NCBI RefSeq assembly: GCF_024359525.1
Contig: NZ_JAKZEU010000002.1
Coordinates: forward strand, 124,001-188,000
DNA: 64,000 nucleotides
From: Paracoccus albicereus
GTDB lineage: Bacteria > Pseudomonadota > Alphaproteobacteria > Rhodobacterales > Rhodobacteraceae
Direction of reading: 5' to 3'
The position numbers and the translations under genes are program-made. Every line of letters starts with the position of its first letter. Positions within the stretch are counted from its first letter, which is position 1. The notes beneath the pieces were generated by a model. That model saw nothing but the letters and a program-made list of their open reading frames with translations. It did not search any database and had not been told where the DNA came from. Shown piece after piece: positions 1 through 64,000 of this stretch.

Positions 1-828
1 CAGCTCGAAGATCCGCGACAGCAGGAAAGGCGTGACGGCCTTCGCGGCTATTCCTGCAGACATGGCTTCTTTCAGAGCTTGCTCAATGATCGGGTTGATC
101 TCGGCGGCAGCGATTTCGGCATCGACAGGGATGGGGTTCGCGACAAGCTGACCACCCGGCAAACCAAGCGATGCGCGCAACCGCGCCGACTTTGCAATTT
201 CCGCTGCACTGTTCATCTGAAGCGGCGCGGAAAGGCCGGAATCGCGCGACCAGAACGCCGGGAAGGCGTCCTGACCGTATGCGATGACGGGCACGCCCAG
301 CGTCTCCAGCACCTCGAGCGTCTTTGGCAGATCGAGGATCGCCTTCGCCCCCGCCGCGACCACGGTCACCGGCGTGCGCGCCAGTTCCTGAAGATCGGCG
401 CTGATGTCCAGGCTGGTCTCGGCACCGCGATGGACGCCGCCGATCCCGCCTGTCGCGAAGACGCGGATCCCCGCAAGATCCGCGCAGATCATCGTCGCCG
501 CGACCGTCGTCGCCCCGGTGCGCCCGTTCGCGAGACAGACGGCCAGGTCCGCGCGGCTCAGTTTCATCACCTGCTCTGGCGGCGTTTTCGCAAGCGCCTG
601 CAGCGCGTCGTCTTCCAGCCCGATGCGGATCTTGCCACCCATCACGGCGATGGTCGCAGGTTCGGCCCCACCATCGCGGACGGTCGCCTCTACGGTCCGC
701 GCCATGTCGAGGTTCTGCGGCCAAGGCATGCCATGTGTGATGATCGTGGATTCCAGCGCGACGACCGGACGGCCTTCCGCCAGGGCCGCCGCCACGGAAG
801 GTGCGATGTCGAGAAGGGGATGCGTCAT
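1..828 (-). CDS. psuG: Pseudouridine-5'-phosphate glycosidase (3' end missing)
   Basis: This gene encodes the first 276 residues of the enzyme that reversibly splits pseudouridine 5'-phosphate into uracil and ribose 5-phosphate in the cytoplasm. It runs off the left window edge, so roughly the last 30 residues are missing. Family hallmarks are visible: the LESTIITHGMP segment with Glu26, the GGIGGVHRG loop at about 127-135, and the AGAKAILD segment with a lysine near 162 that matches the family's catalytic lysine. The ATG at 828 overlaps the stop of the upstream kinase gene by 4 bp, so translation is probably coupled. With that kinase it completes pseudouridine breakdown. The identification rests on motif recognition and is firm. 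Confidence 0.93.
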   Translation of the reverse strand, partial: MTHPLLDIAPSVAAALAEGRPVVALESTIITHGMPWPQNLDMARTVEATVRDGGAEPATIAVMGGKIRIGLEDDALQALAKTPPEQVMKLSRADLAVCLANGRTGATTVAATMICADLAGIRVFATGGIGGVHRGAETSLDISADLQELARTPVTVVAAGAKAILDLPKTLEVLETLGVPVIAYGQDAFPAFWSRDSGLSAPLQMNSAAEIAKSARLRASLGLPGGQLVANPIPVDAEIAAAEINPIIEQALKEAMSAGIAAKAVTPFLLSRIFEL

Positions 829-1751
829 ATCGTGTCGTCTTTCGGTGTCGCTGATGCAGCAAGGGATTTGTCGGGCATGTCGCGGCCGGCAACATGTGCC
901 GCGGCAGCCTCGGTCGCGCGGGTCAGGGCGGTTTCACGATCGGCGCCTGCGCGTTCGGCTGCGATATGCGCGGCCAGAAAGCAATCGCCTGCGCCAGTGA
1001 CGCGCGCGATCCGGACTGAAGGGGGTAGGGCGGATAGGTCGGGTGCGCCTGCCATCGCTTCGGCGACCTGCTCGCCACCATCGGTGACGATCACGCGCGG
1101 CGCGCCCATCGCGACCACGGCGCGGGCGGCGCTGGCGGCGTCAGGGCAGGGGCGCTCCGACAGGATCTCTGCCTCGATGCGGTTGAGATAGAAGCAGCCG
1201 CGCCCGGCGCGGATCAGTGGCAGCAGGCGATCGGCCTTGCCTGGGCTGGCCGGCACGACACGCAGGTCCATGCCGAACAGACGCCGGTCAGTCGAGATCG
1301 TCGCCAGCAGGGCGGCGGTCAGGTTGCCGTCTAGAACCACCGAGCCGGTCCATTTGGCCAGGGCGTCGTCGAGCGGTTTCAGGATCGCGGCGCCGGCGGC
1401 TTCCAGCGAATGGGCGTCGGCGACGGCGGCGACAAGGCCCGCCTCGTCCTCGATCGCCATATAGCAGTCGGTCGGCAAGTCGGCGCGCCTTGTCAGATAA
1501 TCGGTCATCACACCCCGTGCCTGCGCCTCGGCGATCAGGGCGTCGCCCTGAGTGTCGCGTCCGACTGCGGACAGGATGGCTGGGCGCATGCCCCAACGCG
1601 CAAGAGCGACCGCGACATTCAGCGCCACACCGCCCGGAATATGCGCGACCCGTCCCGGCACATCGTGGCCAGCACCCATCCGGCGGCCGGCGCGACCGAT
1701 GATGTCCCACAGCATCGCGCCGATGCAGATGATGTCAGGGCGCTTCGTCAT
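825..1751 (-). CDS. psuK: PfkB-family kinase, probable pseudouridine kinase
   Basis: This 308-residue ribokinase-type sugar kinase most likely phosphorylates pseudouridine to pseudouridine 5'-phosphate, the substrate of the adjacent glycosidase. The N-terminal PfkB signature (IPGGVALNVAVAL, about residues 38-50) and the C-terminal GAGD motif with the catalytic base (GAGDCFLAAH) are both present. I start it at the ATG at 1751, because the segment MTKRPDIICIG begins the domain directly; an upstream in-frame start at 1802 would lie deep inside arsR. It overlaps the arsR end by 17 bp and psuG by 4 bp, forming one tight operon. PfkB kinases are hard to assign by sequence alone, so the substrate is inferred from psuG. 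Confidence 0.85.
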   Translation of the reverse strand: MTKRPDIICIGAMLWDIIGRAGRRMGAGHDVPGRVAHIPGGVALNVAVALARWGMRPAILSAVGRDTQGDALIAEAQARGVMTDYLTRRADLPTDCYMAIEDEAGLVAAVADAHSLEAAGAAILKPLDDALAKWTGSVVLDGNLTAALLATISTDRRLFGMDLRVVPASPGKADRLLPLIRAGRGCFYLNRIEAEILSERPCPDAASAARAVVAMGAPRVIVTDGGEQVAEAMAGAPDLSALPPSVRIARVTGAGDCFLAAHIAAERAGADRETALTRATEAAAAHVAGRDMPDKSLAASATPKDDTI

Positions 1752-2106
1752 CCTTCGCGTTCCACGCACTGATCTCCCGTTCCAGAAAGCGCTCGAAATC
1801 ATCCAGATCGACCGGATCGAACTGGCCGAAGCCCTGCATCCACACCGACGCGGCCCTCATCCCGTCAGGGTCCAGCTTGCACCAGGTGATCCGGCCCCGC
1901 CGCTCCTGCCGGATCAGGCCGGCGGCGGCAAGGGCGGCGAGATGTTTCGAGATCCCGGCGAGACTCATGGCGAAGGGCTGGGCCACGTCGCTGACCGCCA
2001 TGTCATCTTCCAGAAGCATGCTCAGCACCCGCCGCCTGGTGGGGTCGGCAAGCGCCGCGAAGATGCGATCCAGACGCGGATCCGTGGCTCCGGAAGTGTC
2101 GTCCAT
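1735..2106 (-). CDS. ArsR-family winged-helix regulator
   Basis: This 123-residue DNA-binding protein has a single ArsR/SmtB winged helix-turn-helix (ALADPTRRRVLSML, then the recognition segment SLAGISKHLAALAAAGL, then the wing RRGRITW). It lacks the ELCVC-type metal-binding motif of metal-sensing ArsR proteins, so it is unlikely to sense arsenic or zinc at that site. It resembles the ArsR subgroup often paired with small-molecule or SRPBCC proteins. It is the first gene of the arsR-psuK-psuG operon and overlaps psuK by 17 bp. A perfect palindrome lies 22 bp upstream of its start codon, which suggests autoregulation of the pseudouridine operon. The ligand is unknown. Confidence 0.88.
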   Translation of the reverse strand: MDDTSGATDPRLDRIFAALADPTRRRVLSMLLEDDMAVSDVAQPFAMSLAGISKHLAALAAAGLIRQERRGRITWCKLDPDGMRAASVWMQGFGQFDPVDLDDFERFLEREISAWNAKDDEAP

Positions 2107-2128
2107 CGTCTGCTTGGTCCGTCAATGC

Positions 2129-2144
2129 TCAACCCCAGGGTTGA
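2129..2144. promoter_or_regulatory. Palindromic operator upstream of arsR-psuK-psuG
   Basis: The sequence reads TCAACCC-CA-GGGTTGA, a perfect 7-bp inverted repeat with a 2-bp spacer. It lies 22 bp upstream of the arsR ATG (2106), where a repressor would block the operon promoter. Short palindromes of this kind are typical ArsR-family operators. The binding partner is inferred from position only. Confidence 0.6.
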
Positions 2145-2243
2145 CTATGCCTTGCCGCGACAGAGGGGCGCAACCCGTCGCGAAACAGTAGTGGCCCTGA
2201 AATAACATGCCATAACAGCCACTTACAGAATGGCCTCCGTTGC

Positions 2244-2272
2244 TTGACTTGCCGCAGGTTCCTTTCTATCAC
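2244..2272 (+). promoter_or_regulatory. Sigma-70-type promoter of the F0 ATP synthase operon
   Basis: A TTGACT hexamer (2244-2249) and a TATCAC hexamer (2267-2272) are separated by 17 bp, close to the housekeeping promoter pattern. They sit about 30 bp upstream of the atpI start. No other good promoter is apparent in the gap between arsR and atpI. Confidence 0.5.
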
Positions 2273-2301
2273 CGCGCCAATTCCGAACGGGGGCAAAGTT
2301 G

Positions 2302-2700
2302 ATGGCCGAGGGGCCCCGGAGCGATGCGGATCGGGCGCGTGACGCAGCCCGTTTGCGTGATCTGGAAACCCGGCTGAAGACCAAGACCCCGGCTGAAGCC
2401 GGACCGCGGCAAATGGCGACCCACGATCAGGCACATGTCGCCTGGCGCATGGTGATCGAACTGGTCGCGGGTCTGGGGATCGGCGTGGGGGTCGGCTTCG
2501 GGCTGGATCACCTGTTCGGGACACGGCCGCTGATGCTGGTCGTGTTCACGCTTCTGGGCTTTGCGGCCGGCATCAAGACGATGCTGCGCACCGCGGCCGA
2601 ACTGAACCGGCCGGGTGAAACCGGCACCGACCTGCCGGCCCATCTGGCCGCGAAAAAATCGGCCGATACGGCCTGGGACGACGACGAGGAAAGGGACTGA
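2302..2700 (+). CDS. atpI: ATP synthase protein I (AtpI/AtpZ family)
   Basis: This 132-residue membrane protein is the first gene of the F0 operon and is thought to help assemble or stabilise the subunit c ring. A charged, Lys/Arg/Asp-rich N-terminus of about 45 residues precedes two transmembrane segments (roughly 52-72 and 80-98), the first rich in glycine ([14 protein letters not shown]). An acidic tail (DDDEERD) ends the protein. I use the ATG at 2302 rather than the adjoining TTG at 2299. The stop is 2 bp before atpB. Family and context make the call secure, although AtpI is only moderately conserved. Confidence 0.88.
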
Positions 2701-2702
2701 TC

Positions 2703-3458
2703 GTGGCGACTGAAGCGGCTGGCGAGGGCACGGGTCTTCAATTTCACCCGATGGATCAGTTCATCGTCCGGCCGCTGTTCGGCGACGGTCCGGTCCAGTG
2801 GTACACGCCCACCAACGTCACGCTGTGGATGTTCGTGACGCTTCTGGCGATCATCGGCCTGCTGGTGGTCGGGACCCGCGGACGCGCGATCGTGCCGAGC
2901 CGCATCCAGTCCATCGCCGAGTTGTCCTACGGCATGATCTACAAGATGGTCGAGGACGTGACCGGCAAGGACGGCATCAAATATTTCCCCTACATCATGA
3001 CGCTGTTCCTGTTCATCGTCTTCTCGAACTTCCTGGGCCTGCTGCCCGAGGCGTTCACCACGACCTCGCACATCGCCGTCACCGGCGTGCTGGCGATGGC
3101 GGTGTTCATCACCGTGACCGTGATCGGTTTCATGAAAAACGGCGCCGGTTTCCTGGGCCTCTTCTGGGTCACATCCGCGCCGCTGGTGCTGCGTCCGGTC
3201 CTGGCCGTGATCGAGATCATCAGCTACTTCGTCCGTCCCGTCAGCCATTCCATTCGTCTTGCCGGCAACATGATGGCCGGGCACGCCGTGATGAAGGTTT
3301 TCGCGGGCTTCGCGGCCATCGCCGTCATCTCGCCCGTCTCGATCCTCGCCGTCACGGCGATGTACGGGCTCGAGGTGCTGGTGGCCTTCATCCAAGCCTA
3401 CGTATTCACCATCCTGACCTGCGTCTATCTGAAGGACGCGCTGCATCCTGCCCACTGA
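2703..3458 (+). CDS. atpB: F0F1 ATP synthase subunit a
   Basis: Subunit a (251 residues) forms the two proton half-channels next to the c ring in the inner membrane. The start is a GTG at 2703, two bases after the atpI stop. Several hydrophobic segments are visible, and the conserved fourth-helix motif [12 protein letters not shown] contains the essential arginine that faces the ring glutamate. The C-terminal helix ([18 protein letters not shown]) also matches the family. Length is normal for alphaproteobacteria. It lies in the usual order atpI-atpB-atpE-b'-b, with the F1 genes expected elsewhere in the chromosome. Confidence 0.97.
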
Positions 3459-3510
3459 GGCGCGCAGCCGGGACATCAATCGACCACTTCCAACCGCAAG
3501 GAGAGATTTC

Positions 3511-3747
3511 ATGGAAGGTAATATCGCCGAACTGGGTCAATACATCGGTGCCGGTCTGGCCGCCATCGGTTCGGGCGCTGCCGCCGTCGGTGTGGGCAAC
3601 GTCGCAGGCAACTTCCTGTCGGGCGCGCTGCGCAACCCGTCGGCTGCCGCCGGCCAGACCGCGACGCTGTTCATCGGCATCGCCTTCGCGGAAGCTCTGG
3701 GGATCTTTGCGTTCCTCGTCGCGCTTCTGTTGATGTTCGCGGTCTGA
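3511..3747 (+). CDS. atpE: F0F1 ATP synthase subunit c
   Basis: This 78-residue hairpin membrane protein is the monomer of the rotating c ring. Helix 1 is glycine and alanine rich ([14 protein letters not shown]), the polar loop reads RNPS, and helix 2 carries the proton-binding glutamate in [19 protein letters not shown]. An AAGGAGAG ribosome binding site precedes the ATG at 3511. The 52-bp gap after atpB and 83-bp gap before the b' gene are the widest in the operon, which would fit differential expression of this high-copy subunit. Confidence 0.97.
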
Positions 3748-3830
3748 TCCAGCCCCATCCTTGCGGCGGGGTGGGGCGCGATCCGTCGCGCTGCCACCCC
3801 ATCGTGACCTGTTAGGCCAAGGGGTAGGAC

Positions 3831-4448
3831 ATGATCAGCCTGTTGCAAGAGGCCGCAACGACCGCGGTCGAACATGGCGCCGAGGGTGCCGAATACGGCG
3901 CCGAGGCTGCGTCGCACGGGGCCGATGCGGCTGCGCATGGCGCCGAAGCCGGCGGCATGCCGCAGCTTAATTTCGACACGTTCCCGAACCAGATCTTCTG
4001 GCTTCTGGTCACGCTTGGCGTGCTTTACTGGGTGCTGTCGCGCATCGCACTGCCGCGGATCGCCGCCGTCCTGTCGGACCGCCAGGGCGCGATCACAGGC
4101 GACCTGATGGCTGCCGAAGAATTCAAGCAAAGGGCGAAAGAGGCCGAGGCCGCCTATGACAAGGCACTGGCCGACGCGCGCTCGGAAGCACAGAAAATCG
4201 TCGCCGCGAACAAGGCCGAGATCCAGAAGGAACTCGACGCTGCAATCGCTCATGCGGATGCAGAGATCGCGGCACGCGCTGCCGAATCCGAAAAGCGCAT
4301 CGCCGAAATCCGCGACTCGGCGCAGACCGACGCAGAAACCGTTGCCCGCGATGTCACTGCCGAGCTGGTGCGTGCCTTCGGCGGGAACACGGACAACGCC
4401 GATATCGACGCTGCCGTGGATCGCCGGATGAAAGGGGTGATGCAATGA
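3831..4448 (+). CDS. atpF': F0F1 ATP synthase subunit b'
   Basis: This is the divergent b-type stator subunit (205 residues) found alongside b in photosynthetic bacteria and many alphaproteobacteria. The order is: an unusual Ala/Gly/Glu/His-rich N-terminus (residues about 10-42, repeating GAE/HGA units), one transmembrane helix ([20 protein letters not shown]), then a long charged coiled coil that binds F1. The usual b' protein is shorter at its N-terminus, so this repeat region is a lineage-specific extension. The stop overlaps the next start as ATGA at 4445-4448. Confidence 0.92.
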
Positions 4449-5005
4449 ACCGCCTTCTGATCGTCGCCGTTCTTGCGCTCAGCGCCGGTCCGGCAGCCGC
4501 GGCGACCGGGTCGTTCTTCAGTCTCGCGAACACCGACTTCATCGTCACGCTCGCGTTCCTGCTGTTCGTCGGCATCCTCGTCTACTTCCGCATTCCGTCG
4601 ATCATCGGCGGGATGCTGGACAAGCGCGCCGAGGGCATTCGCACCGATCTTCAGGAAGCCCGCCAGCTGCGCGAGGAAGCGCAGGAGATCTATGCGAGCT
4701 ACGAGCGTCGTCAGCGCGAGGTGAAGGGCCAGGCGGACGATATCGTCGCCAATGCCAAGCGCGAAGCCGAAGCGCAGGCCGCCAAGGCCAAGAACGATCT
4801 TCAGGCTTCGATCGATCGTCGCCTGAAAGGCGCCGAGGATCAGATCGCGAGCGCCGAGGCCGATGCGGTCCGGGCCGTGCGCGACCGCGCCGTACAGACC
4901 GCCATCGCCGCGGCTTCGGACATCCTGCGCAAGCAGGTCGCCGAGGGCCAGCGTTCGGCCGGGATCGACGCTGCTATCGATGACGTGGCCACGCGCCTGA
5001 ACTGA
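4445..5005 (+). CDS. atpF: F0F1 ATP synthase subunit b
   Basis: This 186-residue stator subunit has a hydrophobic, signal-like N-terminus ([17 protein letters not shown]), a membrane helix ([18 protein letters not shown], about 30-48), and then an Ala/Glu/Arg-rich coiled coil to the end. It dimerises with b' to hold F1 against rotation. Its ATG overlaps the b' stop by 4 bp. It is the last gene of the operon and is followed within 30 bp by a strong intrinsic terminator. The second membrane-anchored b-type gene in tandem supports the assignment. Confidence 0.93.
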
Positions 5006-5025
5006 CCAGGGCATCATCGCCAAAG

Positions 5026-5057
5026 AAAAACCCCCGCGTCTGTGACGCGGGGGTTTT
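5026..5057. terminator. Bidirectional intrinsic terminator between atpF and the OmpA-family gene
   Basis: A perfect GC-rich stem (CCCCCGCGTC at 5031-5040, loop TGT, then GACGCGGGGG at 5044-5053) is flanked by A5 on the left and T4 on the right. It sits between two converging genes, so it can end transcription from both sides. Confidence 0.9.
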
Positions 5058-5077
5058 GTCGTTTGCGAAGTCCGGCT

Positions 5078-5734
5078 TTACGAGGTCGGCCGGATCAAGA
5101 TCTCGACGCGGCGGTTCTGCGCGCGGCCCTGGGCGGTGTCGTTCGACGCGATCGGCTGGCTTGCACCGCGACCGGTCGCTGCAAGGCGCGACGTGCTGAC
5201 CCCGGCGGCGGCCAGGATACCGGCGACCGATTGCGCCCGGCGCTCGGACAGGTCTTGGTTGTAGGCGGCGCTGCCGGTGCTGTCGGTGTGACCGATCACC
5301 TCGACGCGGCTGTTGGGGTACTGGTTCAGATTGCGCGCGACGGCATAAAGGTCGTTCTGCGCAGGACCGGAGACGGCGGCCGAGTCGGTGGCGAACAGGA
5401 TGCCTTCCGGCAGGATGACCTGCAGATAGCTGCCGTGGTTCACGATCTGGACGTTGGGATTCGACACGGCCTGTTCAAGCGCAGCGGCCTGACGGTCGAG
5501 GATGTTGCCCGCGATCGCACCCGCAGCAGCGCCTGCGATGGCGCCGCGCGCGATGTCGCGGCCCTGGTTGTTGCTGTCGTCGTCACGCTGCGCGCCATAG
5601 ACGGCACCGATCGCGGCGCCTGCGAGCGCGCCCTGCTGCGTGCGGCTCATTGTCGAGTTACCGTATTGATCGGTGCAGGCGCCAAGGCCGATCAGGCCCG
5701 CGCTCGCGATCAGAACTTTGAGGCGAGTGTCCAT
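5078..5734 (-). CDS. OmpA-family lipoprotein (YiaD/Pal-like)
   Basis: This 218-residue envelope protein has a lipoprotein signal (LIGLGAC, cysteine at about 20), a glycine-zipper region (repeated GALAGAAIGA and GAIAGAAAGAIAGN, about 36-80), then an OmpA C-terminal peptidoglycan-binding domain (FATDSAAV..., IGHTDSTGSAAYNQDLSERRA, QNRRVEI). Such proteins are anchored in the outer membrane and bind the meso-diaminopimelate of the wall. It is monocistronic: a terminator lies downstream and a 255-bp palindrome-containing gap lies upstream. The exact physiological role is not known. Confidence 0.9.
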   Translation of the reverse strand: MDTRLKVLIASAGLIGLGACTDQYGNSTMSRTQQGALAGAAIGAVYGAQRDDDSNNQGRDIARGAIAGAAAGAIAGNILDRQAAALEQAVSNPNVQIVNHGSYLQVILPEGILFATDSAAVSGPAQNDLYAVARNLNQYPNSRVEVIGHTDSTGSAAYNQDLSERRAQSVAGILAAAGVSTSRLAATGRGASQPIASNDTAQGRAQNRRVEILIRPTS

Positions 5735-5810
5735 CTGTCATCCTTTCCGTTGATGCTGTCCTTGTCCGGCCAGTTCGGCGAAGGGCCTTGGCCGCGAACG
5801 AATTCTGGTT

Positions 5811-5867
5811 CCATGCGGCTCCTCCGCATGGGCAACGCGGGCAAACTGCATCGGTTCCCATGGAACC
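5811..5867. repeat. Two adjacent palindromes between ompA-like gene and nth
   Basis: The first is CCATGCGG-ctcct-CCGCATGG (5811-5831, perfect 8-bp arms). The second is GGTTCC-CAT-GGAACC (5853-5867, perfect 6-bp arms). The half sequence GGTTCCAT also occurs at 5807-5814, so the same core is used more than once. They lie in the 255-bp divergent region between 5734 and 5990. I see no small gene here; the palindromes may be operators or an RNA hairpin. Confidence 0.5.
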
Positions 5868-5989
5868 ACCAGTCACGTTCGGCGGAAGTCGCTGAAAGCG
5901 CTTCACATTCGGGGTATCCGGCGGTGAGCAGGGCGGGCGCTTGAAGCACCGGCTTGCAATGCCGCGTCCGTCCGGCGACAAGCGCGCAC

Positions 5990-6652
5990 ATGGCCCGTCA
6001 AACGCGCTTGCCGCAGCCCTTGCCCTTTGCCCAGCAGGTCGCCGTCTTCACGCGGCTTGCCGAGGCGAACCCGATGCCCGAGACCGAGTTGCAATTCGTC
6101 AACCCGTTCACGTTGGTCGTCGCGGTCGCGCTGTCTGCGCAGGCGACGGATGCAGGCGTCAACAAGGCGACACGTGCGCTTTTCGCCAAGGCCGATACGC
6201 CACAGAAGATGCTGGATCTGGGCTTGGACGGTGTGACCGAGCACATCAAGACCATCGGCCTTTTCCGACAGAAGGCGAAGAACGTGATCGCCCTCTCGCG
6301 CATCCTGGTCGAGGATTTCGGCGGTGAGGTGCCCGACAGCCGCGCCGCGCTGATGAGCCTGCCGGGTGTGGGCCGCAAGACCGCGAATGTCGTCCTGAAC
6401 TGCGCATTCGGTCATCCGGGGCAGGCGGTCGACACACATATCTTTCGCGTCGGCAACCGCACCCGGATCGCGCCTGGACGCGATGTCGAAGAGGTCGAGC
6501 GCGCGATCGAGGACAATGTCCCCGCCCGCTTTCAGCAACACGCGCATCACTGGCTGATCCTCCACGGTCGCTACATCTGTGTCGCGCGCAAGCCGCGGTG
6601 CCCCGACTGCATCATCAACGACCTGTGCCCCTACGAGGAGAAGACCGTATGA
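5990..6652 (+). CDS. nth: Endonuclease III
   Basis: This base-excision repair DNA glycosylase/AP lyase (220 residues) removes oxidised pyrimidines. The helix-hairpin-helix LPGVGRKTANVVL carries the catalytic lysine, the catalytic aspartate lies in VDTHIFRV, and the C-terminal [4Fe-4S] cluster motif C-X6-C-X2-C-X5-C is intact (CVARKPRCPDCIINDLC). The ATG at 5990 starts the conserved region cleanly; an upstream in-frame ATG at 5954 would add 12 unconserved residues. The stop overlaps the next gene start as ATGA (6649-6652). Confidence 0.95.
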   Translation: MARQTRLPQPLPFAQQVAVFTRLAEANPMPETELQFVNPFTLVVAVALSAQATDAGVNKATRALFAKADTPQKMLDLGLDGVTEHIKTIGLFRQKAKNVIALSRILVEDFGGEVPDSRAALMSLPGVGRKTANVVLNCAFGHPGQAVDTHIFRVGNRTRIAPGRDVEEVERAIEDNVPARFQQHAHHWLILHGRYICVARKPRCPDCIINDLCPYEEKTV

Positions 6653-7662
6653 CCACCCCTTACGTCGTCGGGATCGGCAATGCCGTGATGGACGTGATCG
6701 CCCCGACAGATGACGCGCGTCTTCAGACGCTGGGTATCCAGAAGGGGATCATGCAGCTTATCGAACGCGAGCGGTCGGAATATCTGATGGCGGCGCAGGC
6801 CGATGATCACGGGCCGGGCCGGGCGCAGGCACGGCTTGTGCCGGGTGGATCGGTCGCGAACACGCTTGCGGGGATCGGCTCGCTCGGTTTGAAGACCGCG
6901 TTCATTGGACGGGTCGCCGACGACGCGCTAGGCCTTTCCTATGCCGAGCAGACCGAGGCAGCCGGGACCGTGTTCGTGAACCCACCTGTGGGTGGTGACA
7001 CGTTGCCGACCTCGCGTTCGATCATCTTCGTGACCCCGGACGGCGAGCGGTCGATGAACACCTATCTCGGCATCTCGGCCGAACTGGGGTCCGATGACGT
7101 CAATCCATCAGTTTTTCAGGGCGCGGGCTGGCTGTTTCTGGAAGGCTATCTGTTCGATAAGCCAAAGGGGAAGGATGCCTTCCTCAAGGCGGCAGAGGCC
7201 TGCCACGCAGCGGGCGGGCAGGCGGGGATCGCGCTTTCCGATCCGTTCTGCGTCGACCGCCACCGCGAGGATTTCCGCAGGCTGGTCGCCGGGCCGATGG
7301 ACTACGTGATCGGCAACGTCCATGAGTGGACCTCGCTCTACCAGACCGAGGACCTCGAGGATGCGCTGGCTTTGGCGGCGGCGGATTGCGACACGGTGAT
7401 CTGCACCCGTTCCGGTGAGCCGGCTGTCCTGATCCGGCGGGGTGAGCGGGTCGAGGCGCCGGTCCACCGGATCGTGCCGGTGGACGCGACCGGTGCGGGT
7501 GACCAGTTCGCCGCCGGCCTGATCTACGGACTTGCGACCGGGGCACCGCTGGCTGCCGCGGGCCGGATGGGCTGCATCGCGGCGGCAGAGGTCATCAGCC
7601 ATGTCGGCCCGCGTCCCGAACGGGACATCCGTGCCGATTTCCGGGCCGAGGGCCTGATCTAA
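6649..7662 (+). CDS. PfkB-family kinase, adenosine-kinase-like
   Basis: This is a 337-residue ribokinase-fold kinase. The N-terminal PfkB signature (VPGGSVANTLAGIGSLG, about 60-80) and the C-terminal ATP/catalytic motif (DATGAGDQFAAGLIYG) are intact. Alphaproteobacterial homologues of this length are usually annotated as adenosine kinase; the true substrate may be another nucleoside or sugar. Its ATG overlaps the nth stop by 4 bp, so the two are co-transcribed. The stop TAA overlaps the converging pxpC stop by 4 bp. Confidence 0.82.
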   Translation: MTTPYVVGIGNAVMDVIAPTDDARLQTLGIQKGIMQLIERERSEYLMAAQADDHGPGRAQARLVPGGSVANTLAGIGSLGLKTAFIGRVADDALGLSYAEQTEAAGTVFVNPPVGGDTLPTSRSIIFVTPDGERSMNTYLGISAELGSDDVNPSVFQGAGWLFLEGYLFDKPKGKDAFLKAAEACHAAGGQAGIALSDPFCVDRHREDFRRLVAGPMDYVIGNVHEWTSLYQTEDLEDALALAAADCDTVICTRSGEPAVLIRRGERVEAPVHRIVPVDATGAGDQFAAGLIYGLATGAPLAAAGRMGCIAAAEVISHVGPRPERDIRADFRAEGLI

Positions 7663-8603
7663 CCGCGTCCCAGCCCGTTCAGCCAATCCTGGTGGATCTG
7701 CGCCCGCTGGCGCGCGATCTGCAGCGCCCGGTCCGCCGTCACCTTCCGAAAGGCGACCGGATCGTGCGGTCGCAACTGCACGAAGCCGTCCAGATCGGCA
7801 TCGATGATCGTCGCGATCTTCGGATAGCCGCCGGTCGTCTGGTGGTCGGCCAGCAGCACCGTCGCGACGCCGTCGCCTGAAACCTGGACCGAACCCCTCA
7901 GGACGGGCTCGGAGGGGATGCTGAGCGAGTTCAGAGGCGTCAGAAGCGGACCGGACAATCGCACGCCCATTCGGTCATAGGCATCGGTCAGCGCAAAGGC
8001 CTGCGCAGACAATGCCTCGATTGCCTCGGGCGGAAAGAAGCGATCCTGTGGGCCGATCACGACATGCAGTTCGTCCTGCGGTCGCGCCCAGACCGGGCAG
8101 GGGATGCGCCGAGCGGCTGCCGGTCCGGGGGCGGCGTCGGCGATGGTGAGGGTCTGCCCCGGTTGAAGGGCGCCGCCGCCCAGTCCCGACAACGCATGGG
8201 TGGCGGCACTGCCCAGCCAGTGCGCCACATCGGGCCTGCCTGCGAAACCGAGATAGGTCCAGCACCCCCAGGGTCCTGGCCGGATGGAAAGCGTTTCGCC
8301 GGCGGCGAGGTTGAGCACCGACCATGAGCCGGTGACGATCTCGCCTGTCTCGACCACGAAGCCGCCGCCGGCGACCGCGATGCCGATCTCGCCCGACAGG
8401 CAGACGAGGCGAAGACCGCCCAGCGAAATCTCGATTGCGGGTTGGCCGTCGGGATTGCCTAGCGCGCGATTGGCCGCTGCGTACGCGATGCGGTCCATCG
8501 GACCGGACGCGGGCACGCCGAACCGCATGCGACCAGGCCGTCCGGCATCCTGCCATGACGCGTGCGGTCCCGCGTGACCTATCTGTAGGACGGCGTCAGC
8601 CAT
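7659..8603 (-). CDS. pxpC: 5-oxoprolinase subunit C (KipA / biotin-dependent carboxylase-like)
   Basis: PxpC (314 residues) works with PxpA and PxpB to hydrolyse 5-oxoproline to glutamate using ATP. It has the AHS2/KipA domain, beginning with the typical segment HAGPHASWQDAGRPGRMRFGVPASGPMD (described here in part) and ending with the conserved DHQTTGGYPKIATI. The start overlaps the end of pxpB by 8 bp, so the three genes form a translationally coupled operon in the order pxpA-pxpB-pxpC. Older annotation would call it an allophanate hydrolase subunit 2 homologue, but the pxpA neighbour favours oxoprolinase. Confidence 0.9.
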   Translation of the reverse strand: MADAVLQIGHAGPHASWQDAGRPGRMRFGVPASGPMDRIAYAAANRALGNPDGQPAIEISLGGLRLVCLSGEIGIAVAGGGFVVETGEIVTGSWSVLNLAAGETLSIRPGPWGCWTYLGFAGRPDVAHWLGSAATHALSGLGGGALQPGQTLTIADAAPGPAAARRIPCPVWARPQDELHVVIGPQDRFFPPEAIEALSAQAFALTDAYDRMGVRLSGPLLTPLNSLSIPSEPVLRGSVQVSGDGVATVLLADHQTTGGYPKIATIIDADLDGFVQLRPHDPVAFRKVTADRALQIARQRAQIHQDWLNGLGRG

Positions 8604-9294
8604 TCGCTGGACCTTTCAGCTCGTCCCGGCGAACCCGGCGAAACCGGACACGATCGCCGACATCGAACAGGAACTGCCGCTCCGGATCATCGCGCAGGAT
8701 CGTCGCGTCGCTGCGCCCGATGACCCACCAGCCCGTCGGCATCGTAAGGGTCGAGACCAGGCATTGCGGCCCCGCGATCAAGACGCTGCCTGCCGGGACA
8801 CCGCGCCGCGCGCTTTGCTTGCGGTCGAGTCGCAAACTTTCGGGAACGCCCGCCATGTAGGCATAGCCCGGCGCGAAACCGTACATGAAGATGCTGTAGT
8901 CGCCCGCGAGGTGTGCTGCGATCGCTGCGTCACGCGACATCCCGGCAAGACGTGCGACATCGTCCAGATCGGGCGCGAGATCGCCGTCATAGCAGACGGC
9001 TATATCGTGAATTTGTGGCGATGCCGTCCGAGCTGCCGGGCGCGACAGCGAGGCGCGGACCAGACCTGCCACAGCGTTGTGGTCGGTGCGGATCGGATCG
9101 AAGACGATCAGCAGACTGACGAAAGCCGGAACGGTCTCGACGATGCCCGGCGCCGCGCTGTCCTGCAAAGCGGCGTCGAGCCGCAGCACAGCTTCATGCG
9201 CCGCTTCGGTGATATCATCGGCAAAGACGACGAGGATCGCGCGATCGGCGACGGGGGTGATCCGCGGTGTGTCCACCGTCGCAGCCAGACTCAT
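8596..9294 (-). CDS. pxpB: 5-oxoprolinase subunit B (KipI family)
   Basis: This 232-residue AHS1/KipI-domain protein is the second component of the ATP-dependent 5-oxoprolinase. Characteristic segments are visible, including GFAPGYAYMAGVPESLRLDRK and RRGVPAGSVLIAGPQ, followed by the conserved TGWWVIGRSD. It overlaps pxpA by 4 bp upstream and pxpC by 8 bp downstream. In Bacillus the KipI/KipA pair was first named for kinase inhibition, but the pxpA-pxpB-pxpC arrangement is the widespread oxoproline-detoxification unit. Confidence 0.9.
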   Translation of the reverse strand: MSLAATVDTPRITPVADRAILVVFADDITEAAHEAVLRLDAALQDSAAPGIVETVPAFVSLLIVFDPIRTDHNAVAGLVRASLSRPAARTASPQIHDIAVCYDGDLAPDLDDVARLAGMSRDAAIAAHLAGDYSIFMYGFAPGYAYMAGVPESLRLDRKQSARRGVPAGSVLIAGPQCLVSTLTMPTGWWVIGRSDATILRDDPERQFLFDVGDRVRFRRVRRDELKGPANG

Positions 9295-10052
9295 GACGAA
9301 AGGAAGGGGGCAATGGTGACACCGGCATCGGTCAGCCGTGATCGGATATGGCGCGCCATGTCCACGGCCCCGGGTGTGTCGCCGTGGACGCAGATGGACT
9401 GCCCGGCCAGTCGCACGCGCCCGCCATCGCCCGCAGGCATTGTTCCATCGTCCAGCCAGTCGATCAGCCGTTTCACGACGGCATCCGCGTCATGCAGGAC
9501 TGCTTCGCTTCGTGCGCGCGGCATCAGCTGGCCGTCGGGAAGATAGGCGCGGTCGGCAAAGATTTCCGAATATGTCTCGATCCCCTCGGCGCGTGCGGCC
9601 TGATCAAGGGCCGTGCCCGAGATCGCGAGAACGGCAAGGCTCGGGTCCAGGTCGCGCACCGCGCGGGCGAGCGTTCGGGCCAGCTCAGGCTCGGCGGCGG
9701 CAAGGTTTGCCAAGGCCCCGTGCGGCTTGACGTAGCATACCCGCGCCCCTGCCAGCGCGGCCAGCGCCTGCAGCGCGCCGATCTGCGCGACCATCATCCG
9801 GGCTGCCTGAGCGGGCGACATCGGGATCACCCGTCGGCCGAAACCCTCGCGGTCGGCATAGCCGGGATGGGCACCGATCGCGACACCGTTCGCGGCGGCC
9901 GTCTGCAGGGTGGTAAACATCACCTCGGGGTCGCCAGCATGGGCGCCGCAGGCGATGTTCGCGCTGCTGACAACATCCAGCATCGCCGAATCGTCGCCCA
10001 TCGACCATGCGCCGTAAGCCTCGCCCAGGTCGGAATTCAGATCGATCCGCAT
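9291..10052 (-). CDS. pxpA: 5-oxoprolinase subunit A (LamB/YcsF family)
   Basis: This 253-residue protein has the signature N-terminus MRIDLNSDLGEAYGAW and the segment SANIACGAHAGDP, then GAHPGYADREGFGRR and YVKPHGAL, all typical of the YcsF family. It acts with PxpBC to convert 5-oxoproline, a spontaneous glutamine/glutathione by-product, to glutamate. The ATG at 10052 is preceded by AGGAAG at good spacing and begins the conserved domain, so I prefer it to the in-frame ATG at 10082. The gene diverges from pstS across a 170-bp region that holds the Pho boxes. Confidence 0.93.
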   Translation of the reverse strand: MRIDLNSDLGEAYGAWSMGDDSAMLDVVSSANIACGAHAGDPEVMFTTLQTAAANGVAIGAHPGYADREGFGRRVIPMSPAQAARMMVAQIGALQALAALAGARVCYVKPHGALANLAAAEPELARTLARAVRDLDPSLAVLAISGTALDQAARAEGIETYSEIFADRAYLPDGQLMPRARSEAVLHDADAVVKRLIDWLDDGTMPAGDGGRVRLAGQSICVHGDTPGAVDMARHIRSRLTDAGVTIAPFLSS

Positions 10053-10127
10053 GAACACACTTCCTTTCGGCCGATCATGCACGTCGTGGCGGCGATGACC
10101 AGCCGCCGATCCGAAGACATTTGCGCA

Positions 10128-10167
10128 GTGTCATACAACCTTCACATTCAGGTCACATAAGTGTCGC
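10128..10167 (+). promoter_or_regulatory. Pho box: four 11-bp-spaced PhoB half-sites
   Basis: Four 7-bp units begin exactly 11 bp apart, at 10128, 10139, 10150 and 10161: GTGTCAT, CCTTCAC, AGGTCAC and GTGTCGC, separated by ACAA, ATTC and ATAA. This is the direct-repeat architecture of PhoB-binding sites (consensus CTGTCAT plus 4-bp spacers). It lies 56 bp upstream of pstS and predicts phosphate-starvation induction of the pst operon. The cognate regulator gene phoB is in the same operon. Confidence 0.85.
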
Positions 10168-10222
10168 AGGAACCCGTTAGTTCGGCGCTGGAAAGAAACG
10201 CTGCCATCATCAGGAGTCTGCC

Positions 10223-11260
10223 ATGAGCATGCGCATCATCACCACCTCGGCACTGGCGATCATCGCCGCTTCGGCGACCGTCGCCACCGCGCAATCGCGC
10301 GACCAGATCCAGGTCGCCGGGTCCTCGACGGTCCTTCCCTACGCGACCATCGCGTCCGAGGCCTTCGCGGAGAACTTCGATTTCCCGGCGCCGGTCGTGG
10401 AAGGCGGCGGCTCGTCGGCCGGCCTGAAGCAGTTTTGCGAAGGTGTCGGCGAAGGCACGATCGACGTGGCCAATGCCAGCCGTCAGATCAAGGACAGCGA
10501 GCGCGAGGAATGCGCGGCGAACGGCGTCGCCAACATCATGGAAGTCCGCATCGGCTATGACGGGATCGTCTTTGCCAGCGACATCGACGGCAACGACTTC
10601 GTCTTCACCCCGACCGACTGGTTCATGGCGCTTGGCAAGAACGTCGTGGTCGACGGCGCGGTTCAGGAAAACACCTTCACCAACTGGAACGAAGTGAACG
10701 CCGATCTGCCCGACCAAGAGATCATGGCCTTCATCCCCGGCACCAAGCACGGCACCCGTGAAGTGTTCGAGGAGAAGGTCATCCTGCAGGGCTGCGAGGA
10801 TTCGGGCGCGATGGCTGCCTTCGCCGAAGCCAATGGCGGTGACGAGGACAAGGCCGAAGAGATGTGCATGGAAATCCGCACCGACGGCAAGTCGGTGGAC
10901 ATCGATGGCGACTACACCGAGACCCTGGCCCGCATCGACAGCGCCAAGAACGGCATCGGCGTGTTCGGTCTGTCCTTCTACGAGAACAACACCGACAAGC
11001 TGAAGGTCGCGACGATGTCGGGCGTCACGCCTTCGACCGAGACCATCGCCTCGGGCGAATATCCGGTTTCGCGTCCGTTGTTCTTCTACGTCAAGAAGGA
11101 CCATATCGGCGTTATCCCCGGCCTGAAGGAATACACCGAGTTCTTCGTCTCGGACGCGATGGCCGGTCCCGGCGGCCCGCTGAGCGAGTATGGTCTGGTC
11201 CCGGATCCGGAACTGGCCGCCACGCAGGCTGCGGTCGCTGAAGAAGCGGTGATGCAGTAA
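10223..11260 (+). CDS. pstS: Phosphate ABC transporter substrate-binding protein
   Basis: PstS (345 residues) is the periplasmic phosphate receptor of the high-affinity PstSCAB importer. A Sec signal peptide is evident (cleavage likely after VATAQ, about residue 23), followed by the phosphate-binding segments IQVAGSSTVLPY and VEGGGSSAGLKQFCEG. The length fits the PstS variants of alphaproteobacteria. AGGAG precedes the ATG at 10223. The Pho box just upstream predicts PhoB control. An 8-bp-stem hairpin follows the stop and may protect this highly expressed first cistron. Confidence 0.95.
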   Translation: MSMRIITTSALAIIAASATVATAQSRDQIQVAGSSTVLPYATIASEAFAENFDFPAPVVEGGGSSAGLKQFCEGVGEGTIDVANASRQIKDSEREECAANGVANIMEVRIGYDGIVFASDIDGNDFVFTPTDWFMALGKNVVVDGAVQENTFTNWNEVNADLPDQEIMAFIPGTKHGTREVFEEKVILQGCEDSGAMAAFAEANGGDEDKAEEMCMEIRTDGKSVDIDGDYTETLARIDSAKNGIGVFGLSFYENNTDKLKVATMSGVTPSTETIASGEYPVSRPLFFYVKKDHIGVIPGLKEYTEFFVSDAMAGPGGPLSEYGLVPDPELAATQAAVAEEAVMQ

Positions 11261-11272
11261 ACAAGATCCGGT

Positions 11273-11302
11273 CCGGGGCGGGGGAGTGATCCTTCGCCCC
11301 GG
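11273..11302 (+). terminator. Intercistronic hairpin between pstS and pstC
   Basis: A perfect stem, CCGGGGCG (11273-11280) pairing with CGCCCCGG (11295-11302) across a 14-nt loop, lies in the 82-bp gap. No T-tract follows, so it may attenuate or stabilise mRNA rather than terminate. The same arrangement is common after pstS-like receptor genes. Confidence 0.5.
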
Positions 11303-11342
11303 GTCCGTCCAAGCAACATCCTGACCCCGGACCGACACTGCC

Positions 11343-12797
11343 ATGCCCGTCCTCTGGATCCTTCTGATCGTCTTCGCCATCGCTGCCGCGGGCTATGTCC
11401 TCGGGGCACGGCGCGTCGATGCGCTGTCCGGCGGCGATCATCGCCGCCTGCATTCGCGCACGACCTATTACGGCTGGAACGTCGCGCTGTTCGCGCTGGT
11501 CCCTGCGCTGCTGCTGCTGATGCTGTGGCTTTTCGCGCAGCCTCTGCTGATCGAGCGAACCGTCAGCAGCTATATCCCCGACAGCGCCATCGCCGAGGGC
11601 GAAACCCGCGGAATCGTGCTGGGGCAAGTGCGCGACGTCGCGGGCACGCTGAACCGGGCGGTGAGTGAGGATGTCATCACCGATGTCGAGGCCGCCAACC
11701 TGCAGCCTGACGACGCCGAGGTGATGGATCGTCTGAAAGCAGCGGAACTGCCCATCCTGACCACACCAGAAATCCTTGGCGCCGCCAAGGCTCATCGCAG
11801 GATGGTCGAGACCGCATCGACCTGGCTGGGCATTGTCGTTATCGCGCTGGCGCTTCTGTGGGCCGGCTTCGCCTTGTGGCGGACCTCGCCCGACTTCCGC
11901 GCCCGCAACGTGGTCGAGCAGGTGATCCGTGGCGTTCTGATCGGTTGTTCCTGCATCGCGATCGCGACGACGGTCGGCATCATCCTGTCGCTGGTTTTCG
12001 AGACGATCAACTTCTTCCAGCTCTACCCCTGGCAGGCCTTCTTCTTCGGCACCGAGTGGACCCCCAGCTTCGGCGGCGGCTCCGAACTCGGGATGCTGCC
12101 GCTCCTGTGGGGCACGCTCTACATCTCTTTCATCGCGCTGCTGGTCGCAGTCCCGATCGGGCTGTTCGCGGCGATCTACATGTCGGAATACGCGTCCCGT
12201 CGGGTGCGGTCGCTGGCCAAGCCCGTGATCGAGATCCTCGCGGGCATTCCGACCATCGTCTACGGTCTTTTCGCGCTGGTCACAGTAGGTCCGCTGCTGC
12301 GCGACTGGATCGCGCAGCCCATGGGTCTGGGCAACAGCGGCTCGTCCGTGATGACCGCAGGGCTGGTCATGGGGATCATGCTCATCCCGTTCGTCAGTTC
12401 GCTGTCGGATGACATCATCAACGCGGTGCCGCAAAGCCTGCGTGACGGCAGCCTGGGCCTTGGCTCAACCCATTCCGAAACCATCAGCAAGGTGGTCCTG
12501 CCCGCGGCGCTGCCCGGTATCGTCGGGGCGATCCTTCTGGCCGCCAGCCGCGCCATCGGCGAGACGATGATCGTCGTTCTCGGCGCCGGTGCGATGGCGC
12601 AGATCAGCGGCAATCCGTTCGAGGCGATGACCACGATCACCGTCAAGATCGTGGGCCAGCTGACCGGCGATAACGACTTTGCCAGCCCCGAGACGCTGGT
12701 CGCCTTCGCGCTTGGCCTGACGCTGTTCGTGATCACGCTCGCCCTCAACGTCCTCGCGCTCTACATCGTGCGCAAATACCGGGAGCAGTACGAATGA
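11343..12797 (+). CDS. pstC: Phosphate ABC transporter permease PstC (long form)
   Basis: PstC is one of the two membrane permeases of the phosphate importer. At 484 residues it is much longer than the roughly 320-residue enterobacterial protein, because about 170 extra residues (two membrane segments around a periplasmic-type stretch) precede the conserved permease core. The core contains the typical EYASRRVRSLAKPVIEILAGIPTIVYGLFAL segment (seen in part) and the ABC-coupling loop around RDGSLGLGSTHSET. The stop overlaps pstA as ATGA at 12794. Confidence 0.93.
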   Translation: MPVLWILLIVFAIAAAGYVLGARRVDALSGGDHRRLHSRTTYYGWNVALFALVPALLLLMLWLFAQPLLIERTVSSYIPDSAIAEGETRGIVLGQVRDVAGTLNRAVSEDVITDVEAANLQPDDAEVMDRLKAAELPILTTPEILGAAKAHRRMVETASTWLGIVVIALALLWAGFALWRTSPDFRARNVVEQVIRGVLIGCSCIAIATTVGIILSLVFETINFFQLYPWQAFFFGTEWTPSFGGGSELGMLPLLWGTLYISFIALLVAVPIGLFAAIYMSEYASRRVRSLAKPVIEILAGIPTIVYGLFALVTVGPLLRDWIAQPMGLGNSGSSVMTAGLVMGIMLIPFVSSLSDDIINAVPQSLRDGSLGLGSTHSETISKVVLPAALPGIVGAILLAASRAIGETMIVVLGAGAMAQISGNPFEAMTTITVKIVGQLTGDNDFASPETLVAFALGLTLFVITLALNVLALYIVRKYREQYE

Positions 12798-14143
12798 CCG
12801 ATGCCACCGGACCCATTGCCCGTCAGGCGGGCAGCCGATCCCTGCTGACGCCCGATGCGCGCACGAAGAAGCGTAATGCGGCCGAGGCACGGTTCCGCGC
12901 CTATGGCGTCGCCGCCATCGTGACCGCGGTTCTCGCGCTTTGCTTCCTGCTGTTCACGATCATCCGCGATGGCCATTCGGCCTTCCAGCAGACCTACGCC
13001 TCGATCCCCGTGACCCTGCAGGCCGAGATCGTGGACCCCGAGGGGAACCGCGACCCGGCCGAGATGGCCAAGGTCTATTCGATGAGCTACGGCCGCATCC
13101 TGGACGATGCCTTGACCCAGTGGATCGAAGCGGAAGGGATCGAGATCGAAGGGCTGGAAGCGTCCGACATCAAGGGCTTCTTCTCGGGTGAGGCGCAGGC
13201 AACGTTGCGCTCGCAGATCCTTGCGGACCCCGAGCTTGTAGGCACCACGGTGGACATGACCGCGCTGACATCTTCGCGCGTGGACGGGATGTTCAAGGCC
13301 AGGGTGACGGAAGAATCCGCGGCGCGCGACGCCAAGACATCGCCCGCCCAGATCGCGCTGGCCAATGCGATGAAGGATCGCGGCGCGCTGGTCACGAGGT
13401 TCAACACCGGCTTTCTGACCAAGCCCGACGCGTCGGACAACCGCGCCGAGGCGGCCGGGATCGGCGTCGCGATCCTTGGCTCACTTTACATGATGCTGAT
13501 CGTGCTGGTGCTTGCGCTGCCGATCGGGGTTGCGGCCTCGATCTACCTGGAAGAGTTCGCGCCCAAGAACAGGTTCACCGACCTGATCGAGGTGAATATC
13601 TCGAACCTCGCCGCGGTACCGTCGATCGTCTTCGGCATCCTTGGGCTTGCCGCCTTCATCAATTTCGCAGGTCTTCCGCGGTCCGCGCCCATCGTGGGCG
13701 GCCTGGTGCTGACGCTGATGACGCTTCCGACGATCATCATCTCGACCCGCGCGGCGCTGAAGGCGGTGCCGCCTTCGATCCGCGACGCGGCGCTTGGCGT
13801 CGGCGCCTCGCGCATGCAATCGGTCTTTCACCATGTCCTGCCTCTGGCGATGCCGGGCATCCTGACCGGCACGATCATCGGATTGGCGCAAGCGCTGGGA
13901 GAGACTGCCCCGCTGTTGCTGATTGGGATGGTGGCCTTCGTGTCGACCTATCCGGCCGCGCCGCCCGAAGGGTTCTTCGATCCCGCCTCGGCCCTTCCAG
14001 TGCAGGTCTACAACTGGACGCAACGCGCCGATCCGGCTTTTTTCGAGCGGGCCTCGGGGGCGATCATCGTGCTTCTGGTCTTCCTGCTCTGCATGAACCT
14101 GCTGGCGATCTGGCTGCGCCGCAAATTTGAACGCCGCTGGTAA
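12794..14143 (+). CDS. pstA: Phosphate ABC transporter permease PstA (long form)
   Basis: PstA (449 residues) is the second phosphate permease. It too is longer than the roughly 300-residue enterobacterial form: an N-terminal helix (about 36-56) is followed by a large, probably periplasmic domain resembling DUF3333 before the permease core. The core shows [21 protein letters not shown] and the coupling segment [29 protein letters not shown], described here in part. It begins inside the pstC stop and is followed 20 bp later by pstB. Confidence 0.93.
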
Positions 14144-14163
14144 TAGGGCGAAGGATGACGACA

Positions 14164-14967
<804 letters not shown>

Positions 14968-14987
14968 TCCTGGGAGGACATGAGACA

Positions 14988-15710
14988 ATGAACCGCGACA
15001 GCAAACATATCTCTTCAGCCTTCGACCGCGATCTGGAAACGGTGCAGGCGCTGGTCGTCAAGATGGGCGGAATGGTCGAACAGGCCATCATCGATGCCGC
15101 TACCGCACTGGAGAACCGCGACGAGGATCTGGCGCAGGAAGTTCGCCGCCGGGATCGCGCCATCGACGAGCTGGAAGCCCGCACGAACGAAGAAGCCGCG
15201 CGGCTGATCGCCTTGCGCGCGCCAACGGCGACGGATCTTCGGGTCGTCTTGTCGGTGATCAAGATCGCGGCCTCGTTGGAACGGGTAGGGGACTTTGCCA
15301 AGAACATTGCCAAGCGCACGGGCGTTTTGGCGCAATTGCCGCCGATCAGCGGGTCGGGCTCGTCCTTGCGGCGGATGTCGGTCGCGGTCGAGCGCATGCT
15401 GCAGGACGCGTTGGACAGCTACATCCAGCGCGACGCGACGTTGGCCGAGGATGTCCGTCAGCGCGACGTCGAGGTGGATCAGATGTACAACGCGCTGTTC
15501 CGCGAGTTCCTGACCCACATGATGGAGGACCCGCGCAACATCACCGCCTGCATGCACCTGCATTTCATTGCCAAGAACATCGAGCGGATGGGTGACCACG
15601 CAACGACGATCGCCGAACAGGTGATCTACCTGGCGACAGGCGTGATGCCCGAGGAAGCGCGCCCCAAGGGCGACAGCACCGCCCGCCCGCAGCCCGTCGA
15701 TCAGGGCTGA
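14988..15710 (+). CDS. phoU: Phosphate transport system regulator PhoU
   Basis: PhoU (240 residues) is an all-helical peripheral protein that connects Pst transporter state to the PhoR/PhoB system and to PstB activity. The two PhoU repeats are visible, each with the metal-binding ExxxD-type helices (SLERVGDFAKNIAKR in the first, KNIERMGDHATTIAEQ in the second). GGGAGG precedes the start. It sits between pstB and phoB in the order pstSCAB-phoU-phoB, the usual alphaproteobacterial layout. Confidence 0.94.
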   Translation: MNRDSKHISSAFDRDLETVQALVVKMGGMVEQAIIDAATALENRDEDLAQEVRRRDRAIDELEARTNEEAARLIALRAPTATDLRVVLSVIKIAASLERVGDFAKNIAKRTGVLAQLPPISGSGSSLRRMSVAVERMLQDALDSYIQRDATLAEDVRQRDVEVDQMYNALFREFLTHMMEDPRNITACMHLHFIAKNIERMGDHATTIAEQVIYLATGVMPEEARPKGDSTARPQPVDQG

Positions 15711-15714
15711 GCCG

Positions 15715-16407
15715 ATGGCGGAAACCCATGCCCCCTGCGTGCTGGTCGTCGAGGATGAAAGCGCGCAGCGCGAGGTCCTGAAATACAACCTCGAAGCCGA
15801 GGGGTTCGAGGTGAAGCTGGCCGAAAACGGGGATGAAGCGCTGCTCCTGGTGCAGGAAGAGCGTCCCGATCTGGTCGTGCTGGACTGGATGTTGCCGAAT
15901 GTCAGCGGCATCGAGGTGTGTCGCCAAATCAAGGCCGATCCCGACACACGGCCGATCCCGATCATCATGCTGTCGGCGCGCGGGGATGAGGTCGATCGCG
16001 TTCGCGGTCTGGAAACCGGCGCGGACGATTACGTCGTCAAACCCTATTCGGTGGTCGAGCTGATGGCACGTCTGCGCACGCAGCTGCGGCGGACGCGGCC
16101 CGCGACGATGGGTGAACGGCTCAGCTATTCCGATATCATCCTCGATGCGGGTGAGCATCGCGTGTTCCGGGGCGGCAAGGCGCTGCATCTGGGGCCAACG
16201 GAATTCCGGCTGCTGTCCACGCTGATGGAAAAACCGGGCCGGGTCTGGACCCGCGAACAATTGCTGGATCGGGTCTGGGGGCGCGACATTTATGTCGATA
16301 CGCGCACGATCGACGTCCATGTCGGTCGGTTGCGCAAGGCGTTGATGACCCATGGCGGCGACAATCCGGTGCGCACCGTTCGAGGGACGGGCTACGCGCT
16401 GGGGTAG
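15715..16407 (+). CDS. phoB: Phosphate regulon response regulator PhoB
   Basis: PhoB (230 residues) is a response regulator with an N-terminal receiver domain and a C-terminal winged-helix DNA-binding domain. The receiver shows the acidic pair EDE, the phospho-acceptor aspartate in VVLDWMLPN (near 57), and the conserved lysine in YVVKPYS. The effector domain has TEFRLLSTLMEKPGRVWTREQLLDRVWG (in part) and RTIDVHVGRLRKAL. It starts 4 bp after phoU. The partner kinase PhoR is not in this operon or elsewhere in the window. Confidence 0.94.
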   Translation: MAETHAPCVLVVEDESAQREVLKYNLEAEGFEVKLAENGDEALLLVQEERPDLVVLDWMLPNVSGIEVCRQIKADPDTRPIPIIMLSARGDEVDRVRGLETGADDYVVKPYSVVELMARLRTQLRRTRPATMGERLSYSDIILDAGEHRVFRGGKALHLGPTEFRLLSTLMEKPGRVWTREQLLDRVWGRDIYVDTRTIDVHVGRLRKALMTHGGDNPVRTVRGTGYALG

Positions 16408-16416
16408 ATCCGGCCG

Positions 16417-16917
16417 CTATTCGTGCCGGGCTGCGCGGATCTCACCACCGGTCAACACAGGTGCGGCGTCGTGCCGTCCCGAATCGAAGATTGCCGCGAC
16501 CCGCTCAAGCGCCGCGAGGATCAGCGCCTGCTGCCAGTCCTCCAGCTTCTCGAACTCCCGCACATAGCGCTGCTGCAATGCGTCCGGCGCCTCTTTTCCG
16601 GCGGCCTCACCCGCCTTTGTCAGCGTGACATGAGTCTGGCGCCGGTCCGTGTGCGACGGCACCCGACTGACCATTCCACGCGTCACCAGCTTGTCGACAA
16701 GCGCGGTCACGGTCGCCTGCGACACGCCCATCTGATGGGCCAGATCGGTCGGCGTGTCATGCCCGTCATGGGCGGCGAGGATCTGCAAAACCCTAAGCTG
16801 TGCGGGTGTCAGGCCGACCGATTGCGCCAGTTCGCGAGAGTACAGTTCGGTCGCGCGCAGGATGCGCCGCAGCGCGATCAGGCTCTGGTCTGTGCGATCG
16901 CGAGGGATGTCGGTCAT
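16417..16917 (-). CDS. MarR-family regulator, EctR-like
   Basis: This 166-residue winged-helix protein has the MarR fold: helices around LTPAQLRVLQILAAHDG, a recognition helix in GVSQATVTALVDKLVTRGMV, and the wing SHTDRRQTHVTLTKAGEAA. MarR proteins divergent from ectABC are known as EctR, repressors of ectoine genes, and the genomic position here matches. The ATG at 16917 is preferred to the in-frame one at 16929. It converges on phoB with only 9 bp between stops. Assignment as EctR is by context. Confidence 0.8.
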   Translation of the reverse strand: MTDIPRDRTDQSLIALRRILRATELYSRELAQSVGLTPAQLRVLQILAAHDGHDTPTDLAHQMGVSQATVTALVDKLVTRGMVSRVPSHTDRRQTHVTLTKAGEAAGKEAPDALQQRYVREFEKLEDWQQALILAALERVAAIFDSGRHDAAPVLTGGEIRAARHE

Positions 16918-16968
16918 GGCTGGGCGCACGGGGATCTCGTTTCAGGTCGGTGAAGAAGTACTTTGGGG

Positions 16969-16987
16969 TTGACACGAGTTTCGTCAA
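16969..16987. promoter_or_regulatory. Inverted repeat between ectR-like gene and ectA (site 1)
   Basis: TTGAC (16969-16973) and GTCAA (16983-16987) form a 5-bp inverted repeat across 9 bp, flanked by GG and CC. It lies 52 bp upstream of the regulator start. It could be an operator for the MarR-type regulator. Support is positional only. Confidence 0.35.
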
Positions 16988-17088
16988 GCCGACTCGCGAA
17001 AAAATCGAACTCTTTGGGAACCCGATGCAGATTTGAAGCGCTATACACGCAGGATCGTGCTGCGAGCGGGTTGATTTCTGCACCTGCA

Positions 17089-17112
17089 TAGTTTACTTAG
17101 CTTACCAAACTA
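17089..17112. promoter_or_regulatory. Inverted repeat upstream of ectA (site 2)
   Basis: TAGTTT (17089-17094) and AAACTA (17107-17112) form a perfect 6-bp inverted repeat around a 12-bp AT-rich core, 16 bp upstream of the ectA start and overlapping the region where a -10 element would lie. EctR proteins in other bacteria cover the ectA -10 region, so this is the better operator candidate. Confidence 0.45.
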
Positions 17113-17128
17113 AACGGAGGCGAGACCC

Positions 17129-17674
17129 ATGCCCAAGGACGTCATGAACGAAGAAGCTCTGATGCGGAAAACGGAAGAAGTCCGCTTTCGCAAGCCCGAC
17201 GCCAGCGACGGCGCCGCGATCTGGGAGCTGATCCGCGCATGCTCGCCGCTGGATGAGAACTCGATGTACGCCAACCTGATTCAGGCTGACCATTTCAGCG
17301 ACACCTGTGTCGTCGCCGAACGGGGCGATAAGATCGTGGGCTGGGTCTCGGGCCACATGATCCCGAACGAGGAGAGCTTCTTCGTCTGGCAGGTGGCTGT
17401 CAGCGAAAAGGCCCGCGGCCTGGGCCTAGGCAAACGCATGCTTCGCGATCTTCTGGATCGCGACGAGACAGAAGGCGCCAAGGCACTGAAGACGACGATC
17501 ACGAAAGACAATGATGCATCGTGGGCGCTTTTCCGCAGCCTTGCCCGCGACATCGGCGGCGAACTGACGGATGAGCCGCATTTCGAGAAAGACGAACATT
17601 TCGACGGGGCGCACGACACCGAACACATGGTGACGATCCAGTTGGATGACGAGGCCGCGAGAAGCGCCGCCTGA
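17129..17674 (+). CDS. ectA: L-2,4-diaminobutyrate acetyltransferase
   Basis: EctA (181 residues) is a GNAT-fold enzyme that acetylates diaminobutyrate in the second step of ectoine synthesis. Visible features are the FRKPDASDGAAIWELI start of the domain, the conserved CSPLDENSMYANLIQ segment, and the acetyl-CoA loop VSEKARGLGLGKRML. GGAGG lies at good distance before the ATG at 17129. It heads the operon ectA-ectB-ectC-ask. A downstream gene for the hydroxylase EctD is not present here. Confidence 0.95.
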   Translation: MPKDVMNEEALMRKTEEVRFRKPDASDGAAIWELIRACSPLDENSMYANLIQADHFSDTCVVAERGDKIVGWVSGHMIPNEESFFVWQVAVSEKARGLGLGKRMLRDLLDRDETEGAKALKTTITKDNDASWALFRSLARDIGGELTDEPHFEKDEHFDGAHDTEHMVTIQLDDEAARSAA

Positions 17675-17717
17675 ACCAACCGCTGACCCCGACTACACTC
17701 GAATTCAAGGAGGCCCC

Positions 17718-19019
17718 ATGACCAGCAACATGGAACCTGAAACGAATATCTACGAACGCCGCGAAAGTGACGCACGCTCCTACTGCCGCGCTTTTCCCGC
17801 GACCTTCACCACCGCGCGTGGCTCGGAAATCTTCACGCAAGATGGCGGCCGCTACATCGACTTCCTGGCTGGTTGTTCATCGCTGAATTACGGTCACAAC
17901 GATCCGGACATGAAAGCTGCCCTGATCGACCATATCAGTGCCGACGGCATCGCCCACGCGCTTGATTTCCACACAGATGCGAAAGAGGCTTTTCTGAAAG
18001 CCTACGAGGACAAGATCCTCAAGCCGCGTGGTCTTGACTACAAGGTGATGATGACCGGCCCGACCGGCACCAATGCGGTCGAAGCAGCGATCAAGCTGGC
18101 CCGCAAGGTGACCGAGCGTCGTAATGTCATTGCGTTCACCAATGCCTTCCATGGCATGACGATGGGCGCGCTGGCGTTGACCGGTAATGCCGGCAAGCGC
18201 GGCGGTGCGGGCGGCGGCTCGCTGGCCGATGTGACCCATATGCCGTTCGAGGGCGCGATGGGTGACGACGTCGACACGCTTCAGTTCATCGAGGCGATGT
18301 TGGACAACCCGTCATCCGGAATCGACGCACCCGCAGCCTTCATTTTCGAGCCGATCCAGGGCGAGGGCGGTCTGAACGCCGCATCGAATGAGTGGATGCG
18401 CGGCATCGAGAGGATCGCGCGCAAACATGACGCGCTGCTCATCATCGACGACATCCAGGCAGGTTGCGGCCGTTCGGGCAGCTTCTTCTCGTGGGAAGCC
18501 GCCGGCATCAAGCCCGACATGGTGACGCAAGCGAAGTCGCTTTCGGGTTACGGCTTGCCCTTCGCTGCGCTGCTTATCCGCCCCGAACTGGACGTCTGGA
18601 AGCCGGCCGAACACAACGGGACGTTCCGTGGCAACACCCACGCCTTCGTCACGGCGCGTGTCGCGATCGAGAAGTTCTGGTCGGACGACAGCTTCGCCAA
18701 ATCCGTCCAAGACAAGGCCGAGCTCTTGACCGAGAACTTCCAGCAGATCGCCGGGATGATCGATGGCGCCAAGCTGAAGGGCCGGGGCATGATGCAGGGC
18801 ATCGATGTCGGCTCGGGCGAACTCGCCAGCGAAATCTGCGCCCGCGCCTACGACAAGGGCCTGATCATCGAGACATCGGGTGCCGAGGACGAGGTTGTCA
18901 AATTCCTGGGTGCTTTGACGACGCCGGAAGAACTGATCCGCGAGGGCTTCGGCATCCTGCGCGACGCGACTCGCGAGGCCTTGGCCGAGCGCAAGTCCAC
19001 GTCGATTGCCGCAGAATAA
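17718..19019 (+). CDS. ectB: Diaminobutyrate-2-oxoglutarate transaminase
   Basis: EctB (433 residues) is a class-III PLP aminotransferase that makes L-2,4-diaminobutyrate from aspartate semialdehyde. Conserved elements are MTGPTGTNAVEAAIKLARKVT, the PLP-contacting IIDDIQAGCGRSGSFF, and the Schiff-base lysine in TQAKSLSGYGLPFAAL. AAGGAGG precedes the ATG at 17718, so an in-frame ATG at 17646 inside ectA is rejected. Length matches the family. Confidence 0.96.
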   Translation: MTSNMEPETNIYERRESDARSYCRAFPATFTTARGSEIFTQDGGRYIDFLAGCSSLNYGHNDPDMKAALIDHISADGIAHALDFHTDAKEAFLKAYEDKILKPRGLDYKVMMTGPTGTNAVEAAIKLARKVTERRNVIAFTNAFHGMTMGALALTGNAGKRGGAGGGSLADVTHMPFEGAMGDDVDTLQFIEAMLDNPSSGIDAPAAFIFEPIQGEGGLNAASNEWMRGIERIARKHDALLIIDDIQAGCGRSGSFFSWEAAGIKPDMVTQAKSLSGYGLPFAALLIRPELDVWKPAEHNGTFRGNTHAFVTARVAIEKFWSDDSFAKSVQDKAELLTENFQQIAGMIDGAKLKGRGMMQGIDVGSGELASEICARAYDKGLIIETSGAEDEVVKFLGALTTPEELIREGFGILRDATREALAERKSTSIAAE

Positions 19020-19029
19020 GGAGACGACG

Positions 19030-19425
19030 ATGATTGTACGCGATTTCAACGCCCTGAAGGGCACCGACCGCCATGTTGCCGACGCGCGCTGGACATCGAC
19101 CCGGATGCTGCTGGCCGACGACGGAATGGGCTTCTCGTTCCACATCACGGTTCTGGAAGCCGGCTCGGAGCACACGTTCCACTACAAGCACCATTTCGAG
19201 AGCGTCTACTGCATGAAGGGCAAAGGCTCGATCACCGATCTGGCCACCGGCGAGACGCATGAGATCAAGCCGGGCGTGATGTACGCGCTGAACCTGCACG
19301 ACAAGCACGTGCTGCGCGCCGAGGAAGAGCTGCACATGGCATGCTGCTTCAACCCGCCCGTGACCGGCAATGAGGTGCATCGCGAGGATGGCTCCTACGC
19401 GCCGGCAGAAGAACTCGCCGACTGA
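19030..19425 (+). CDS. ectC: Ectoine synthase
   Basis: EctC (131 residues) is a small cupin that closes the ring of N-gamma-acetyl-diaminobutyrate to give ectoine. The family motifs are clear: HTFHYKHHFESVYCMKGKG, the ligand-bearing GVMYALNLHDKHVLRA (metal-binding Tyr and His), and the ending EELHMACCFNPPVTGNEVH (in part). It starts 10 bp after ectB and is followed by the ectoine-dedicated aspartate kinase. Note that the ATG at 19030 is the natural start. Confidence 0.97.
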   Translation: MIVRDFNALKGTDRHVADARWTSTRMLLADDGMGFSFHITVLEAGSEHTFHYKHHFESVYCMKGKGSITDLATGETHEIKPGVMYALNLHDKHVLRAEEELHMACCFNPPVTGNEVHREDGSYAPAEELAD

Positions 19426-19435
19426 CGAGCTGCAT

Positions 19436-20851
19436 ATGACCCATACCGTTGAAAAGATCGGCGGGACGTCGATGTCCCGCTTGGACGAACTGCGCGACAC
19501 GCTGTTTTTGGGCGGCGAGCGCCAAAGCCCCTACGGCCGTATTTTCGTCGTTTCGGCCTTTGGCGGCATTACCAACCTGCTGTTGGAACACAAGAAGTCG
19601 GGCAAGCGCGGTGTTTTCGCGGCCTTCGCGGATGGCGACGAAGCGTGGCGCGAAAGCCTTGAAACGGCTGCCGACGCGATGGTCGAAGCTCACCGGTCGG
19701 TTCTGTCGAGCAAGGACGACATCGCCCGCGCAGACGAGTTCGTGGCAGAGCGGATGCAGGGCATGCGCGATTGCCTGACCGACCTGATGAGCCTTTGCGC
19801 CTACAGTCATTTCAGCCTGTCCCAGCACATGCTGCAGGTGCGCGAGATGCTGTCGGGCTTGGGCGAAGCGCATTCCGCATTCGTCGCGACGCTGATGCTG
19901 AACCGTGCTGGGGCGAAGGCGACCTTTGTCGACCTGTCCGGCTGGCGCGACGACGGAGAGGTTTCATTGGACGAAAGGATCAACGCCGCGATGGAGGGGA
20001 TCGACCCGTCGCAGGAAATTCCGATCGTCACAGGGTACGCGCAGTGCCGCGAAGGCCTGATGAAGGAATTCGATCGCGGTTATTCTGAGGTGACGTTCTC
20101 GCGGTTGGCGGCCCTGACGGGCGCGTCCGAGGCTGTCATTCACAAGGAATTTCACCTGTCCTCTGCGGACCCGAACCTTGTTGGACACGATGTCGCCCGC
20201 AAGCTCGGTCATACGAACTACGATGTGGCCGATCAGATGTCGAACATGGGGATGGAAGCGATCCATCCGAGTGCGGCGAAGACCCTGCGGCAAGCCGACG
20301 TGCCGCTGCGTGTGACGAATGCATTCCAGCCTGACGATCCCGGCACGCTGATCGACGATCGCCCGGCCGAAAAGCCGGCGGTGGAGATGGTGACCGGCCT
20401 CGATATCGTGGCGCTGGAGGTGTTCGAGCAGGACATGGTGGGCGTGAAGGGCTACGACAGCGCCATCCTCGAAGTGCTGACCAGCCATGGCGTGCGCATC
20501 GTCTCCAAGGTCTCGAACGCCAACACGATCACGCATTATCTGGATGCGTCGCTCAAGCGTATGGGCGGGGTGGAGCGCGATTTGGCGCGGCTTTATCCCA
20601 ATGCGGAAGTGTCCGCGCGTCCGCTGGCGATGGTGTCGGCGATCGGCCGCGATCTGGGCGGGCTGTCCGTCCTGACCGATGGTCTGCGCGCGCTTGCCGA
20701 CGCCGGGCTCTACGCACTGGGCGCGTCGCAAGGACCGCGTGACGTGGATGTGCAGTTCATCCTTGATCGCGACGCGCTGAAGGACGCGATCCGGGCGCTG
20801 CACGAAGCGCTGATTGCCAAGGACCGGAACGGCGTCGCTGAGGCTGCCTAA
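19436..20851 (+). CDS. ask: Ectoine-dedicated aspartate kinase (Ask_Ect)
   Basis: This 471-residue aspartate kinase belongs to the specialised class found at the end of ect operons. It supplies aspartyl phosphate for the ectoine precursor independently of lysine/threonine feedback. The start MTHTVEKIGGTSMSRL has the KxGGTS motif of the amino-acid kinase fold, and the C-terminal ACT-like part includes VSKVSNANTITHYLD and GLSVLTDGLRALADAGLYALG. It follows ectC by 10 bp and its stop is 3 bp from the converging dctM stop. Confidence 0.92.
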   Translation: MTHTVEKIGGTSMSRLDELRDTLFLGGERQSPYGRIFVVSAFGGITNLLLEHKKSGKRGVFAAFADGDEAWRESLETAADAMVEAHRSVLSSKDDIARADEFVAERMQGMRDCLTDLMSLCAYSHFSLSQHMLQVREMLSGLGEAHSAFVATLMLNRAGAKATFVDLSGWRDDGEVSLDERINAAMEGIDPSQEIPIVTGYAQCREGLMKEFDRGYSEVTFSRLAALTGASEAVIHKEFHLSSADPNLVGHDVARKLGHTNYDVADQMSNMGMEAIHPSAAKTLRQADVPLRVTNAFQPDDPGTLIDDRPAEKPAVEMVTGLDIVALEVFEQDMVGVKGYDSAILEVLTSHGVRIVSKVSNANTITHYLDASLKRMGGVERDLARLYPNAEVSARPLAMVSAIGRDLGGLSVLTDGLRALADAGLYALGASQGPRDVDVQFILDRDALKDAIRALHEALIAKDRNGVAEAA

Positions 20852-20854
20852 GCT

Positions 20855-22174
20855 TCAGCGACCCGTAATCCCCGGGAACATGATCAGCAGGGCGACCGCG
20901 AGGATCTGCAGGCAGATGAACGGCAGTAGCGAGCGGAAGATCACACCCAGCGAGATGTCCGGCGGCGCGACCGACTTGAGGTAGAACGCCGCCGGGCCAA
21001 AGGGCGGGGACAGGAAGCTGACCTGCATGTTCATGCAGAAGAGCACCCCGAACCAGACCGGGTCCATCCCCAGATCGGTGATGATCGGCACGAAGATGGG
21101 CATGGTCAGCAGCGCGATTCCGACCCAGTCGAGGAAGGCGCCCAAGAAGAACAGGATCGCCATCATCACCAGAACGATCACGGTCGGGTTGTCCGAGATG
21201 CCGGTGATCAGTTCCGATACGAAATCGACCCCGCCCATCAGGTTGTAGACGCCAACGATGGCCGTCGCGCCGATGCCGATCCAGACGATCATGCCGACCG
21301 TCGCAAGCGTCTGCATCGCGGCACCGCGCAGCAGTGAGTAGCTGAACTCTCCGCGCAGGATGGTCGACAGGATCACGCCGCCGACGCCGATCGCGGACGC
21401 CTCAGTCACGGATGCGATGCCACCGTAGATCGAGCCGAGCACCATCACCACGACCAGCATCGGCAGGGCGAGGCCTTTGAGCAGCCTCAGCTTTTCCTCA
21501 CGCGGAACCGGGGTCGGATCGACATCCGGAACGGCGCCCGGCGTCAGGTAGGCGCGGGCCAGGATATAGGCGCAGTAGAACATCGCGAGCATGAAGCCCG
21601 GCAGGAACGACGCGGTGAACAGCGCCCCGATCGAGACGTTTGCGGTCAGGCCGTAGATGATCAGCACGATCGACGGCGGGATCATGGTGCCGAGCGAGCC
21701 GCCGGCGCACACAACGCCGATGGCGAGACTGCGGTCGTAGCCAAGCCGCAGCATCTGCGGCAGCGCGAGCAAGCCCAGAAGCACGATCTCGCCACCGATG
21801 ATTCCCGACATTGCGGCCAGGATCACCGACACGAACACGGTCTGGATCGCGACGCTGCCGCGCACGCGGCCGGCGAAGAGTTTCATCGCGTCGAAGAGGT
21901 CGCGCGCGATGCCGGAGCGGTCGAGGATCGCCGCCATCAGCACGAACATCGGCACCGAAACGAAGACGAAGTTCATCACGAAGGAATAGACGCGGCTGGT
22001 GATCAGCGGGATCGCCATCGGCCCGAACCAGCCAAGCGCGAAGATCAGCGCGACCAGCAGCGTGACGAATGCCAGCGGCATCCCGGTGAGAAGCAGGCCG
22101 ACCAGCATCGCGAACATGACCAGCGTGCCAGCCTCGATACCCAGAGCCTGAAGATTGAAACTCAGATCCCACAT
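20855..22174 (-). CDS. dctM: TRAP transporter large permease (DctM)
   Basis: This 439-residue integral membrane protein has about 12 hydrophobic segments and is the ion-coupled permease of a tripartite ATP-independent transporter. Typical segments are PMFVLMAAILDRSGIARDLFDAM, GGSLGTMIPPSIVLIIYGL and MQVSFLSPPFGPAAFYLK (in part). It follows dctQ by 4 bp and ends the operon gntR-dctP-dctQ-dctM. Its convergence with the ectoine operon is coincidental; the divergent enzymes suggest a sugar-acid substrate rather than ectoine. Confidence 0.93.
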   Translation of the reverse strand: MWDLSFNLQALGIEAGTLVMFAMLVGLLLTGMPLAFVTLLVALIFALGWFGPMAIPLITSRVYSFVMNFVFVSVPMFVLMAAILDRSGIARDLFDAMKLFAGRVRGSVAIQTVFVSVILAAMSGIIGGEIVLLGLLALPQMLRLGYDRSLAIGVVCAGGSLGTMIPPSIVLIIYGLTANVSIGALFTASFLPGFMLAMFYCAYILARAYLTPGAVPDVDPTPVPREEKLRLLKGLALPMLVVVMVLGSIYGGIASVTEASAIGVGGVILSTILRGEFSYSLLRGAAMQTLATVGMIVWIGIGATAIVGVYNLMGGVDFVSELITGISDNPTVIVLVMMAILFFLGAFLDWVGIALLTMPIFVPIITDLGMDPVWFGVLFCMNMQVSFLSPPFGPAAFYLKSVAPPDISLGVIFRSLLPFICLQILAVALLIMFPGITGR

Positions 22175-22178
22175 AGGC

Positions 22179-22763
22179 TCAGCTCCGTGCCCGGCGGGCG
22201 TAGTTGACGGCGAAAATCAGAAACTGCGCGACCAGCAGGATCATGACGACGAAGATGAATAGCTTGGTCAGGGCAGGGGTAGGCGGGTTCCACGCGCTGC
22301 CGGTCGTTTCCAGGCGGATATCTCCTGCAGGCGTCCAGACCGCACGCGTGACCATGTGCCAGGCCGCGTAGGCGAAAAAGCCCGAGGCGATGGCGCAGAT
22401 GATCGAGATCAGGATGTCGAAGATCCGTCGGACCGGAGGCGACAGCCAGTCATAGATCAGCACGACGCGAATATGGCTGTTGCGGGCGGTGCAGTAGAGG
22501 CCGCCAAAGGTGAAGGCGAGGCCGCAAAGGAAGACGGTCGTCTCGTGCGCCCAGATCGTTGGTCGGTTGAAGATGTAGCGTAGGAACACCTCCATCAGCA
22601 GGACGGCCGCCGAGATGACGATCCCTGCCGCAAAGATGTAGGCGACGCGGTCCACCAGCCGACCCATCAGCCCGGCTTCGGGCGGGATGACCATGGCACC
22701 CGGCTCTTCGCGCAAGCCTTCGCTTGTCGCGGCGAGGTCGATCTGTTCGCGGTTTTCGCTCAT
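22179..22763 (-). CDS. dctQ: TRAP transporter small permease (DctQ)
   Basis: This 194-residue protein has four transmembrane helices and is the small membrane subunit of the TRAP transporter. A conserved element is FLRYIFNRPTIWAHETTVFL around the second helix. The start at 22763 (MSENREQ) is preceded by a strong AAGGGGGGAG site; an in-frame start at 22778 is less well supported. An unusually long polar N-terminus of about 45 residues precedes the first helix. Confidence 0.9.
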   Translation of the reverse strand: MSENREQIDLAATSEGLREEPGAMVIPPEAGLMGRLVDRVAYIFAAGIVISAAVLLMEVFLRYIFNRPTIWAHETTVFLCGLAFTFGGLYCTARNSHIRVVLIYDWLSPPVRRIFDILISIICAIASGFFAYAAWHMVTRAVWTPAGDIRLETTGSAWNPPTPALTKLFIFVVMILLVAQFLIFAVNYARRARS

Positions 22764-22821
22764 GGCTCCCCCCTTCAAACGGTGCGGCCGCCCCGCGACG
22801 GCGGGACGGCCGGCTCTGTCG

Positions 22822-23835
22822 TTACTGTGCCAGCAGGCCTTTTTCGTTCAGATAAGCCGTCAGCTGGTCATAGACTTTCTGAGCCATCGGCGATTCCGAG
22901 GCGATCTTTTCCCATTCGGCCTGACCCAGGGCGCGGAACTTGGCACGCTCTTCGTCCGACCAGTCGTGGACCGTGATCTTGCCGCCGGCCTTCGCTTCCT
23001 CGACCGCAGCCTCGTCCGCCTCGCGGTTGCCCTGCAGCTGCGTCTGCTGGAATTCCTTCACCGTCTCCTCCAGCAGTGTCTTCATGTCGTCGGGCAGCGC
23101 GTCCCATTTCGCCTGGTTCATCGACACTTCCACAAGCGGCAGCGAGTGGAAGCCCGGATAGACCGGGTGCGGCGCAATGTCGTTCATGCCCTGCTGCTGG
23201 TTGACCGAAAACACCGAATAGTCGGCCGCGTCGACCACGCCCTTGTCGAGCGAGGTATAGACCTCGGCCGAGGGCAGGTTCACGGGCGAGGCGCCGGCTG
23301 CCGCGAAGACGTTGGCGATCGGACCTTCGGGCGTGCGGACCTTGACGCCCTGCAGGTCATCGACGCCGTCCAGCGGCACGCGCGACACGAAGGCTTCCAG
23401 GCCCGGGGTCGACACGCCGATGAAATGCAGCCCGTAGCTGCCCAGCAGCTCCTGCATCAGCTCCTTGCCGCCGCCATTCTCGACGAAGTCGATCATCTGT
23501 TCCGGGGCCGACCAGGCACCGACCGGGTTCGAGATCAGGCCGAATGCCGGGTCCTTGCCTGCCCAGTACGAACTGTCGCAGATCTGCCCGTCGAGGATGC
23601 CGGCCGCTACCGCGTCCAGCGTCTCGTTGTATTCGACGACCGAGCCGGTGGGCAGCAATTCGATCTCGATCGCGCCGTTGGACCGTTCGGCGACCAGTTC
23701 CGTCCAGCCCTTCTGGAACTCGAAGTTGGGGTTGCCCGCCGGGTCCGACGATTGGAACTTGAAGCTGTATTCCTGTGCGCTGACAGCGCCGGTGGTCAGA
23801 AGCAGGGCCATCGTGGCCGCATGGATCAGTTTCAT
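22822..23835 (-). CDS. dctP: TRAP transporter substrate-binding protein (DctP)
   Basis: This 337-residue periplasmic receptor has a Sec signal peptide (LLLTTGAVSAQ, cleavage about residue 20) and the DctP/SBP7 fold. The conserved carboxylate-binding arginine of the family falls in GVKVRTPEGP, which points to an organic acid ligand. The ATG at 23835 has a GGGAGG site. It is the first transporter gene after the GntR regulator, 69 bp away. The neighbouring dehydratase, reductase and gluconokinase suggest an aldonic or aldaric acid. Confidence 0.9.
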   Translation of the reverse strand: MKLIHAATMALLLTTGAVSAQEYSFKFQSSDPAGNPNFEFQKGWTELVAERSNGAIEIELLPTGSVVEYNETLDAVAAGILDGQICDSSYWAGKDPAFGLISNPVGAWSAPEQMIDFVENGGGKELMQELLGSYGLHFIGVSTPGLEAFVSRVPLDGVDDLQGVKVRTPEGPIANVFAAAGASPVNLPSAEVYTSLDKGVVDAADYSVFSVNQQQGMNDIAPHPVYPGFHSLPLVEVSMNQAKWDALPDDMKTLLEETVKEFQQTQLQGNREADEAAVEEAKAGGKITVHDWSDEERAKFRALGQAEWEKIASESPMAQKVYDQLTAYLNEKGLLAQ

Positions 23836-23904
23836 CTGTTGTCCTCCCTGAAGTTCATGTCTTTGATGGTGATCGGGCACGTTGGCCCGTGGCGATCGGC
23901 GGGT

Positions 23905-24720
23905 TTACGGGCCGCCGCGCGGGGTGCGGGCCGGCTGGCCCTTTCTTCCTGCCTCGTCGCCGAGGCCGAAACTCACGTCCAGCAACGCCGGATCGATGTT
24001 GCGTTCAAGCCGGTCCAGCATTTCCAGCCCGGACTGGACCACGCGGTCAGAGGCGGCGCGGGCACGCGCAACGTCGCCGTCCAGAACGGCATGCATGATG
24101 GCAAGGTGATCGCCGACCGTCTCGTCCAGACCCTTCGGGCCGCTGATATGGGTGATATCGAGAAAGCCCGCGCGCCGCCCGAGCGCTTTCAGCGGACGCA
24201 GGCTACGGTCCAGAAATCGCTCGCGCGAAGCCTCGATCATCAAGCGGTCGAAGGCTTTGTCCAGAACGTTGAAGCGATCAAGCGTGATGCCGTTCCGCTC
24301 GTCCTCAAGCCGGCGCATGAGATGGTGAAGACGGGCACGTTCGTTGCCTTCCATCCCCGAAATCACCGCGTCGACAACGAACCGGTCCATCGACAGTCGC
24401 AGACCGGCCAGCCGCCGTTCGCGGGCCAGATCGACGGGCGAGACGCGCAATCCATTGCGCGGCTGAACGTCCAATAATGTTTCCGCGGCCAGCCTGCGCA
24501 CCGCCTGGTGGACCGGCGTCCGACCAAGTCCGGTCAGTGCCTGAAGATCCTGTGTTCGCAGCGTCGCGCCGGGCTGAATCCTGGTGGCGACGAAAAGCTC
24601 TTCGATCCGTTCATAGGCCGTGGTGGTCAGATCGCCGTGCGGAATGACCTGGGCAATGTCTGTGGATGCGCGCTCCAGCGCATCCTCCGTCGCCACCGAT
24701 CTTTCGTCTTGCAGACCCAA
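23905..24720 (-). CDS. GntR-family regulator (FadR/FCD type) of a sugar-acid locus
   Basis: This 271-residue regulator has an N-terminal winged helix (LQALTGLGRTPVHQAVRRLAAE, recognition part) and a C-terminal helical FCD ligand domain (HLMRRLEDERNG..., DHLAIMHAVLDGDVARARAASDRVV in part). I start it at a TTG at 24720 because AGGAG lies 7 bp upstream. The in-frame ATG at 24774 would read through the palindromic operator. It is the first gene of the leftward TRAP operon and diverges from the dehydratase operon. Sugar-acid ligands are typical for this class. Confidence 0.85.
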   Translation of the reverse strand: MGLQDERSVATEDALERASTDIAQVIPHGDLTTTAYERIEELFVATRIQPGATLRTQDLQALTGLGRTPVHQAVRRLAAETLLDVQPRNGLRVSPVDLARERRLAGLRLSMDRFVVDAVISGMEGNERARLHHLMRRLEDERNGITLDRFNVLDKAFDRLMIEASRERFLDRSLRPLKALGRRAGFLDITHISGPKGLDETVGDHLAIMHAVLDGDVARARAASDRVVQSGLEMLDRLERNIDPALLDVSFGLGDEAGRKGQPARTPRGGP

Positions 24721-24744
24721 ATGAACGCTCCTAATGATGTTTCG

Positions 24745-24764
24745 TGATATTTCACACCATATCA
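24745..24764. promoter_or_regulatory. Palindromic operator between gntR and the dehydratase gene
   Basis: TGATAT (24745-24750) and ATATCA (24759-24764) form a perfect inverted repeat around 8 bp. It is centred in the 77-bp divergent intergenic region and can control both operons at once. It is the likely target of the adjacent GntR-type regulator. The assignment is from position and symmetry. Confidence 0.6.
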
Positions 24765-24797
24765 AATCCGTCAACGTGATTCGAAAGAGGACCGAGG

Positions 24798-25997
24798 GTG
24801 AAGATTACCGCGATCGAGACGCTGCGCACCGAGGAGTTCTCGAACGTCCTCTGGGTCAGGCTGCACACCGATGAGGGCCTGGTCGGGCTTGGCGAGACGT
24901 TCTACGGCGCCGAGGCGGTCGAGGCGCATATCCACAACACGCTGGCGATCCGACTGCTTGGAAAGGACCCGACGCGGATCGAGGCGCTGAACCGGGCGAT
25001 GGTCGATCTGCCGATGGCGCAAAGCTCGACCGGGGTCGAATACCGGGCCGCTTCCGCCGTCGACATCGCGCTGTGGGATCTGTTCGGCAAGCTGACCGGG
25101 CAGCCGGTCCACAATCTGCTGGGCGGGCTGAATTGCGACCGGCTGCGCGTCTACAACACCTGCGCAGGCTACGGCTATGTCCGCAGCCACAACATTCGTC
25201 CGGTCGATACCTGGAACATCGGCAGCGCCGAGGGCCCTTACGAAGACCTCAACGCCTTCATGACCGATGCGGGCGCCTTGGCCGAAAGCCTGCTGGAAAG
25301 CGGCATCACCGCGATGAAGATCTGGCCGTTTGACCCGGCCGCGCAGGAAAACCGCGGCATGTCGATCACTGCGGCCGAGATGCGCAAGGCGCTGGAGCCG
25401 TTCGAGAAGATCCGCAAGCGCGTCGGCGACAAGATGGACATCATGGTCGAGATGCATTCGCTGTGGAACCTGCCCACGGCGATGAAGATCGCCCGCGCGC
25501 TGGAGCCCTACGACCCATATTGGTTCGAGGACCCGATCCGCATGAACTCGCCGCAGGCGCTGCAGGAATTCGCGCAATCGACACACGTCCCGGTCTGCGC
25601 GAGCGAAACGCTGGGCTCGCGCTTTCCCTACAAGGATATGCTGGACCGCGGCGCGACCGCAATCGCGATGGTGGATCTGTGCTGGACCGGCGGCCTGACC
25701 GAAGGCCGCAAGATCGCGGCGCTGGCCGATACCGTGCACAAACCTTTTGCACCGCACGATTGCACGGGCCCTGTCGCGTTCGTCGCGGCGATCCACGCCT
25801 CGTTCAGCCAGCCCAATACGCTGATTCAGGAATCGGTGCGGTCATTCTATACCGGCTGGTACAAGGAACTCGTGACGAAACTTCCGGTGATCCGCGATGG
25901 CCACGCGCTGCCGATGGAAGGGCCGGGCCTGGGGACCGACCTGCTGCCTGCAGTCTATGAGCGCAGCGACCTGACACTGCGCAGGACGGAGATCTGA
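24798..25997 (+). CDS. Enolase-superfamily dehydratase (mandelate racemase/muconate lactonizing family)
   Basis: This 399-residue protein has the N-terminal capping domain and the C-terminal barrel of the mandelate racemase subgroup. Visible residues include the lysine of AMKIWPFDP at the second strand, the metal-ligand strands in DIMVEMHS, WFEDPIR and ASETLGSR, and a late histidine in FAPHDCTGP. The family removes a proton alpha to a carboxylate, so dehydration of an aldonic or aldaric acid is expected. It starts the rightward operon with an SDR and a gluconokinase. The exact substrate cannot be read from sequence. Confidence 0.85.
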   Translation: MKITAIETLRTEEFSNVLWVRLHTDEGLVGLGETFYGAEAVEAHIHNTLAIRLLGKDPTRIEALNRAMVDLPMAQSSTGVEYRAASAVDIALWDLFGKLTGQPVHNLLGGLNCDRLRVYNTCAGYGYVRSHNIRPVDTWNIGSAEGPYEDLNAFMTDAGALAESLLESGITAMKIWPFDPAAQENRGMSITAAEMRKALEPFEKIRKRVGDKMDIMVEMHSLWNLPTAMKIARALEPYDPYWFEDPIRMNSPQALQEFAQSTHVPVCASETLGSRFPYKDMLDRGATAIAMVDLCWTGGLTEGRKIAALADTVHKPFAPHDCTGPVAFVAAIHASFSQPNTLIQESVRSFYTGWYKELVTKLPVIRDGHALPMEGPGLGTDLLPAVYERSDLTLRRTEI

Positions 25998-25998
25998 C

Positions 25999-26763
25999 AT
26001 GACGAACCTGTTCGATCTGACCGGACGCACCGCTCTGGTGACCGGCTCGACCCGTGGTCTGGGTCGCGCCATTGCCGAAGGCCTGGGCGGGGCAGGGGCT
26101 ACGCTGGTGGTCAATGGTCGTGGCGACGCAGCGACCGAGGCCGCAGCGGCTGAGTTGCGCGACGCTGGATATGATGCGCGGGCCGCGTGTTTCGACGTTA
26201 CCAGCGAGACCGCGGTGATGGATGCGTTCGCCACACTGGATGCCGACGGCATCGACATTGACATCCTGGTCAACAACGCCGGCATCCAGCATCGTCAGCC
26301 GATGGTCGAACTTTCGCTGGCCGACTGGCAGCGGGTCATCGACACCAACCTGACCAGCGCCTTTCTGCTGGGGCGCGAGGCGGCGAAGCGGATGATCCCG
26401 CGCGGCCGTGGCAAGATCGTCAACATCGGCTCGCTGACCAGCGAATTGGCGCGCGCAACCGTCGCCCCGTACACCGTCGCCAAGGGAGGCATCCGGCTGC
26501 TGACGAAAAGCATGGCCGCTGAATGGACAGCGCATGGGATCCAAGCCAACGCGATTGGTCCCGGCTACATGCTGACAGAGATGAACGAAGCGCTGACCTC
26601 GAATCCCGATTTCGACGCTTGGGTGAAGGGCCGCACACCTGCCGGCCGCTGGGGCCGCCCTGACGAGCTTGTCGGAACCGCAATCTATCTGGCGTCGGCG
26701 GCGTCGGATTACGTCAGCGGACAGCTGATCTTCGTCGATGGCGGCATGATCTCGGTGCTGTGA
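25999..26763 (+). CDS. SDR-family oxidoreductase, gluconate 5-dehydrogenase-like
   Basis: This 254-residue classical short-chain dehydrogenase has the cofactor loop TGSTRGLGRAIAEGL, the NNAG motif (LVNNAGIQHRQP), the catalytic Ser in NIGSLTSELAR and the YxxxK pair (YTVAKGG). The C-terminal segment GPGYMLTEMNEAL is typical of gluconate 5-dehydrogenase/5-keto-gluconate reductases. It begins one base after the dehydratase stop and is followed by a gluconokinase, which supports keto-gluconate/gluconate interconversion. SDR specificity is only inferred. Confidence 0.85.
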   Translation: MTNLFDLTGRTALVTGSTRGLGRAIAEGLGGAGATLVVNGRGDAATEAAAAELRDAGYDARAACFDVTSETAVMDAFATLDADGIDIDILVNNAGIQHRQPMVELSLADWQRVIDTNLTSAFLLGREAAKRMIPRGRGKIVNIGSLTSELARATVAPYTVAKGGIRLLTKSMAAEWTAHGIQANAIGPGYMLTEMNEALTSNPDFDAWVKGRTPAGRWGRPDELVGTAIYLASAASDYVSGQLIFVDGGMISVL

Positions 26764-26765
26764 AA

Positions 26766-27272
26766 ATGGCGGTGCGGCACCTTGTCCTGATGGGTGTGTC
26801 GGGATCGGGCAAGTCCACCGTGGGCGAGGCCCTGTCGCAGGCGACAGGTCTGCCCTATCTCGACGGGGATACGCTGCACACGCAGGCCAACGTGACGAAG
26901 ATGCGCGACGGCCTTCCGCTTGACGATCAGGATCGGATGCCGTGGCTGGATCGATGCGGCGCCGCCCTGCGGGACAAGCCCGACGGTCTGATCCTTGGCT
27001 GTTCCGCCCTGCGTCGGCGCTATCGCGATCGGTTGCGCAAGGGCGCCGACATGGACGATCTACTGTTCGTGCTGCTTGACGGTGATCCTGCGCTGCTTGC
27101 ACACCGCATGCAGGCGCGGAAGGGTCACTACATGCCGCCTTCGCTGCTGCAAAGCCAGCTCGATACGTTGGAGCGGCCGGCGGACGATGAGCACAGCATC
27201 ATCGTCTCGATCGACCAGACGACCGAGCGGATGGTCGCCGCGATCCGCAAGGCGCTGGATGAGACCGGCTGA
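26766..27272 (+). CDS. gntK: Gluconokinase
   Basis: This 168-residue P-loop kinase phosphorylates gluconate to 6-phosphogluconate. Walker A is GVSGSGKST, followed by the family segments LPYLDGDTLH, MPWLDR and LGCSALRRRYRD, and the C-terminal MPPSLLQSQLDTLE. A GTG at 26760 overlapping the SDR stop is an alternative start. It ends the sugar-acid operon, feeding the product into the Entner-Doudoroff or pentose phosphate route. A 147-bp gap without a visible gene follows. Confidence 0.9.
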   Translation: MAVRHLVLMGVSGSGKSTVGEALSQATGLPYLDGDTLHTQANVTKMRDGLPLDDQDRMPWLDRCGAALRDKPDGLILGCSALRRRYRDRLRKGADMDDLLFVLLDGDPALLAHRMQARKGHYMPPSLLQSQLDTLERPADDEHSIIVSIDQTTERMVAAIRKALDETG

Positions 27273-27419
27273 AGACGCCTGCGGTCTGCGGTCGAAGACG
27301 CACCGTCGCCTTTTTGACGGCAGTTGACGAACAATCGGCGGCCGTCGGCATTGATAAGACGCGACGACACCGCGCACCGTTGTTTCGACTTGGCAGCATC
27401 ACGTTGACGAAGGGGCGTC

Positions 27420-29135
27420 GTGTCTCGCAGGATGCTTCGCTGCCTGTTGGGAGACCGTTTCGTGCATCTGTCGCTGATTCTTCTGCATCTGGCCGGGGCG
27501 GTGATGCTGCTTCTCTACGCGGTTCAGATCGTCCGCATGGGAGTCGAAAGCGCGTGGGGCGGCCAGTTGCGCGCGATGCTGCGCGCCGCCAAGACCAGCG
27601 ATCTGCGGGCCGCGCTGGGTGGCGTGACGCTGGCGACGATGCTGCAAAGCTCGACGGCGGTGGCGATACTCGCCTGCGGCTTTGCGACAAGCGGCTTCTT
27701 GTCAGTCCCGACCGGACTGGCACTGATGCTGGGTGCCGATCTTGGCTCTGCGCTGGTGGCGCGGATCCTCAGCATCGATCTGGGCTGGCTTGTCCCGGCT
27801 TTCTTGTTCGTGGGTGGCCTTCTTCACCTGAAAGTGTCGAGCCCGCTGCTGCAAGAGATAGGACGGATGGTCCTTGGCATCGGTCTGATCCTGCTGTCAC
27901 TGACCTTGATCGGCAGTGCGACCGGACCTCTCAGGGAGAGCGCTCTTCCTGCAAATGTCTCGGATTACCTGGCCGAAGATTATCTGACGGCTTTCCTGAT
28001 CGGTGCACTGTTCACGTGGCTCATCCATTCGGGTGTCGCCTTCGTCCTGATGCTGGCCGCCTTTGCCACGCATGGCCTGCTGACGCTCGATGCCGCGATC
28101 CCGATGATCCTGGGCTGCAATCTGGGCGGTGGAATGATCGCGTTCTGGTTGACGCGCGGCATGGCGACGGATGCGCAGCGCATCACCACGGGAAACCTGC
28201 TGTTCCGATCCGGCGCCGCAATCGCGGCTCTGGCGGTTTTCGAGGCGACCGACGCGGGAATCGAAACCCTTGGCAGCACGTCCGCCACGGCCGTCGTGAA
28301 CTTCCACCTTGCCTTCAATCTGGGTCTGGTCGCGATCGGGCTGCCATTCGTCGGCGCCGTCGCACGCCTGACGGGGCGGATGCACCCCGGTTCCGATGAT
28401 CCGAGCGCCGATGCCGAGCCGTGGCGCACCCCAAGCGCGTTGGATCCATCGGTGATCGACACGCCGCGCCTTGCGCTTGCAAGCGCCACGCGAGAACTGC
28501 TGCGCATGGGCGAACTGATCGAGGCGATGGCCCGCCCGGTCATGAGCCTGATGGAGGATGGCGATCGCGATGCGATCGCACGAACCCGAAAGATCGACGC
28601 CGAGGTGAACCGCATCCATACCCGCATCAAGCTGTATCTCGCGCAGGTTAATCGCGGCCAGTTGAGCGAGGATGAAGCGCGGCGAAGCATCGAACTGACC
28701 GACTTCGCCATCAACCTTGAACATGCCGGCGACATCGTGGCCAAGCACCTTCTTGCGCTTGCGGACAAGAAGGTCCGGACCGAATGGCAGTTTTCGCCCG
28801 CCGGCTGGGCCGAGTTGACCGAACTGCATCAGAAGCTGATGGACAACATCCACCTGTCGCTGAACGTGCTGGTGTCGCAGGACCATCCATCCGCGCGCCA
28901 GCTTGTGCGCGAAAAGCAAAGGATGCGCGATATGGCGCGGCGCACCCAGGATCTGCATCTCAAGCGGCTTCAGGACGGGACCCCCGAAAGCATCGAGACC
29001 AGCGGCATGCATCTGGAGATCGCGCGAGGCTTCAAGGAAATGAACTCGCTTCTGGTGACCGTCGCCTATCCGCTTCTCGCCCGTAGCGGCGAGTTGCTGG
29101 ACAGCAGGCTAAGTCAGGATCAGGCAGCGTCGTAG
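27420..29135 (+). CDS. Na/Pi cotransporter family protein with PhoU-like C-terminus
   Basis: This 571-residue protein combines an N-terminal membrane region of about ten helices with a helical cytoplasmic PhoU-like domain (about 370-560). The membrane part has two inverted repeats with the family signature LQSSTAVAILACGF and the related second copy STSATAVVNFHLAFN. Homologues such as YjbB export or import phosphate with sodium. The start is a GTG at 27420; an ATG at 27432 is an alternative. It is not preceded by a Pho box that I can see, and it stands alone between the sugar-acid and thiamine operons. Confidence 0.85.
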   Translation: MSRRMLRCLLGDRFVHLSLILLHLAGAVMLLLYAVQIVRMGVESAWGGQLRAMLRAAKTSDLRAALGGVTLATMLQSSTAVAILACGFATSGFLSVPTGLALMLGADLGSALVARILSIDLGWLVPAFLFVGGLLHLKVSSPLLQEIGRMVLGIGLILLSLTLIGSATGPLRESALPANVSDYLAEDYLTAFLIGALFTWLIHSGVAFVLMLAAFATHGLLTLDAAIPMILGCNLGGGMIAFWLTRGMATDAQRITTGNLLFRSGAAIAALAVFEATDAGIETLGSTSATAVVNFHLAFNLGLVAIGLPFVGAVARLTGRMHPGSDDPSADAEPWRTPSALDPSVIDTPRLALASATRELLRMGELIEAMARPVMSLMEDGDRDAIARTRKIDAEVNRIHTRIKLYLAQVNRGQLSEDEARRSIELTDFAINLEHAGDIVAKHLLALADKKVRTEWQFSPAGWAELTELHQKLMDNIHLSLNVLVSQDHPSARQLVREKQRMRDMARRTQDLHLKRLQDGTPESIETSGMHLEIARGFKEMNSLLVTVAYPLLARSGELLDSRLSQDQAAS

Positions 29136-29250
29136 GGCGACTTCGCTGCGAGCGCCTGAAGCTTCACGCCAATCCTGTCCCCGATTGCCCGTTCACCCGT
29201 CACACACCGTGCAGGTTGTATGTCTGCGGGCTGACCGTTAGGGTCAGGCG

Positions 29251-29337
29251 AATCCGTTGGGGTGCCCGCAAGGGCTGAGAGGCGAAAGCTGACCCATCGA
29301 ACCTGATCCGGGCAATGCCGGCGTAGGGAACGGAGCA
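29251..29337 (+). ncRNA. TPP riboswitch (THI element)
   Basis: The leader of the thiamine operon carries the conserved thi-box cores: GGGGTGCCC and CTGAGA (29275-29280) in the pyrimidine-sensing arm, and ACCTGATC (29301-29308) plus GCCGGCGTAGGGAA in the pyrophosphate arm. TCCGTT (29253-29258) pairs with AACGGA (29329-29334) as the closing helix. It lies 70 bp upstream of thiD and should switch the operon off when thiamine pyrophosphate is abundant. Confidence 0.95.
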
Positions 29338-29405
29338 CGATGAAGCCCCTTGGCTGGTAGCCGGTGCTTTGTCTTCCTCCTGTCCCTTGCCGGGTGGAGG
29401 AAGCG

Positions 29406-30209
29406 ATGACGTTACACCCGACCGCCTTGACGATAGCAGGCTCCGACAGTGGCGGGGGCGCGGGGATTCAGGCCGATCTGAAGACGTTTTCCGCGCTGGG
29501 CGTCTATGGCACCAGCGCGATCACGGCAATCACCGCGCAGAACACGCGCGGCGTCTTTGGTATCGAAGCTGTCACGGTCCAAACCGTCTCGGCGCAGATC
29601 GCGGCCGTGCTGGACGATATTGTCCCGCGCGCAATCAAGATCGGCATGCTCGCATCCGCCGAGATCGTCGATGCCGTCGCCTCGGCAATCGCGGATTACG
29701 CCGGACCCGTCGTCCTCGATCCGGTGATGGTCGCGAAATCGGGCGATGTGCTTCTGGCGAAAGAGGCCGAGCGCGCACTGATCCAGACGCTTCTGCCCCG
29801 CGCCCATGTTTTAACTCCTAACCTGCCCGAAGCTGCGCGTTTGCTGGATTGCGACCAAGCCAGGACGGCGGATGAGATGGTAGCGCAGGGACGGGCGCTT
29901 CTGGACCTCGGGGCGGGGGCGGTGGTGATGAAGGGCGGTCACGCCGAAGGCCCGACCTGTACCGATCGGCTGGTGACGGCCTCGGGTGTTGTCGAGTTGG
30001 AACAGACCCGTATCGACACCCATAACACCCACGGCACGGGGTGCAGCCTGTCATCCGCGATCGCGGCCGAACTGGCGAAGGGTGCCGACCTCGAGACGGC
30101 TGTACGGAACGCGCAGCACTGGTTGCACGGCGCGATCCGCTGGGCCGACAACCTCGGGATCGGCGGCGGGCACGGCCCTGTTCACCATTTTCACGCGGTC
30201 TGGACATGA
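29406..30209 (+). CDS. thiD: Hydroxymethylpyrimidine/phosphomethylpyrimidine kinase
   Basis: ThiD (267 residues) phosphorylates HMP and HMP-phosphate to give HMP-PP, the pyrimidine half of thiamine. The domain starts with ALTIAGSDSGGGAGIQADLKT, then GTSAITAITAQNT, the segment LDPVMVAKSGDVLL and the C-terminal DTHNTHGTGCSLSSAIAAEL (in part), which carries the catalytic loop. GGAGG precedes the ATG at 29406. It is the first gene after the riboswitch and overlaps thiO by 4 bp. The gene thiC is not in this cluster. Confidence 0.95.
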   Translation: MTLHPTALTIAGSDSGGGAGIQADLKTFSALGVYGTSAITAITAQNTRGVFGIEAVTVQTVSAQIAAVLDDIVPRAIKIGMLASAEIVDAVASAIADYAGPVVLDPVMVAKSGDVLLAKEAERALIQTLLPRAHVLTPNLPEAARLLDCDQARTADEMVAQGRALLDLGAGAVVMKGGHAEGPTCTDRLVTASGVVELEQTRIDTHNTHGTGCSLSSAIAAELAKGADLETAVRNAQHWLHGAIRWADNLGIGGGHGPVHHFHAVWT

Positions 30210-31183
30210 AGACCGCACGCGTCCTTGGCGCTGGCGTCGCAGGATTGTGCGTTGCGGCAGAGTTGGTCGCACGCGGCTGCGCGGTGACCGTATCTGACAC
30301 CGCGACGCAGCCGGGACCGCATGCCTGTTCCTGGTGGGCGGGCGGAATGCTCGCGCCTTTTTGCGAGGGCGACACGGCCGACGAGCTGGTCGTGCGACTT
30401 GGCCAGACCGCTGCGGATTGGTGGGAAGGGCAGGGCGTCGCGGTAACTCGCCAAGGGACGATCGTCGTGACCCTGGGCCGCGACCGAAAGGAACTCGACC
30501 GCTTTGCACGCCGGACGCAAGGTCATTTTTGGCTGGACACAGACGGTCTTACGGCGCTGGAGCCGGATTTGGCCGGTCGCTTCGAGCGCGCGCTGCATGT
30601 TCCCGCTGAGGCGCATCTTGATCCGCGTGCGGCGCTGAAGCATCTGCGCGACCGGTTGGAACAGGCTGGCGTCGATTTCGTGGCCGAGCCTAGCCAAGCC
30701 GACGGTCTGACCTTCGATTGTCGTGGACTGTCTGCGCGGGACGCGCTGACGGACCTGCGCGGCGTGAAGGGCGAGATGGTCGTCCTGCGCAGCACCGATC
30801 TTCGCCTGACCCGCCCCGTGCGACTGCTTCACCCGCGCTTTCCGCTTTATGTCGTGCCCCGTACCGACGGTCTGTTCATGTTGGGGGCGACCCAGATCGA
30901 AAGCGACGATCGACGGCGCAGTGTCCGTTCGGTCATGGAACTGCTCTCGGCGGCCTACGCGCTGCATCCTAGCTTCGGCGAGGCCGAACTGGTCGAGATC
31001 GGCGCAGATGCGCGCCCTGCCTTTCCCGACAACCTGCCCCGCATTACGCGCAGGGGCTACACCATCCACGTCAACGGACTGTTCCGACACGGCTTTCTGC
31101 TCGCCCCTGCCTTGGCGCGCATGGCGGTCGAAACGGCGTTCGACGGCACCAAACCGGAGTTGCTGCATGAAGATCACGCTTAA
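30206..31183 (+). CDS. thiO: Glycine oxidase ThiO (FAD-dependent)
   Basis: ThiO (325 residues) oxidises glycine to dehydroglycine, supplying the C2-N unit of the thiazole ring in aerobes. The N-terminal FAD-binding loop GAGVAGLCVAAELVARG is evident, as are the DAO-family segments CSWWAGGMLAPFCEG and FPLYVVPRTDGLFMLGATQIES (in part). Its ATG overlaps the thiD stop, and it overlaps the thiS start by 17 bp. Use of ThiO rather than ThiH indicates an aerobic thiazole route. Confidence 0.9.
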   Translation: MKTARVLGAGVAGLCVAAELVARGCAVTVSDTATQPGPHACSWWAGGMLAPFCEGDTADELVVRLGQTAADWWEGQGVAVTRQGTIVVTLGRDRKELDRFARRTQGHFWLDTDGLTALEPDLAGRFERALHVPAEAHLDPRAALKHLRDRLEQAGVDFVAEPSQADGLTFDCRGLSARDALTDLRGVKGEMVVLRSTDLRLTRPVRLLHPRFPLYVVPRTDGLFMLGATQIESDDRRRSVRSVMELLSAAYALHPSFGEAELVEIGADARPAFPDNLPRITRRGYTIHVNGLFRHGFLLAPALARMAVETAFDGTKPELLHEDHA

Positions 31184-31364
31184 CGGCGCCCCGACCGATG
31201 TGAAGGCCGAAACGCTCGCGGCCGCTTTGGACGAACTCGGCTATGCCGACGCGAAAGTCGCGACGGCGCTGAACGAGCGTTTCGTGCCGAGCGCCGCGCG
31301 TGCCGACGCGGTCCTTTCGCCCGGCGACCGGATCGAGGTCGTCGCCCCACAACAGGGAGGATGA
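31167..31364 (+). CDS. thiS: Sulfur-carrier protein ThiS
   Basis: ThiS (65 residues) is a ubiquitin-like protein that carries the thiazole sulfur as a C-terminal thiocarboxylate. The start MKITLNGAP, the segment [10 protein letters not shown] and the obligatory C-terminal Gly-Gly (APQQGG) are all present. The gene overlaps the end of thiO by 17 bp and is followed one base later by thiG. The C-terminal Gly-Gly is what ThiF adenylates. Confidence 0.95.
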
Positions 31365-31365
31365 G

Positions 31366-32136
31366 ATGCGGCTTTACGGAACCGAAATCACGTCGCGCCT
31401 GATGCTGGGCACCGCGCAATATCCGTCGCCCGCCGTGCTGGCCGACGCGTTCCAACGCTCGGGTGCCGGGATCGCCACCGTCTCGGTCCGGCGCGAAGCA
31501 GGCGCGGAACGGGCTGGTGCCGCGTTCTGGAGCCTCGTGCGGGAATTGGGTGTAACGCTTCTGCCCAACACCGCCGGCTGTCATTCGGTGAAGGAAGCCG
31601 TGACGACAGCGCAGATGGCGCGCGAACTGTTCGACACAGCGTGGATCAAGCTGGAAGTCATCGGTCACGCCGACACGTTGCAGCCCGACCCGTTCGGTCT
31701 GGTCGAGGCGGCGCGGATCCTGACGGGCGAAGGCTTCCGGGTGTTTCCCTACACGACGGAAGACGTGGTGCTGGCTGACCGTCTGCTGGACGCGGGGTGT
31801 GAGGTTCTAATGCCCTGGGGCGCGCCGATCGGCACCGGATTGGGGCTGACGAACATCTACGGATTGCGCACGTTGAGGGCGCAGTTTTCGGACGTGCCGA
31901 TGGTGGTCGATGCGGGCCTGGGTCTGCCGAGCCACGCGGCGATGGCGATGGAAATGGGCTTTGACGCGGTGCTTCTGAACACCGCTGTCGCAAAGGCCGG
32001 CGATCCTGCCGCGATGGCCGAGGGCTTCGCCCATGCGGTCCAGGCCGGGCGGCTTGCCTGGCAGGCCGACCCGATGGAGCCGCGCGACATGGCCGCGCCG
32101 TCGACGCCGGTCATCGGACGGGCCTTTCTGGAATGA
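31366..32136 (+). CDS. thiG: Thiazole synthase
   Basis: ThiG (256 residues) is a TIM-barrel enzyme that assembles the thiazole phosphate ring from DXP, ThiS-thiocarboxylate and dehydroglycine. The opening [16 protein letters not shown], the Schiff-base lysine in [17 protein letters not shown] and the phosphate loops [15 protein letters not shown] and [19 protein letters not shown] are visible. The ATG at 31366 has AGGGAGG upstream. It overlaps thiE by 4 bp. Confidence 0.96.
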
Positions 32137-32729
32137 CGCTCGACCGCTTCTATCCCATCTTCGACCGTCTCGACTGGCTGCAGCGCACCCTGCCTTTGGG
32201 CGTCAAGCTGGTGCAGCTGCGGATCAAGGGTGTTCCCGACACAATGTTACGGCCGGTCGTCGCGCAGGCGCAAACCATGTGTCGGTCGCACAATGCCGTG
32301 CTGGTCGTGAACGATCATTGGCAGATCGCCATCGACACGGGCTGCGACTGGCTTCATCTGGGGCAGGAGGATCTTGATGACGCCGACCTTGCCGCGATCA
32401 AACGCGCCGGCATCAGGCTCGGCATCAGCACCCACGATCACGCCGAACTCGACCGCGCGCTTGGTCTGTCGCCCGATTACGTCGCGCTGGGGCCGGTCTA
32501 TCCGACGATCCTGAAGCGAATGAAATGGAGGCAACAGGGTCTCGACCGGGTTGCTGAGTGGAAGCGGCTGATCGGCGATCTGCCCCTTGTCGCGATTGGC
32601 GGGATGACGCCCGAACGGGCGAAGGGCGCGTTTCGGGCAGGCGCCGACATCGTCTCCGCCGTCACCGACATCACCCTGAACGACGATCCCGAAGGACGCA
32701 TCGACCAATGGCTGCAGGCGACGCGATGA
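32133..32729 (+). CDS. thiE: Thiamine phosphate synthase
   Basis: ThiE (198 residues) joins HMP-PP and thiazole phosphate to give thiamine phosphate. Typical barrel segments are [62 protein letters not shown] and [19 protein letters not shown], given in part. It overlaps both neighbours by 4 bp, so the operon is translated in a tightly coupled manner. The length is slightly short for the family but all core segments are present. Confidence 0.92.
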
Positions 32730-33709
32730 ACCGCTATGCCCGCCAGATCGCCGTTCCCGAGCTTGGGCCAGAGGGTCAGGCGCGCTTGACCGATGCTCGA
32801 GTGGTGATCGTCGGCGCGGGTGGTCTCGCCTCGCCGGTTCTTCAATATCTGGGTGGCGCAGGTGTCGGGCGCATCACCCTGATCGATCCCGACAGGGTCG
32901 AGGTCACGAACCTTCATCGGCAGACATTGTTTCGCGACGCCGATATCGGTCGCCCCAAGGCGCAAGCCGCCGCAGAGGCGATGACCGCGCTCAATTCGTG
33001 CGTCCGTGTCGAGCCGGTCGTTGCTGCGCTTGATCCGGCCAATGCTGAAGCACTGTGCCAGAACGCCGATCTGGTCCTGGACTGCGCAGACAGTTTCGCG
33101 GCGAGCTATATCCTGTCCGACCTGTGCCTTGCGACTTCAACCCCTCTCGTCAGCGCGTCGGTGATCGGGCAACAGGGCTACACCGGTGCATTCTGCGGCG
33201 GGGCGCCAAGCCTGCGGGCGGTCTTTCCGGATCTTCCGCATCGTTTGGGGTCCTGCGCACAGGACGGCGTCTTGGGACCGGTCGTGGGGATCGTGGGCGC
33301 CCTGCAGGCCCAGTTGGCACTCGCGTTTCTCGCCGGGTTTTCTCCATCGCCGCTGGGGCGGTTGCTCACCTTCGACGGGGCCGATTTCCGCTTCGGCGGT
33401 TTCCGCTTCGACGGCGTGGCCGAACCCGAACGCCCACACCATTTCATCGTCGCGTCAGAGATTTCGGAGGCGGATTTCCTCGTCGATCTGCGGGCAGCGA
33501 TCGAGGGGCCGTTGGTGCGTCCGTCTGCGCGTCGCCTGTCCGTGACCGATCTTGGTCCGGACGGACCAACACCCGCCCCAGGTCAGCGGGCTGTTCTGTG
33601 CTGCCGTTCCGGCCAGCGGTCTTGGGCGGCGGCCGAGCGCCTCGCCAACGCATGGGACGGAGAGATCGCCCTTGTCGCCCTTGGCGACGCAACCGGAGAA
33701 TCTGGATGA
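32726..33709 (+). CDS. thiF: ThiF-type adenylyltransferase fused to a rhodanese-like domain
   Basis: This 327-residue protein activates the ThiS C-terminus by adenylation. The E1 domain (about 1-230) shows [37 protein letters not shown] and the cysteine segment [11 protein letters not shown] compact rhodanese-like domain follows, with active loop CCRSGQRS (Cys near 293), which could relay sulfur. Oddly, no CXXC pair is present: the two zinc-binding pairs of the E. coli ThiF/MoeB fold are replaced here (for example SLRAVF, PERPHH). It overlaps thiE and tenA by 4 bp each. Confidence 0.88.
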
Positions 33710-34476
33710 ACACCAACGGTATCGCCGCCACCGCGGAGCGAAAGGACCTGCTTTCGAACGCTCAAGCGGAAAACGAGGCAGCCCGGACCCTTTCAAAGGG
33801 TGGCCCGGACTACGGCGTCACCTTCCCGCTGTGGCGTGCCGCTGCCGGCGCGTCATGGCATGACTACACACGGCATCCGTTTGTCGAGGGACTGGGCGAC
33901 GGGACGCTGCCGCGCAAGGCGTTCATGCGCTATCTCGTGCAGGATTATCTTTTCCTCGTCCAGTTCTCTCGCGCTTGGGCGTTGGCCGTGACTAAGGCAG
34001 AGACGCTGGACGAGATGCGCGCCTGCGCCAAGACGGTCCACGCCCTGCTGGATAAAGAGCTTCATCTGCATGTCGCGATCTGCGCCGCGGAAGGCATCCC
34101 CGAAGCCGAGCTGTTCTCGACGCGCGAGGCGCCGCAGAACATCGCCTATACGCGCTACGTTCTAGACGCCGGACATTCCGGCGATTTCCTGGACCTGATC
34201 GCGGCGTTGACGCCCTGCGTGCTGGGCTATGGCGAGATCGGCGCGCGGCTTGCGTCTCGTGGCAATGAGACCGGCTATGCGGACTGGATCGCTACCTACG
34301 CAGCGTCCGGATATCAGGATACGTGCCGCGCGGTCGGGTCGCTGATCGATTCGGCGGTGGCCTACCGTCTGGGGTCCGAACCCCAGGAAAGCCCTCGCTG
34401 GCGCCGTCTCTGCAATCGCTTCGAAACCGCCACACGGCTCGAGGTCGATTTCTGGGAGATGGGACTGTCAGGCTGA
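33706..34476 (+). CDS. tenA: TenA-family aminopyrimidine aminohydrolase
   Basis: This 256-residue helical-bundle protein belongs to the TenA family, which hydrolyses 4-amino-5-aminomethyl-2-methylpyrimidine to HMP during thiamine salvage. The catalytic cysteine of the TenA_C class falls in [15 protein letters not shown], and another typical motif is [22 protein letters not shown]. About 45 extra N-terminal residues precede the TenA domain. It is the last gene of the thiamine operon and starts inside the thiF stop. Confidence 0.92.
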
Positions 34477-34490
34477 CGCGCTACGTCAGC
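34472..34490 (+). terminator. Hairpin overlapping the tenA stop codon
   Basis: GCTGACG (34472-34478) and CGTCAGC (34484-34490) form a perfect 7-bp stem with a 5-nt loop. The tenA stop codon lies inside its left arm. No T-tract follows, so it may be a weak or factor-dependent terminator. A second hairpin follows at 34540-34555. Confidence 0.4.
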
Positions 34491-34539
34491 AGTCACGGTT
34501 CTTGATGCTGAGATGATAGGGGGCCAGCCTTTACGCGAC

Positions 34540-34557
34540 CCCGAACAATTTCGGGTT
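34540..34557 (+). terminator. Candidate terminator downstream of the thiamine operon
   Basis: CCCGAA (34540-34545), loop CAAT, TTCGGG (34550-34555), then TT and an A/T-rich stretch. It is a short intrinsic terminator candidate in the 241-bp gap between tenA and the catalase-like gene. The remaining part of this gap shows no gene that I recognise. Confidence 0.4.
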
Positions 34558-34717
34558 AAATCGAAATAAAGTCGCGCCCGACCGGATCATTCGCGACAGA
34601 CGGGCGTTCATAGCTTGTCGGACATGTCGTCTGGCTTCGCTGTCGGACCGCAACGCGCTTTCTGGCATCCGGCATCCTGAAGATCCTTCTGAACAGTATC
34701 CCTAGGCAAAAAGACCC

Positions 34718-35797
34718 ATGGCATTTCCAAGCCCAATTCCATTCGATCCTTCGCTCGAAACAATCAGCGATGATGAGCGGCAGGTCGTATCCGACCTGAA
34801 CCAGTCGTTTCGCGAGATCACCGAGACCACGGCCGAGGATTGCGAATTCGCGCTTCGGTCGGTTCACGCCAAGTCTCACGGTATTCTGGAGGGTTCGCTG
34901 ACAATCGATGAGGGTCTGCCCCCCGAACTCTCGCAGGGCCTCTTCTCCAAATCCGGCACCTATCCATTGATCTTGCGCATGTCGACGAATGCCGGGGATA
35001 TGCTGGACGACTCGATCGCCCTGCCGCGTGGGTTGGCGATGAAGGTGATGGACGTCGAGGGTCAGCGTCTTCCGGATTCCGAGGGCACGACCCAGGATTT
35101 CATCATGATCAATGCGCCGGCCTTCGCTGCGCCGGACGCCGAGAGCTTCAGCAAGAATCTGTCGCTGCTTGCGAAGACGACCGACCGGGTCGAGTGGCTC
35201 AAGAAGATCGCTGCCGGAATGTTCAAGGTCGTGAATGCCGCGCTCGACAAGGTCGGTGTTGGCCAGATCGATGCCTTGGCGCTGATGGGTGGGATGCCCA
35301 ATGTCGAGCCCATGGGCGAGACCTACAATTCTGCAGTGCCGTTTCGCTACGGCGATTATGTTGCGAAGTTCTCGCTGCGTCCGATCGCGCCTTGGATGCG
35401 GGATCTGACGGGCGAGACGATTGATGCAAGCGATCGGCCCAATGCCGTGCGCGAGGATGTCCGGGCCGAGATGTTCAGAGGCGATGCCGAATGGGAGTTC
35501 TGCGTCCAGCTTCTGCGTGATGTCGACAAGCAACCGATCGAGGATGCGTCGGCTGAATGGCCGGAGGACGTTTCACCGTTTCAGCGCGTGGGCGTCGTGC
35601 GGGCCGCGTCGCAGGACAGCTGGCTGGATAGCCGGGTCGAGACCGTCAACATGCACCGCCGATTCAGCCCCTGGACCGGGCTCGAGGCGCACCGACCTTT
35701 GGGCAACGTCAATCGTGCCCGCAAGCAAACCTATCGCGCCAGCGCCGATTTGCGATCGAGCCTGAACAACTGCCCTTACCACGAGCCGGGCGCGTAG
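34718..35797 (+). CDS. Catalase-fold protein (catalase-related family)
   Basis: This 359-residue protein belongs to the small catalase-related family, shorter than the 480-residue or longer true catalases. The distal-histidine region is recognisable as RSVHAKSHGILEG (His near 52), and another typical element is LILRMSTN, with the conserved DFIMINAPAF. The usual RxxxY proximal-ligand motif of catalases is not evident; the family-typical VNRARKQTYRAS segment occurs near the C-terminus. It may be a heme peroxidase-like or lipid-peroxide enzyme. The start has only a weak site before ATG 34718. Confidence 0.82.
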   Translation: MAFPSPIPFDPSLETISDDERQVVSDLNQSFREITETTAEDCEFALRSVHAKSHGILEGSLTIDEGLPPELSQGLFSKSGTYPLILRMSTNAGDMLDDSIALPRGLAMKVMDVEGQRLPDSEGTTQDFIMINAPAFAAPDAESFSKNLSLLAKTTDRVEWLKKIAAGMFKVVNAALDKVGVGQIDALALMGGMPNVEPMGETYNSAVPFRYGDYVAKFSLRPIAPWMRDLTGETIDASDRPNAVREDVRAEMFRGDAEWEFCVQLLRDVDKQPIEDASAEWPEDVSPFQRVGVVRAASQDSWLDSRVETVNMHRRFSPWTGLEAHRPLGNVNRARKQTYRASADLRSSLNNCPYHEPGA

Positions 35798-35871
35798 GGG
35801 CGTGCTGACCCAATTTTGATGCGAGGAGTCCGGCCCCTTTGTCGATGTGGTCGAGCAAAAAGGATGAATGC

Positions 35872-38172
35872 ATGTCCGACGATGACTTGAACCACAGTGC
35901 AACAAGCGCCGATCCAGATACTCCTCATGCCGAAGGCGCTTCCGGTGGTTGGGGATCGTTGAAGGGTATCGCGCGTATTCTGGGGGAAGAATCTGTCAGT
36001 CCCGTGGCCCTTCGCATTCTGGCAGGGCAGAACAAGCCGGGGGGTGTCATGTGTCCGTCCTGCGCTTGGGCAAAGCCGGCCAAACCCCATGCCGCGGAAT
36101 TCTGCGAGAATGGCGCCAAGGCAACGCTGTGGGAGTTGACGCGAGCGCGGGCCGACGCGTCCTTCTTCGCGAAGCATAGCGTCACTGAACTTCGCGAGTG
36201 GAGCGATCACGACCTCGAACTGTCCGGGCGCCTGACGGATCCGCTGCGCTATGACAGCGAGGCCGACCGCTACGTTCCGGTTTCATGGGACGAGGCTTTT
36301 GCGGAAATCGGTCGCGAATTGAGAGCCATCGATCCGGAGGAGGCGGTCTTCTATTCGTCCGGACATGCGGGGCTGGAGGCATCCTACCTCTATGCGCTGT
36401 TCGCCAGAGCCTACGGTCACAACAACCTGCCGCAATCGTCGAACATGTGCCACGAGACGACATCGGTCAATCTTCAGCGGCTGATCGGCGTGCCTGTCGG
36501 CACCTGCACGCTTGACGATTTCGAGACCTGCGATGCGATCTTCTTCTTCGGCCAGAATACCGGCACGAACTCACCCCGGTTTCTGCATCCGCTGAAGCGG
36601 GCTGTCGAACGCGGCTGCCGGATCGTCACTTTCAATCCGGTGCGAGAGCGCGGGCTGGTCGAATTCGTCGATCCCCAAAACCCCATTCAGATGACAGTCG
36701 GCAAACCGACGAAAATATCCGAGGAGTATCTGCAGGTTCGACCGGGTGGGGATGTGGCGGCGCTGGCGGGGATGATGCGCTGCATTTTCGATCGCGATGA
36801 CGAGGTTGGCGATATCATCGATCGCGGCTTCATCGGCGAGCACACCGAAGGGTTTGACGCGATGGAGGCGGCGATCCGCTCGATGGACTGGTCGGACATC
36901 GAGCGGCAGTCGGGATTGACGCACGCCATGCTTTCGCGCGCGGCCGATATCTACATGCAGGCCAAAAACGTGATCGGCATCTATGGCATGGGGCTGACCC
37001 AGCATGTCGGCGGCTGGCTCAATCTCGGGATGCTGGTCAATTTCCTGATGCTGCGCGGCAATATCGGCCGATCAGGGGCAGGGATCTCGCCGGTGCGAGG
37101 TCATTCCAACGTGCAGGGCCAGCGGACGGTGGGCATCGCCGAGCGCACGGCGAGTGTGCCGCTGGACAAGCTGCGCGACCTTTTCGACATCGATCCGCCG
37201 CAACAGGACGGGCTGAACGCGGTCCATGCCTGCGAAGCAATGCTTGCAGGGCGGGTCAAGGCTATGGTGCAACTCGGCGGCAATCTTGTGCGCGCATTGC
37301 CGGATTCGCGGCGTATGGAAGCAGCATGGCCGTCGCTTCGCCTGACGGTTCATGTCGCCACGAAGCTTAACCGCTCGCAGTTGGTCCCGGGACAGGTCGC
37401 CTACATTCTGCCCTGCCTCGGTCGGACCGATCGGGACGAGCAGGACGGTCAGCCGCAGGTCGTGACGATCGAGGATTCCATGTCGCACATTCACGCCTCG
37501 ATCGGGTCGGCCAAGCCGCCATCGGAACGCTGCCGATCCGAGCTTGCCATCGTCGCAGGCATGGCGGCGGCGACGCTGCCATCCAGTCCGAAGCTGCACT
37601 GGGACGCGTGGACGCGAAACTACGATCTTGTTCGCGACTTGATCGCCGCGACCTATCCGGACGAGTTTCATGATTTCACCGCTCGCATGCCGACACCCGG
37701 CGGTTTCTATCGTGGGAATGCCGCCCGTGAGCGCCAGTGGCAGACCGAGACCGGCAAGGCGCGGTTCACGACGCCCGACACGTTGACGGCGCTTGGAGAA
37801 GAGCCGGTGGATGAGACGATGACACTCGTCACGCTCCGTTCGAACGACCAGTTCAACACCACGATTTACGGCTTCTCTGACCGCCTCAGGGGGCTTGAAG
37901 GAAGCCGCGAGATTTTGCTTGTCAATCGTGACGAGATGGCTCGGCTTGGTCTGGAAGAGGGTGAACGGGTCACGCTTGTCAGCGCCGTTGACGATGGGGT
38001 CACTCGGGAGGTCGCAGGTCTGGCGGTGACCGCCTACGATCTGCCGAACGGCTGTGTCGCGGGCTACTATCCTGAGCTGAACCCGTTGATCCCGTTGAGC
38101 TATCACGAAACCAAGTCTCAGACGCCAGCATACAAGGGGTCACCGGTGAGGATTGTGCCGAAAGGGGCGTAG
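35872..38172 (+). CDS. FdhF/YdeP-family molybdopterin oxidoreductase
   Basis: This 766-residue protein belongs to the YdeP-like branch of the molybdopterin oxidoreductases, related to formate dehydrogenase H. A CPSCAW cluster lies near residue 61, the Mo-bis-MGD domains follow (NMCHETTSVNLQRLIG, FFFGQNTGTNSPRF, GHSNVQGQRTVGI), and the C-terminal MGD-binding part has FNTTIYGFSDRL. There is no Cys/SeCys of the formate dehydrogenase type at the usual active site that I can confirm, so the substrate is unknown. The ATG at 35872 is chosen for AAGGA upstream. It converges on a regulator gene. Confidence 0.85.
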   Translation: MSDDDLNHSATSADPDTPHAEGASGGWGSLKGIARILGEESVSPVALRILAGQNKPGGVMCPSCAWAKPAKPHAAEFCENGAKATLWELTRARADASFFAKHSVTELREWSDHDLELSGRLTDPLRYDSEADRYVPVSWDEAFAEIGRELRAIDPEEAVFYSSGHAGLEASYLYALFARAYGHNNLPQSSNMCHETTSVNLQRLIGVPVGTCTLDDFETCDAIFFFGQNTGTNSPRFLHPLKRAVERGCRIVTFNPVRERGLVEFVDPQNPIQMTVGKPTKISEEYLQVRPGGDVAALAGMMRCIFDRDDEVGDIIDRGFIGEHTEGFDAMEAAIRSMDWSDIERQSGLTHAMLSRAADIYMQAKNVIGIYGMGLTQHVGGWLNLGMLVNFLMLRGNIGRSGAGISPVRGHSNVQGQRTVGIAERTASVPLDKLRDLFDIDPPQQDGLNAVHACEAMLAGRVKAMVQLGGNLVRALPDSRRMEAAWPSLRLTVHVATKLNRSQLVPGQVAYILPCLGRTDRDEQDGQPQVVTIEDSMSHIHASIGSAKPPSERCRSELAIVAGMAAATLPSSPKLHWDAWTRNYDLVRDLIAATYPDEFHDFTARMPTPGGFYRGNAARERQWQTETGKARFTTPDTLTALGEEPVDETMTLVTLRSNDQFNTTIYGFSDRLRGLEGSREILLVNRDEMARLGLEEGERVTLVSAVDDGVTREVAGLAVTAYDLPNGCVAGYYPELNPLIPLSYHETKSQTPAYKGSPVRIVPKGA

Positions 38173-38199
38173 ACCGTGCGAAGTTCACTGGACAGTTTT

Positions 38200-38216
38200 G
38201 AAGCTGAAGCAGCTTT
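38200..38216. terminator. Bidirectional hairpin between the YdeP-like and regulator genes
   Basis: AAGCTG (38201-38206), loop AAG, CAGCTT (38210-38215) forms a short stem with TTTT on the left and TTC on the right, between converging genes. It is a plausible weak intrinsic terminator for both strands. Confidence 0.45.
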
Positions 38217-38222
38217 TCACCG

Positions 38223-39290
38223 TCAGAAAACGCTAGAGGCGGGTTGAGAAATTCCAGGGCTGTCGGCGTGATAACCCGGAAGGCCGTCGACGGCCTTCTT
38301 GAACTCCGAGCTTTGCATGGCTTCGGTAACCCGGGCCATTGCGTCGGTCTTCAAAAGGGTGTCCCGGCAAACGAAGACGTAGTCTTCGGTCAATAGCGGA
38401 AGAAACTCCAAGCCGAACTTCCGCGCAGCCGCCTCTACGCCAAAACTCGCGTCGGCCATTCCGCTGGCGACATAGGCTGCCACGGCGGCATGGGTGAATT
38501 CGAAGGTGGTCTGGCGTCCACCGCCGATGTCTTCCGCTCTCATATCTGACTGCGCAAGGATCTGCTGCAACAGTTGAGCCGTGCCGGAGGCTGGGTCCCG
38601 CGCGACAAAACGCAGCCCCGGTGACTTCAGGTCAGCAACGCTTTTGATGCGAAGCGGATTGCCCCTTTGCACCATCAGCCCCATCTCACGCGTAACGAAG
38701 TTGATAACGCTATAGTTTTCGTCGCCCAGAAGAGCGCGTGTCATATCGACTGCCTCCTTTCGCAGGGGCCCCTGTGGCAGGTGCATCCCGGCAAGATCGC
38801 AATCACCCCTTTTCAGGGCCGCGAGAGAGGTTTCGTTGCTCACGTAGCGCAGATCGAACACCATATCGCCCTGGCGATCGAGGATGCGCTGCAATTCTTC
38901 GACCGCGAAACCGTGGCTGGCGTGGGCGCGGATTTCGGTCGTGGCCTTTGGCAGGAACTCGACCAGTTCCGCCTCCAGCTCATGGATCAGATTGGCCAGC
39001 TGCGGCATCAGACGGGCTTGCAGGCGCTGACCGGCCCAGACGAGCCGCTCGCCAAACGGCGTGAGGCTTGTGCCTTTGCCGCGTTGCCGCTCGACCAACG
39101 GTGCTTCGAAAAAGTCCGACCATTTCTCGATCAGGTTCCAGGCATGGCGGTAGGAGATGCCGGCCTGTTCGGCCGCGCGCGTGATCTTCCCGGTTGCGCG
39201 GATCTCGTTGAGGAAGTCCAGCATGACGGTCATCGGTGGCGCCGCATCGGACTTTCGGAACCTCCAAACTGGCACAATCTCGATCTGCAT
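38223..39290 (-). CDS. One-component regulator: ModE/LysR-like HTH fused to a PBP-like domain
   Basis: This 355-residue protein has an N-terminal winged HTH (LDFLNEIRATGKITRAAEQAGISYRHAWNLIEKW, seen in part) followed by a linker and a periplasmic-binding-protein-like domain (about 120-345; for example DLRYVSNETSLAALKRGDCDLAG and FVARDPASGTAQLLQQIL). There is no signal peptide, so it is a cytosolic sensor. The same fold is used for molybdate or tungstate sensing in other regulators, and a molybdopterin enzyme lies next door. A palindrome directly upstream of its own RBS suggests autoregulation. Confidence 0.82.
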   Translation of the reverse strand: MQIEIVPVWRFRKSDAAPPMTVMLDFLNEIRATGKITRAAEQAGISYRHAWNLIEKWSDFFEAPLVERQRGKGTSLTPFGERLVWAGQRLQARLMPQLANLIHELEAELVEFLPKATTEIRAHASHGFAVEELQRILDRQGDMVFDLRYVSNETSLAALKRGDCDLAGMHLPQGPLRKEAVDMTRALLGDENYSVINFVTREMGLMVQRGNPLRIKSVADLKSPGLRFVARDPASGTAQLLQQILAQSDMRAEDIGGGRQTTFEFTHAAVAAYVASGMADASFGVEAAARKFGLEFLPLLTEDYVFVCRDTLLKTDAMARVTEAMQSSEFKKAVDGLPGYHADSPGISQPASSVF

Positions 39291-39301
39291 TTGGCGCCTC
39301 C

Positions 39302-39321
39302 TTATGAACCAGTGTTCATAA
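39302..39321. promoter_or_regulatory. Palindromic operator 1 in front of the PBP-domain regulator
   Basis: TTATGAAC-CAGT-GTTCATAA is a perfect 8-bp inverted repeat (39302-39309 and 39314-39321) with a 4-bp spacer. It abuts the AGGAGG ribosome binding site of the leftward regulator gene, 11 bp from its start codon. A bound protein would block its expression. It matches operator 2. Confidence 0.75.
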
Positions 39322-39432
39322 TTGGGGTTATCGTTATAGACGAATTATGCAGATAAAATCATATTTGATGCAAGCAGTTCTGCCCCTATCTCTCCTAAAC
39401 ACAGTCGCGCTACAGCGTGATCAGTACCGGGA

Positions 39433-39450
39433 TATGAACGATAGTTCATA
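39433..39450. promoter_or_regulatory. Palindromic operator 2 in front of the aldehyde dehydrogenase gene
   Basis: TATGAAC-GATA-GTTCATA is a perfect 7-bp inverted repeat with a 4-bp spacer. The sequence GTTCATAATTGG is shared exactly between both sites (39314-39325 and 39444-39455). It lies just before the GGAGG of the rightward aldehyde dehydrogenase gene. The two sites bracket the 173-bp divergent promoter region. Confidence 0.75.
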
Positions 39451-39463
39451 ATTGGAGGATATG

Positions 39464-40918
39464 ATGCCCTATGACTTTTCAAGCGCCTGCGCGGACCTGA
39501 TCATCCACGGCGAACGCGTGCCAGCGCGATCTGGTCGGACCTTCGAGACGATCAATCCCTTTACGGAACAGTCTCTCGGTCTGGTTGCGGAAGCGGGCAT
39601 CGATGATGTGGATGACGCGGTCAAATCAGCGCGCGAAGCGTTGCGCGCCGAATGGGGTACGATGCGTGCCGCTCAGCGCGGTCAATTGCTGCTGCGCTTT
39701 GCCGACCTCATCCGACGTGACCAGGAACAGCTGATCGAGCTTGAAAGCCTCGACACCGGCAAGCCGATTTCGACCATCCGTCGTCAGGACTTTCCAGCGG
39801 TCTTGGATACGCTGACCTACTACGCGGGCTTCGCCGACAAGATCAACGGACAGGTCATTCCCGCTCGACCGGACGCGCTGACCTATACGGTGCGAGAACC
39901 CGTCGGCGTGGTCGCCGCGATCGTGCCATGGAACTTCCCCATGATGATCGGGATGTGGAAGATCGCTCCGGCGCTGGCTTGCGGCTGTGCCGTGATTCTG
40001 AAACCCGCCGAGCTGACCCCCCTGACCGCACTGAAGTTCGGCGAGCTTGCGCTCGAGGCCGGTATCCCCGCCGGCGTGCTCAATGTCGTTCCGGGCTTCG
40101 GCACCGTCGCCGGACAGGCCTTGGTGGATCACCCGGATGTGGACAAGGTGACGTTTACCGGTTCTCCCGGCGTAGGGCGCCAGATCCTGCGGGGATCCGC
40201 GGGCAATCTCAAGCGCGTCACGCTCGAACTGGGCGGCAAGTCGGCCAACATCATCTTCCCTGACGCGGATCTCGACGCTGCGGCCAAGGCTGCCGCATCA
40301 GGGATTTTCTTCAACAGCGGCCAGGTCTGTTCGGCCGGATCTCGGATCCTCGTTCACAACTCGGTCCGAGATGAAGTGGTCGAACGGCTGGTGGCTCGCG
40401 CCGAAAAGATCCGCGTCGGCGATCCGTCCGACAGCGGCACCCAGATGGGACCTGTCGTGTCCGACAAGCAGATGGAGCGGATTCTGGACTATATCAGGAT
40501 CGGCAAGGACGAGGGCGCTCGTCTGGTCAGCGGCGGAGTCCGGACCGCAACGCGCGGATACACCATCGCTCCGACCATCTTCGACGACGTCGATCCGCAG
40601 ATGCGCATCTCGCAAGAAGAGATTTTTGGCCCCGTCGCCTCGGTGATCGGCTTCGACGACGAGGACGAGGCGCTGTCCATCGCCAACGGTACGCAATTCA
40701 GTCTCGCCGCAGGGATATGGACGAATGACATGCGGCGGATGCATCGCTTCGTGCGTGATCTGAAAGCAGGCACGGTCTGGGCCAACACGTTCGGACCGAC
40801 CGATGTGCGGCTTCCGTGGGGCGGCACCCGGGATTCTGGTCTCGGCCGCGAGCACGGCGAGGTCGCGCTGGAGAACTTCACCGAACCCAAGTCGGTCTGG
40901 ATCGCGCATGGTGCGTGA
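39464..40918 (+). CDS. Aldehyde dehydrogenase (betaine-aldehyde-dehydrogenase-like)
   Basis: This 484-residue NAD(P)-dependent aldehyde dehydrogenase has the cofactor segments PWNFPMMIGMWKIAPALACG and FTGSPGVGRQIL, the general-base glutamate in ELGGKSANI, and the catalytic cysteine in NSGQVCSAGSRI (near 285). The ATG at 39464 is 5 bp from GGAGG; the ATG at 39461 would be too close. It diverges from the PBP-domain regulator and shares duplicated operator sequences with it. The aldehyde substrate is not evident; homologues handle betaine aldehyde or related short aldehydes. Confidence 0.92.
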   Translation: MPYDFSSACADLIIHGERVPARSGRTFETINPFTEQSLGLVAEAGIDDVDDAVKSAREALRAEWGTMRAAQRGQLLLRFADLIRRDQEQLIELESLDTGKPISTIRRQDFPAVLDTLTYYAGFADKINGQVIPARPDALTYTVREPVGVVAAIVPWNFPMMIGMWKIAPALACGCAVILKPAELTPLTALKFGELALEAGIPAGVLNVVPGFGTVAGQALVDHPDVDKVTFTGSPGVGRQILRGSAGNLKRVTLELGGKSANIIFPDADLDAAAKAAASGIFFNSGQVCSAGSRILVHNSVRDEVVERLVARAEKIRVGDPSDSGTQMGPVVSDKQMERILDYIRIGKDEGARLVSGGVRTATRGYTIAPTIFDDVDPQMRISQEEIFGPVASVIGFDDEDEALSIANGTQFSLAAGIWTNDMRRMHRFVRDLKAGTVWANTFGPTDVRLPWGGTRDSGLGREHGEVALENFTEPKSVWIAHGA

Positions 40919-40954
40919 ATTCGGCTGACGGGACCGTCGTTCTCCGCTCCGGAC

Positions 40955-40982
40955 GAGCCACCGCCGCGTCAGGCGGTGGCTC
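40955..40982. terminator. Long GC-rich hairpin downstream of the aldehyde dehydrogenase
   Basis: GAGCCACCGCC (40955-40965) and GGCGGTGGCTC (40972-40982) form a perfect 11-bp stem with a 6-nt loop between the converging aldehyde dehydrogenase and DUF6525 genes. There is no T-tract, so termination may need a helper factor. Confidence 0.55.
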
Positions 40983-41033
40983 GCGCCGACCCTTCCGGGT
41001 AAATCAGCCACTGAGAATGTCTGACGTCTCGTT

Positions 41034-41291
41034 TTACCGCACGTCATTGCTCTCGCGCGCGAGACACGCGTCCTGAGCCCGGGAGAGTCTCGCTAGCACC
41101 GCGTCAATCGGCTCACCTTTCGCGCGGGCGTCCTGCCAGATGCGGCGGCATGAACTCGGCGACCAAGGCAGCGCTGCCTCGGCCAACCAGCGGCGCAAGG
41201 GCGGCGGCAACGCGTCAAAGCCGTGCATCGCATCGCGGGTGCGGGGTCGAACCTTCTGCCGGGTCGCGCCAATGTTTGATGCCCGGGCCAT
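41034..41291 (-). CDS. DUF6525 family protein
   Basis: This 85-residue protein carries the conserved HGFDALPPPLRRWLAEAALPWSP-type segment (shown here in shortened form) of DUF6525 and a positively charged C-terminal helix (ARLSRAQDACLARE). It has no transmembrane segment and no known function. Its ATG at 41291 overlaps the stop of DUF1826 by one base (TGATG). A start at 41306 is possible but less tidy. It is the last gene of the probable zinc-responsive operon. The family name is from recognition; a profile search would confirm it. Confidence 0.75.
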   Translation of the reverse strand: MARASNIGATRQKVRPRTRDAMHGFDALPPPLRRWLAEAALPWSPSSCRRIWQDARAKGEPIDAVLARLSRAQDACLARESNDVR

Positions 41292-41905
41292 CAGCAGCAC
41301 ACGCAATCGTGGGCCGGGTCGATGACGACAAGCAGACGCGGTCCGCCCGCCGCGGCCGGTGGCGAGCGGTGGACGATCGCGCCAAGCTCACCCCCCGGCC
41401 AGAGGGCCCCACGGAAGATGCCAACGTCTCCACGCTCCATCCGGTGGGTCGATCGCGGCTGACCGCTGGTCCCGATCGGACCGTATTCGGTGCCCGGTCC
41501 ACGCAGGGTGCAGAGCAAACGCGCGGCCACGGCGTCGATGTGCCATTTGGGGCAGGGCTGGCCTTCGGTCGCATCGAGGCGGACTTCGAGGAATGGCGAT
41601 CCGAAGGCGAGGATCGCATGTCGTGCCAGCGTCTCGACATCCGCGACAAGGTCCGCTGTCGCGGCACCGGTTCCCGCCACGTCGCAGGCCGTCTTCACTG
41701 CCGAAGCCACATCGGCGAGCCTGACCCTCTGCCGCAGACGCGGCAGCCGCTCGTTCGGCAGGGCGTCGAGAGCCTTGATGAGACGACCGGGCAACCGCCG
41801 TTGCCACAGCGCCAGCGACACGCCGGGCTGCCCGATCGATTGAAGCACGTGCGCATCCGCATCGCTGCGCGTCGTCGTGATCAGGTTGGGAAGGGCGGTC
41901 ATCAT
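41291..41905 (-). CDS. DUF1826 domain protein (zinc-regulon-associated)
   Basis: This roughly 204-residue protein of unknown function resembles the DUF1826 family. A segment with conserved His/Asp residues is [23 protein letters not shown], followed by [12 protein letters not shown] and IVHRSPPA, which look like a cupin/oxygenase-type metal site. In other Rhodobacteraceae a DUF1826 gene typically accompanies the CobW GTPase under Zur control. The start overlaps the cobW stop (ATGATGA); the TGATG link to DUF6525 also indicates one operon. Function is not established. Confidence 0.8.
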
Positions 41906-43110
41906 GCCGCCTCGGATCGGCGCCATTGCGGGAATGGATCGGGCAGGTCGGACAGCCGGGAGAGGTCTTCGGCCATCTCTTCCGAGACGCGGCAGTCGTC
42001 GAGCCTTTCCTTCAGATCCGGCCAGTCGATCCCCGCGCCGATGAAGACGAGTTCCTGCCGCCGGTCGCCCCACGGCTCAAGCCAGTGCGCTGCCATGTAG
42101 GCGCGGGCCGTGTCGTGATCGGGCCAGCGATCACGCGGGACCGCTGCCCACCAGGTCCCGAGCGGCCTGATAGACGACAGCGCCCCGGCCAGAGAGAATT
42201 CGGCGACCCAGTCCGGGCGGGTCGCGATCCAGAAATGGCCCTTGGCCCGGATCACGCCCGGCATGGCGCCGTTCAGCACGGCCATCACCTTTTCCGGCTG
42301 AAACGGACGACGCGCACGATAGACGAAGGAAGCGACGCCGTATTCCTCGGTTTCCGGCACGTGATCGGCGAAGCCGTAAAGCTCCTTGGCCCACATCGGA
42401 TGTTCATGCGCGCGATCGAAGTCGAACAATCCGGTGTCTAGGATCGCGCTCGCCGGCACGTCCGAATGATCTGTCTCTATCACTCGCGCGTCGGCGTTCA
42501 GGCTGCGAATGATCTTGCGCGCGGCGTCGGTGCGCTCGGCACCCGCATCCGACACCTTGTTCAGCACCACCACATCCGCGAACTCGATCTGCTCAACCAG
42601 CAGGTCCACCAGCGTTCTGTCGTCGCCTTGTCCGGTCGTCTCGCCACGCTCGCTCAGGAAATCATGACCGGAATAGTCGTGGAGCAGGTTCACCGCGTCG
42701 ACGACGGTCACCATCGTGTCGAGCCGGGCCACATCGGACAGGCTGTCGCCGTGCTCATCGCGGAAGTCGAAGGTTGCCGCGACGGGAAGGGGTTCGGATA
42801 TCCCCGTCGACTCAATCAGGAGGTAGTCGAAGCGTTTCTCTGCACAGAGGCGCCGCACCTCTGACAGCAGATCATCGCGCAGGGTGCAGCAGATGCACCC
42901 GTTCGACATCTCGACCAGCGTTTCATCTGTGCGTGACAATGCGGTCTCGGCACGGACGAGATCGGCGTCGATGTTGACCTCGGACATGTCGTTGACGATG
43001 ACCGCGACACGACGCCCATCGCGATTGTTCAGCACGCGATTCAGAAGCGTTGTCTTCCCCGCGCCGAGAAAGCCTGAAAGGACGGTGACGGGCAGGCGGG
43101 TGTCTTTCAT
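41902..43110 (-). CDS. CobW-family GTPase (COG0523), probable zinc chaperone
   Basis: This 402-residue P-loop GTPase has Walker [12 protein letters not shown], the metal-binding CXCC motif in [13 protein letters not shown], the Walker-B/ESTG segment [11 protein letters not shown] and the guanine-specificity element VVLNKVS. The C-terminal CobW_C domain includes [13 protein letters not shown]0523 proteins move zinc to clients under zinc starvation. A near-perfect Zur-like box lies 67 bp upstream of the ATG, and DUF1826/DUF6525 follow in the same operon, so the zinc role is the best reading. Confidence 0.9.
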
Positions 43111-43544
43111 GGGGTAGGCTCCGGTGTGTACTGGCTCGAGGGTTCAGATGATGTGACCAACAGAAGGTCGCCAGAAGTTACAGTATAACATATCAACGAT
43201 CAAGTTGAAGAAGGGGCTTCTGAAAGTGAGCGGTCACGGCTTCTTTAGAGAATGCAGTCCGTATCATTCAGGATATTTGGAGGCGGAGGGGCTGGAGCGA
43301 TCTGACACCCAAGGTGATCGATTGCTGACGCGGCAGTTACTTGAGCTCGGTTCGTCAGGCTGATCGTCACAGATTTGGGACTGTCCTCCTCCCACACGTC
43401 AGCGCGACCCCACGTTGATAGAAGTCGGCGCCCGCGCGACAATCTTTTGCAGCCAAGTTTAATGCCGTCGCGCGAATGACGGCTCTGACCGCCAAACAGA
43501 AAGCGCTCGCGTCAAGATCGAGCGGTGAGAGTTTAAAGGAAAAC
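43111..43544. other. 434-bp intergenic region between cobW and tRNA-Glu
   Basis: Apart from the Zur-like box at 43177-43189, I see no convincing gene here. A 65-codon open frame (43245-43442, minus strand) has no start signal and no recognisable content. The region is less GC-rich in its first part, as expected of a promoter region for the cobW operon. Confidence 0.5.
43177..43189 (-). promoter_or_regulatory. Candidate Zur box upstream of the cobW operon
   Basis: GTTACAGTATAAC is an imperfect palindrome that fits the alphaproteobacterial Zur pattern GTTATnnnATAAC with one mismatch (GTTAnAnTnTAAC, 5 of 6 positions paired). It lies 67-79 bp upstream of the CobW start. It predicts derepression under zinc limitation. 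The match is by eye, and the real Zur consensus of this organism is unknown. Confidence 0.55.
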
Positions 43545-43619
43545 TGGCAGCCCGTAGGGGAATCGAACCCCTCTTTCCAGGTTGAAAACCTGGCGTCCTA
43601 ACCGATAGACGAACGGGCC
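43545..43619 (-). tRNA. tRNA-Glu (TTC)
   Basis: Read on the minus strand, a 75-nt cloverleaf is visible: acceptor stem GGCCCGT with ACGGGCT, D-arm TCGTCTATCGGTTAGGAC, anticodon stem-loop CCAGGTTTTCAACCTGG with anticodon TTC, T-arm GGGGTTCGATTCCCC and an encoded CCA end. It lies divergent from gatCA, which repairs misacylated glutamyl-tRNA-Gln. That neighbourhood is functionally fitting but may be coincidence. Confidence 0.95.
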
Positions 43620-44016
43620 AGCCTTGGCGGCTACCGGGTGTGCCCGGCGGCGTGGGCGGTTCTTAGACAGAGGCGGGGGGGCGTGCAAGCGGAAATTTTG
43701 GGCCGTTCAGGCATTTTCCATAAGCGGGTCGCACCGTGCATCGACAGCGCGCGCGATCGCCAATGACCGACGCCACCCTGACCATCTGGAGGCTTGCAAT
43801 TTCTCAGCCTGAACTGGAAATTCTGGCTTCGGAAGTCGTCAGCGTCCACTGAAGCGCGTGCCGGTGCCGGCACCGATCGTCATCTAACGCCTGGGCTGAG
43901 AGCAGCAACCGCTGGCAACGCTGCAGTTCCGGCAGGCAAGGACCAGTCACAACCCCGGCCGCCTTGCGGCCTTGTTCTGGCGCCTGTAAACCCGCGCCAG
44001 AACAAGGGAAGTGCTC
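43620..44016. other. Gene-free 397-bp leader between tRNA-Glu and gatC
   Basis: This stretch holds no gene that I recognise. Open frames on both strands lack family features. It contains a 14-bp perfect palindrome (CGGTGCCGGCACCG, 43862-43875) and two adjacent hairpins directly before gatC at 43957-44007, described separately. It may serve as the gatCA promoter and leader. Confidence 0.5.
43957..44007 (+). promoter_or_regulatory. Tandem leader hairpins in front of gatC
   Basis: Hairpin A pairs GGCCGC (43957-43962) with GCGGCC (43966-43971). Hairpin B pairs CCTTGTTCTGGCGC (43970-43983) with GCGCCAGAACAAGG (43994-44007) over a 10-nt loop; the 14-bp stem is perfect. The two share bases 43970-43971, so they cannot be complete at the same time. 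Hairpin B's right arm covers part of the AAGGGAAG ribosome binding site of gatC, so it could limit translation or terminate transcription. Confidence 0.6.
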
Positions 44017-44304
44017 ATGTCGATCACCGAAAACGAGGCCCGCAAGGTTGCGCATCTGGCGCGAATCCGTGTCGAGGACGAAGCGCTGCCGGCGCTGGCG
44101 CAGGAGCTGTCGAGCATCCTGCAGTTCATGGAGCAGCTGAACGAGGTCGACGTCGAGGGTGTCGAGCCGATGACCGGCGTGACACCGATGCGACTGAAGC
44201 GGCGCGATGACGTCGTGACGACGGGTGAGATGGCGGACAAGGTCCTCTCGAATGCGCCCGACGCGCGCGAGGGCTTCTTCGCTGTGCCGAAGGTGGTGGA
44301 ATGA
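44017..44304 (+). CDS. gatC: Asp/Glu-tRNA amidotransferase subunit C
   Basis: GatC (95 residues) is the small subunit that stabilises GatA-GatB in the enzyme that converts Glu-tRNA(Gln) to Gln-tRNA(Gln). The segment [20 protein letters not shown] and the conserved [19 protein letters not shown] (in part) are typical. The ATG at 44017 follows GGAAG; a GTG at 44011 is an alternative. It overlaps gatA by 4 bp. Its leader hairpin may control both genes. Confidence 0.94.
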
Positions 44305-45785
44305 GCGATCTGAACAAGCTGGGGATCGAGGGTGCGCGCGACGCCCTGAAACAAGGCGGCGTGACCTCCGTCGAGTTGACCGACGCCTGTCTTCAGGCAA
44401 TCGAGGATGCGGGTGCGCTGAATGCATTCGTCCACGGCACGCCGGATATGGCACGCGACATGGCCAAGGCTGCCGATCAGCGGATCAAGTCGGGCGATGC
44501 GACCGCGATGACCGGCATTCCGTTGGGGATCAAGGACCTGTTCTGCGTGCGTGGCGTGCCGACGCAAGCCGCGAGCGGCATCCTGAGGGGCTTCCGGCCC
44601 GAATACGAATCGACCGTGACGCACAATCTGTGGGACGCGGGCGCGGTGATGCTGGGCAAGCTGAACATGGACGAGTTCGCGATGGGATCGTCGAACGAAT
44701 CCAGCACCTATGGCCCGGCGGTCAATCCATGGCAGGGACGCGATGGTGCGAAGCTGACAGCGGGCGGGTCGTCCGGGGGGTCGGCCTCGGCAGTGGCGGC
44801 CGATCTGTGCCTGGCCGCGACCGGGACCGATACCGGCGGCTCGATCCGTCAGCCGGCCGCGCTGACCGGGATCGTGGGCCTGAAGCCGACCTATGGCCGG
44901 GTCAGCCGCTGGGGCGTGATCGCCTATGCCTCCAGCCTCGATCAGGCCGGGCCGATGACAAAATCCGTGCGCGATGCGGCGATCATGCTGGGTGCGATGG
45001 CCAGCGTGGACGAGAAGGATTCGACCAGCGCCAACATCCCGGTTCCAGATTTCGAAGCCGCGATTACGGGCGACATCCGTGGCCAGAAGATCGGCATCCC
45101 GCGCGAATACCGGATGGAGGGGATGCCCGCCGATATCGACGCCCTGTGGCGGCAGGGCGCCGAGATGCTGCGCGATGCCGGCGCCGAGATCGTGGACATC
45201 AGTCTGCCGCACACGAAATACGCGCTGCCCGCCTATTACGTGATCGCTCCGGCGGAAGCGTCGTCGAACCTCGCCCGCTATGACGGGGTCCGCTATGGTC
45301 ACCGTGCAAAGCTGGGGCAGGGCGATGGCATCGTCGACATGTATGAAAAGACCCGCGCCGAAGGGTTTGGACCCGAGGTGCAGCGCCGCGTGATGATCGG
45401 CACCTACGTTCTCTCGGCGGGGTTCTACGACGCCTATTACAATCGCGCGCGCAAGGTGCGGGCGCTGATCAAGCGCGATTTCGATCAGGCCTTTGCCGAT
45501 GGGGTCGATGCGATCCTGGCCCCTGCGACGCCGTCCGCGGCATTCCCGCTGGGCTCTGCCAAGGATGGCGATCCGGTGGCGATGTATCTCAACGACGTGT
45601 TCACGGTCACGCTGAACCTGGCTGGATTGCCGGGGATCGCGGTGCCGGTTGGACAGGATGCCGACGGGCTGCCGCTGGGGTTGCAGATGATAGGGCGGCC
45701 GTTCGAGGAAGGGGCGCTGCTGAACCAGGCCTCTGTTCTGGAGCGGGCAGCAGGATTTGTGGCCAAGCCCGATCGCTGGTGGTAG
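44301..45785 (+). CDS. gatA: Asp/Glu-tRNA amidotransferase subunit A
   Basis: GatA (494 residues) is the amidase subunit that releases ammonia from glutamine. The Ser-cisSer-Lys catalytic triad is visible: Lys in IPLGIKDLF, the cis-Ser in [15 protein letters not shown] and Ser in [14 protein letters not shown]. The length is standard. It begins inside the gatC stop. The partner gatB does not follow; the next gene is a lipoprotein, so gatB must lie elsewhere. Confidence 0.96.
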
Positions 45786-45816
45786 CGTCGGGCACAGGCA
45801 TGGCATGGAGCGGCGG

Positions 45817-46404
45817 ATGGTGATGCGGATCGCGGCGGGATTTCTGGCGCTGGCGGGGCTGTCGGCCTGCGGCATCCAGGGCGGGCAGAACCCCAATTAT
45901 CGCTATGGCAGCGACAGCCCATACGACAATTATCGGCAGGCGCGTGAAGTGGCGCTGACGACGGGCAACGAGCCGCCGCGCCGTGTTCCTGTCGCTCTGC
46001 CGGTCGAGGCGCCAACGGCGGCCGAGATCGCGGGACCAAGATTGATGCAGACCGTCGCGCGGCAGTATCGCGGCGGCGCAGCGCGACCCGCGCCGGTTCA
46101 GACGACGCCGTCCGGCGCGCCATTGCCCGTCGTGCAAAGCGGGCCCTATGCCGGATCGACGCCGGTTCTGGTCCGGTACGCCTATGCCGCCGACCACGCG
46201 CCCGGCACCGTGGTCTGGCAACGCGCGGGCGGATCGGCCGCGACGGCGGCACGGGTCTGCGCCAGCTACGCGGATGCCGATCGGGCGCAGATGGCGTTTC
46301 TCGCCGCGGGCGGGCCGGATGTCGATCCGCGCGGCATGGATCCTGACGGTGACGGTTTTGTCTGCGGATGGGACCCGGCGCGCTGGCGCGTCGAGACGCT
46401 TTGA
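45817..46404 (+). CDS. Lipoprotein with C-terminal calcium-binding-like segment
   Basis: This 195-residue protein has a lipoprotein signal (FLALAGLSAC, cysteine near 15), a low-complexity, proline-rich middle, and a C-terminal region ending in DPDGDGFVCGWDPARWR, which resembles an excalibur-type calcium loop with two cysteines. GGAG precedes the ATG at 45817. It lies 31 bp after gatA, but no function can be given. I do not know a named family for the whole protein. Confidence 0.65.
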   Translation: MVMRIAAGFLALAGLSACGIQGGQNPNYRYGSDSPYDNYRQAREVALTTGNEPPRRVPVALPVEAPTAAEIAGPRLMQTVARQYRGGAARPAPVQTTPSGAPLPVVQSGPYAGSTPVLVRYAYAADHAPGTVVWQRAGGSAATAARVCASYADADRAQMAFLAAGGPDVDPRGMDPDGDGFVCGWDPARWRVETL

Positions 46405-46423
46405 TCCCGCAACACTTAGCTGA

Positions 46424-47068
46424 ATGAGCGAAGGCTCTCCCAATCACGGGGACCGGCGCGGTCAGCGGATCGCGCTGATCGTGTTGCACTATACGGGGAT
46501 GGCCGACGGTGCCTCGGCGCGGGCGCGCCTTTGCGATCCGGCGGCCGAAGTCAGCGCGCATTGGCTGGTGCACGAGGACGGCCAGACAGAGGCGCTGGTC
46601 CCCGAAGATCGGCGTGCGTGGCATGCGGGTGCGGGCTCGTGGCAGGGCCAGGACGACGTGAACAGCCGCAGCATTGGCATCGAGATCGTCAATCCCGGCG
46701 ATGCGCCGTTTCCGGTCGAGCAGATGGACGCGGTCGTCGCGCTGGTCGGCCAGATCGCGGGGCGGCACGGGTTAGGGCCGGAGGCGGTGATCGGCCATTC
46801 CGACATGGCACCGGGACGGAAATGCGATCCCGGTCCGCGCTTTGACTGGCAACGGCTGGCGCGGGCGGGACTGGCGATCTGGCCGGTGTGCGGGGACGAC
46901 CGGCCGCTGACCGAAAGCCTGGATGCCGCGGGGTATCCCTCTGCCGATCCCGCAGTCAGGCTGGCAGCGTTCCGGCTGCGATATCGTCCCTGGGCCAGCG
47001 GGCCGGAATCGTCAGAGGATCGCAGGCTGGCGGCCGGATTGGCCGCGTTGACGGCCCGGACGGATTAA
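46424..47068 (+). CDS. ampD: N-acetylmuramoyl-L-alanine amidase (AmpD family)
   Basis: This 214-residue zinc amidase is of the AmpD/AmiD type, which cleaves anhydro-muropeptides in cell-wall recycling. Zinc ligands are visible in IVLHYTGM (His) and IGHSDMAPGRKCDPGP (His, Asp/Cys), and VSAHWLVHEDG is also characteristic. There is no signal peptide, so a cytoplasmic recycling role fits. It converges on dsbB with a 4-bp overlap of stops. The recycling kinase gene anmK begins at the end of this window. Confidence 0.9.
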   Translation: MSEGSPNHGDRRGQRIALIVLHYTGMADGASARARLCDPAAEVSAHWLVHEDGQTEALVPEDRRAWHAGAGSWQGQDDVNSRSIGIEIVNPGDAPFPVEQMDAVVALVGQIAGRHGLGPEAVIGHSDMAPGRKCDPGPRFDWQRLARAGLAIWPVCGDDRPLTESLDAAGYPSADPAVRLAAFRLRYRPWASGPESSEDRRLAAGLAALTARTD

Positions 47069-47544
47069 GCGCGGCGCATGCGCAGCGCGGCGATCCAGAT
47101 CAGCGCCAGAACTGCTGATGCCAAGGCATTCATGTTGGCCATTGTCACGCCGAGAATTTTCAACGCGGGCTCATCGCAGCGCACCACGGGCGCGGCTTGA
47201 AGCTGCTTCATCAGATCCTCGGTGCTGAGCTGCGTCAGGTTGCCGACACCGCCCGAACAGGCCGTCGGCCCCTGCCACCAGCCCCATTCGACACCCGAAT
47301 GATAGGTGGCGATCGCCACCGCGCCGGCTGCACCCAGCAGGCCCAGCCACAACAGCCAGCGCCGCGCGCCAAGCCGCCACACCGCGATCCCGGCAACGAT
47401 GGCCAGGACATGTGGCCAGCGCTGCAGGATGCACAATTCGCACGGTGCATAACCTGCCGCCTGAAAGGCAAACGCCGCTGCAAGAAGCAGAAGCGAGCCG
47501 AGGCCCGCGAAGACGGCAATCATGCGCTGATCGTGCTCGGTCAT
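47065..47544 (-). CDS. dsbB: Disulfide bond formation protein B
   Basis: DsbB (159 residues) is a four-helix quinone reductase that reoxidises DsbA in the inner membrane. The first redox pair is in YAPCELCILQRWPH and the second pair is formed by Cys residues in PTACSGG and VVRCDEP. Helix count and length fit the family. It follows dedA by 28 bp on the same strand, so they may be co-transcribed. Confidence 0.9.
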   Translation of the reverse strand: MTEHDQRMIAVFAGLGSLLLLAAAFAFQAAGYAPCELCILQRWPHVLAIVAGIAVWRLGARRWLLWLGLLGAAGAVAIATYHSGVEWGWWQGPTACSGGVGNLTQLSTEDLMKQLQAAPVVRCDEPALKILGVTMANMNALASAVLALIWIAALRMRRA

Positions 47545-47572
47545 GCCGCCGATCCTTGGTGTGGGGGACGGA

Positions 47573-48169
47573 TCAGTGGGGTCGCCACGTGACCACCCGA
47601 TAGAGATAGACGGCCACGATCACGACGACGACCATCGTCGAAACCGGATCGACGACATGCGCCACACGCTCGTAATTTTCGGCCAGTATCAAACCGGCGA
47701 TGGCGAGGATCGAGGTCCAGATCGCACTGCCCGCGATGGTGTAGAGGAAGAACGGCACCAGTGGCATCCCGGCCAGTCCCGCAGGGACCGAGATCAGCGT
47801 GCGGATCGCAGGGATCAGTCGTCCGATGAAGATCGCGGCCGGTCCGTGACGATGAAACCAGGCGATCGCGTTGTCGATATCGGCGGGCGACATGGTCAGC
47901 CAGCGTCCATGCCGCGCTGCAATGCGCCGCAGACGATCAGCGCCCACCGTAGCGCCGATCCAGTACCACGCGGCGGTCCCCAGAACCGAGCCGAGCGTGC
48001 CCGCGATGATGACCATCGGCATAGACATGCTGCCGCGTCCGGCCAGGAATCCGGCCAGTGGCATGATGACTTCGGAAGGGATGGGCGGGAACAGGTTTTC
48101 GCCCAACATCAGCGCAAAGACCCCGGGGATTCCCCAGCTGTCGATCAGCGCTACCACCCATTCGAACAT
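47573..48169 (-). CDS. DedA-family membrane protein
   Basis: This 198-residue membrane protein has the DedA features: the re-entrant segment GENLFPPIPSEVIMPLAGFLAGRG, the motif FIGRLIPAIRTLISVPAGLAGM and a late hydrophobic helix. DedA proteins act as lipid-related or envelope-maintenance transporters. The start at 48169 has GGGTG upstream; an in-frame ATG at 48364 is rejected since the extra 65 residues look random. It precedes dsbB on the minus strand. Confidence 0.9.
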   Translation of the reverse strand: MFEWVVALIDSWGIPGVFALMLGENLFPPIPSEVIMPLAGFLAGRGSMSMPMVIIAGTLGSVLGTAAWYWIGATVGADRLRRIAARHGRWLTMSPADIDNAIAWFHRHGPAAIFIGRLIPAIRTLISVPAGLAGMPLVPFFLYTIAGSAIWTSILAIAGLILAENYERVAHVVDPVSTMVVVVIVAVYLYRVVTWRPH

Positions 48170-48287
48170 CGTACACCCTTCCGCTTTGGCGATGCTGTCG
48201 CCCGTCTTGCATGGGGCGTCAACCCCGCTAAGCTGCCGCTCACGCCGTCGCGAATGCGCGGCATCGCAATGCAGGGGAGACCTTCGG

Positions 48288-49133
48288 ATGGAATGGCGCG
48301 GACGGCGGGGCAGCAGGAATGTCGAGGATCGTCGCTCGATGGGTGCGGCGGGTGCGGGCGGCATCGGCGTCGTCGGGATGCTGGTGGTTCTGGCGGTCGG
48401 CTATTTCTTCGGCGTGGACATCTCGCCCATCGTCGGTGCGGTCAACGACGGCCAGCCGCGCGAAGGACAGCCGTTGTCCGAAGAGGACCAGCAATGGGGT
48501 GAGTTCATGTCCGTCGTGCTGGCCGACACCGAAGAGGTCTGGTCACGCGTCCTGCCTGAACAGGCCGGCACCGACTATGTCGATCCGACGCTGGTCCTGT
48601 TCCGCGGCGCGGTGCAATCGGCCTGTGGCGGCGCCTCTGCCGCGATGGGGCCGTTTTACTGCCCGAATGACCAGAAGCTGTATCTCGACACCGATTTCTT
48701 CGACGTGATGGCGAACCGGATGGGCGCGGGCGGCGATTTCGCCGCAGCCTACGTCGTGGCCCACGAAGTCGGGCACCACGTCCAGAACCTGCTGGGTGTT
48801 CTACCCGAGGTGACGCGGATGCGTCAGGGCGCCTCGGAAGAGGAATCGAATTATCTGTCGGTGCTGACCGAATTGCAGGCCGATTGCTTCGCAGGGGTCT
48901 GGGCCACGCAGGCCAGCCAGCAGTTCGGCGCCATTGAAGAGGGCGATCTGGCCGAAGCCCAGAACGCCGCCCGCGCGGTGGGTGATGACGTGCTGCAGGA
49001 AAACGCGGGCCGGACGCCCATGCCCGACAGCTTCACCCACGGTTCGGCCGATCAGCGGCAGGAATGGCTGATGCGCGGTTTCCGCTCGGGTGATGTCGGT
49101 CAGTGCGACACGTTCGGCGAGGCAGGGCTTTAG
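48288..49133 (+). CDS. Neutral zinc metallopeptidase (YpfJ family)
   Basis: This 281-residue membrane-anchored protein has an N-terminal helix (about 20-42) and a periplasmic zinc-metalloprotease domain with the HEVGHHVQNLLG motif and a downstream glutamate in LTELQADCFAGVWA. Other conserved segments are MGPFYCPNDQKLYLDTDFF and RQEWLMRGF. GGATGG precedes the ATG at 48288. It diverges from dedA. The biological substrate is unknown. Confidence 0.9.
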   Translation: MEWRGRRGSRNVEDRRSMGAAGAGGIGVVGMLVVLAVGYFFGVDISPIVGAVNDGQPREGQPLSEEDQQWGEFMSVVLADTEEVWSRVLPEQAGTDYVDPTLVLFRGAVQSACGGASAAMGPFYCPNDQKLYLDTDFFDVMANRMGAGGDFAAAYVVAHEVGHHVQNLLGVLPEVTRMRQGASEEESNYLSVLTELQADCFAGVWATQASQQFGAIEEGDLAEAQNAARAVGDDVLQENAGRTPMPDSFTHGSADQRQEWLMRGFRSGDVGQCDTFGEAGL

Positions 49134-49150
49134 GACTCGGCTGACATGGA

Positions 49151-49336
49151 TCAGCGCGGGATGCGAGGGGCGCGGCCCTGATCCATCTGCGCCCAGTCCG
49201 GCCACAGCCCGCCATGTTCCAGCCCGGCGATGACCAGCCCTGCCGCGACAATGGCCAGCAGCGTGATGACCTGGCGTTTAGAGGGTGGACGTCGCACCCA
49301 GCGGGTTGCGCGCAAGAGCCAGATGAGGTTGTTCAT
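49151..49336 (-). CDS. Small single-helix membrane protein
   Basis: This 61-residue hypothetical protein has a basic N-terminus (LLRATRWVRRPPSKRQ), one transmembrane helix (LLAIVAAGLVIAGLE) and a C-terminus with WPDW. I recognise it as resembling a conserved small Rhodobacteraceae protein, without known function. It sits between converging genes and diverges from the RatA-type gene. The start at 49336 fits the conserved beginning; a longer upstream frame is not supported. Confidence 0.55.
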   Translation of the reverse strand: MNNLIWLLRATRWVRRPPSKRQVITLLAIVAAGLVIAGLEHGGLWPDWAQMDQGRAPRIPR

Positions 49337-49388
49337 GCCCTGTCTCCGCCGTCGATGAGTGACGGCCTGTCGACCTGAAGGACCGAAC

Positions 49389-49874
49389 TTGCCCAAGCAT
49401 CAGGACAGCCGCATCCTCCCTTATACCGCGCGCCAGATGTTCGATCTGGTTGCCGATGTCGAACGCTACCCCGAATTCCTGCCGTGGAACAGTGCTGCGC
49501 GCATCCGGTCGCGCGAGGCGCTGGAGGGCGAGGGCGCCGAACGGATCGAGGCAGATCTGGTCATCAGCTTCAAGGTGTTCCGCGAGCGTTTTGGCAGCCG
49601 TGTGCTGCTTTATCCTCAGGATCAGCCGCTTTGGATCGAGACCGACTACCTCGACGGCCCGTTCCGGCATCTGCACAGCACTTGGCGATTCACCGACCTG
49701 CCCCCCGAGGATGAGGAGTTGCGCTGCAAGGTCGCCTTCGATGTCGATTTCGAATTTCGCAATCCGATCTTGGGACGGCTGATCGGGGCCGTCTTCGGCG
49801 AGGCGATGGCGCGCATCATCCGCGCCTTCGAGGATCGCGCACGCGCGCTTTACGGCGCGGGTGGGTCGCGCTAA
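49389..49874 (+). CDS. RatA/COQ10-type START-domain protein
   Basis: This 161-residue protein has the polyketide cyclase/START fold of COQ10 and RatA proteins: RILPYTARQMFDLVADVERYPEFLPW, LEGEGAERIEADLVISF and YLDGPFRHLHSTWRF, each quoted only in part. COQ10 homologues bind coenzyme Q and support respiration; RatA blocks ribosome association. The start is a TTG at 49389 with AAGGA upstream, since an earlier in-frame GTG gives a non-conserved tail. It precedes tRNA-Val and sdh genes, which fits a respiratory role. Confidence 0.88.
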   Translation: MPKHQDSRILPYTARQMFDLVADVERYPEFLPWNSAARIRSREALEGEGAERIEADLVISFKVFRERFGSRVLLYPQDQPLWIETDYLDGPFRHLHSTWRFTDLPPEDEELRCKVAFDVDFEFRNPILGRLIGAVFGEAMARIIRAFEDRARALYGAGGSR

Positions 49875-49887
49875 GACACGTCGCGTG

Positions 49888-49963
49888 GGGCGGTTAGCTC
49901 AGCTGGTAGAGCGTCTCGTTTACACCGAGGATGTCGGGGGTTCGAACCCCTCACCGCCCACCA
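49888..49963 (+). tRNA. tRNA-Val (TAC)
   Basis: A 76-nt cloverleaf is visible: acceptor GGGCGGT with ACCGCCC, D-arm GCTCAGCTGGTAGAGC, anticodon stem-loop CTCGTTTACACCGAG with anticodon TAC, T-arm GGGGGTTCGAACCCCTC and an encoded CCA. It lies between the RatA-type gene and sdhC. Confidence 0.95.
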
Positions 49964-50002
49964 CCCTCTTCAACGCCCTCCAGTCCCGCATGCGGCGCGT
50001 TT

Positions 50003-50034
50003 GTGATCACGGGCGAAAATTCCGTGATCACGGA
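50003..50034. repeat. Paired GTGATCAC palindromes between tRNA-Val and sdhC
   Basis: GTGATCACGG occurs at 50003-50012 and again at 50025-50034, 22 bp apart. TGATCACGG (50004-50012) and CCGTGATCA (50022-50030) also form a 9-bp hairpin around a 9-nt loop. The region is the 242-bp gap upstream of the sdh operon and may hold its operator or the tRNA terminator. Confidence 0.5.
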
Positions 50035-50078
50035 TTGCAGAAAACCCGCATTTCCAGACATGAGACTGGCATCGGGTC

Positions 50079-50092
50079 GTGACACCTGTCAC
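50079..50092. promoter_or_regulatory. Inverted repeat in the sdh promoter region
   Basis: GTGAC-ACCT-GTCAC is a perfect 5-bp inverted repeat with a 4-bp spacer, 114 bp upstream of sdhC. It resembles CRP/FNR-type spacing only loosely. It is reported because respiratory operons are commonly regulated here, but the binding protein is unknown. Confidence 0.35.
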
Positions 50093-50205
50093 TAATCGGG
50101 CCAATACACAGCCGAAGTCACGCCAGCCCGACCGGGCCAGCCAATCGCCCGGCGGACCGACCGATGAGCCCGCGCGCTAATGCGTGCATGAACCAGAGGT
50201 GCCTC

Positions 50206-50595
50206 ATGGCCGATGTCAATCGCGGTAACCGCCCGCTGTCTCCCCACCTGTCGACCTATCGGCTGCCGCTGGCGGCCGTGACCTCGATCCTGACCCGGAT
50301 CACGGGGCAGACGTTGGTCGCGGGCATTCTGCTGCTGGTCTGGTGGCTGGTTGCCGCGGTCAGTGGACCGGAAGCTTTTGCCCGCGCCGACGCGGTGCTG
50401 CGGTCATGGCTCGGGTTTCTTGTGATGGCCGGTTCGCTGTGGGCCCTTTGGTATCATGCGATGGCTGGGGTCAGGCACCTGTTCTACGACGCCGGCATGC
50501 TGCTGGAGATCGGTCAGGCGCGGACCGCAAGCCTGGTCATCCTGATCGGATCCAGCGTGATGACCGTGCTTACGTTGATCGCGTTTTTCATCTGA
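50206..50595 (+). CDS. sdhC: Succinate dehydrogenase cytochrome b556 subunit
   Basis: SdhC (129 residues) is the membrane subunit of complex II with three transmembrane helices, contributing to heme b and quinone binding. Typical elements are RPLSPHLSTYRLPLAAVTSI near the start and the heme-ligand histidine region YHAMAGVRHLFYDAG. The ATG at 50206 is preferred over an earlier in-frame start. It begins the sdhC-D-A-x-y-z-B operon and overlaps none of its neighbours. Confidence 0.93.
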   Translation: MADVNRGNRPLSPHLSTYRLPLAAVTSILTRITGQTLVAGILLLVWWLVAAVSGPEAFARADAVLRSWLGFLVMAGSLWALWYHAMAGVRHLFYDAGMLLEIGQARTASLVILIGSSVMTVLTLIAFFI

Positions 50596-50610
50596 GGAAA
50601 GGCCAAGGCG

Positions 50611-50988
50611 ATGCGCTATATCACTCCGATGAAGGCGGCGCGCGGCATGGGTGCCAGCGGCACCGGCACGCTGCACCACTGGCAGATGACCGTCAGCGCC
50701 GTTGCGCTGGCGATCCTGACACCCGCATTCATGTATGTCGTCGGCTCGGCGATCGGCCTGTCGCGTGAAGGCGTGATTGCCTATTTCGGACGGCCCTATC
50801 CGGCCGTGATCACGGCATTGTTCATCGTCGTGGGCATGATCCACTACATCAAGGGTACGCGGATCATGATCGACGATTATCTCGATCATACCGAACGCAA
50901 AGTAGCGATCATCTTCTCTGTCATCTTTGGCTGGGGCGTGATCGCGGCAGCGGTCTTCGCGCTGGCGAAGATGGCATTCACGGGCTGA
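50611..50988 (+). CDS. sdhD: Succinate dehydrogenase hydrophobic membrane anchor subunit
   Basis: SdhD (125 residues) is the second membrane anchor of complex II. Typical features are GMGASGTGTLHHWQMTV at the start, three hydrophobic helices, and MIHYIKGTRIMIDDYLDH around the heme/quinone region. It starts 15 bp after sdhC and is followed 12 bp later by sdhA. Length and position are normal for alphaproteobacteria. Confidence 0.93.
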   Translation: MRYITPMKAARGMGASGTGTLHHWQMTVSAVALAILTPAFMYVVGSAIGLSREGVIAYFGRPYPAVITALFIVVGMIHYIKGTRIMIDDYLDHTERKVAIIFSVIFGWGVIAAAVFALAKMAFTG

Positions 50989-51000
50989 GGCAAGCGAAGC

Positions 51001-52803
51001 ATGGCAGATTACACGATCCACACCCATGATTACGATGTCGTCGTGGTCGGCGCCGGGGGCGCGGGGCTGCGCGCGACGCTGGGCATGGCCGAGCAGGGGC
51101 TGCGGACGGCCTGCGTCACCAAGGTGTTTCCGACGCGCTCGCACACCGTCGCGGCGCAGGGCGGAATTGCGGCATCGCTGGGCAACATGGGCCCGGATAG
51201 CTGGCAGTGGCACATGTACGACACGGTGAAGGGCAGCGACTGGCTGGGCGACACCGACGCGATGGAATACCTGGCGCGCGAGGCGCCGAAGGCGGTCTAT
51301 GAGCTGGAACATTACGGCGTGCCGTTCAGCCGCACCGAAGAGGGCAAGATCTATCAGCGCCCGTTCGGCGGCCACACGACCGAGTATGGCGAAGGTCCCC
51401 CCGTCCAGCGCACCTGCGCGGCGGCCGACCGAACGGGTCACGCGATCCTGCACACGCTGTATGGCCAGTCGCTGAAGCATAACGCGGAATTCTTCATCGA
51501 ATACTTCGCGCTGGACCTGATCATCACCGATGGCAAATGCACCGGCGTGGTGACGTGGAAGCTGGATGACGGCGAAATTCACGTCTTCAACGCGAAGATG
51601 GTGGTGTTGGCGACGGGCGGCTATGGCCGTGCCTATTTCAGCGCGACCAGCGCCCATACCTGCACCGGCGATGGCGGGGGGATGGTCGCGCGGGCCGGCC
51701 TGCCGCTGCAGGACATGGAATTTGTGCAGTTTCATCCAACCGGCATCTACGGATCGGGCTGTCTGATCACCGAGGGTGCTCGCGGTGAGGGTGGCTATCT
51801 GACGAACTCGGATGGCGAGCGGTTCATGGAACGCTATGCGCCGACCTACAAGGACCTCGCCAGCCGCGATGTGGTAAGCCGCTGCATGACGATGGAAATC
51901 CGCGAGGGCAGGGGTGTCGGCCCGGAAGGCGATCACATCTTCCTGAACCTGATGCACCTGCCGCCCGAGACGCTGCACGAGCGCCTTCCGGGCATTTCCG
52001 AAAGCGCCAAGATCTTCGCGGGCGTGGACCTGACGCGTGAGCCGATCCCGGTCTTGCCGACGGTCCATTACAACATGGGCGGCATCCCCACGAACTACTG
52101 GGGCGAGGTTCTGGCCCCGACCGAGGATGAACCCGACCGGCTGTTCCCCGGGCTTATGGCGGTGGGCGAGGCTGGCTGCGCGTCGGTCCACGGGGCGAAC
52201 CGGCTGGGGTCGAACAGCCTTATCGATCTGGTGGTCTTCGGTCGCGCCGCTGCCATCCGCGCCGGTGAAGTTATCGACCGCAAGTCCTCGATTCCACAGA
52301 CGAATCAGGCGGCGGTGGACGCTGCACTTGCCCGGTTCGACGCGATCCGCAATGCCGATGGCGGCACGCCCGTTGCGGCTCTGCGCGACGAGATGCAGCG
52401 CACGATGCAGGCCGATGCCGCGGTATTCCGCACCGACAAGACATTGGCCGAAGGCGTCGAGAAGATGGCGCAGGTGGCAGCCAAGCTGGACGATCTGCAC
52501 GTCACCGATCGCAGTCTGATCTGGAACACGGATCTGATGGAGGCGCTGGAACTGACCAACCTGATGCCCAACGCGCTGGCCACCATCGTTGCCGCCGAGG
52601 CCCGCAAAGAGAGCCGGGGCGCCCACGCACACGAGGATTATCCCGAGCGGGATGACGCCGAATGGCGCAAGCATTCGCTTGCATGGGTCGAGGGAAACAC
52701 GGTTAAACTCGCCTATCGCCCCGTTCATCTCGATCCGCTGACCCCGGCCGAGGCGGGCGGCATCGACATGAAAAAGATCGCTCCCAAAGCAAGGGTATAC
52801 TGA
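51001..52803 (+). CDS. sdhA: Succinate dehydrogenase flavoprotein subunit
   Basis: SdhA (600 residues) is the FAD-containing catalytic subunit of complex II. The covalent-FAD histidine lies in [16 protein letters not shown], the FAD loop [17 protein letters not shown] is near the N-terminus, and active-site elements include [21 protein letters not shown] and [19 protein letters not shown] (in part). The stop overlaps the next start by one base (TGATG). It is the standard length. Confidence 0.97.
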
Positions 52804-53183
52804 TGCGCATTTCCGTCCCCGTTCTTCTTACCGTCGCAGCGCTCGGCCTGTCGGGCTGCGTGGTAGCCACTCCGGTCGCGACCCCGGTCAATCCGGTGCC
52901 GTCCACGCCGGCGACGCCGGTTCCCGCGACGCCGACCGTGCTGGACGCGGCCAGCCGCGCACTGGCACGCAGCGTCGTCGACACCGAGATGCAGCGTCGT
53001 CTGCCCGGCGTGAACGTCGCCCCCTATACCGACTGCGTCATCAACAACGCGACGACCGCCGAACTGATCGACATCGCCCAGATGTCGCGTGCCGGTGTGG
53101 CGGGCGCGGGCGACAGCGTTGCGGCAATCGTGACGCGTCCCGGCACGACGCAGTGCATCGCGGCAGCGGCGCGGACTGCGTGA
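52803..53183 (+). CDS. Small lipoprotein of unknown function between sdhA and sdhB
   Basis: This 126-residue protein has a lipoprotein signal (VAALGLSGC, cysteine near 19), a low-complexity Pro/Thr/Ala stretch (about 22-45), then a short conserved-looking domain with a Cys in YTDCVINNATTAELIDIAQ and another near the C-terminus (TTQCIAAAAR), perhaps a disulfide pair. It overlaps sdhA and the next gene by one base, so it is translated with SDH. The function is unknown. Confidence 0.75.
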   Translation: MRISVPVLLTVAALGLSGCVVATPVATPVNPVPSTPATPVPATPTVLDAASRALARSVVDTEMQRRLPGVNVAPYTDCVINNATTAELIDIAQMSRAGVAGAGDSVAAIVTRPGTTQCIAAAARTA

Positions 53184-53497
53184 TGATCCGTCCGGTCCTG
53201 ATCGCCTCGGTGATTGCGGCGGCAGGCCTTGCGGCCTGCGGCCCGATTCCGGTCGATCAGGCCGAACGCGTATGCCTCGACAACGCCAGGCTGGCAAAGG
53301 CACCGCGCAGCACAGCGGTGATCGGCGTTGGTGCTGGGGGCGGCAATGTCCGCCCCTATGGCAGCCTGGAGATCGACGTCTCGTCCGACTATATCCGCGG
53401 CCGCGATCCGGCCGTGGTCTATCAGCAATGCGTGCTGCGGCGGTCCGGTCAGGTTCCGACGCGGGCGCTTTACGACATGCCGGGCTGGGCCGGCTGA
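53183..53497 (+). CDS. Second small lipoprotein in the sdh operon
   Basis: This 104-residue protein has a lipobox (AAAGLAACG, cysteine near 18) and a short mature domain with a Cys pair (AERVCLDNARLA and YQQCVLRRSGQ). The segment ARLAKAPRSTAVIGVGAGGGNV is polar and glycine rich. It begins one base inside the preceding stop and ends 5 bp before the next gene. No named function; its position in the sdh operon is the main clue. Confidence 0.72.
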   Translation: MIRPVLIASVIAAAGLAACGPIPVDQAERVCLDNARLAKAPRSTAVIGVGAGGGNVRPYGSLEIDVSSDYIRGRDPAVVYQQCVLRRSGQVPTRALYDMPGWAG

Positions 53498-53502
53498 GCC
53501 GT

Positions 53503-54357
53503 ATGGCGACAGGATCCTCGGGACAGGCGGGACGACGTATCTGCATCCACCTTGGGGTGCAGAAGACCGGCTCGACATCAATCCAGCGGCATCTGGCGCT
53601 GAACGAGGCGGCCTTGGCCGACCGACTGGTGCTTCGCCTGCCGGTTGAGGGTGGGCCGCTGCGTCCCCTGGGTCGTGCTGCTGTCGCCTTCAGCCTGTCG
53701 CGTGACGATGCCAGCCGCGCTGCGCTTGCCGAGGCCATTGCGGTCGTTCGCGAGAACCTGCCCGACGGCGATCTGCCGGTGCTGCTGAGCCACGAGAACC
53801 TTGCCGGGGCGATGCCGGGCAATGGTGGCGAGACGGGGCTTTTTCCCGGCCTTCCCGACATCATTTGGATGCTGGAAGAGGGGTTTTCCGGTCTTACCGT
53901 CGATTATGTGGTCTATTCGCGGCGCATGGGTCAGTGGAAGCCATCGGTCTGGGCGCAGGCGGTCAGAACAGACGGCTACAAGGGTACCTGGGAGGCGTTT
54001 CAGGCAGAGACCGCGACGCTACCGGGCTGGCAGAACCTGATCCGGCGTATCCAGGCTGTGGCGCCGGGGCGCGTCACGCATCTGCGGCTGGAAGACGAGA
54101 TCGACCCCGCGCATCCCGGTGCGCTTCTGCTGGCGCATCTTGGACTGAACGCCGGCGAAATCGCGGCGCTACACCCGCTGGACGGCCGTTCCATGCAGAG
54201 GCTTCCGGACGCGACCACCGAATTCATTCGACGATTGAACGGCTTGGCGATGAATCCTCATGCCCGATATAAGGTCGCCGAACTGGCGGCGCGGGTGCCG
54301 CAGCTTTTCAATCCGGACTACCGGCCGGCGGCTGGCGAAGCCGCCGGGCGACACTGA
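53503..54357 (+). CDS. P-loop sulfotransferase-like protein in the sdh operon
   Basis: This 284-residue protein opens with RICIHLGVQKTGSTSIQRHL, which matches the 5'-phosphosulfate-binding loop of the sulfotransferase P-loop fold (KTGSTSIQ). Later segments (YVVYSRRMGQWKPSVWAQAV; VTHLRLEDEI) are compatible with that fold, but the second PAPS-binding element is not certain. It is inserted between two small lipoprotein genes and sdhB. A role in sulfating an envelope glycan or lipid is only a guess. Confidence 0.65.
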   Translation: MATGSSGQAGRRICIHLGVQKTGSTSIQRHLALNEAALADRLVLRLPVEGGPLRPLGRAAVAFSLSRDDASRAALAEAIAVVRENLPDGDLPVLLSHENLAGAMPGNGGETGLFPGLPDIIWMLEEGFSGLTVDYVVYSRRMGQWKPSVWAQAVRTDGYKGTWEAFQAETATLPGWQNLIRRIQAVAPGRVTHLRLEDEIDPAHPGALLLAHLGLNAGEIAALHPLDGRSMQRLPDATTEFIRRLNGLAMNPHARYKVAELAARVPQLFNPDYRPAAGEAAGRH

Positions 54358-54369
54358 AAGGACAGAACC

Positions 54370-55149
54370 ATGGTCGAATTTCGACTTCCGCAGAACAGCC
54401 GCATCCGGGTCGGCAAGACCTGGCCCGCGCCGAAAGACGCGAAGCGCACGAAGGTCTTCAAAATCTATCGCTGGGATCCCGATACGGGGGAGAACCCGCG
54501 GCTCGACAGCTACACGATCGATCTGGACGCCTGCGGGCCGATGGTCCTGGACGCGCTGATCAAGATCAAGAACGAGATCGACCCGACACTGACCTTCCGC
54601 CGGTCCTGCCGCGAGGGGATCTGCGGGTCCTGTTCGATGAATATCGGCGGCGGAAACCACCTCGCCTGCATCTACGGGATCGACGAGATCGAGGGCGACA
54701 TCTCGATCTACCCGATGCCGCACATGCCGGTGGTCAAGGATCTGGTGCCGGATCTGACGCATTTCTACGCGCAGCACGCCTCGATCAATCCCTACCTGAT
54801 CACCAAGTCGCCCGAGCCGGGGACAGAGTGGAAGCAGTCGATCGAGGATCGCAAGAAGCTCGACGGCCTGTACGAATGCATCCTGTGCGCGTCCTGTTCG
54901 ACGGCGTGCCCATCCTACTGGTGGAATGCCGACAAGTTCCTGGGCCCAGCTGCGCTGCTGGCCGCCTATCGCTGGATCATCGATTCGCGCGACGAGGCGA
55001 CGGGTGAGCGGCTGGACGAACTGGAAGACCCGTTCAAGCTGTATCGCTGCCACACGATCATGAACTGCACCAACACCTGTCCGAAGGGCCTGAACCCGGC
55101 GAAGGCCATCGCCGAGATCAAGCACATGATGGTCGACCGCATCGTGTGA
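54370..55149 (+). CDS. sdhB: Succinate dehydrogenase iron-sulfur subunit
   Basis: SdhB (259 residues) carries the three Fe-S centres of complex II. The [2Fe-2S] ligands are in [21 protein letters not shown] (in part), and the [4Fe-4S]/[3Fe-4S] clusters in [16 protein letters not shown] and [17 protein letters not shown]. It lies 12 bp after the sulfotransferase-like gene, so the last catalytic subunit is separated from SdhA by three unrelated genes. A hairpin between sdhB and glyS closes the operon. Confidence 0.97.
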
Positions 55150-55204
55150 GGCCGGGGACGCTTCGCCCCCCGGACCCCCCGAGGATATTTCAGGACAGAA
55201 GAGG

Positions 55205-55226
55205 GGCCGGACCTGCGGGTCTGGCC
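55205..55226. terminator. Hairpin in the sdhB-glyS convergent gap
   Basis: GGCCGGACC (55205-55213) pairs with GGTCTGGCC (55218-55226) with one G-T wobble, loop TGCG. The flanks contain CGCCCCCCGG and GAGGATATTTC, a combination that I associate with a repeated intergenic motif in Rhodobacteraceae. The stem could terminate both converging operons. Confidence 0.55.
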
Positions 55227-55232
55227 TGTCCC

Positions 55233-57449
55233 TTACCCCTCGACCTTGGTGAAATCGGCGATCTGGCGGCCCGCCTCGCGGATGCGATGCAGCAGGTTGA
55301 GCCGGTTGCGACGCAGGATCTGATTGTCTGCGTTCACCTGAACCGCGTCGAAGAAGGAGTCGATGGGACCGCGCAGCGCCGCAATGGCGGACATGGCGGC
55401 GGGGAAATCCTCGGCCTTCGTCGCTGCCTTGATCTGCGGTTCGGCCTGGTCGAGCGCTGCGAACAGGGCGCGTTCGACGTCGGTTTCGGCGAATTTGGGA
55501 TCGGCACCAAATGAATATTCGACGCCGTCCTGCGCCTCGGCCTGCGCCAAGATGTTGCCGGCGCGCTTGAGGCCTTGCGTGAGGTTCTTGCCGTCCTCGG
55601 TCTGCAGCATGGCGTTCAGCGCGGTGGCGCGGTTGACCACCAATCTCAAATCGCAATTTCCCGGCTGGACCAAAACGGCGTCGATGACGTCGTGTCGGAT
55701 GCCTTGATCGCGCAGGTGGACCTTCAGGCGATCGTGGAGAAAGCCGCGCAGATCGTCGCTGATGGCCGGATCATGCTGGTCGATCAATGAGTGCCAGGCC
55801 GGCGCATCACTCGCTGCCTCAGCCACGAGTTTGCGCGTTTCCTCACCGAACATACCAACGGCGACCGACGATGAGAGGATCGCGTCCAGCCGCCCGGGCG
55901 CGTCCGGTGAGTTCCCGGCCTGATGGCGAAGCGTTGCTGCATCGTTCAGTCGATCGACAGACAGGCGCAGATCGTTTTCAAGCATCAGTCGGATCACGCC
56001 CAATGCCGCCCTGCGCAGCGCGAACGGATCCTTCGATCCCGTCGGCTTATCATCGATCGCCCAAAACCCGGTCAGGGTGTCGATCTTGTCAGCCAGCGCG
56101 ACGGCGATGCTGACCGGTTCGGTCGGCACCGCGTCGGACGGCCCCAGCGGCGAGTAGTGGTCTCGGGCGGCGTCGGCCACGGCATCGGGATGCCCGGCGG
56201 CCTTCGCGTAATAGCGGCCCATCGTGCCTTGCAGTTCGGGAAATTCGCCGACCATGGCGCTTTGCAGGTCGAGTTTCGCCAATTTCGACGCCTGTTCGGC
56301 TTGGTCGGGATCGGCGCCGACCAACGGCGCTATCTCGCGTGCCAGTGCGGCGATGCGTTCGATCCGGTCGGCCTGCGAACCGAGCTTGTTGTGGAAGGTG
56401 ACGGATTTCAGACCCTCGGCCCAGGCCTCCATTCCCGCCTTCGCCTCGCGCAAGTCGTTTTCCCAGAAGAACGCTGCATCCGACAGCCGGGCGGCCAGCA
56501 CGCGCTGGTTGCCGGAAAGGATCGTTTCGCCGTCGTCGGGGGTTTCGATGTTCGCCACCGTGATGAAGCCTTCGATCCGCCCGGTCTTGGGGTTGCGCGC
56601 CGAGAGAAACTTCTGGTGTTCCTTCATCGAGGTCTGCAGCACTTCGGGCGGCAGATCGAGGAAACGCGCCTCGATCACGCCCATCAGCGGCACCGGCCAT
56701 TCGACAAGACCCGCGATTTCGCCGAGCAAACCGTCATCCGGCACGATTTCCCATCCCCGCGCGAAGGCGAGACTTTCGGCTTCCTGCCGGATCGCGCCTT
56801 CACGTTCGGATGCATCGAGCATCACCCTCGCGCGGCGCAGCTTGGCGGCGTAATCGTCGAAGCCGGTGACGGCGAACGCGTCGGGCGCCATGAAGCGGTG
56901 GCCGCGCGTGGTGTCGCCAGCCGCGATGCCGTCGACATTCAGCGCCACGATCGTCGCGCCGGCCTCATCGCTGAGGATGCAGAGGATCGAATGCAGCGGC
57001 CGCACCCAGCGAAGGGAACCGTCGCCCCATCGCATAGACTTGGGCCAAGGGAAGTCGCGGATCGTCCGTTCCAGAACCTCTGCCACGATGTCCGCGGCAG
57101 GACGGCCGGGCTTCTCGATCGTGGCGAACCAGACCTGCCCCTTCTTGTCGTCGCGCGCTTCCAGTTGATCCTTCGTCAACCCGGTGGAGCGCAGGAAGCC
57201 CTCCAGCGCCTTTTCAGGGGCATCCGTGCGCGGGCCCTTCCGCTCTTCGCGCGTGGTGGGGCTGTGCGCTGTCAGACCTTCGACGGCCAGAACCAGACGG
57301 CGGGGCGTGGAAAACGCGCCGGCGCTGGCATAGGTCAATCCGGCTTCGACCAGACCATCGGTCATCAGCCGTTTCAGATCCTCGCGTGCGCGGGACTGCA
57401 TCCGGGCCGGAATTTCTTCCGAGAAGAGTTCGATCAAAAGGTCGGGCAT
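55233..57449 (-). CDS. glyS: Glycine-tRNA ligase subunit beta
   Basis: GlyS (738 residues) is the beta subunit of the heterotetrameric glycyl-tRNA synthetase; it binds tRNA. The N-terminus [18 protein letters not shown] and the internal segments FMAPDAFAVTGFDDY and KLDLQSAMVGEFPELQGTMG (in part) are typical. Length is a little above the usual 690-720. It starts inside the DUF6446 stop (TGATG overlap), placing it in the glyQ-DUF6446-glyS operon. Confidence 0.95.
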   Translation of the reverse strand: MPDLLIELFSEEIPARMQSRAREDLKRLMTDGLVEAGLTYASAGAFSTPRRLVLAVEGLTAHSPTTREERKGPRTDAPEKALEGFLRSTGLTKDQLEARDDKKGQVWFATIEKPGRPAADIVAEVLERTIRDFPWPKSMRWGDGSLRWVRPLHSILCILSDEAGATIVALNVDGIAAGDTTRGHRFMAPDAFAVTGFDDYAAKLRRARVMLDASEREGAIRQEAESLAFARGWEIVPDDGLLGEIAGLVEWPVPLMGVIEARFLDLPPEVLQTSMKEHQKFLSARNPKTGRIEGFITVANIETPDDGETILSGNQRVLAARLSDAAFFWENDLREAKAGMEAWAEGLKSVTFHNKLGSQADRIERIAALAREIAPLVGADPDQAEQASKLAKLDLQSAMVGEFPELQGTMGRYYAKAAGHPDAVADAARDHYSPLGPSDAVPTEPVSIAVALADKIDTLTGFWAIDDKPTGSKDPFALRRAALGVIRLMLENDLRLSVDRLNDAATLRHQAGNSPDAPGRLDAILSSSVAVGMFGEETRKLVAEAASDAPAWHSLIDQHDPAISDDLRGFLHDRLKVHLRDQGIRHDVIDAVLVQPGNCDLRLVVNRATALNAMLQTEDGKNLTQGLKRAGNILAQAEAQDGVEYSFGADPKFAETDVERALFAALDQAEPQIKAATKAEDFPAAMSAIAALRGPIDSFFDAVQVNADNQILRRNRLNLLHRIREAGRQIADFTKVEG

Positions 57450-57925
57450 CAGTCCATCACCCCCCGTTCGGGGTCTTTGTCGTTGTATTGGTGCCAGCCA
57501 AAGGCGCGGCCGTCGGGATAGATCGCGATCACCCGGTCAACGTCGGGCCGGATTTCGGAGGTGCCGAGATAGGCCGTGGCCGCGCCCGAGGCGAGATCCT
57601 CGGTGATGTGACCGGCATCGTAGCAGTCGAACCAACCGGGCCCGTTCAGCGGCGTGGCGTCGGGATAGGGCGTCAGCGTGGTCTCATCCACCGGCGTCGC
57701 GAGATGCGCGCACGCCCGCCAGCGCAACGGCGAGGAAGTGGCGTCGATCCCCTCGAAACTGGCGATGGGCAGAGGGATCTGATCGCCATCAATTGCGGCG
57801 GTCAGCTCGACCCCTTCGGGATCGATGCGGCTGTAGAAACCGTAGACCTGCAGGTAGTAGAGACCCGCCCCACCGATGATGGCGGAGGCTGCAATGGCGA
57901 TGACGGCGATGCGACCCCAGTTCAC
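57449..57925 (-). CDS. DUF6446 family protein inserted between glyQ and glyS
   Basis: This 158-residue protein has one N-terminal transmembrane helix ([20 protein letters not shown]) and a small extracytoplasmic domain with two conserved cysteines ([12 protein letters not shown] and [12 protein letters not shown]) and the C-terminal [18 protein letters not shown] recognise it as the DUF6446 family of Rhodobacteraceae, whose function is unknown. It overlaps glyQ by 4 bp and glyS by 1 bp, so its dose is tied to a tRNA synthetase. Confidence 0.8.
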
Positions 57926-58860
57926 GCCGCGTCCCTTGCCTTTGCCGCGTCGGTGGTCAGGAACAGGTCGGCGCAGGATTTCGCGAGCGCCCGGACGCGG
58001 CCGATATAGGCCTGCCGCTCGGTGACGGAGATCACCCCGCGCGCGTCCAACAGGTTGAAGATATGGCTGGCCTTGATCGCCTGATCATAGGCGGGATGGG
58101 CCATCGGAATGCGGCGCCCCGCACTGTCCTCTTCGGGCGCCGCCAGGACGCGGGCGCATTCAGCCTCGGCATCCTTGAAATGCTGGAACAGCATCTCGGT
58201 ATCGGCCTGATCGAAGTTCCAGCGCGAATATTCCTGTTCGGTCTGGCGAAAGATGTCGCCGTAGCTCAGCGGGATCGGCGCAGAGGGATCGTTGAAAGGC
58301 ATGTCCATCACATGCTCGACGCCCAGCACATACATCGCCAGCCGCTCCAGCCCGTAGGTCAGCTCACCCAAGACAGGGCGGCAATCGTGCCCGCCGACCT
58401 GCTGGAAATAGGTGAACTGGCTGACCTCCATCCCGTCGCACCAGACTTCCCAGCCAAGACCCCAGGCGCCGAGCGTCGGGGATTCCCAGTCATCCTCGAC
58501 GAAGCGGACATCGTGGATCAGCGGGTCCAGCCCGATCGCGCGGAGGCTGCCGAGATACAGATCCTGCAGGTTCGGGGGGCTGGGTTTGATGATGACCTGA
58601 TACTGGTAATAGTGCTGAAGACGGTTCGGATTCTCACCGTAGCGCCCGTCCGTCGGGCGACGCGAGGGCTGGACGTAGGCAGCCGCCCAGGGTCGCGAGC
58701 CGAGGCTGCGCAGCGTGGTGGCCGGGTGGAACGTGCCGGCGCCGACTTCCATATCGTAGGGCTGCAGCACTGCGCAGCCCTGCGACGCCCAGTAGGATTG
58801 CAGCCGCAGGATCACCTCCTGAAAGCTGCGAGGGCGGTCTGCCGTGTCGGGGCTGGTCAT
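57922..58860 (-). CDS. glyQ: Glycine-tRNA ligase subunit alpha
   Basis: GlyQ (312 residues) forms the catalytic core of the glycyl-tRNA synthetase. The segments [37 protein letters not shown] and [30 protein letters not shown] are seen in part. The ATG at 58860 is preferred to a GTG at 58866 because AGGA lies at good distance. It is the first gene of the operon and diverges from the SPOR-type gene. Confidence 0.96.
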
Positions 58861-58971
58861 TTTCACGTCCTTTTGCGAAAGACGGTGGATATTCTTGGCC
58901 TGCGCCTTCTAGGCGTGGGGCGGGGCAGGGTCAATTGCGCCCCTTGGCGTGGACGGACAGTGGAGCGGCGG

Positions 58972-60339
58972 ATGCGGATCGCAGCGATCGTTTTGGCGGC
59001 AATGCTGCCGCTTCAGGCCCTGGCGCAGGACGCGGTGATCCGGATCGAGGCCAAGCGCAGTGCTGCAGAGGCCGAGGCTGCGGCCGCGCGCTGGCGGCAA
59101 AGCTTCGATGACGTGGTGACCTTCGCGCTGCCCGGTGGCTGGACCGGGATCGCCCTTGGTCCGATGGCCGAAGATCAGGCGGCGGCACGGCTGGCGCGGC
59201 TGATCGCGGAAGGCGCGGTTCCCGCAGACAGTTTCGTGGCGCGTCCGTCCGGCGATCTGCCCTTGCGGACGGTGGCGGCGCCGGATGCGCCGAGCGCGGG
59301 CGGCGTGCCCGCACCGGCGATGGACCTGATGGGTACGCAGCCCACCGGATTGGCGGCGCCCGACCGGCACCTGCGGTTGCAGGCGCTGGAGGATCGGACA
59401 GAGGCCGAAGCGGCGCTTGCCACATGGCGCGAGACCTTTCCCGGCGCGGCCTTGTGGCAATTGCCGAACGGCTGGTTTGCGGTCGGTGTCGGACCCCTGA
59501 GCGAGGCGGCTGCGAATGCCTGGCTTTCCGCGTTCAAGGCGGCGGATGTCGCGCCGAAGGACAGCTTCGTTGCCACGACCGCGGAAATGGGCGCGCCCGT
59601 CGTCGCGGGCGACGCGCCGGACCTGCCCGAGCCGCCTGAAAGCGCTGCGGACCTTCCGCCCTTGGACGAATTGCAGCGGGCGTTGCGGTGGGCGGGTCGC
59701 TACGACGGCGCCATCGACGGACAGAGCGGACCGAAGACCCGTGCCGCCATCGCAGCCGAAGTGGCGTCCGGGCGCGCCTCGCCCGACCCGGGCACGGCAA
59801 TGCGCGCATTGATCCAGCGCCGCGCGGATTGGCGGACCGAGATGGGGCTGACCACGCTGAGCGATCCGCAGACGGGGCTGCAGGTGATCGCGCCGATGGA
59901 TCGGCTGCAATTCGATCGGACCGAGCGGTCGCTGTCGATCTATGCGCCGAAAGATGGGTCCGGCGCGGCGCTGATCCTGTTCTCGCAGCCAGGCGGGCAG
60001 CAGGAATTGCTCGATCTGGCTGGGCTGGTGACGGCGCTTGGCTGGGTCCCGCAGCCGGAGCGGACGATCGAACGGGGCCGAGTCCTGTTGAAAGGTGCCA
60101 ATGCCGATCATCTGGGCCAGGCCGAGGGTTGGGTGCGCGATGGTCGGGCTGAGGGTTATGTCCTGATCTGGCCCGCGGCCGACCCCGAAAACCAGGCGCG
60201 GATCGCGGCGGAATTGTCGGACAGCCTGACGCGGGTGGCGGATGCAAGCAACGATCCGGGTGCGACGATGCAGCCGACGAATGGCGACGGCGTGGCGCCG
60301 ATGATCCCCGCAGGTGAAGGCGAACAGAGCGGCGATTGA
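58972..60339 (+). CDS. SPOR/peptidoglycan-binding-domain protein
   Basis: This 455-residue secreted protein has a Sec signal peptide (AAMLPLQALAQ, cleavage near 19), two SPOR-like repeats (VIRIEAKRSAAEAEAAAARW and LQALEDRTEAEAALATWRE; each contains GGW/NGW and GxGP motifs such as ALGPMAED and GVGPLSEAAANAW), then a peptidoglycan-binding_1 motif (LQRALRWAGRYDGAIDGQSG). The two SPOR units look like a duplication. It probably sits in the periplasm at the wall. GGAG precedes the ATG. Confidence 0.75.
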   Translation: MRIAAIVLAAMLPLQALAQDAVIRIEAKRSAAEAEAAAARWRQSFDDVVTFALPGGWTGIALGPMAEDQAAARLARLIAEGAVPADSFVARPSGDLPLRTVAAPDAPSAGGVPAPAMDLMGTQPTGLAAPDRHLRLQALEDRTEAEAALATWRETFPGAALWQLPNGWFAVGVGPLSEAAANAWLSAFKAADVAPKDSFVATTAEMGAPVVAGDAPDLPEPPESAADLPPLDELQRALRWAGRYDGAIDGQSGPKTRAAIAAEVASGRASPDPGTAMRALIQRRADWRTEMGLTTLSDPQTGLQVIAPMDRLQFDRTERSLSIYAPKDGSGAALILFSQPGGQQELLDLAGLVTALGWVPQPERTIERGRVLLKGANADHLGQAEGWVRDGRAEGYVLIWPAADPENQARIAAELSDSLTRVADASNDPGATMQPTNGDGVAPMIPAGEGEQSGD

Positions 60340-60346
60340 TCGCCGC

Positions 60347-61846
60347 TCAGGTCCGCCAGAAGCGCGGCAGAAACAGCACCACGACGGCGATCAGCTCTAG
60401 CCGGCCGAGATACATCCCGAAGATCATCAGCCATTTCGCAGCCAGCGGAAACTGGTTGATCGCCCCGTTGGCGCTGATTTCGGGCCCCCATGCGGGGCCG
60501 ACATTGGCGATCGAGGTCCAGGCTGCAGTCAGCGCAGTTCGCGGATGCAGGCCGGTCAGGGCCAGACCCACGATCAGCAACCCGAAACTGAGCATGAAGA
60601 GCGTGAAAAAGGTCATCACCGAACTGACAACGTCGGAATCGAGTGGCCGGCCTTCCAGTCGCAGCGGATAGACCCGGTGGGGCGAATGCATCCGCCGGAT
60701 CTGGGCGCGCACGGCTTCGAGCAGCACGAGATAGCGGAAGATCTTGACCGAGCAGCCGGTGGAACCCGTGCAGCCGCCGATCAGTCCGCAGACGATCAGC
60801 AGCGCAATCGGGAAATGGCCCCATTCGGCCATGTTGGTCGAGGCGAAGCCCGTGCCCGAAAAGGTCGAGATCGTGTTGAACACGGTCTCGCGGATCAGGA
60901 ACATTGGCTCGCCGCCCTGTCCCATCCACAGCACGCGATAGATCATGATCAGGGCGCAGGCGTAGAAGATCCAGCGCAGATAGGCGCGCACCTGCACGTC
61001 CTGCCACAACGGCACAAAATTGCCCCGCATCGCCTGAACCATACGGATGAACGGGATCGATGCGAGGATCATGAAGATGCAGGCCACCCATTCGGGCGCG
61101 CCCAGATAGGCACCCATACTGGCGTCGTAGTTGGAAAAGCCGCCGGTCGAGATGGCCGAAAGCGCATGGACGATGGCGTCGAAGCCGTTCATCCCCGCGA
61201 TGATGAAGCTGATGATGCAGGCGGCGGTCAGGATCAGGTAGAGCCGCGTCATCTCGGCCGCGATCTCGGCCGCGCGGGGAAGGATCTTGCCCAGCGTGTC
61301 GAACCCTTCGGACCGGAAGAACTGCATCCCGCCGACCTTCATCACCGGCAGGAACACCATCGCCACGACGACGATCCCCAGCCCGCCGAACCAATGCAGC
61401 ATCACGCGCCACAGATTCGTTCCGCGGGGCAGGTCGTCGAGCGCAGGGAAGGCCGTCGTCCCGGTCGTCGTCACGCCTGACATTGCTTCGAAATAGGCGT
61501 CGCTGAAGCGTACGCCAGGCGCACCCAACATGAAGGGCAGCGCACCAAAGAGCGGGATCACGGCCCAGAGCCCCGCCGTCAGCAGAAATGCCTGCTGGAT
61601 GGTCAGCGATTCGCTGGGGCCGCTGGTCGCCACCATCGTTAGAAGGCCGATGATGACCGTCAGGGTCCCGGCCTCGACGAAGCTTGTCCAATGGGGATCG
61701 CCCCCCCACCAGTCCACCGCCATCGGGATCAGCATCGTTGCCCCGAGGACCGCGATGATCTTGCCGATGGCATGGGCGACCGGCCGGATGTCGATGTCCG
61801 AGCGCACCCGCTTGGCGATCACGCCGCCTTCGCCGGGATGTCTCAT
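60347..61846 (-). CDS. trkH: TrkH-family potassium uptake protein
   Basis: TrkH (499 residues) is the potassium-translocating membrane subunit of the Trk system. The four selectivity-filter pieces are readable: SGVTTTGTT, AISTGGFSNYD, STFSGTGFASTNM and ANVGPAWGPEI, with helical hairpins between. About ten hydrophobic segments are visible. The ATG at 61846 is used; a GTG at 61852 is an alternative. It converges on the SPOR gene. Potassium uptake fits the ectoine-based osmotic response seen elsewhere. Confidence 0.93.
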   Translation of the reverse strand: MRHPGEGGVIAKRVRSDIDIRPVAHAIGKIIAVLGATMLIPMAVDWWGGDPHWTSFVEAGTLTVIIGLLTMVATSGPSESLTIQQAFLLTAGLWAVIPLFGALPFMLGAPGVRFSDAYFEAMSGVTTTGTTAFPALDDLPRGTNLWRVMLHWFGGLGIVVVAMVFLPVMKVGGMQFFRSEGFDTLGKILPRAAEIAAEMTRLYLILTAACIISFIIAGMNGFDAIVHALSAISTGGFSNYDASMGAYLGAPEWVACIFMILASIPFIRMVQAMRGNFVPLWQDVQVRAYLRWIFYACALIMIYRVLWMGQGGEPMFLIRETVFNTISTFSGTGFASTNMAEWGHFPIALLIVCGLIGGCTGSTGCSVKIFRYLVLLEAVRAQIRRMHSPHRVYPLRLEGRPLDSDVVSSVMTFFTLFMLSFGLLIVGLALTGLHPRTALTAAWTSIANVGPAWGPEISANGAINQFPLAAKWLMIFGMYLGRLELIAVVVLFLPRFWRT

Positions 61847-62030
61847 CGCCACGGCGAAAACCTGTCAAACGGAAGAGATCGGGAAGGGCTCGACATCATG
61901 GGCGCATCATCGCCGTGATCGCGGAGGAGGGCAAAGGGAAAGCGCCGCAATGGCATCGCCACCATCGTCCTGTGGCGCGGATGGCGCCCGGGCTATTTCC
62001 GCGAAGCGCTTTCCGCGCTATCGTCGAGTG

Positions 62031-62588
62031 ATGCGGATCAGCTGCGATTGCGGAACCTTCCAGGCGGAATTGACGCGGTTTCCGGACCACACGCCGGGCC
62101 GTCTGGTGTGCTATTGTAGGGATTGCCAAAGCTTTCTGAACAGGCTCGGGCGGCATGACCTGCTGGACGATCACGGCGGAACCGAGGTCATCCCGGTCTA
62201 CCCGTCCGAGATCTGGATCGTTTCGGGCGTCGATCAGTTGCAATGCAACCGGCTGAGTCCGAACGGGATCTATCGCTGGTCGGTGCGATGCTGCAATTCG
62301 CCCATCGGGAACATGCGCGCCGGCATTCCGTGGTTCGGCATCCTTCACAACGCGTTTCACGCGGCAGACCCGAACGCACCGAAACGCTTGGGGCCTGTGC
62401 GGGCGCGCATCTACGGGCGCGACGCGATCGGTCAGCCGCCCTTTCCGATCTCTCACAAGATCGGCTTTCGGGACATGCTGGCGGTTCTGCCCTTCATCCT
62501 GAAGGGCAGGCTTGCAGGCAAGACCAAAGGGTCGCCGTTCACGCAGGATGATGGCATCACGCCCATCGTCGAGCCGAGGCTGCTATAG
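62031..62588 (+). CDS. DUF6151 family protein (GFA-like cysteine protein)
   Basis: This 185-residue protein starts with MRISCDCGTFQAEL and continues with VCYCRDCQSFL and a later VRCCNSPIGNM. These spaced cysteines resemble the zinc site of the GFA (glutathione-dependent formaldehyde-activating) fold. I recognise it as DUF6151, a family of unknown function. It lies 178 bp after the trkH start region without any clear promoter, and converges on tyrS with 11 bp between. Confidence 0.75.
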   Translation: MRISCDCGTFQAELTRFPDHTPGRLVCYCRDCQSFLNRLGRHDLLDDHGGTEVIPVYPSEIWIVSGVDQLQCNRLSPNGIYRWSVRCCNSPIGNMRAGIPWFGILHNAFHAADPNAPKRLGPVRARIYGRDAIGQPPFPISHKIGFRDMLAVLPFILKGRLAGKTKGSPFTQDDGITPIVEPRLL

Positions 62589-62599
62589 TCGGAAAGCCT

Positions 62600-63838
62600 T
62601 CAGCCGATCTGAACCATGCGGTGCTTCTTGCGGCCGACCGAGACCTTCATCCCGTCGCCGATCGTGGATGCGTCGATGGAATGCTGCGGATCGTTGACGG
62701 ATTCGTTGTTCAGACGCAGCCCGCCTTCGGCGATCAGTCGTTTGGCCTCCTTGCCCGAAGCCGTGATTCCGGTCTGCGCCAGAAGCTGCGTGATCGAAAG
62801 GGGCAGCGTACCGGCGGGGATCGTCACCACTTCCAGATCACCGCCGGTGCCGCCCTGCTCGAACACCTCGCGCGCGGTGGCCTCGGCGCTGGCGGCGGCC
62901 TCGGCACCGTGCAGCAGTGCGGTGACCTCGTTGGCCAGCCGCACCTTCGCCTCGTTGATCTCGGAGCCTTGCAGCGCCCCCAGCCGGTCGCATTCCTCGA
63001 CCGGCAGCTCGGTATAAAGTTTCAGGAACCGGCCGACATCGGCGTCGGTCGTGTTGCGCCAGAACTGCCAGAATTCGTAGGGCGACAGCATGTCGCCGTT
63101 CAACCAGACCGCGCCGCCCTGCGACTTGCCCATCTTGCGCCCGTCGCTGGTGGTGAGCAGGGGCGAGGTCAGGCCCCAGATCTCGCGGTCCAGCACCCGG
63201 CGGGTCAGGTCGATCCCGTTGACGATGTTGCCCCATTGATCGCTGCCGCCCATCTGCAGCCGGCAATCGTAGCGGCGGTAGAGTTCCAGAAAGTCGTAGG
63301 CCTGCAGGATCATGTAGTTGAATTCGAGGAAGGACAGCGACTGTTCACGATCCAGCCGGGACTTCACCGATTCGAAGGACAGCATCCGGTTGACGCTGAA
63401 ATGCCGTCCGACATCGCGCAGGAAGTCGAGGTAGTTCAGCCCGTCCAGCCATTCGGCGTTGTTGAGCATCAGCGCGCGCTGATCGCCGTAATCGAGATAG
63501 CGCGCGAAGACCTGCTGCATCCCGTCGATATTGGCCTGGATCTGGTCTGGACCCAGCAGCGGCCGTTCATCGGCACGAAAGCTGGGATCGCCTACCTTCG
63601 TCGTGCCGCCGCCCATCAGCGTGATCGGGCGGTTGCCGGTCTTTTGAAACCAGCGCAGCATCATCACGTTCAGCAGATGACCGACATGCAGGCTCGCTGC
63701 CGTCGCGTCATAGCCGATATAGGCAGTGACGGGACCCTCGCTTAGCGCATCGTCCAGCGCCTGATAATCGGTGCAGTCGGCCAGAAAGCCGCGCTCGATC
63801 ATGATGCGCATGAAATCGGATTTGGCGTGGTAGGTCAT
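62600..63838 (-). CDS. tyrS: Tyrosine-tRNA ligase
   Basis: TyrS (412 residues) is a class-I synthetase. The HIGH-type motif is [16 protein letters not shown], the KMSKS-type motif is [13 protein letters not shown], and a C-terminal S4 RNA-binding domain is seen ([25 protein letters not shown], in part). The N-terminal segment [16 protein letters not shown] binds tyrosyl-adenylate. The start is 59 bp upstream of the divergent anmK gene. Length is standard. Confidence 0.97.
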
Positions 63839-63896
63839 CGGGCTTTTTCCTTGTCAACGCTGCGGATATACCGCCGGCATGGACAAAGGAAAAGCG

Positions 63897-64000
63897 ATGA
63901 TCCGGGCGCTCGGGATGATGTCGGGCACCTCGCTCGACGGGGTGGATGCGGCGCTGATCGAGACCGACGGCGTTCGCATCGGCGGATTTGGACGGTCCGC
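63897..64000 (+). CDS. anmK: Anhydro-N-acetylmuramic acid kinase (5' end only)
   Basis: Only the first 34 residues are in the window. They read [19 protein letters not shown] and then [15 protein letters not shown], the unmistakable N-terminus of AnmK, which phosphorylates 1,6-anhydro-MurNAc in cell-wall recycling. AAGGA precedes the ATG at 63897; an in-frame ATG at 63879 lacks a binding site. The gene runs off the right edge. Together with ampD it points to active muropeptide recycling. Confidence 0.88.

Follow-up and report, generated by a model that had tools for sequence, protein, structure and literature searches.

Two independent gene pairs in Paracoccus albicereus: a candidate formate dehydrogenase-type regulator facing an aldehyde dehydrogenase, beside a catalase-fold protein and an FdhF/YdeP-family oxidoreductase

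Four contiguous genes of Paracoccus albicereus, located at positions 34718 to 40918 of the 64,000-nucleotide stretch of contig NZ_JAKZEU010000002.1 that was analyzed here (the window), are two separate, independent pairs that are neighbors by chance. Unit A comprises a short catalase-fold protein and an FdhF/YdeP-family molybdopterin oxidoreductase, and unit B a regulator and an NAD(P)-type aldehyde dehydrogenase (ALDH). Our main reading, to which we assign a probability of roughly one half, is that in the second of these two pairs a regulator of the type found with formate dehydrogenases has been re-paired with a metal-free ALDH for the oxidation of formyl groups or formate; both the ligand and the substrate are what we infer.

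The initial annotation had placed the four genes correctly, as a check of open reading frames and domains confirmed, and had combined them into one possible module responding to stress, aldehydes or oxyanions. The co-occurrence analysis that it suggested was run on the window genome and 120 relatives (n = 121), and the genes proved not to be co-conserved: all four were present in 1/121 genomes, the window's own. The FdhF/YdeP homologue was found in 40 of these genomes (E ≤ 1e-150), the catalase-fold homologue in 17 (E ≤ 1e-40) and the regulator in 2 (E ≤ 1e-30). Neither the regulator nor the ALDH lies within the 1.5-kb flanks of any of 29 FdhF loci outside the window genome, and at 35 regulator loci of other genomes the sole FdhF matches are 21 to 27% identical, the level of canonical formate dehydrogenases, with no catalase-fold match reported at E ≤ 1e-15. 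The division into two units is based on these co-occurrence counts, on the flanks of the FdhF loci and on the intergenic DNA of unit A, in which neither an exact nor a one-mismatch copy of the predicted operator box of unit B (TATG-N10-CATA) was found. The contiguity of the genes, with the ends of FdhF/YdeP and the regulator about 50 bp apart, would suit a single stress module, as would an Aquabacterium plasmid on which a distant regulator (42% identical) lies opposite an FdhF/YdeP-fdhD pair with a box in the gap, so that a link between regulator and FdhF does exist elsewhere. With all four genes in a single genome and no exact box in unit A, one common module is nevertheless highly improbable and was rejected on the co-occurrence count; what looks like a plausible four-gene module is here a chance neighborhood. 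A sigma-70-like promoter was not found in the region 34400-41200.

Unit A is a small gene pair that occurs in part of the genus. The catalase-fold protein (359 aa; 34718..35797, plus strand) reaches 24.3 bits against PF00199 (Catalase), below the gathering score of 25, and its predicted model, which is weak (mean pLDDT 71), aligns with catalase-fold structures at a Z of about 20 to 21; the alignment supports the fold previously assigned to the gene upstream of the oxidoreductase. The oxidoreductase (766 aa; 35872..38172, plus strand; a longer TTG start at 35839 is possible) scores 883 bits against TIGR01701 (cutoff, 582) and 704 bits against the YdeP equivalog NF007406, below the cutoff of 1473. 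A catalase-fold gene lies directly 5' of FdhF/YdeP in 9/121 genomes, the window's own included, and directly upstream at 7 of the 29 FdhF loci outside it. Since the family includes Fdh4A of Methylorubrum and PP_0256/PP_4596 of Pseudomonas putida, unit A most likely encodes a formate dehydrogenase of the molybdopterin type together with a catalase-fold partner. Roles in formate oxidation and tolerance are described for these enzymes (PMC10308882). The likeness is one of family, and unit A differs from them in its catalase-fold gene and in that no fdhD was seen among the neighboring open reading frames. Where the catalase-fold gene starts, a two-mismatch box is located at 34703, but the window contains 64 boxes of this kind.

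In unit B, the regulator (355 aa; 38223..39290, minus strand) and the ALDH (485 aa; 39461..40918, plus strand; a longer TTG start at 39452 is possible) diverge from a common predicted operator region, in agreement with the shared operator proposed earlier. The sequence ATGAACNNNNGTTCAT is present twice between the two genes, at 39304-39319 and 39434-39449, and in exact form nowhere else in the 3.66-Mb genome; the box TATG-N10-CATA is present there three times. Predicted box 1 (39303..39320) lies 12 bp before the regulator start, predicted box 3 (39433..39450) 10 bp before the ALDH ATG, and predicted box 2 (39346..39363) centrally between them. The box was found upstream of 28/35 regulator genes (mean of shuffled sequences, 0.12), with a gap of 10 in 28/35 regions, against 0 to 2 regions for every other gap length between 4 and 15. 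Since the box was partly derived from this first set by reading its upstream regions, a second set served as an independent check, in which the box is present in 17/31 regions (shuffled mean, 0.09) and each of five decoy motifs in 0/31. L033, which is truncated, was excluded both from alignment A2 and from the upstream counts.

The regulator matches PF12727 (PBP_like) with 171 bits and satisfies the LysR-family model for the helix-turn-helix, PF00126 (36 bits; cutoff, 26.6), but not that for the effector domain (LysR_substrate, 21.7 bits; cutoff, 28). By its sequence, it is a member of a family of one-component regulators that join a ModE-like HTH to a PBP domain. ModE and TunR, the molybdate and tungstate regulators, carry a ModE-type HTH as well, and their sensor domain is MOP/TOBE. 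The window regulator differs from them in its PBP_like domain, which is present in place of any Pfam match to MOP/TOBE, and in a score of 49.4 bits against the ModE domain model TIGR00637, below the cutoff of 98.5. In the AlphaFold model of the regulator (pLDDT, 89; pTM, 0.85), the solved folds nearest to the PBP domain include molybdate/tungstate-binding ModA (Z of 17.4 against ModA-tungstate). The kinship with oxyanion sensors claimed before is upheld in that ModA is among the nearest folds, a rank that it shares with domains of the phosphate-binding and LysR effector types. The fold comparison cannot separate formate from an oxyanion: the scores of phosphate, molybdate/tungstate and aromatic-acid domains differ by no more than about 1 Z.

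Most relatives of the regulator adjoin metal-dependent enzymes of formate oxidation. Members of the family, which was detected in 27/398 sampled genomes of the phylum, face fdsGBA operons, FdhF/YdeP-fdhD, tungstate-type uptake genes or this ALDH, often with TATG-N10-CATA in between; that relatives adjoin formate dehydrogenase and molybdenum/tungsten genes supports the initial annotation in part. In the phylum sample (33 matches, three of them left unclassified as they had no locus), the partner opposite the regulator is fdsG/fdsB in 17 of 30 loci, an ALDH in 6 and a tungstate-type permease in 5. At locus L021, FdsA scores 910 bits against TIGR01591 (cutoff, 666) and two boxes lie in the fdhD-fdsG gap; on a Halomonas plasmid, the regulator is opposite fdsGBA-fdhD with a box in the gap; and in one genome (G738), an fdsGBA-regulator and an ALDH-regulator arrangement are adjacent, with two boxes before each regulator. 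Against our main reading, an exact box is absent at 11/17 of the regulators facing fds (300 bp searched). Regulators linked to formate dehydrogenase and to ALDH interleave in a tree of 36, and H126, G127, H170, R201, R231, G236, E264, T266, H267, E302 and Y304 of the ligand domain are identical in 30/30 ALDH-linked and 27/27 FDH-linked rows; S125 is found in 30/30 ALDH-linked and 96% of FDH-linked rows. A putative counterpart is FdsR of Cupriavidus necator, a formate-responsive regulator of the fds operon for which a 4.5-fold response and a Km of 130 µM are given (PMC7057948). The parallel lies in fds, which FdsR regulates and which 17 of 30 sampled family members face; the window regulator, which combines a ModE/LysR-like HTH with its PBP domain, itself faces an ALDH and not fds. 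The formate link of our main reading is drawn from these partners (including the Aquabacterium pair), the interleaving tree, the common ligand-domain residues and the formate response of FdsR.

The same neighborhoods leave some room for a regulator that senses molybdate/tungstate or the cofactor instead of formate, with the ALDH as a metal-free stand-in, produced under Mo/W shortage, when the assembly of metal-dependent formate dehydrogenases or aldehyde oxidoreductases fails. The ModE-like HTH, the alignment of the PBP domain with ModA-tungstate and the TupB-like permeases opposite the regulator in 5/30 loci (171 to 178 bits against a cutoff of 320 for the four scanned; L110 was assigned by eye) are consistent with it, as are the genes in the vicinity of further family members, which include binding proteins of the WtpA-like and TupA-like kinds, MobA/MobB/MoeA and an aldehyde ferredoxin oxidoreductase, and an SBP_bac_11-family binding protein adjoining the regulator-ALDH pair at L028. 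However, phosphate and LysR effector domains match the fold equally well, and the five TupB-facing regulators carry the ligand-domain changes G127D, T266S and Y149F and may therefore bind something else. A box upstream of modA also seemed supportive. Six boxes occur in the window genome outside the window, five inside predicted open reading frames and this one, yet a box of this type precedes modA at 13/29 loci from other genomes (14/30 with our own, a point of likeness to ModE/TunR; best 30 with loci of 83 matches), and the regulator is absent (E ≤ 1e-30) from all of those genomes. Control of modABC in trans by the regulator was therefore rejected, and the modA box is more simply that of an ordinary ModE-type regulator. 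As for the fds operon of the window genome itself, it is found on a separate contig, where modABC and another LysR regulator adjoin it. Overall, metal sensing is possible but on the unlikely side.

Returning to the formyl/formate reading, the ALDH (PF00171, 605 bits) is found divergent from the regulator at 24/35 regulator loci, with 71 to 87% identity, in Pseudomonadota and one Acidobacteriota. Asn158, Glu256 and Cys290, which we take to be catalytic from known ALDH motifs, are invariant in 34 aligned rows (L091 and L118 are one gene). Where the 3' side of the ALDH is visible, a formyltransferase follows in 15/23 loci; its best solved match is the hydrolase domain of 10-formyl-THF dehydrogenase (1.5e-62), and on these two observations rests the formyl link. 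Against the reading, no formyltransferase is adjacent at 9/24 ALDH loci (one of which, L027, ends inside the ALDH) and in the window; the window genome's homologue (48%) is located in an oxalate cluster. The obvious comparison is 10-formyltetrahydrofolate dehydrogenase (ALDH1L1), which unites a hydrolase-type formyltransferase and an ALDH that in relatives of the window are separate adjacent genes. The animal enzyme requires a phosphopantetheine carrier domain (PMC8748788). At the relatives' loci, 15 formyltransferases were scanned for the carrier motif to a distance of 1.5 kb, and no small ORF convincingly like an acyl carrier emerged (three ORFs at three loci were judged spurious by eye); a carrier may be encoded elsewhere. 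The ALDH shows no particular closeness to the ALDH portion of 10-formyl-THF dehydrogenase (416 to 422 bits, versus 503 against a betaine-aldehyde dehydrogenase).

A broad ALDH for ordinary aldehyde detoxification or catabolism could likewise have acquired an FDH-type regulator, in which case the formyltransferase would be functionally unrelated or a tRNA-type paralogue. The best NCBIfam matches agree with this, namely phenylacetaldehyde dehydrogenase (579 bits) and betaine-aldehyde dehydrogenase (567), though both are below cutoff (800 and 669), and ALDHs of 65 to 67% identity on four Burkholderiaceae plasmids have mixed neighbors. The high identity over 24 loci with the regulator kept, the adjacent formyltransferase in relatives and the position of one of the four plasmid homologues, that of Caballeronia SBC2, 3' of the formyl-CoA genes oxc-frc argue against it, and we regard it as unlikely.

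Under the formyl/formate reading, the PBP domain would bind a small anion, most simply formate, as in the case of FdsR. The regulator would occupy the two boxes that adjoin the start codons, its own and that of the ALDH, and, without ligand, repress both genes; a rise of the anion would open the ALDH promoter, and the ALDH would carry out a formyl- or formate-linked oxidation. Where a formyltransferase is present, the two enzymes together could do the work of a 10-formyltetrahydrofolate dehydrogenase, split and free of molybdenum, and convert one-carbon units to CO2. The pair thereby hints at a second bacterial way to burn one-carbon units. A bolder version, which we consider rather doubtful, is a metal-economy switch in which the regulator family that goes with Mo/W formate dehydrogenases was repeatedly re-paired with a metal-free ALDH and a formyltransferase; the latter two would be a split 10-formyltetrahydrofolate dehydrogenase that needs no carrier and takes over from formate dehydrogenase when molybdenum/tungsten is lacking. 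If the main reading is right, it indicates in which pathway this ALDH, which matches no curated equivalog, takes part, and it provides a ligand-testable operator for the regulator family. It also predicts that bacteria have a route without molybdenum from formyl-folate to CO2, which would be relevant to biotechnology based on formate or methanol and to the question of how cells decide between enzymes with and without metal. In the literature searched, with many subscription papers outside its reach, no description of this regulator-ALDH pairing was found.

The close regulator type is rare, since a class-wide search at 1e-90 found it in 2/385 genomes, the window's own included. Within the phylum sample, the FdsG/FdsB matches at L104 and L105 are weak (23 to 40% identical) and may belong to another NADH-linked complex, the L114 regulator has no recognized partner, with a fatty-acid desaturase gene flanking it on the opposite side, and that of L099 is opposite an MFS carrier whose matches, to lactate or oxalate/formate types, all fall short of the cutoffs. 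The strict 16-base operator was rejected as an element kept in relatives, since L027 is the one locus among 35 with a copy near the regulator, and L032 has a single copy at a great distance. Central sites resembling box 2 (ATATGA...TGC-TA) are present at several other regulator loci.

The four genes that the initial annotation had combined into a possible stress or aldehyde/oxyanion-responsive module are located as described, with a catalase-fold gene (34718-35797, + strand; Pfam catalase match slightly below the cutoff, assigned by fold alignment) followed by an FdhF/YdeP-family oxidoreductase gene (35872-38172, +; 883 bits, cutoff 582). A regulator gene runs toward this pair (38223-39290, -; PBP_like 171 bits, HTH_1 36 bits, ModE domain match under the cutoff of the family scan), and divergent from it lies an aldehyde dehydrogenase (ALDH) gene (39461-40918, +; 605 bits), for which no equivalog among those displayed reached its cutoff in the same type of scan. 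The module itself did not withstand the comparison with relatives, and the four genes are two units rather than one. Among 121 genomes (the window's own and 120 relatives), the regulator is present in 2 (E<=1e-30), FdhF/YdeP in 40 (E<=1e-150), the catalase-fold protein in 17 (E<=1e-40), and all four together in the window's own genome only. By coordinates, the catalase-fold gene adjoins FdhF in nine genomes (the window's own, G000, and G003, G012, G017, G022, G032, G038, G044, and G052). Within flanks of up to 1.5 kb, it is located immediately 5' of FdhF in 7 of 29 non-own FdhF loci, an eighth locus (L053) contains a 54-residue catalase-fold fragment, and neither regulator nor ALDH was found at any of the 29. 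No exact copy of the operator TATG-N10-CATA is present at the catalase-FdhF unit; a one-mismatch box at 36391 is internal to the FdhF gene, and a two-mismatch box at 34703, at the start of the catalase-fold gene, is one of 64 such in the window. The left neighbor of this unit is a thiamine gene cluster (identified by eye) that ends at about 34476.

The catalase-fold protein has a weak predicted model (pLDDT 71), whose alignments to catalase-fold structures score Z 20-21. In the alignment of these short proteins, a VHAK motif is kept that resembles the distal-histidine motif of catalases, and an invariant tryptophan (W319) seemingly occupies the position of the catalase haem tyrosine; as a guess, the protein may serve in protection or electron transfer. 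The FdhF/YdeP protein, which by score is not a YdeP orthologue, belongs to the same family as PP_0256 and PP_4596 of Pseudomonas putida, for which PMC10308882 reports a role in formate tolerance and 59% identity to Fdh4A.

The regulator-ALDH pair is predicted to be a novel form of formate dehydrogenase (FDH)-type regulation. In the whole 3.66-Mb genome, the palindrome ATGAACNNNNGTTCAT (16 bases) has two exact copies, which both lie within the 170-bp regulator-ALDH gap, and every one of the three copies of TATG-N10-CATA in the window lies in this gap (39303-39320, 39346-39363, and 39433-39450). Genome-wide, there are nine copies versus four of the reversed control; of the six beyond the window, one lies 5' of modA and the other five fall within predicted ORFs. 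Since the first box is 12 bases from the regulator start codon and the third is 10 bases from that of the ALDH gene, their position suggests repression. A pattern-led scan of an 84,980-species collection yielded 35 regulator loci. The gap-10 box lies upstream of the regulator gene in 28/35 regions (34 other loci plus the window; shuffled mean, 0.12) and in 17/31 regions of a second set (shuffled mean, 0.09), counts that are evidence of conservation rather than probabilities because related sequences are non-independent. Other gaps of 4 to 15 were found in 0 to 2 regions each of the first set; in the second, gap 11 occurred in three, gap 14 in one, and the remaining gaps of 6 to 13 in none, and five decoy motifs gave 0/31. 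The box, often as TATGTTCGNNNNGACATA, is also found ahead of modA in 14 of the 30 loci read (best 30 of 83 matches; L148 12281-12298 on G000:C17 in the window's genome, and L149-L178), where it begins 18 to 41 bp from the gene start and is probably a local ModE-type box. In the same own-genome locus (2908-12310), modABC, a LysR gene, the NAD-formate dehydrogenase genes fdsGBA, and fdhD are co-directional (partly by eye), possibly as one transcript.

An ALDH of 71 to 87% identity is divergent from the regulator at 24/35 loci, and in 9 of the 11 ALDH-less loci the surroundings of the regulator include FDH, genes for FDH maturation, or uptake of the tungstate/molybdate type, the other two being L007 (other genes) and L033 (incomplete). 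Among the representatives scanned, L021 has an FdsA-type alpha subunit (910 bits against a cutoff of 666) and an FdhD that also exceeds its cutoff; L011 has MobB above cutoff, with MobA and MoeA mostly under equivalog cutoffs; and L016 has FrmA (617 bits, cutoff 544). Matches under the equivalog cutoffs are a WtpA-like protein in L013, a TupA-like protein in L017, and an aldehyde ferredoxin oxidoreductase in L010. In these ALDH-less loci, where some gene starts are uncertain, the box lies in the fdhD-fdsG interval (L021), immediately 5' of fdsG (L024), 5' of the fds genes (L032), or at the head of WtpA-like/TonB genes (L006, L010, L013, and L017); none was found in L011 and L016. At another regulator locus (L027), translated ORFs about 6.2 to 7.0 kb past the regulator start resemble read-through of a repeat array, possibly CRISPR.

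In an evenly drawn phylum sample of 398 genomes (E<=1e-50), the regulator is present in 27, own included. Among the 30 loci with sequence, 17 regulators are opposite fdsG/fdsB, 6 opposite an ALDH (own included; the other five 62 to 67% identical), 5 opposite a TupB-like permease (171 to 178 bits, cutoff 320, in four scanned), and 1 opposite an MFS carrier, with 1 lacking a recognized partner. Boxes are in the gap or at its edge for ALDH in 6/6 and TupB-like in 5/5, but for fds in only 6/17. The distant regulators (31 to 36%) opposite the TupB-like permeases (L109-L112 and L115), which have the same box, are candidates for tungstate regulation through a PBP sensor. Only two plasmid records contain the regulator (E<=1e-40), opposite FdhF/YdeP-fdhD in Aquabacterium (42%) and fdsGBA-fdhD in Halomonas (44%), and in both cases the gap contains a box. 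In G011, a genome of the window's genus, a 56% regulator is opposite an FDH-alpha fragment (L004 3183-4052) with a box at its head; the fragment lacks its start and is split between two frames, which score 82 and 162 bits against a cutoff of 666, and is a pseudogene or an assembly fault. Genome G738 has the order fdhD-fdsABG, regulator, ALDH, regulator, with two boxes 5' of each regulator. In a tree of 36 regulators with several strongly supported forks, FDH- and ALDH-linked rows are intermixed (12 label changes versus a shuffled mean of 18), and partners have therefore been exchanged.

Eleven ligand-domain residues (H126, G127, H170, R201, R231, G236, E264, T266, H267, E302, and Y304) are identical in 30/30 ALDH-linked and 27/27 FDH-linked rows, which at the sequence level suggests a common ligand; G127 and T266 differ in the five TupB-linked rows. 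The predicted regulator structure is good (pLDDT 89, pTM 0.85), and alignment of its sensor domain, also tabulated with Foldseek, gave a near tie of phosphate-binding proteins (Z 17.9), ModA with tungstate (17.4), BenM (16.9), and CynR (16.8). Molybdate or tungstate would be the alternative ligand, in line with the uptake genes near regulator relatives and with an HTH that is ModE-like. We lean toward formate because of the fds linkage and the reported formate response of the FdsR system of Cupriavidus necator (4.5-fold, Km 130 uM; PMC7057948). According to PMC13197769, the tungsten FDH of Methylorubrum requires MoeA1, MobB, and FdhD, and moeA1-mobB is located with tupBCA, so that a formate signal could reach metal uptake, too.

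For the ALDH, whose Asn158, Glu256, and Cys290 residues do not vary across 34 aligned rows, a formyl/formate role is the best-supported prediction, based on formyltransferase adjacency and match and on oxc-frc contexts. A formyltransferase gene is next after the ALDH gene in 15 of the 23 loci with that side visible, and for the L025 formyltransferase, the hydrolase domain of 10-formyl-THF dehydrogenase (1.5e-62) is a better match than methionyl-tRNA formyltransferase (2.1e-37). In the animal 10-formyl-THF dehydrogenase, a carrier domain hands the formyl group to the ALDH domain (PMC8748788); that ALDH domain is not the closest relative of the window ALDH, and the surroundings of 15 formyltransferases yielded no convincing ORF for a carrier-like protein. 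The formyltransferase homologue (48%) of the window's genome is part of an oxalate cluster, oxc-frc-formyltransferase-fhs (L073 4382-10141, G000:C16; fhs by eye). An ALDH homologue (66%) in Caballeronia SBC2 lies after oxc-frc, from which a small PAS-domain ORF separates it; no oxc was found near the homologue on the other three plasmids read (L084, L116, and L117). Downstream of the window ALDH gene, a DUF1826 gene and a ZigA-like zinc-chaperone GTPase gene (587.5 bits, marginally below the cutoff of 600) are located on the opposite strand (41291-43110).
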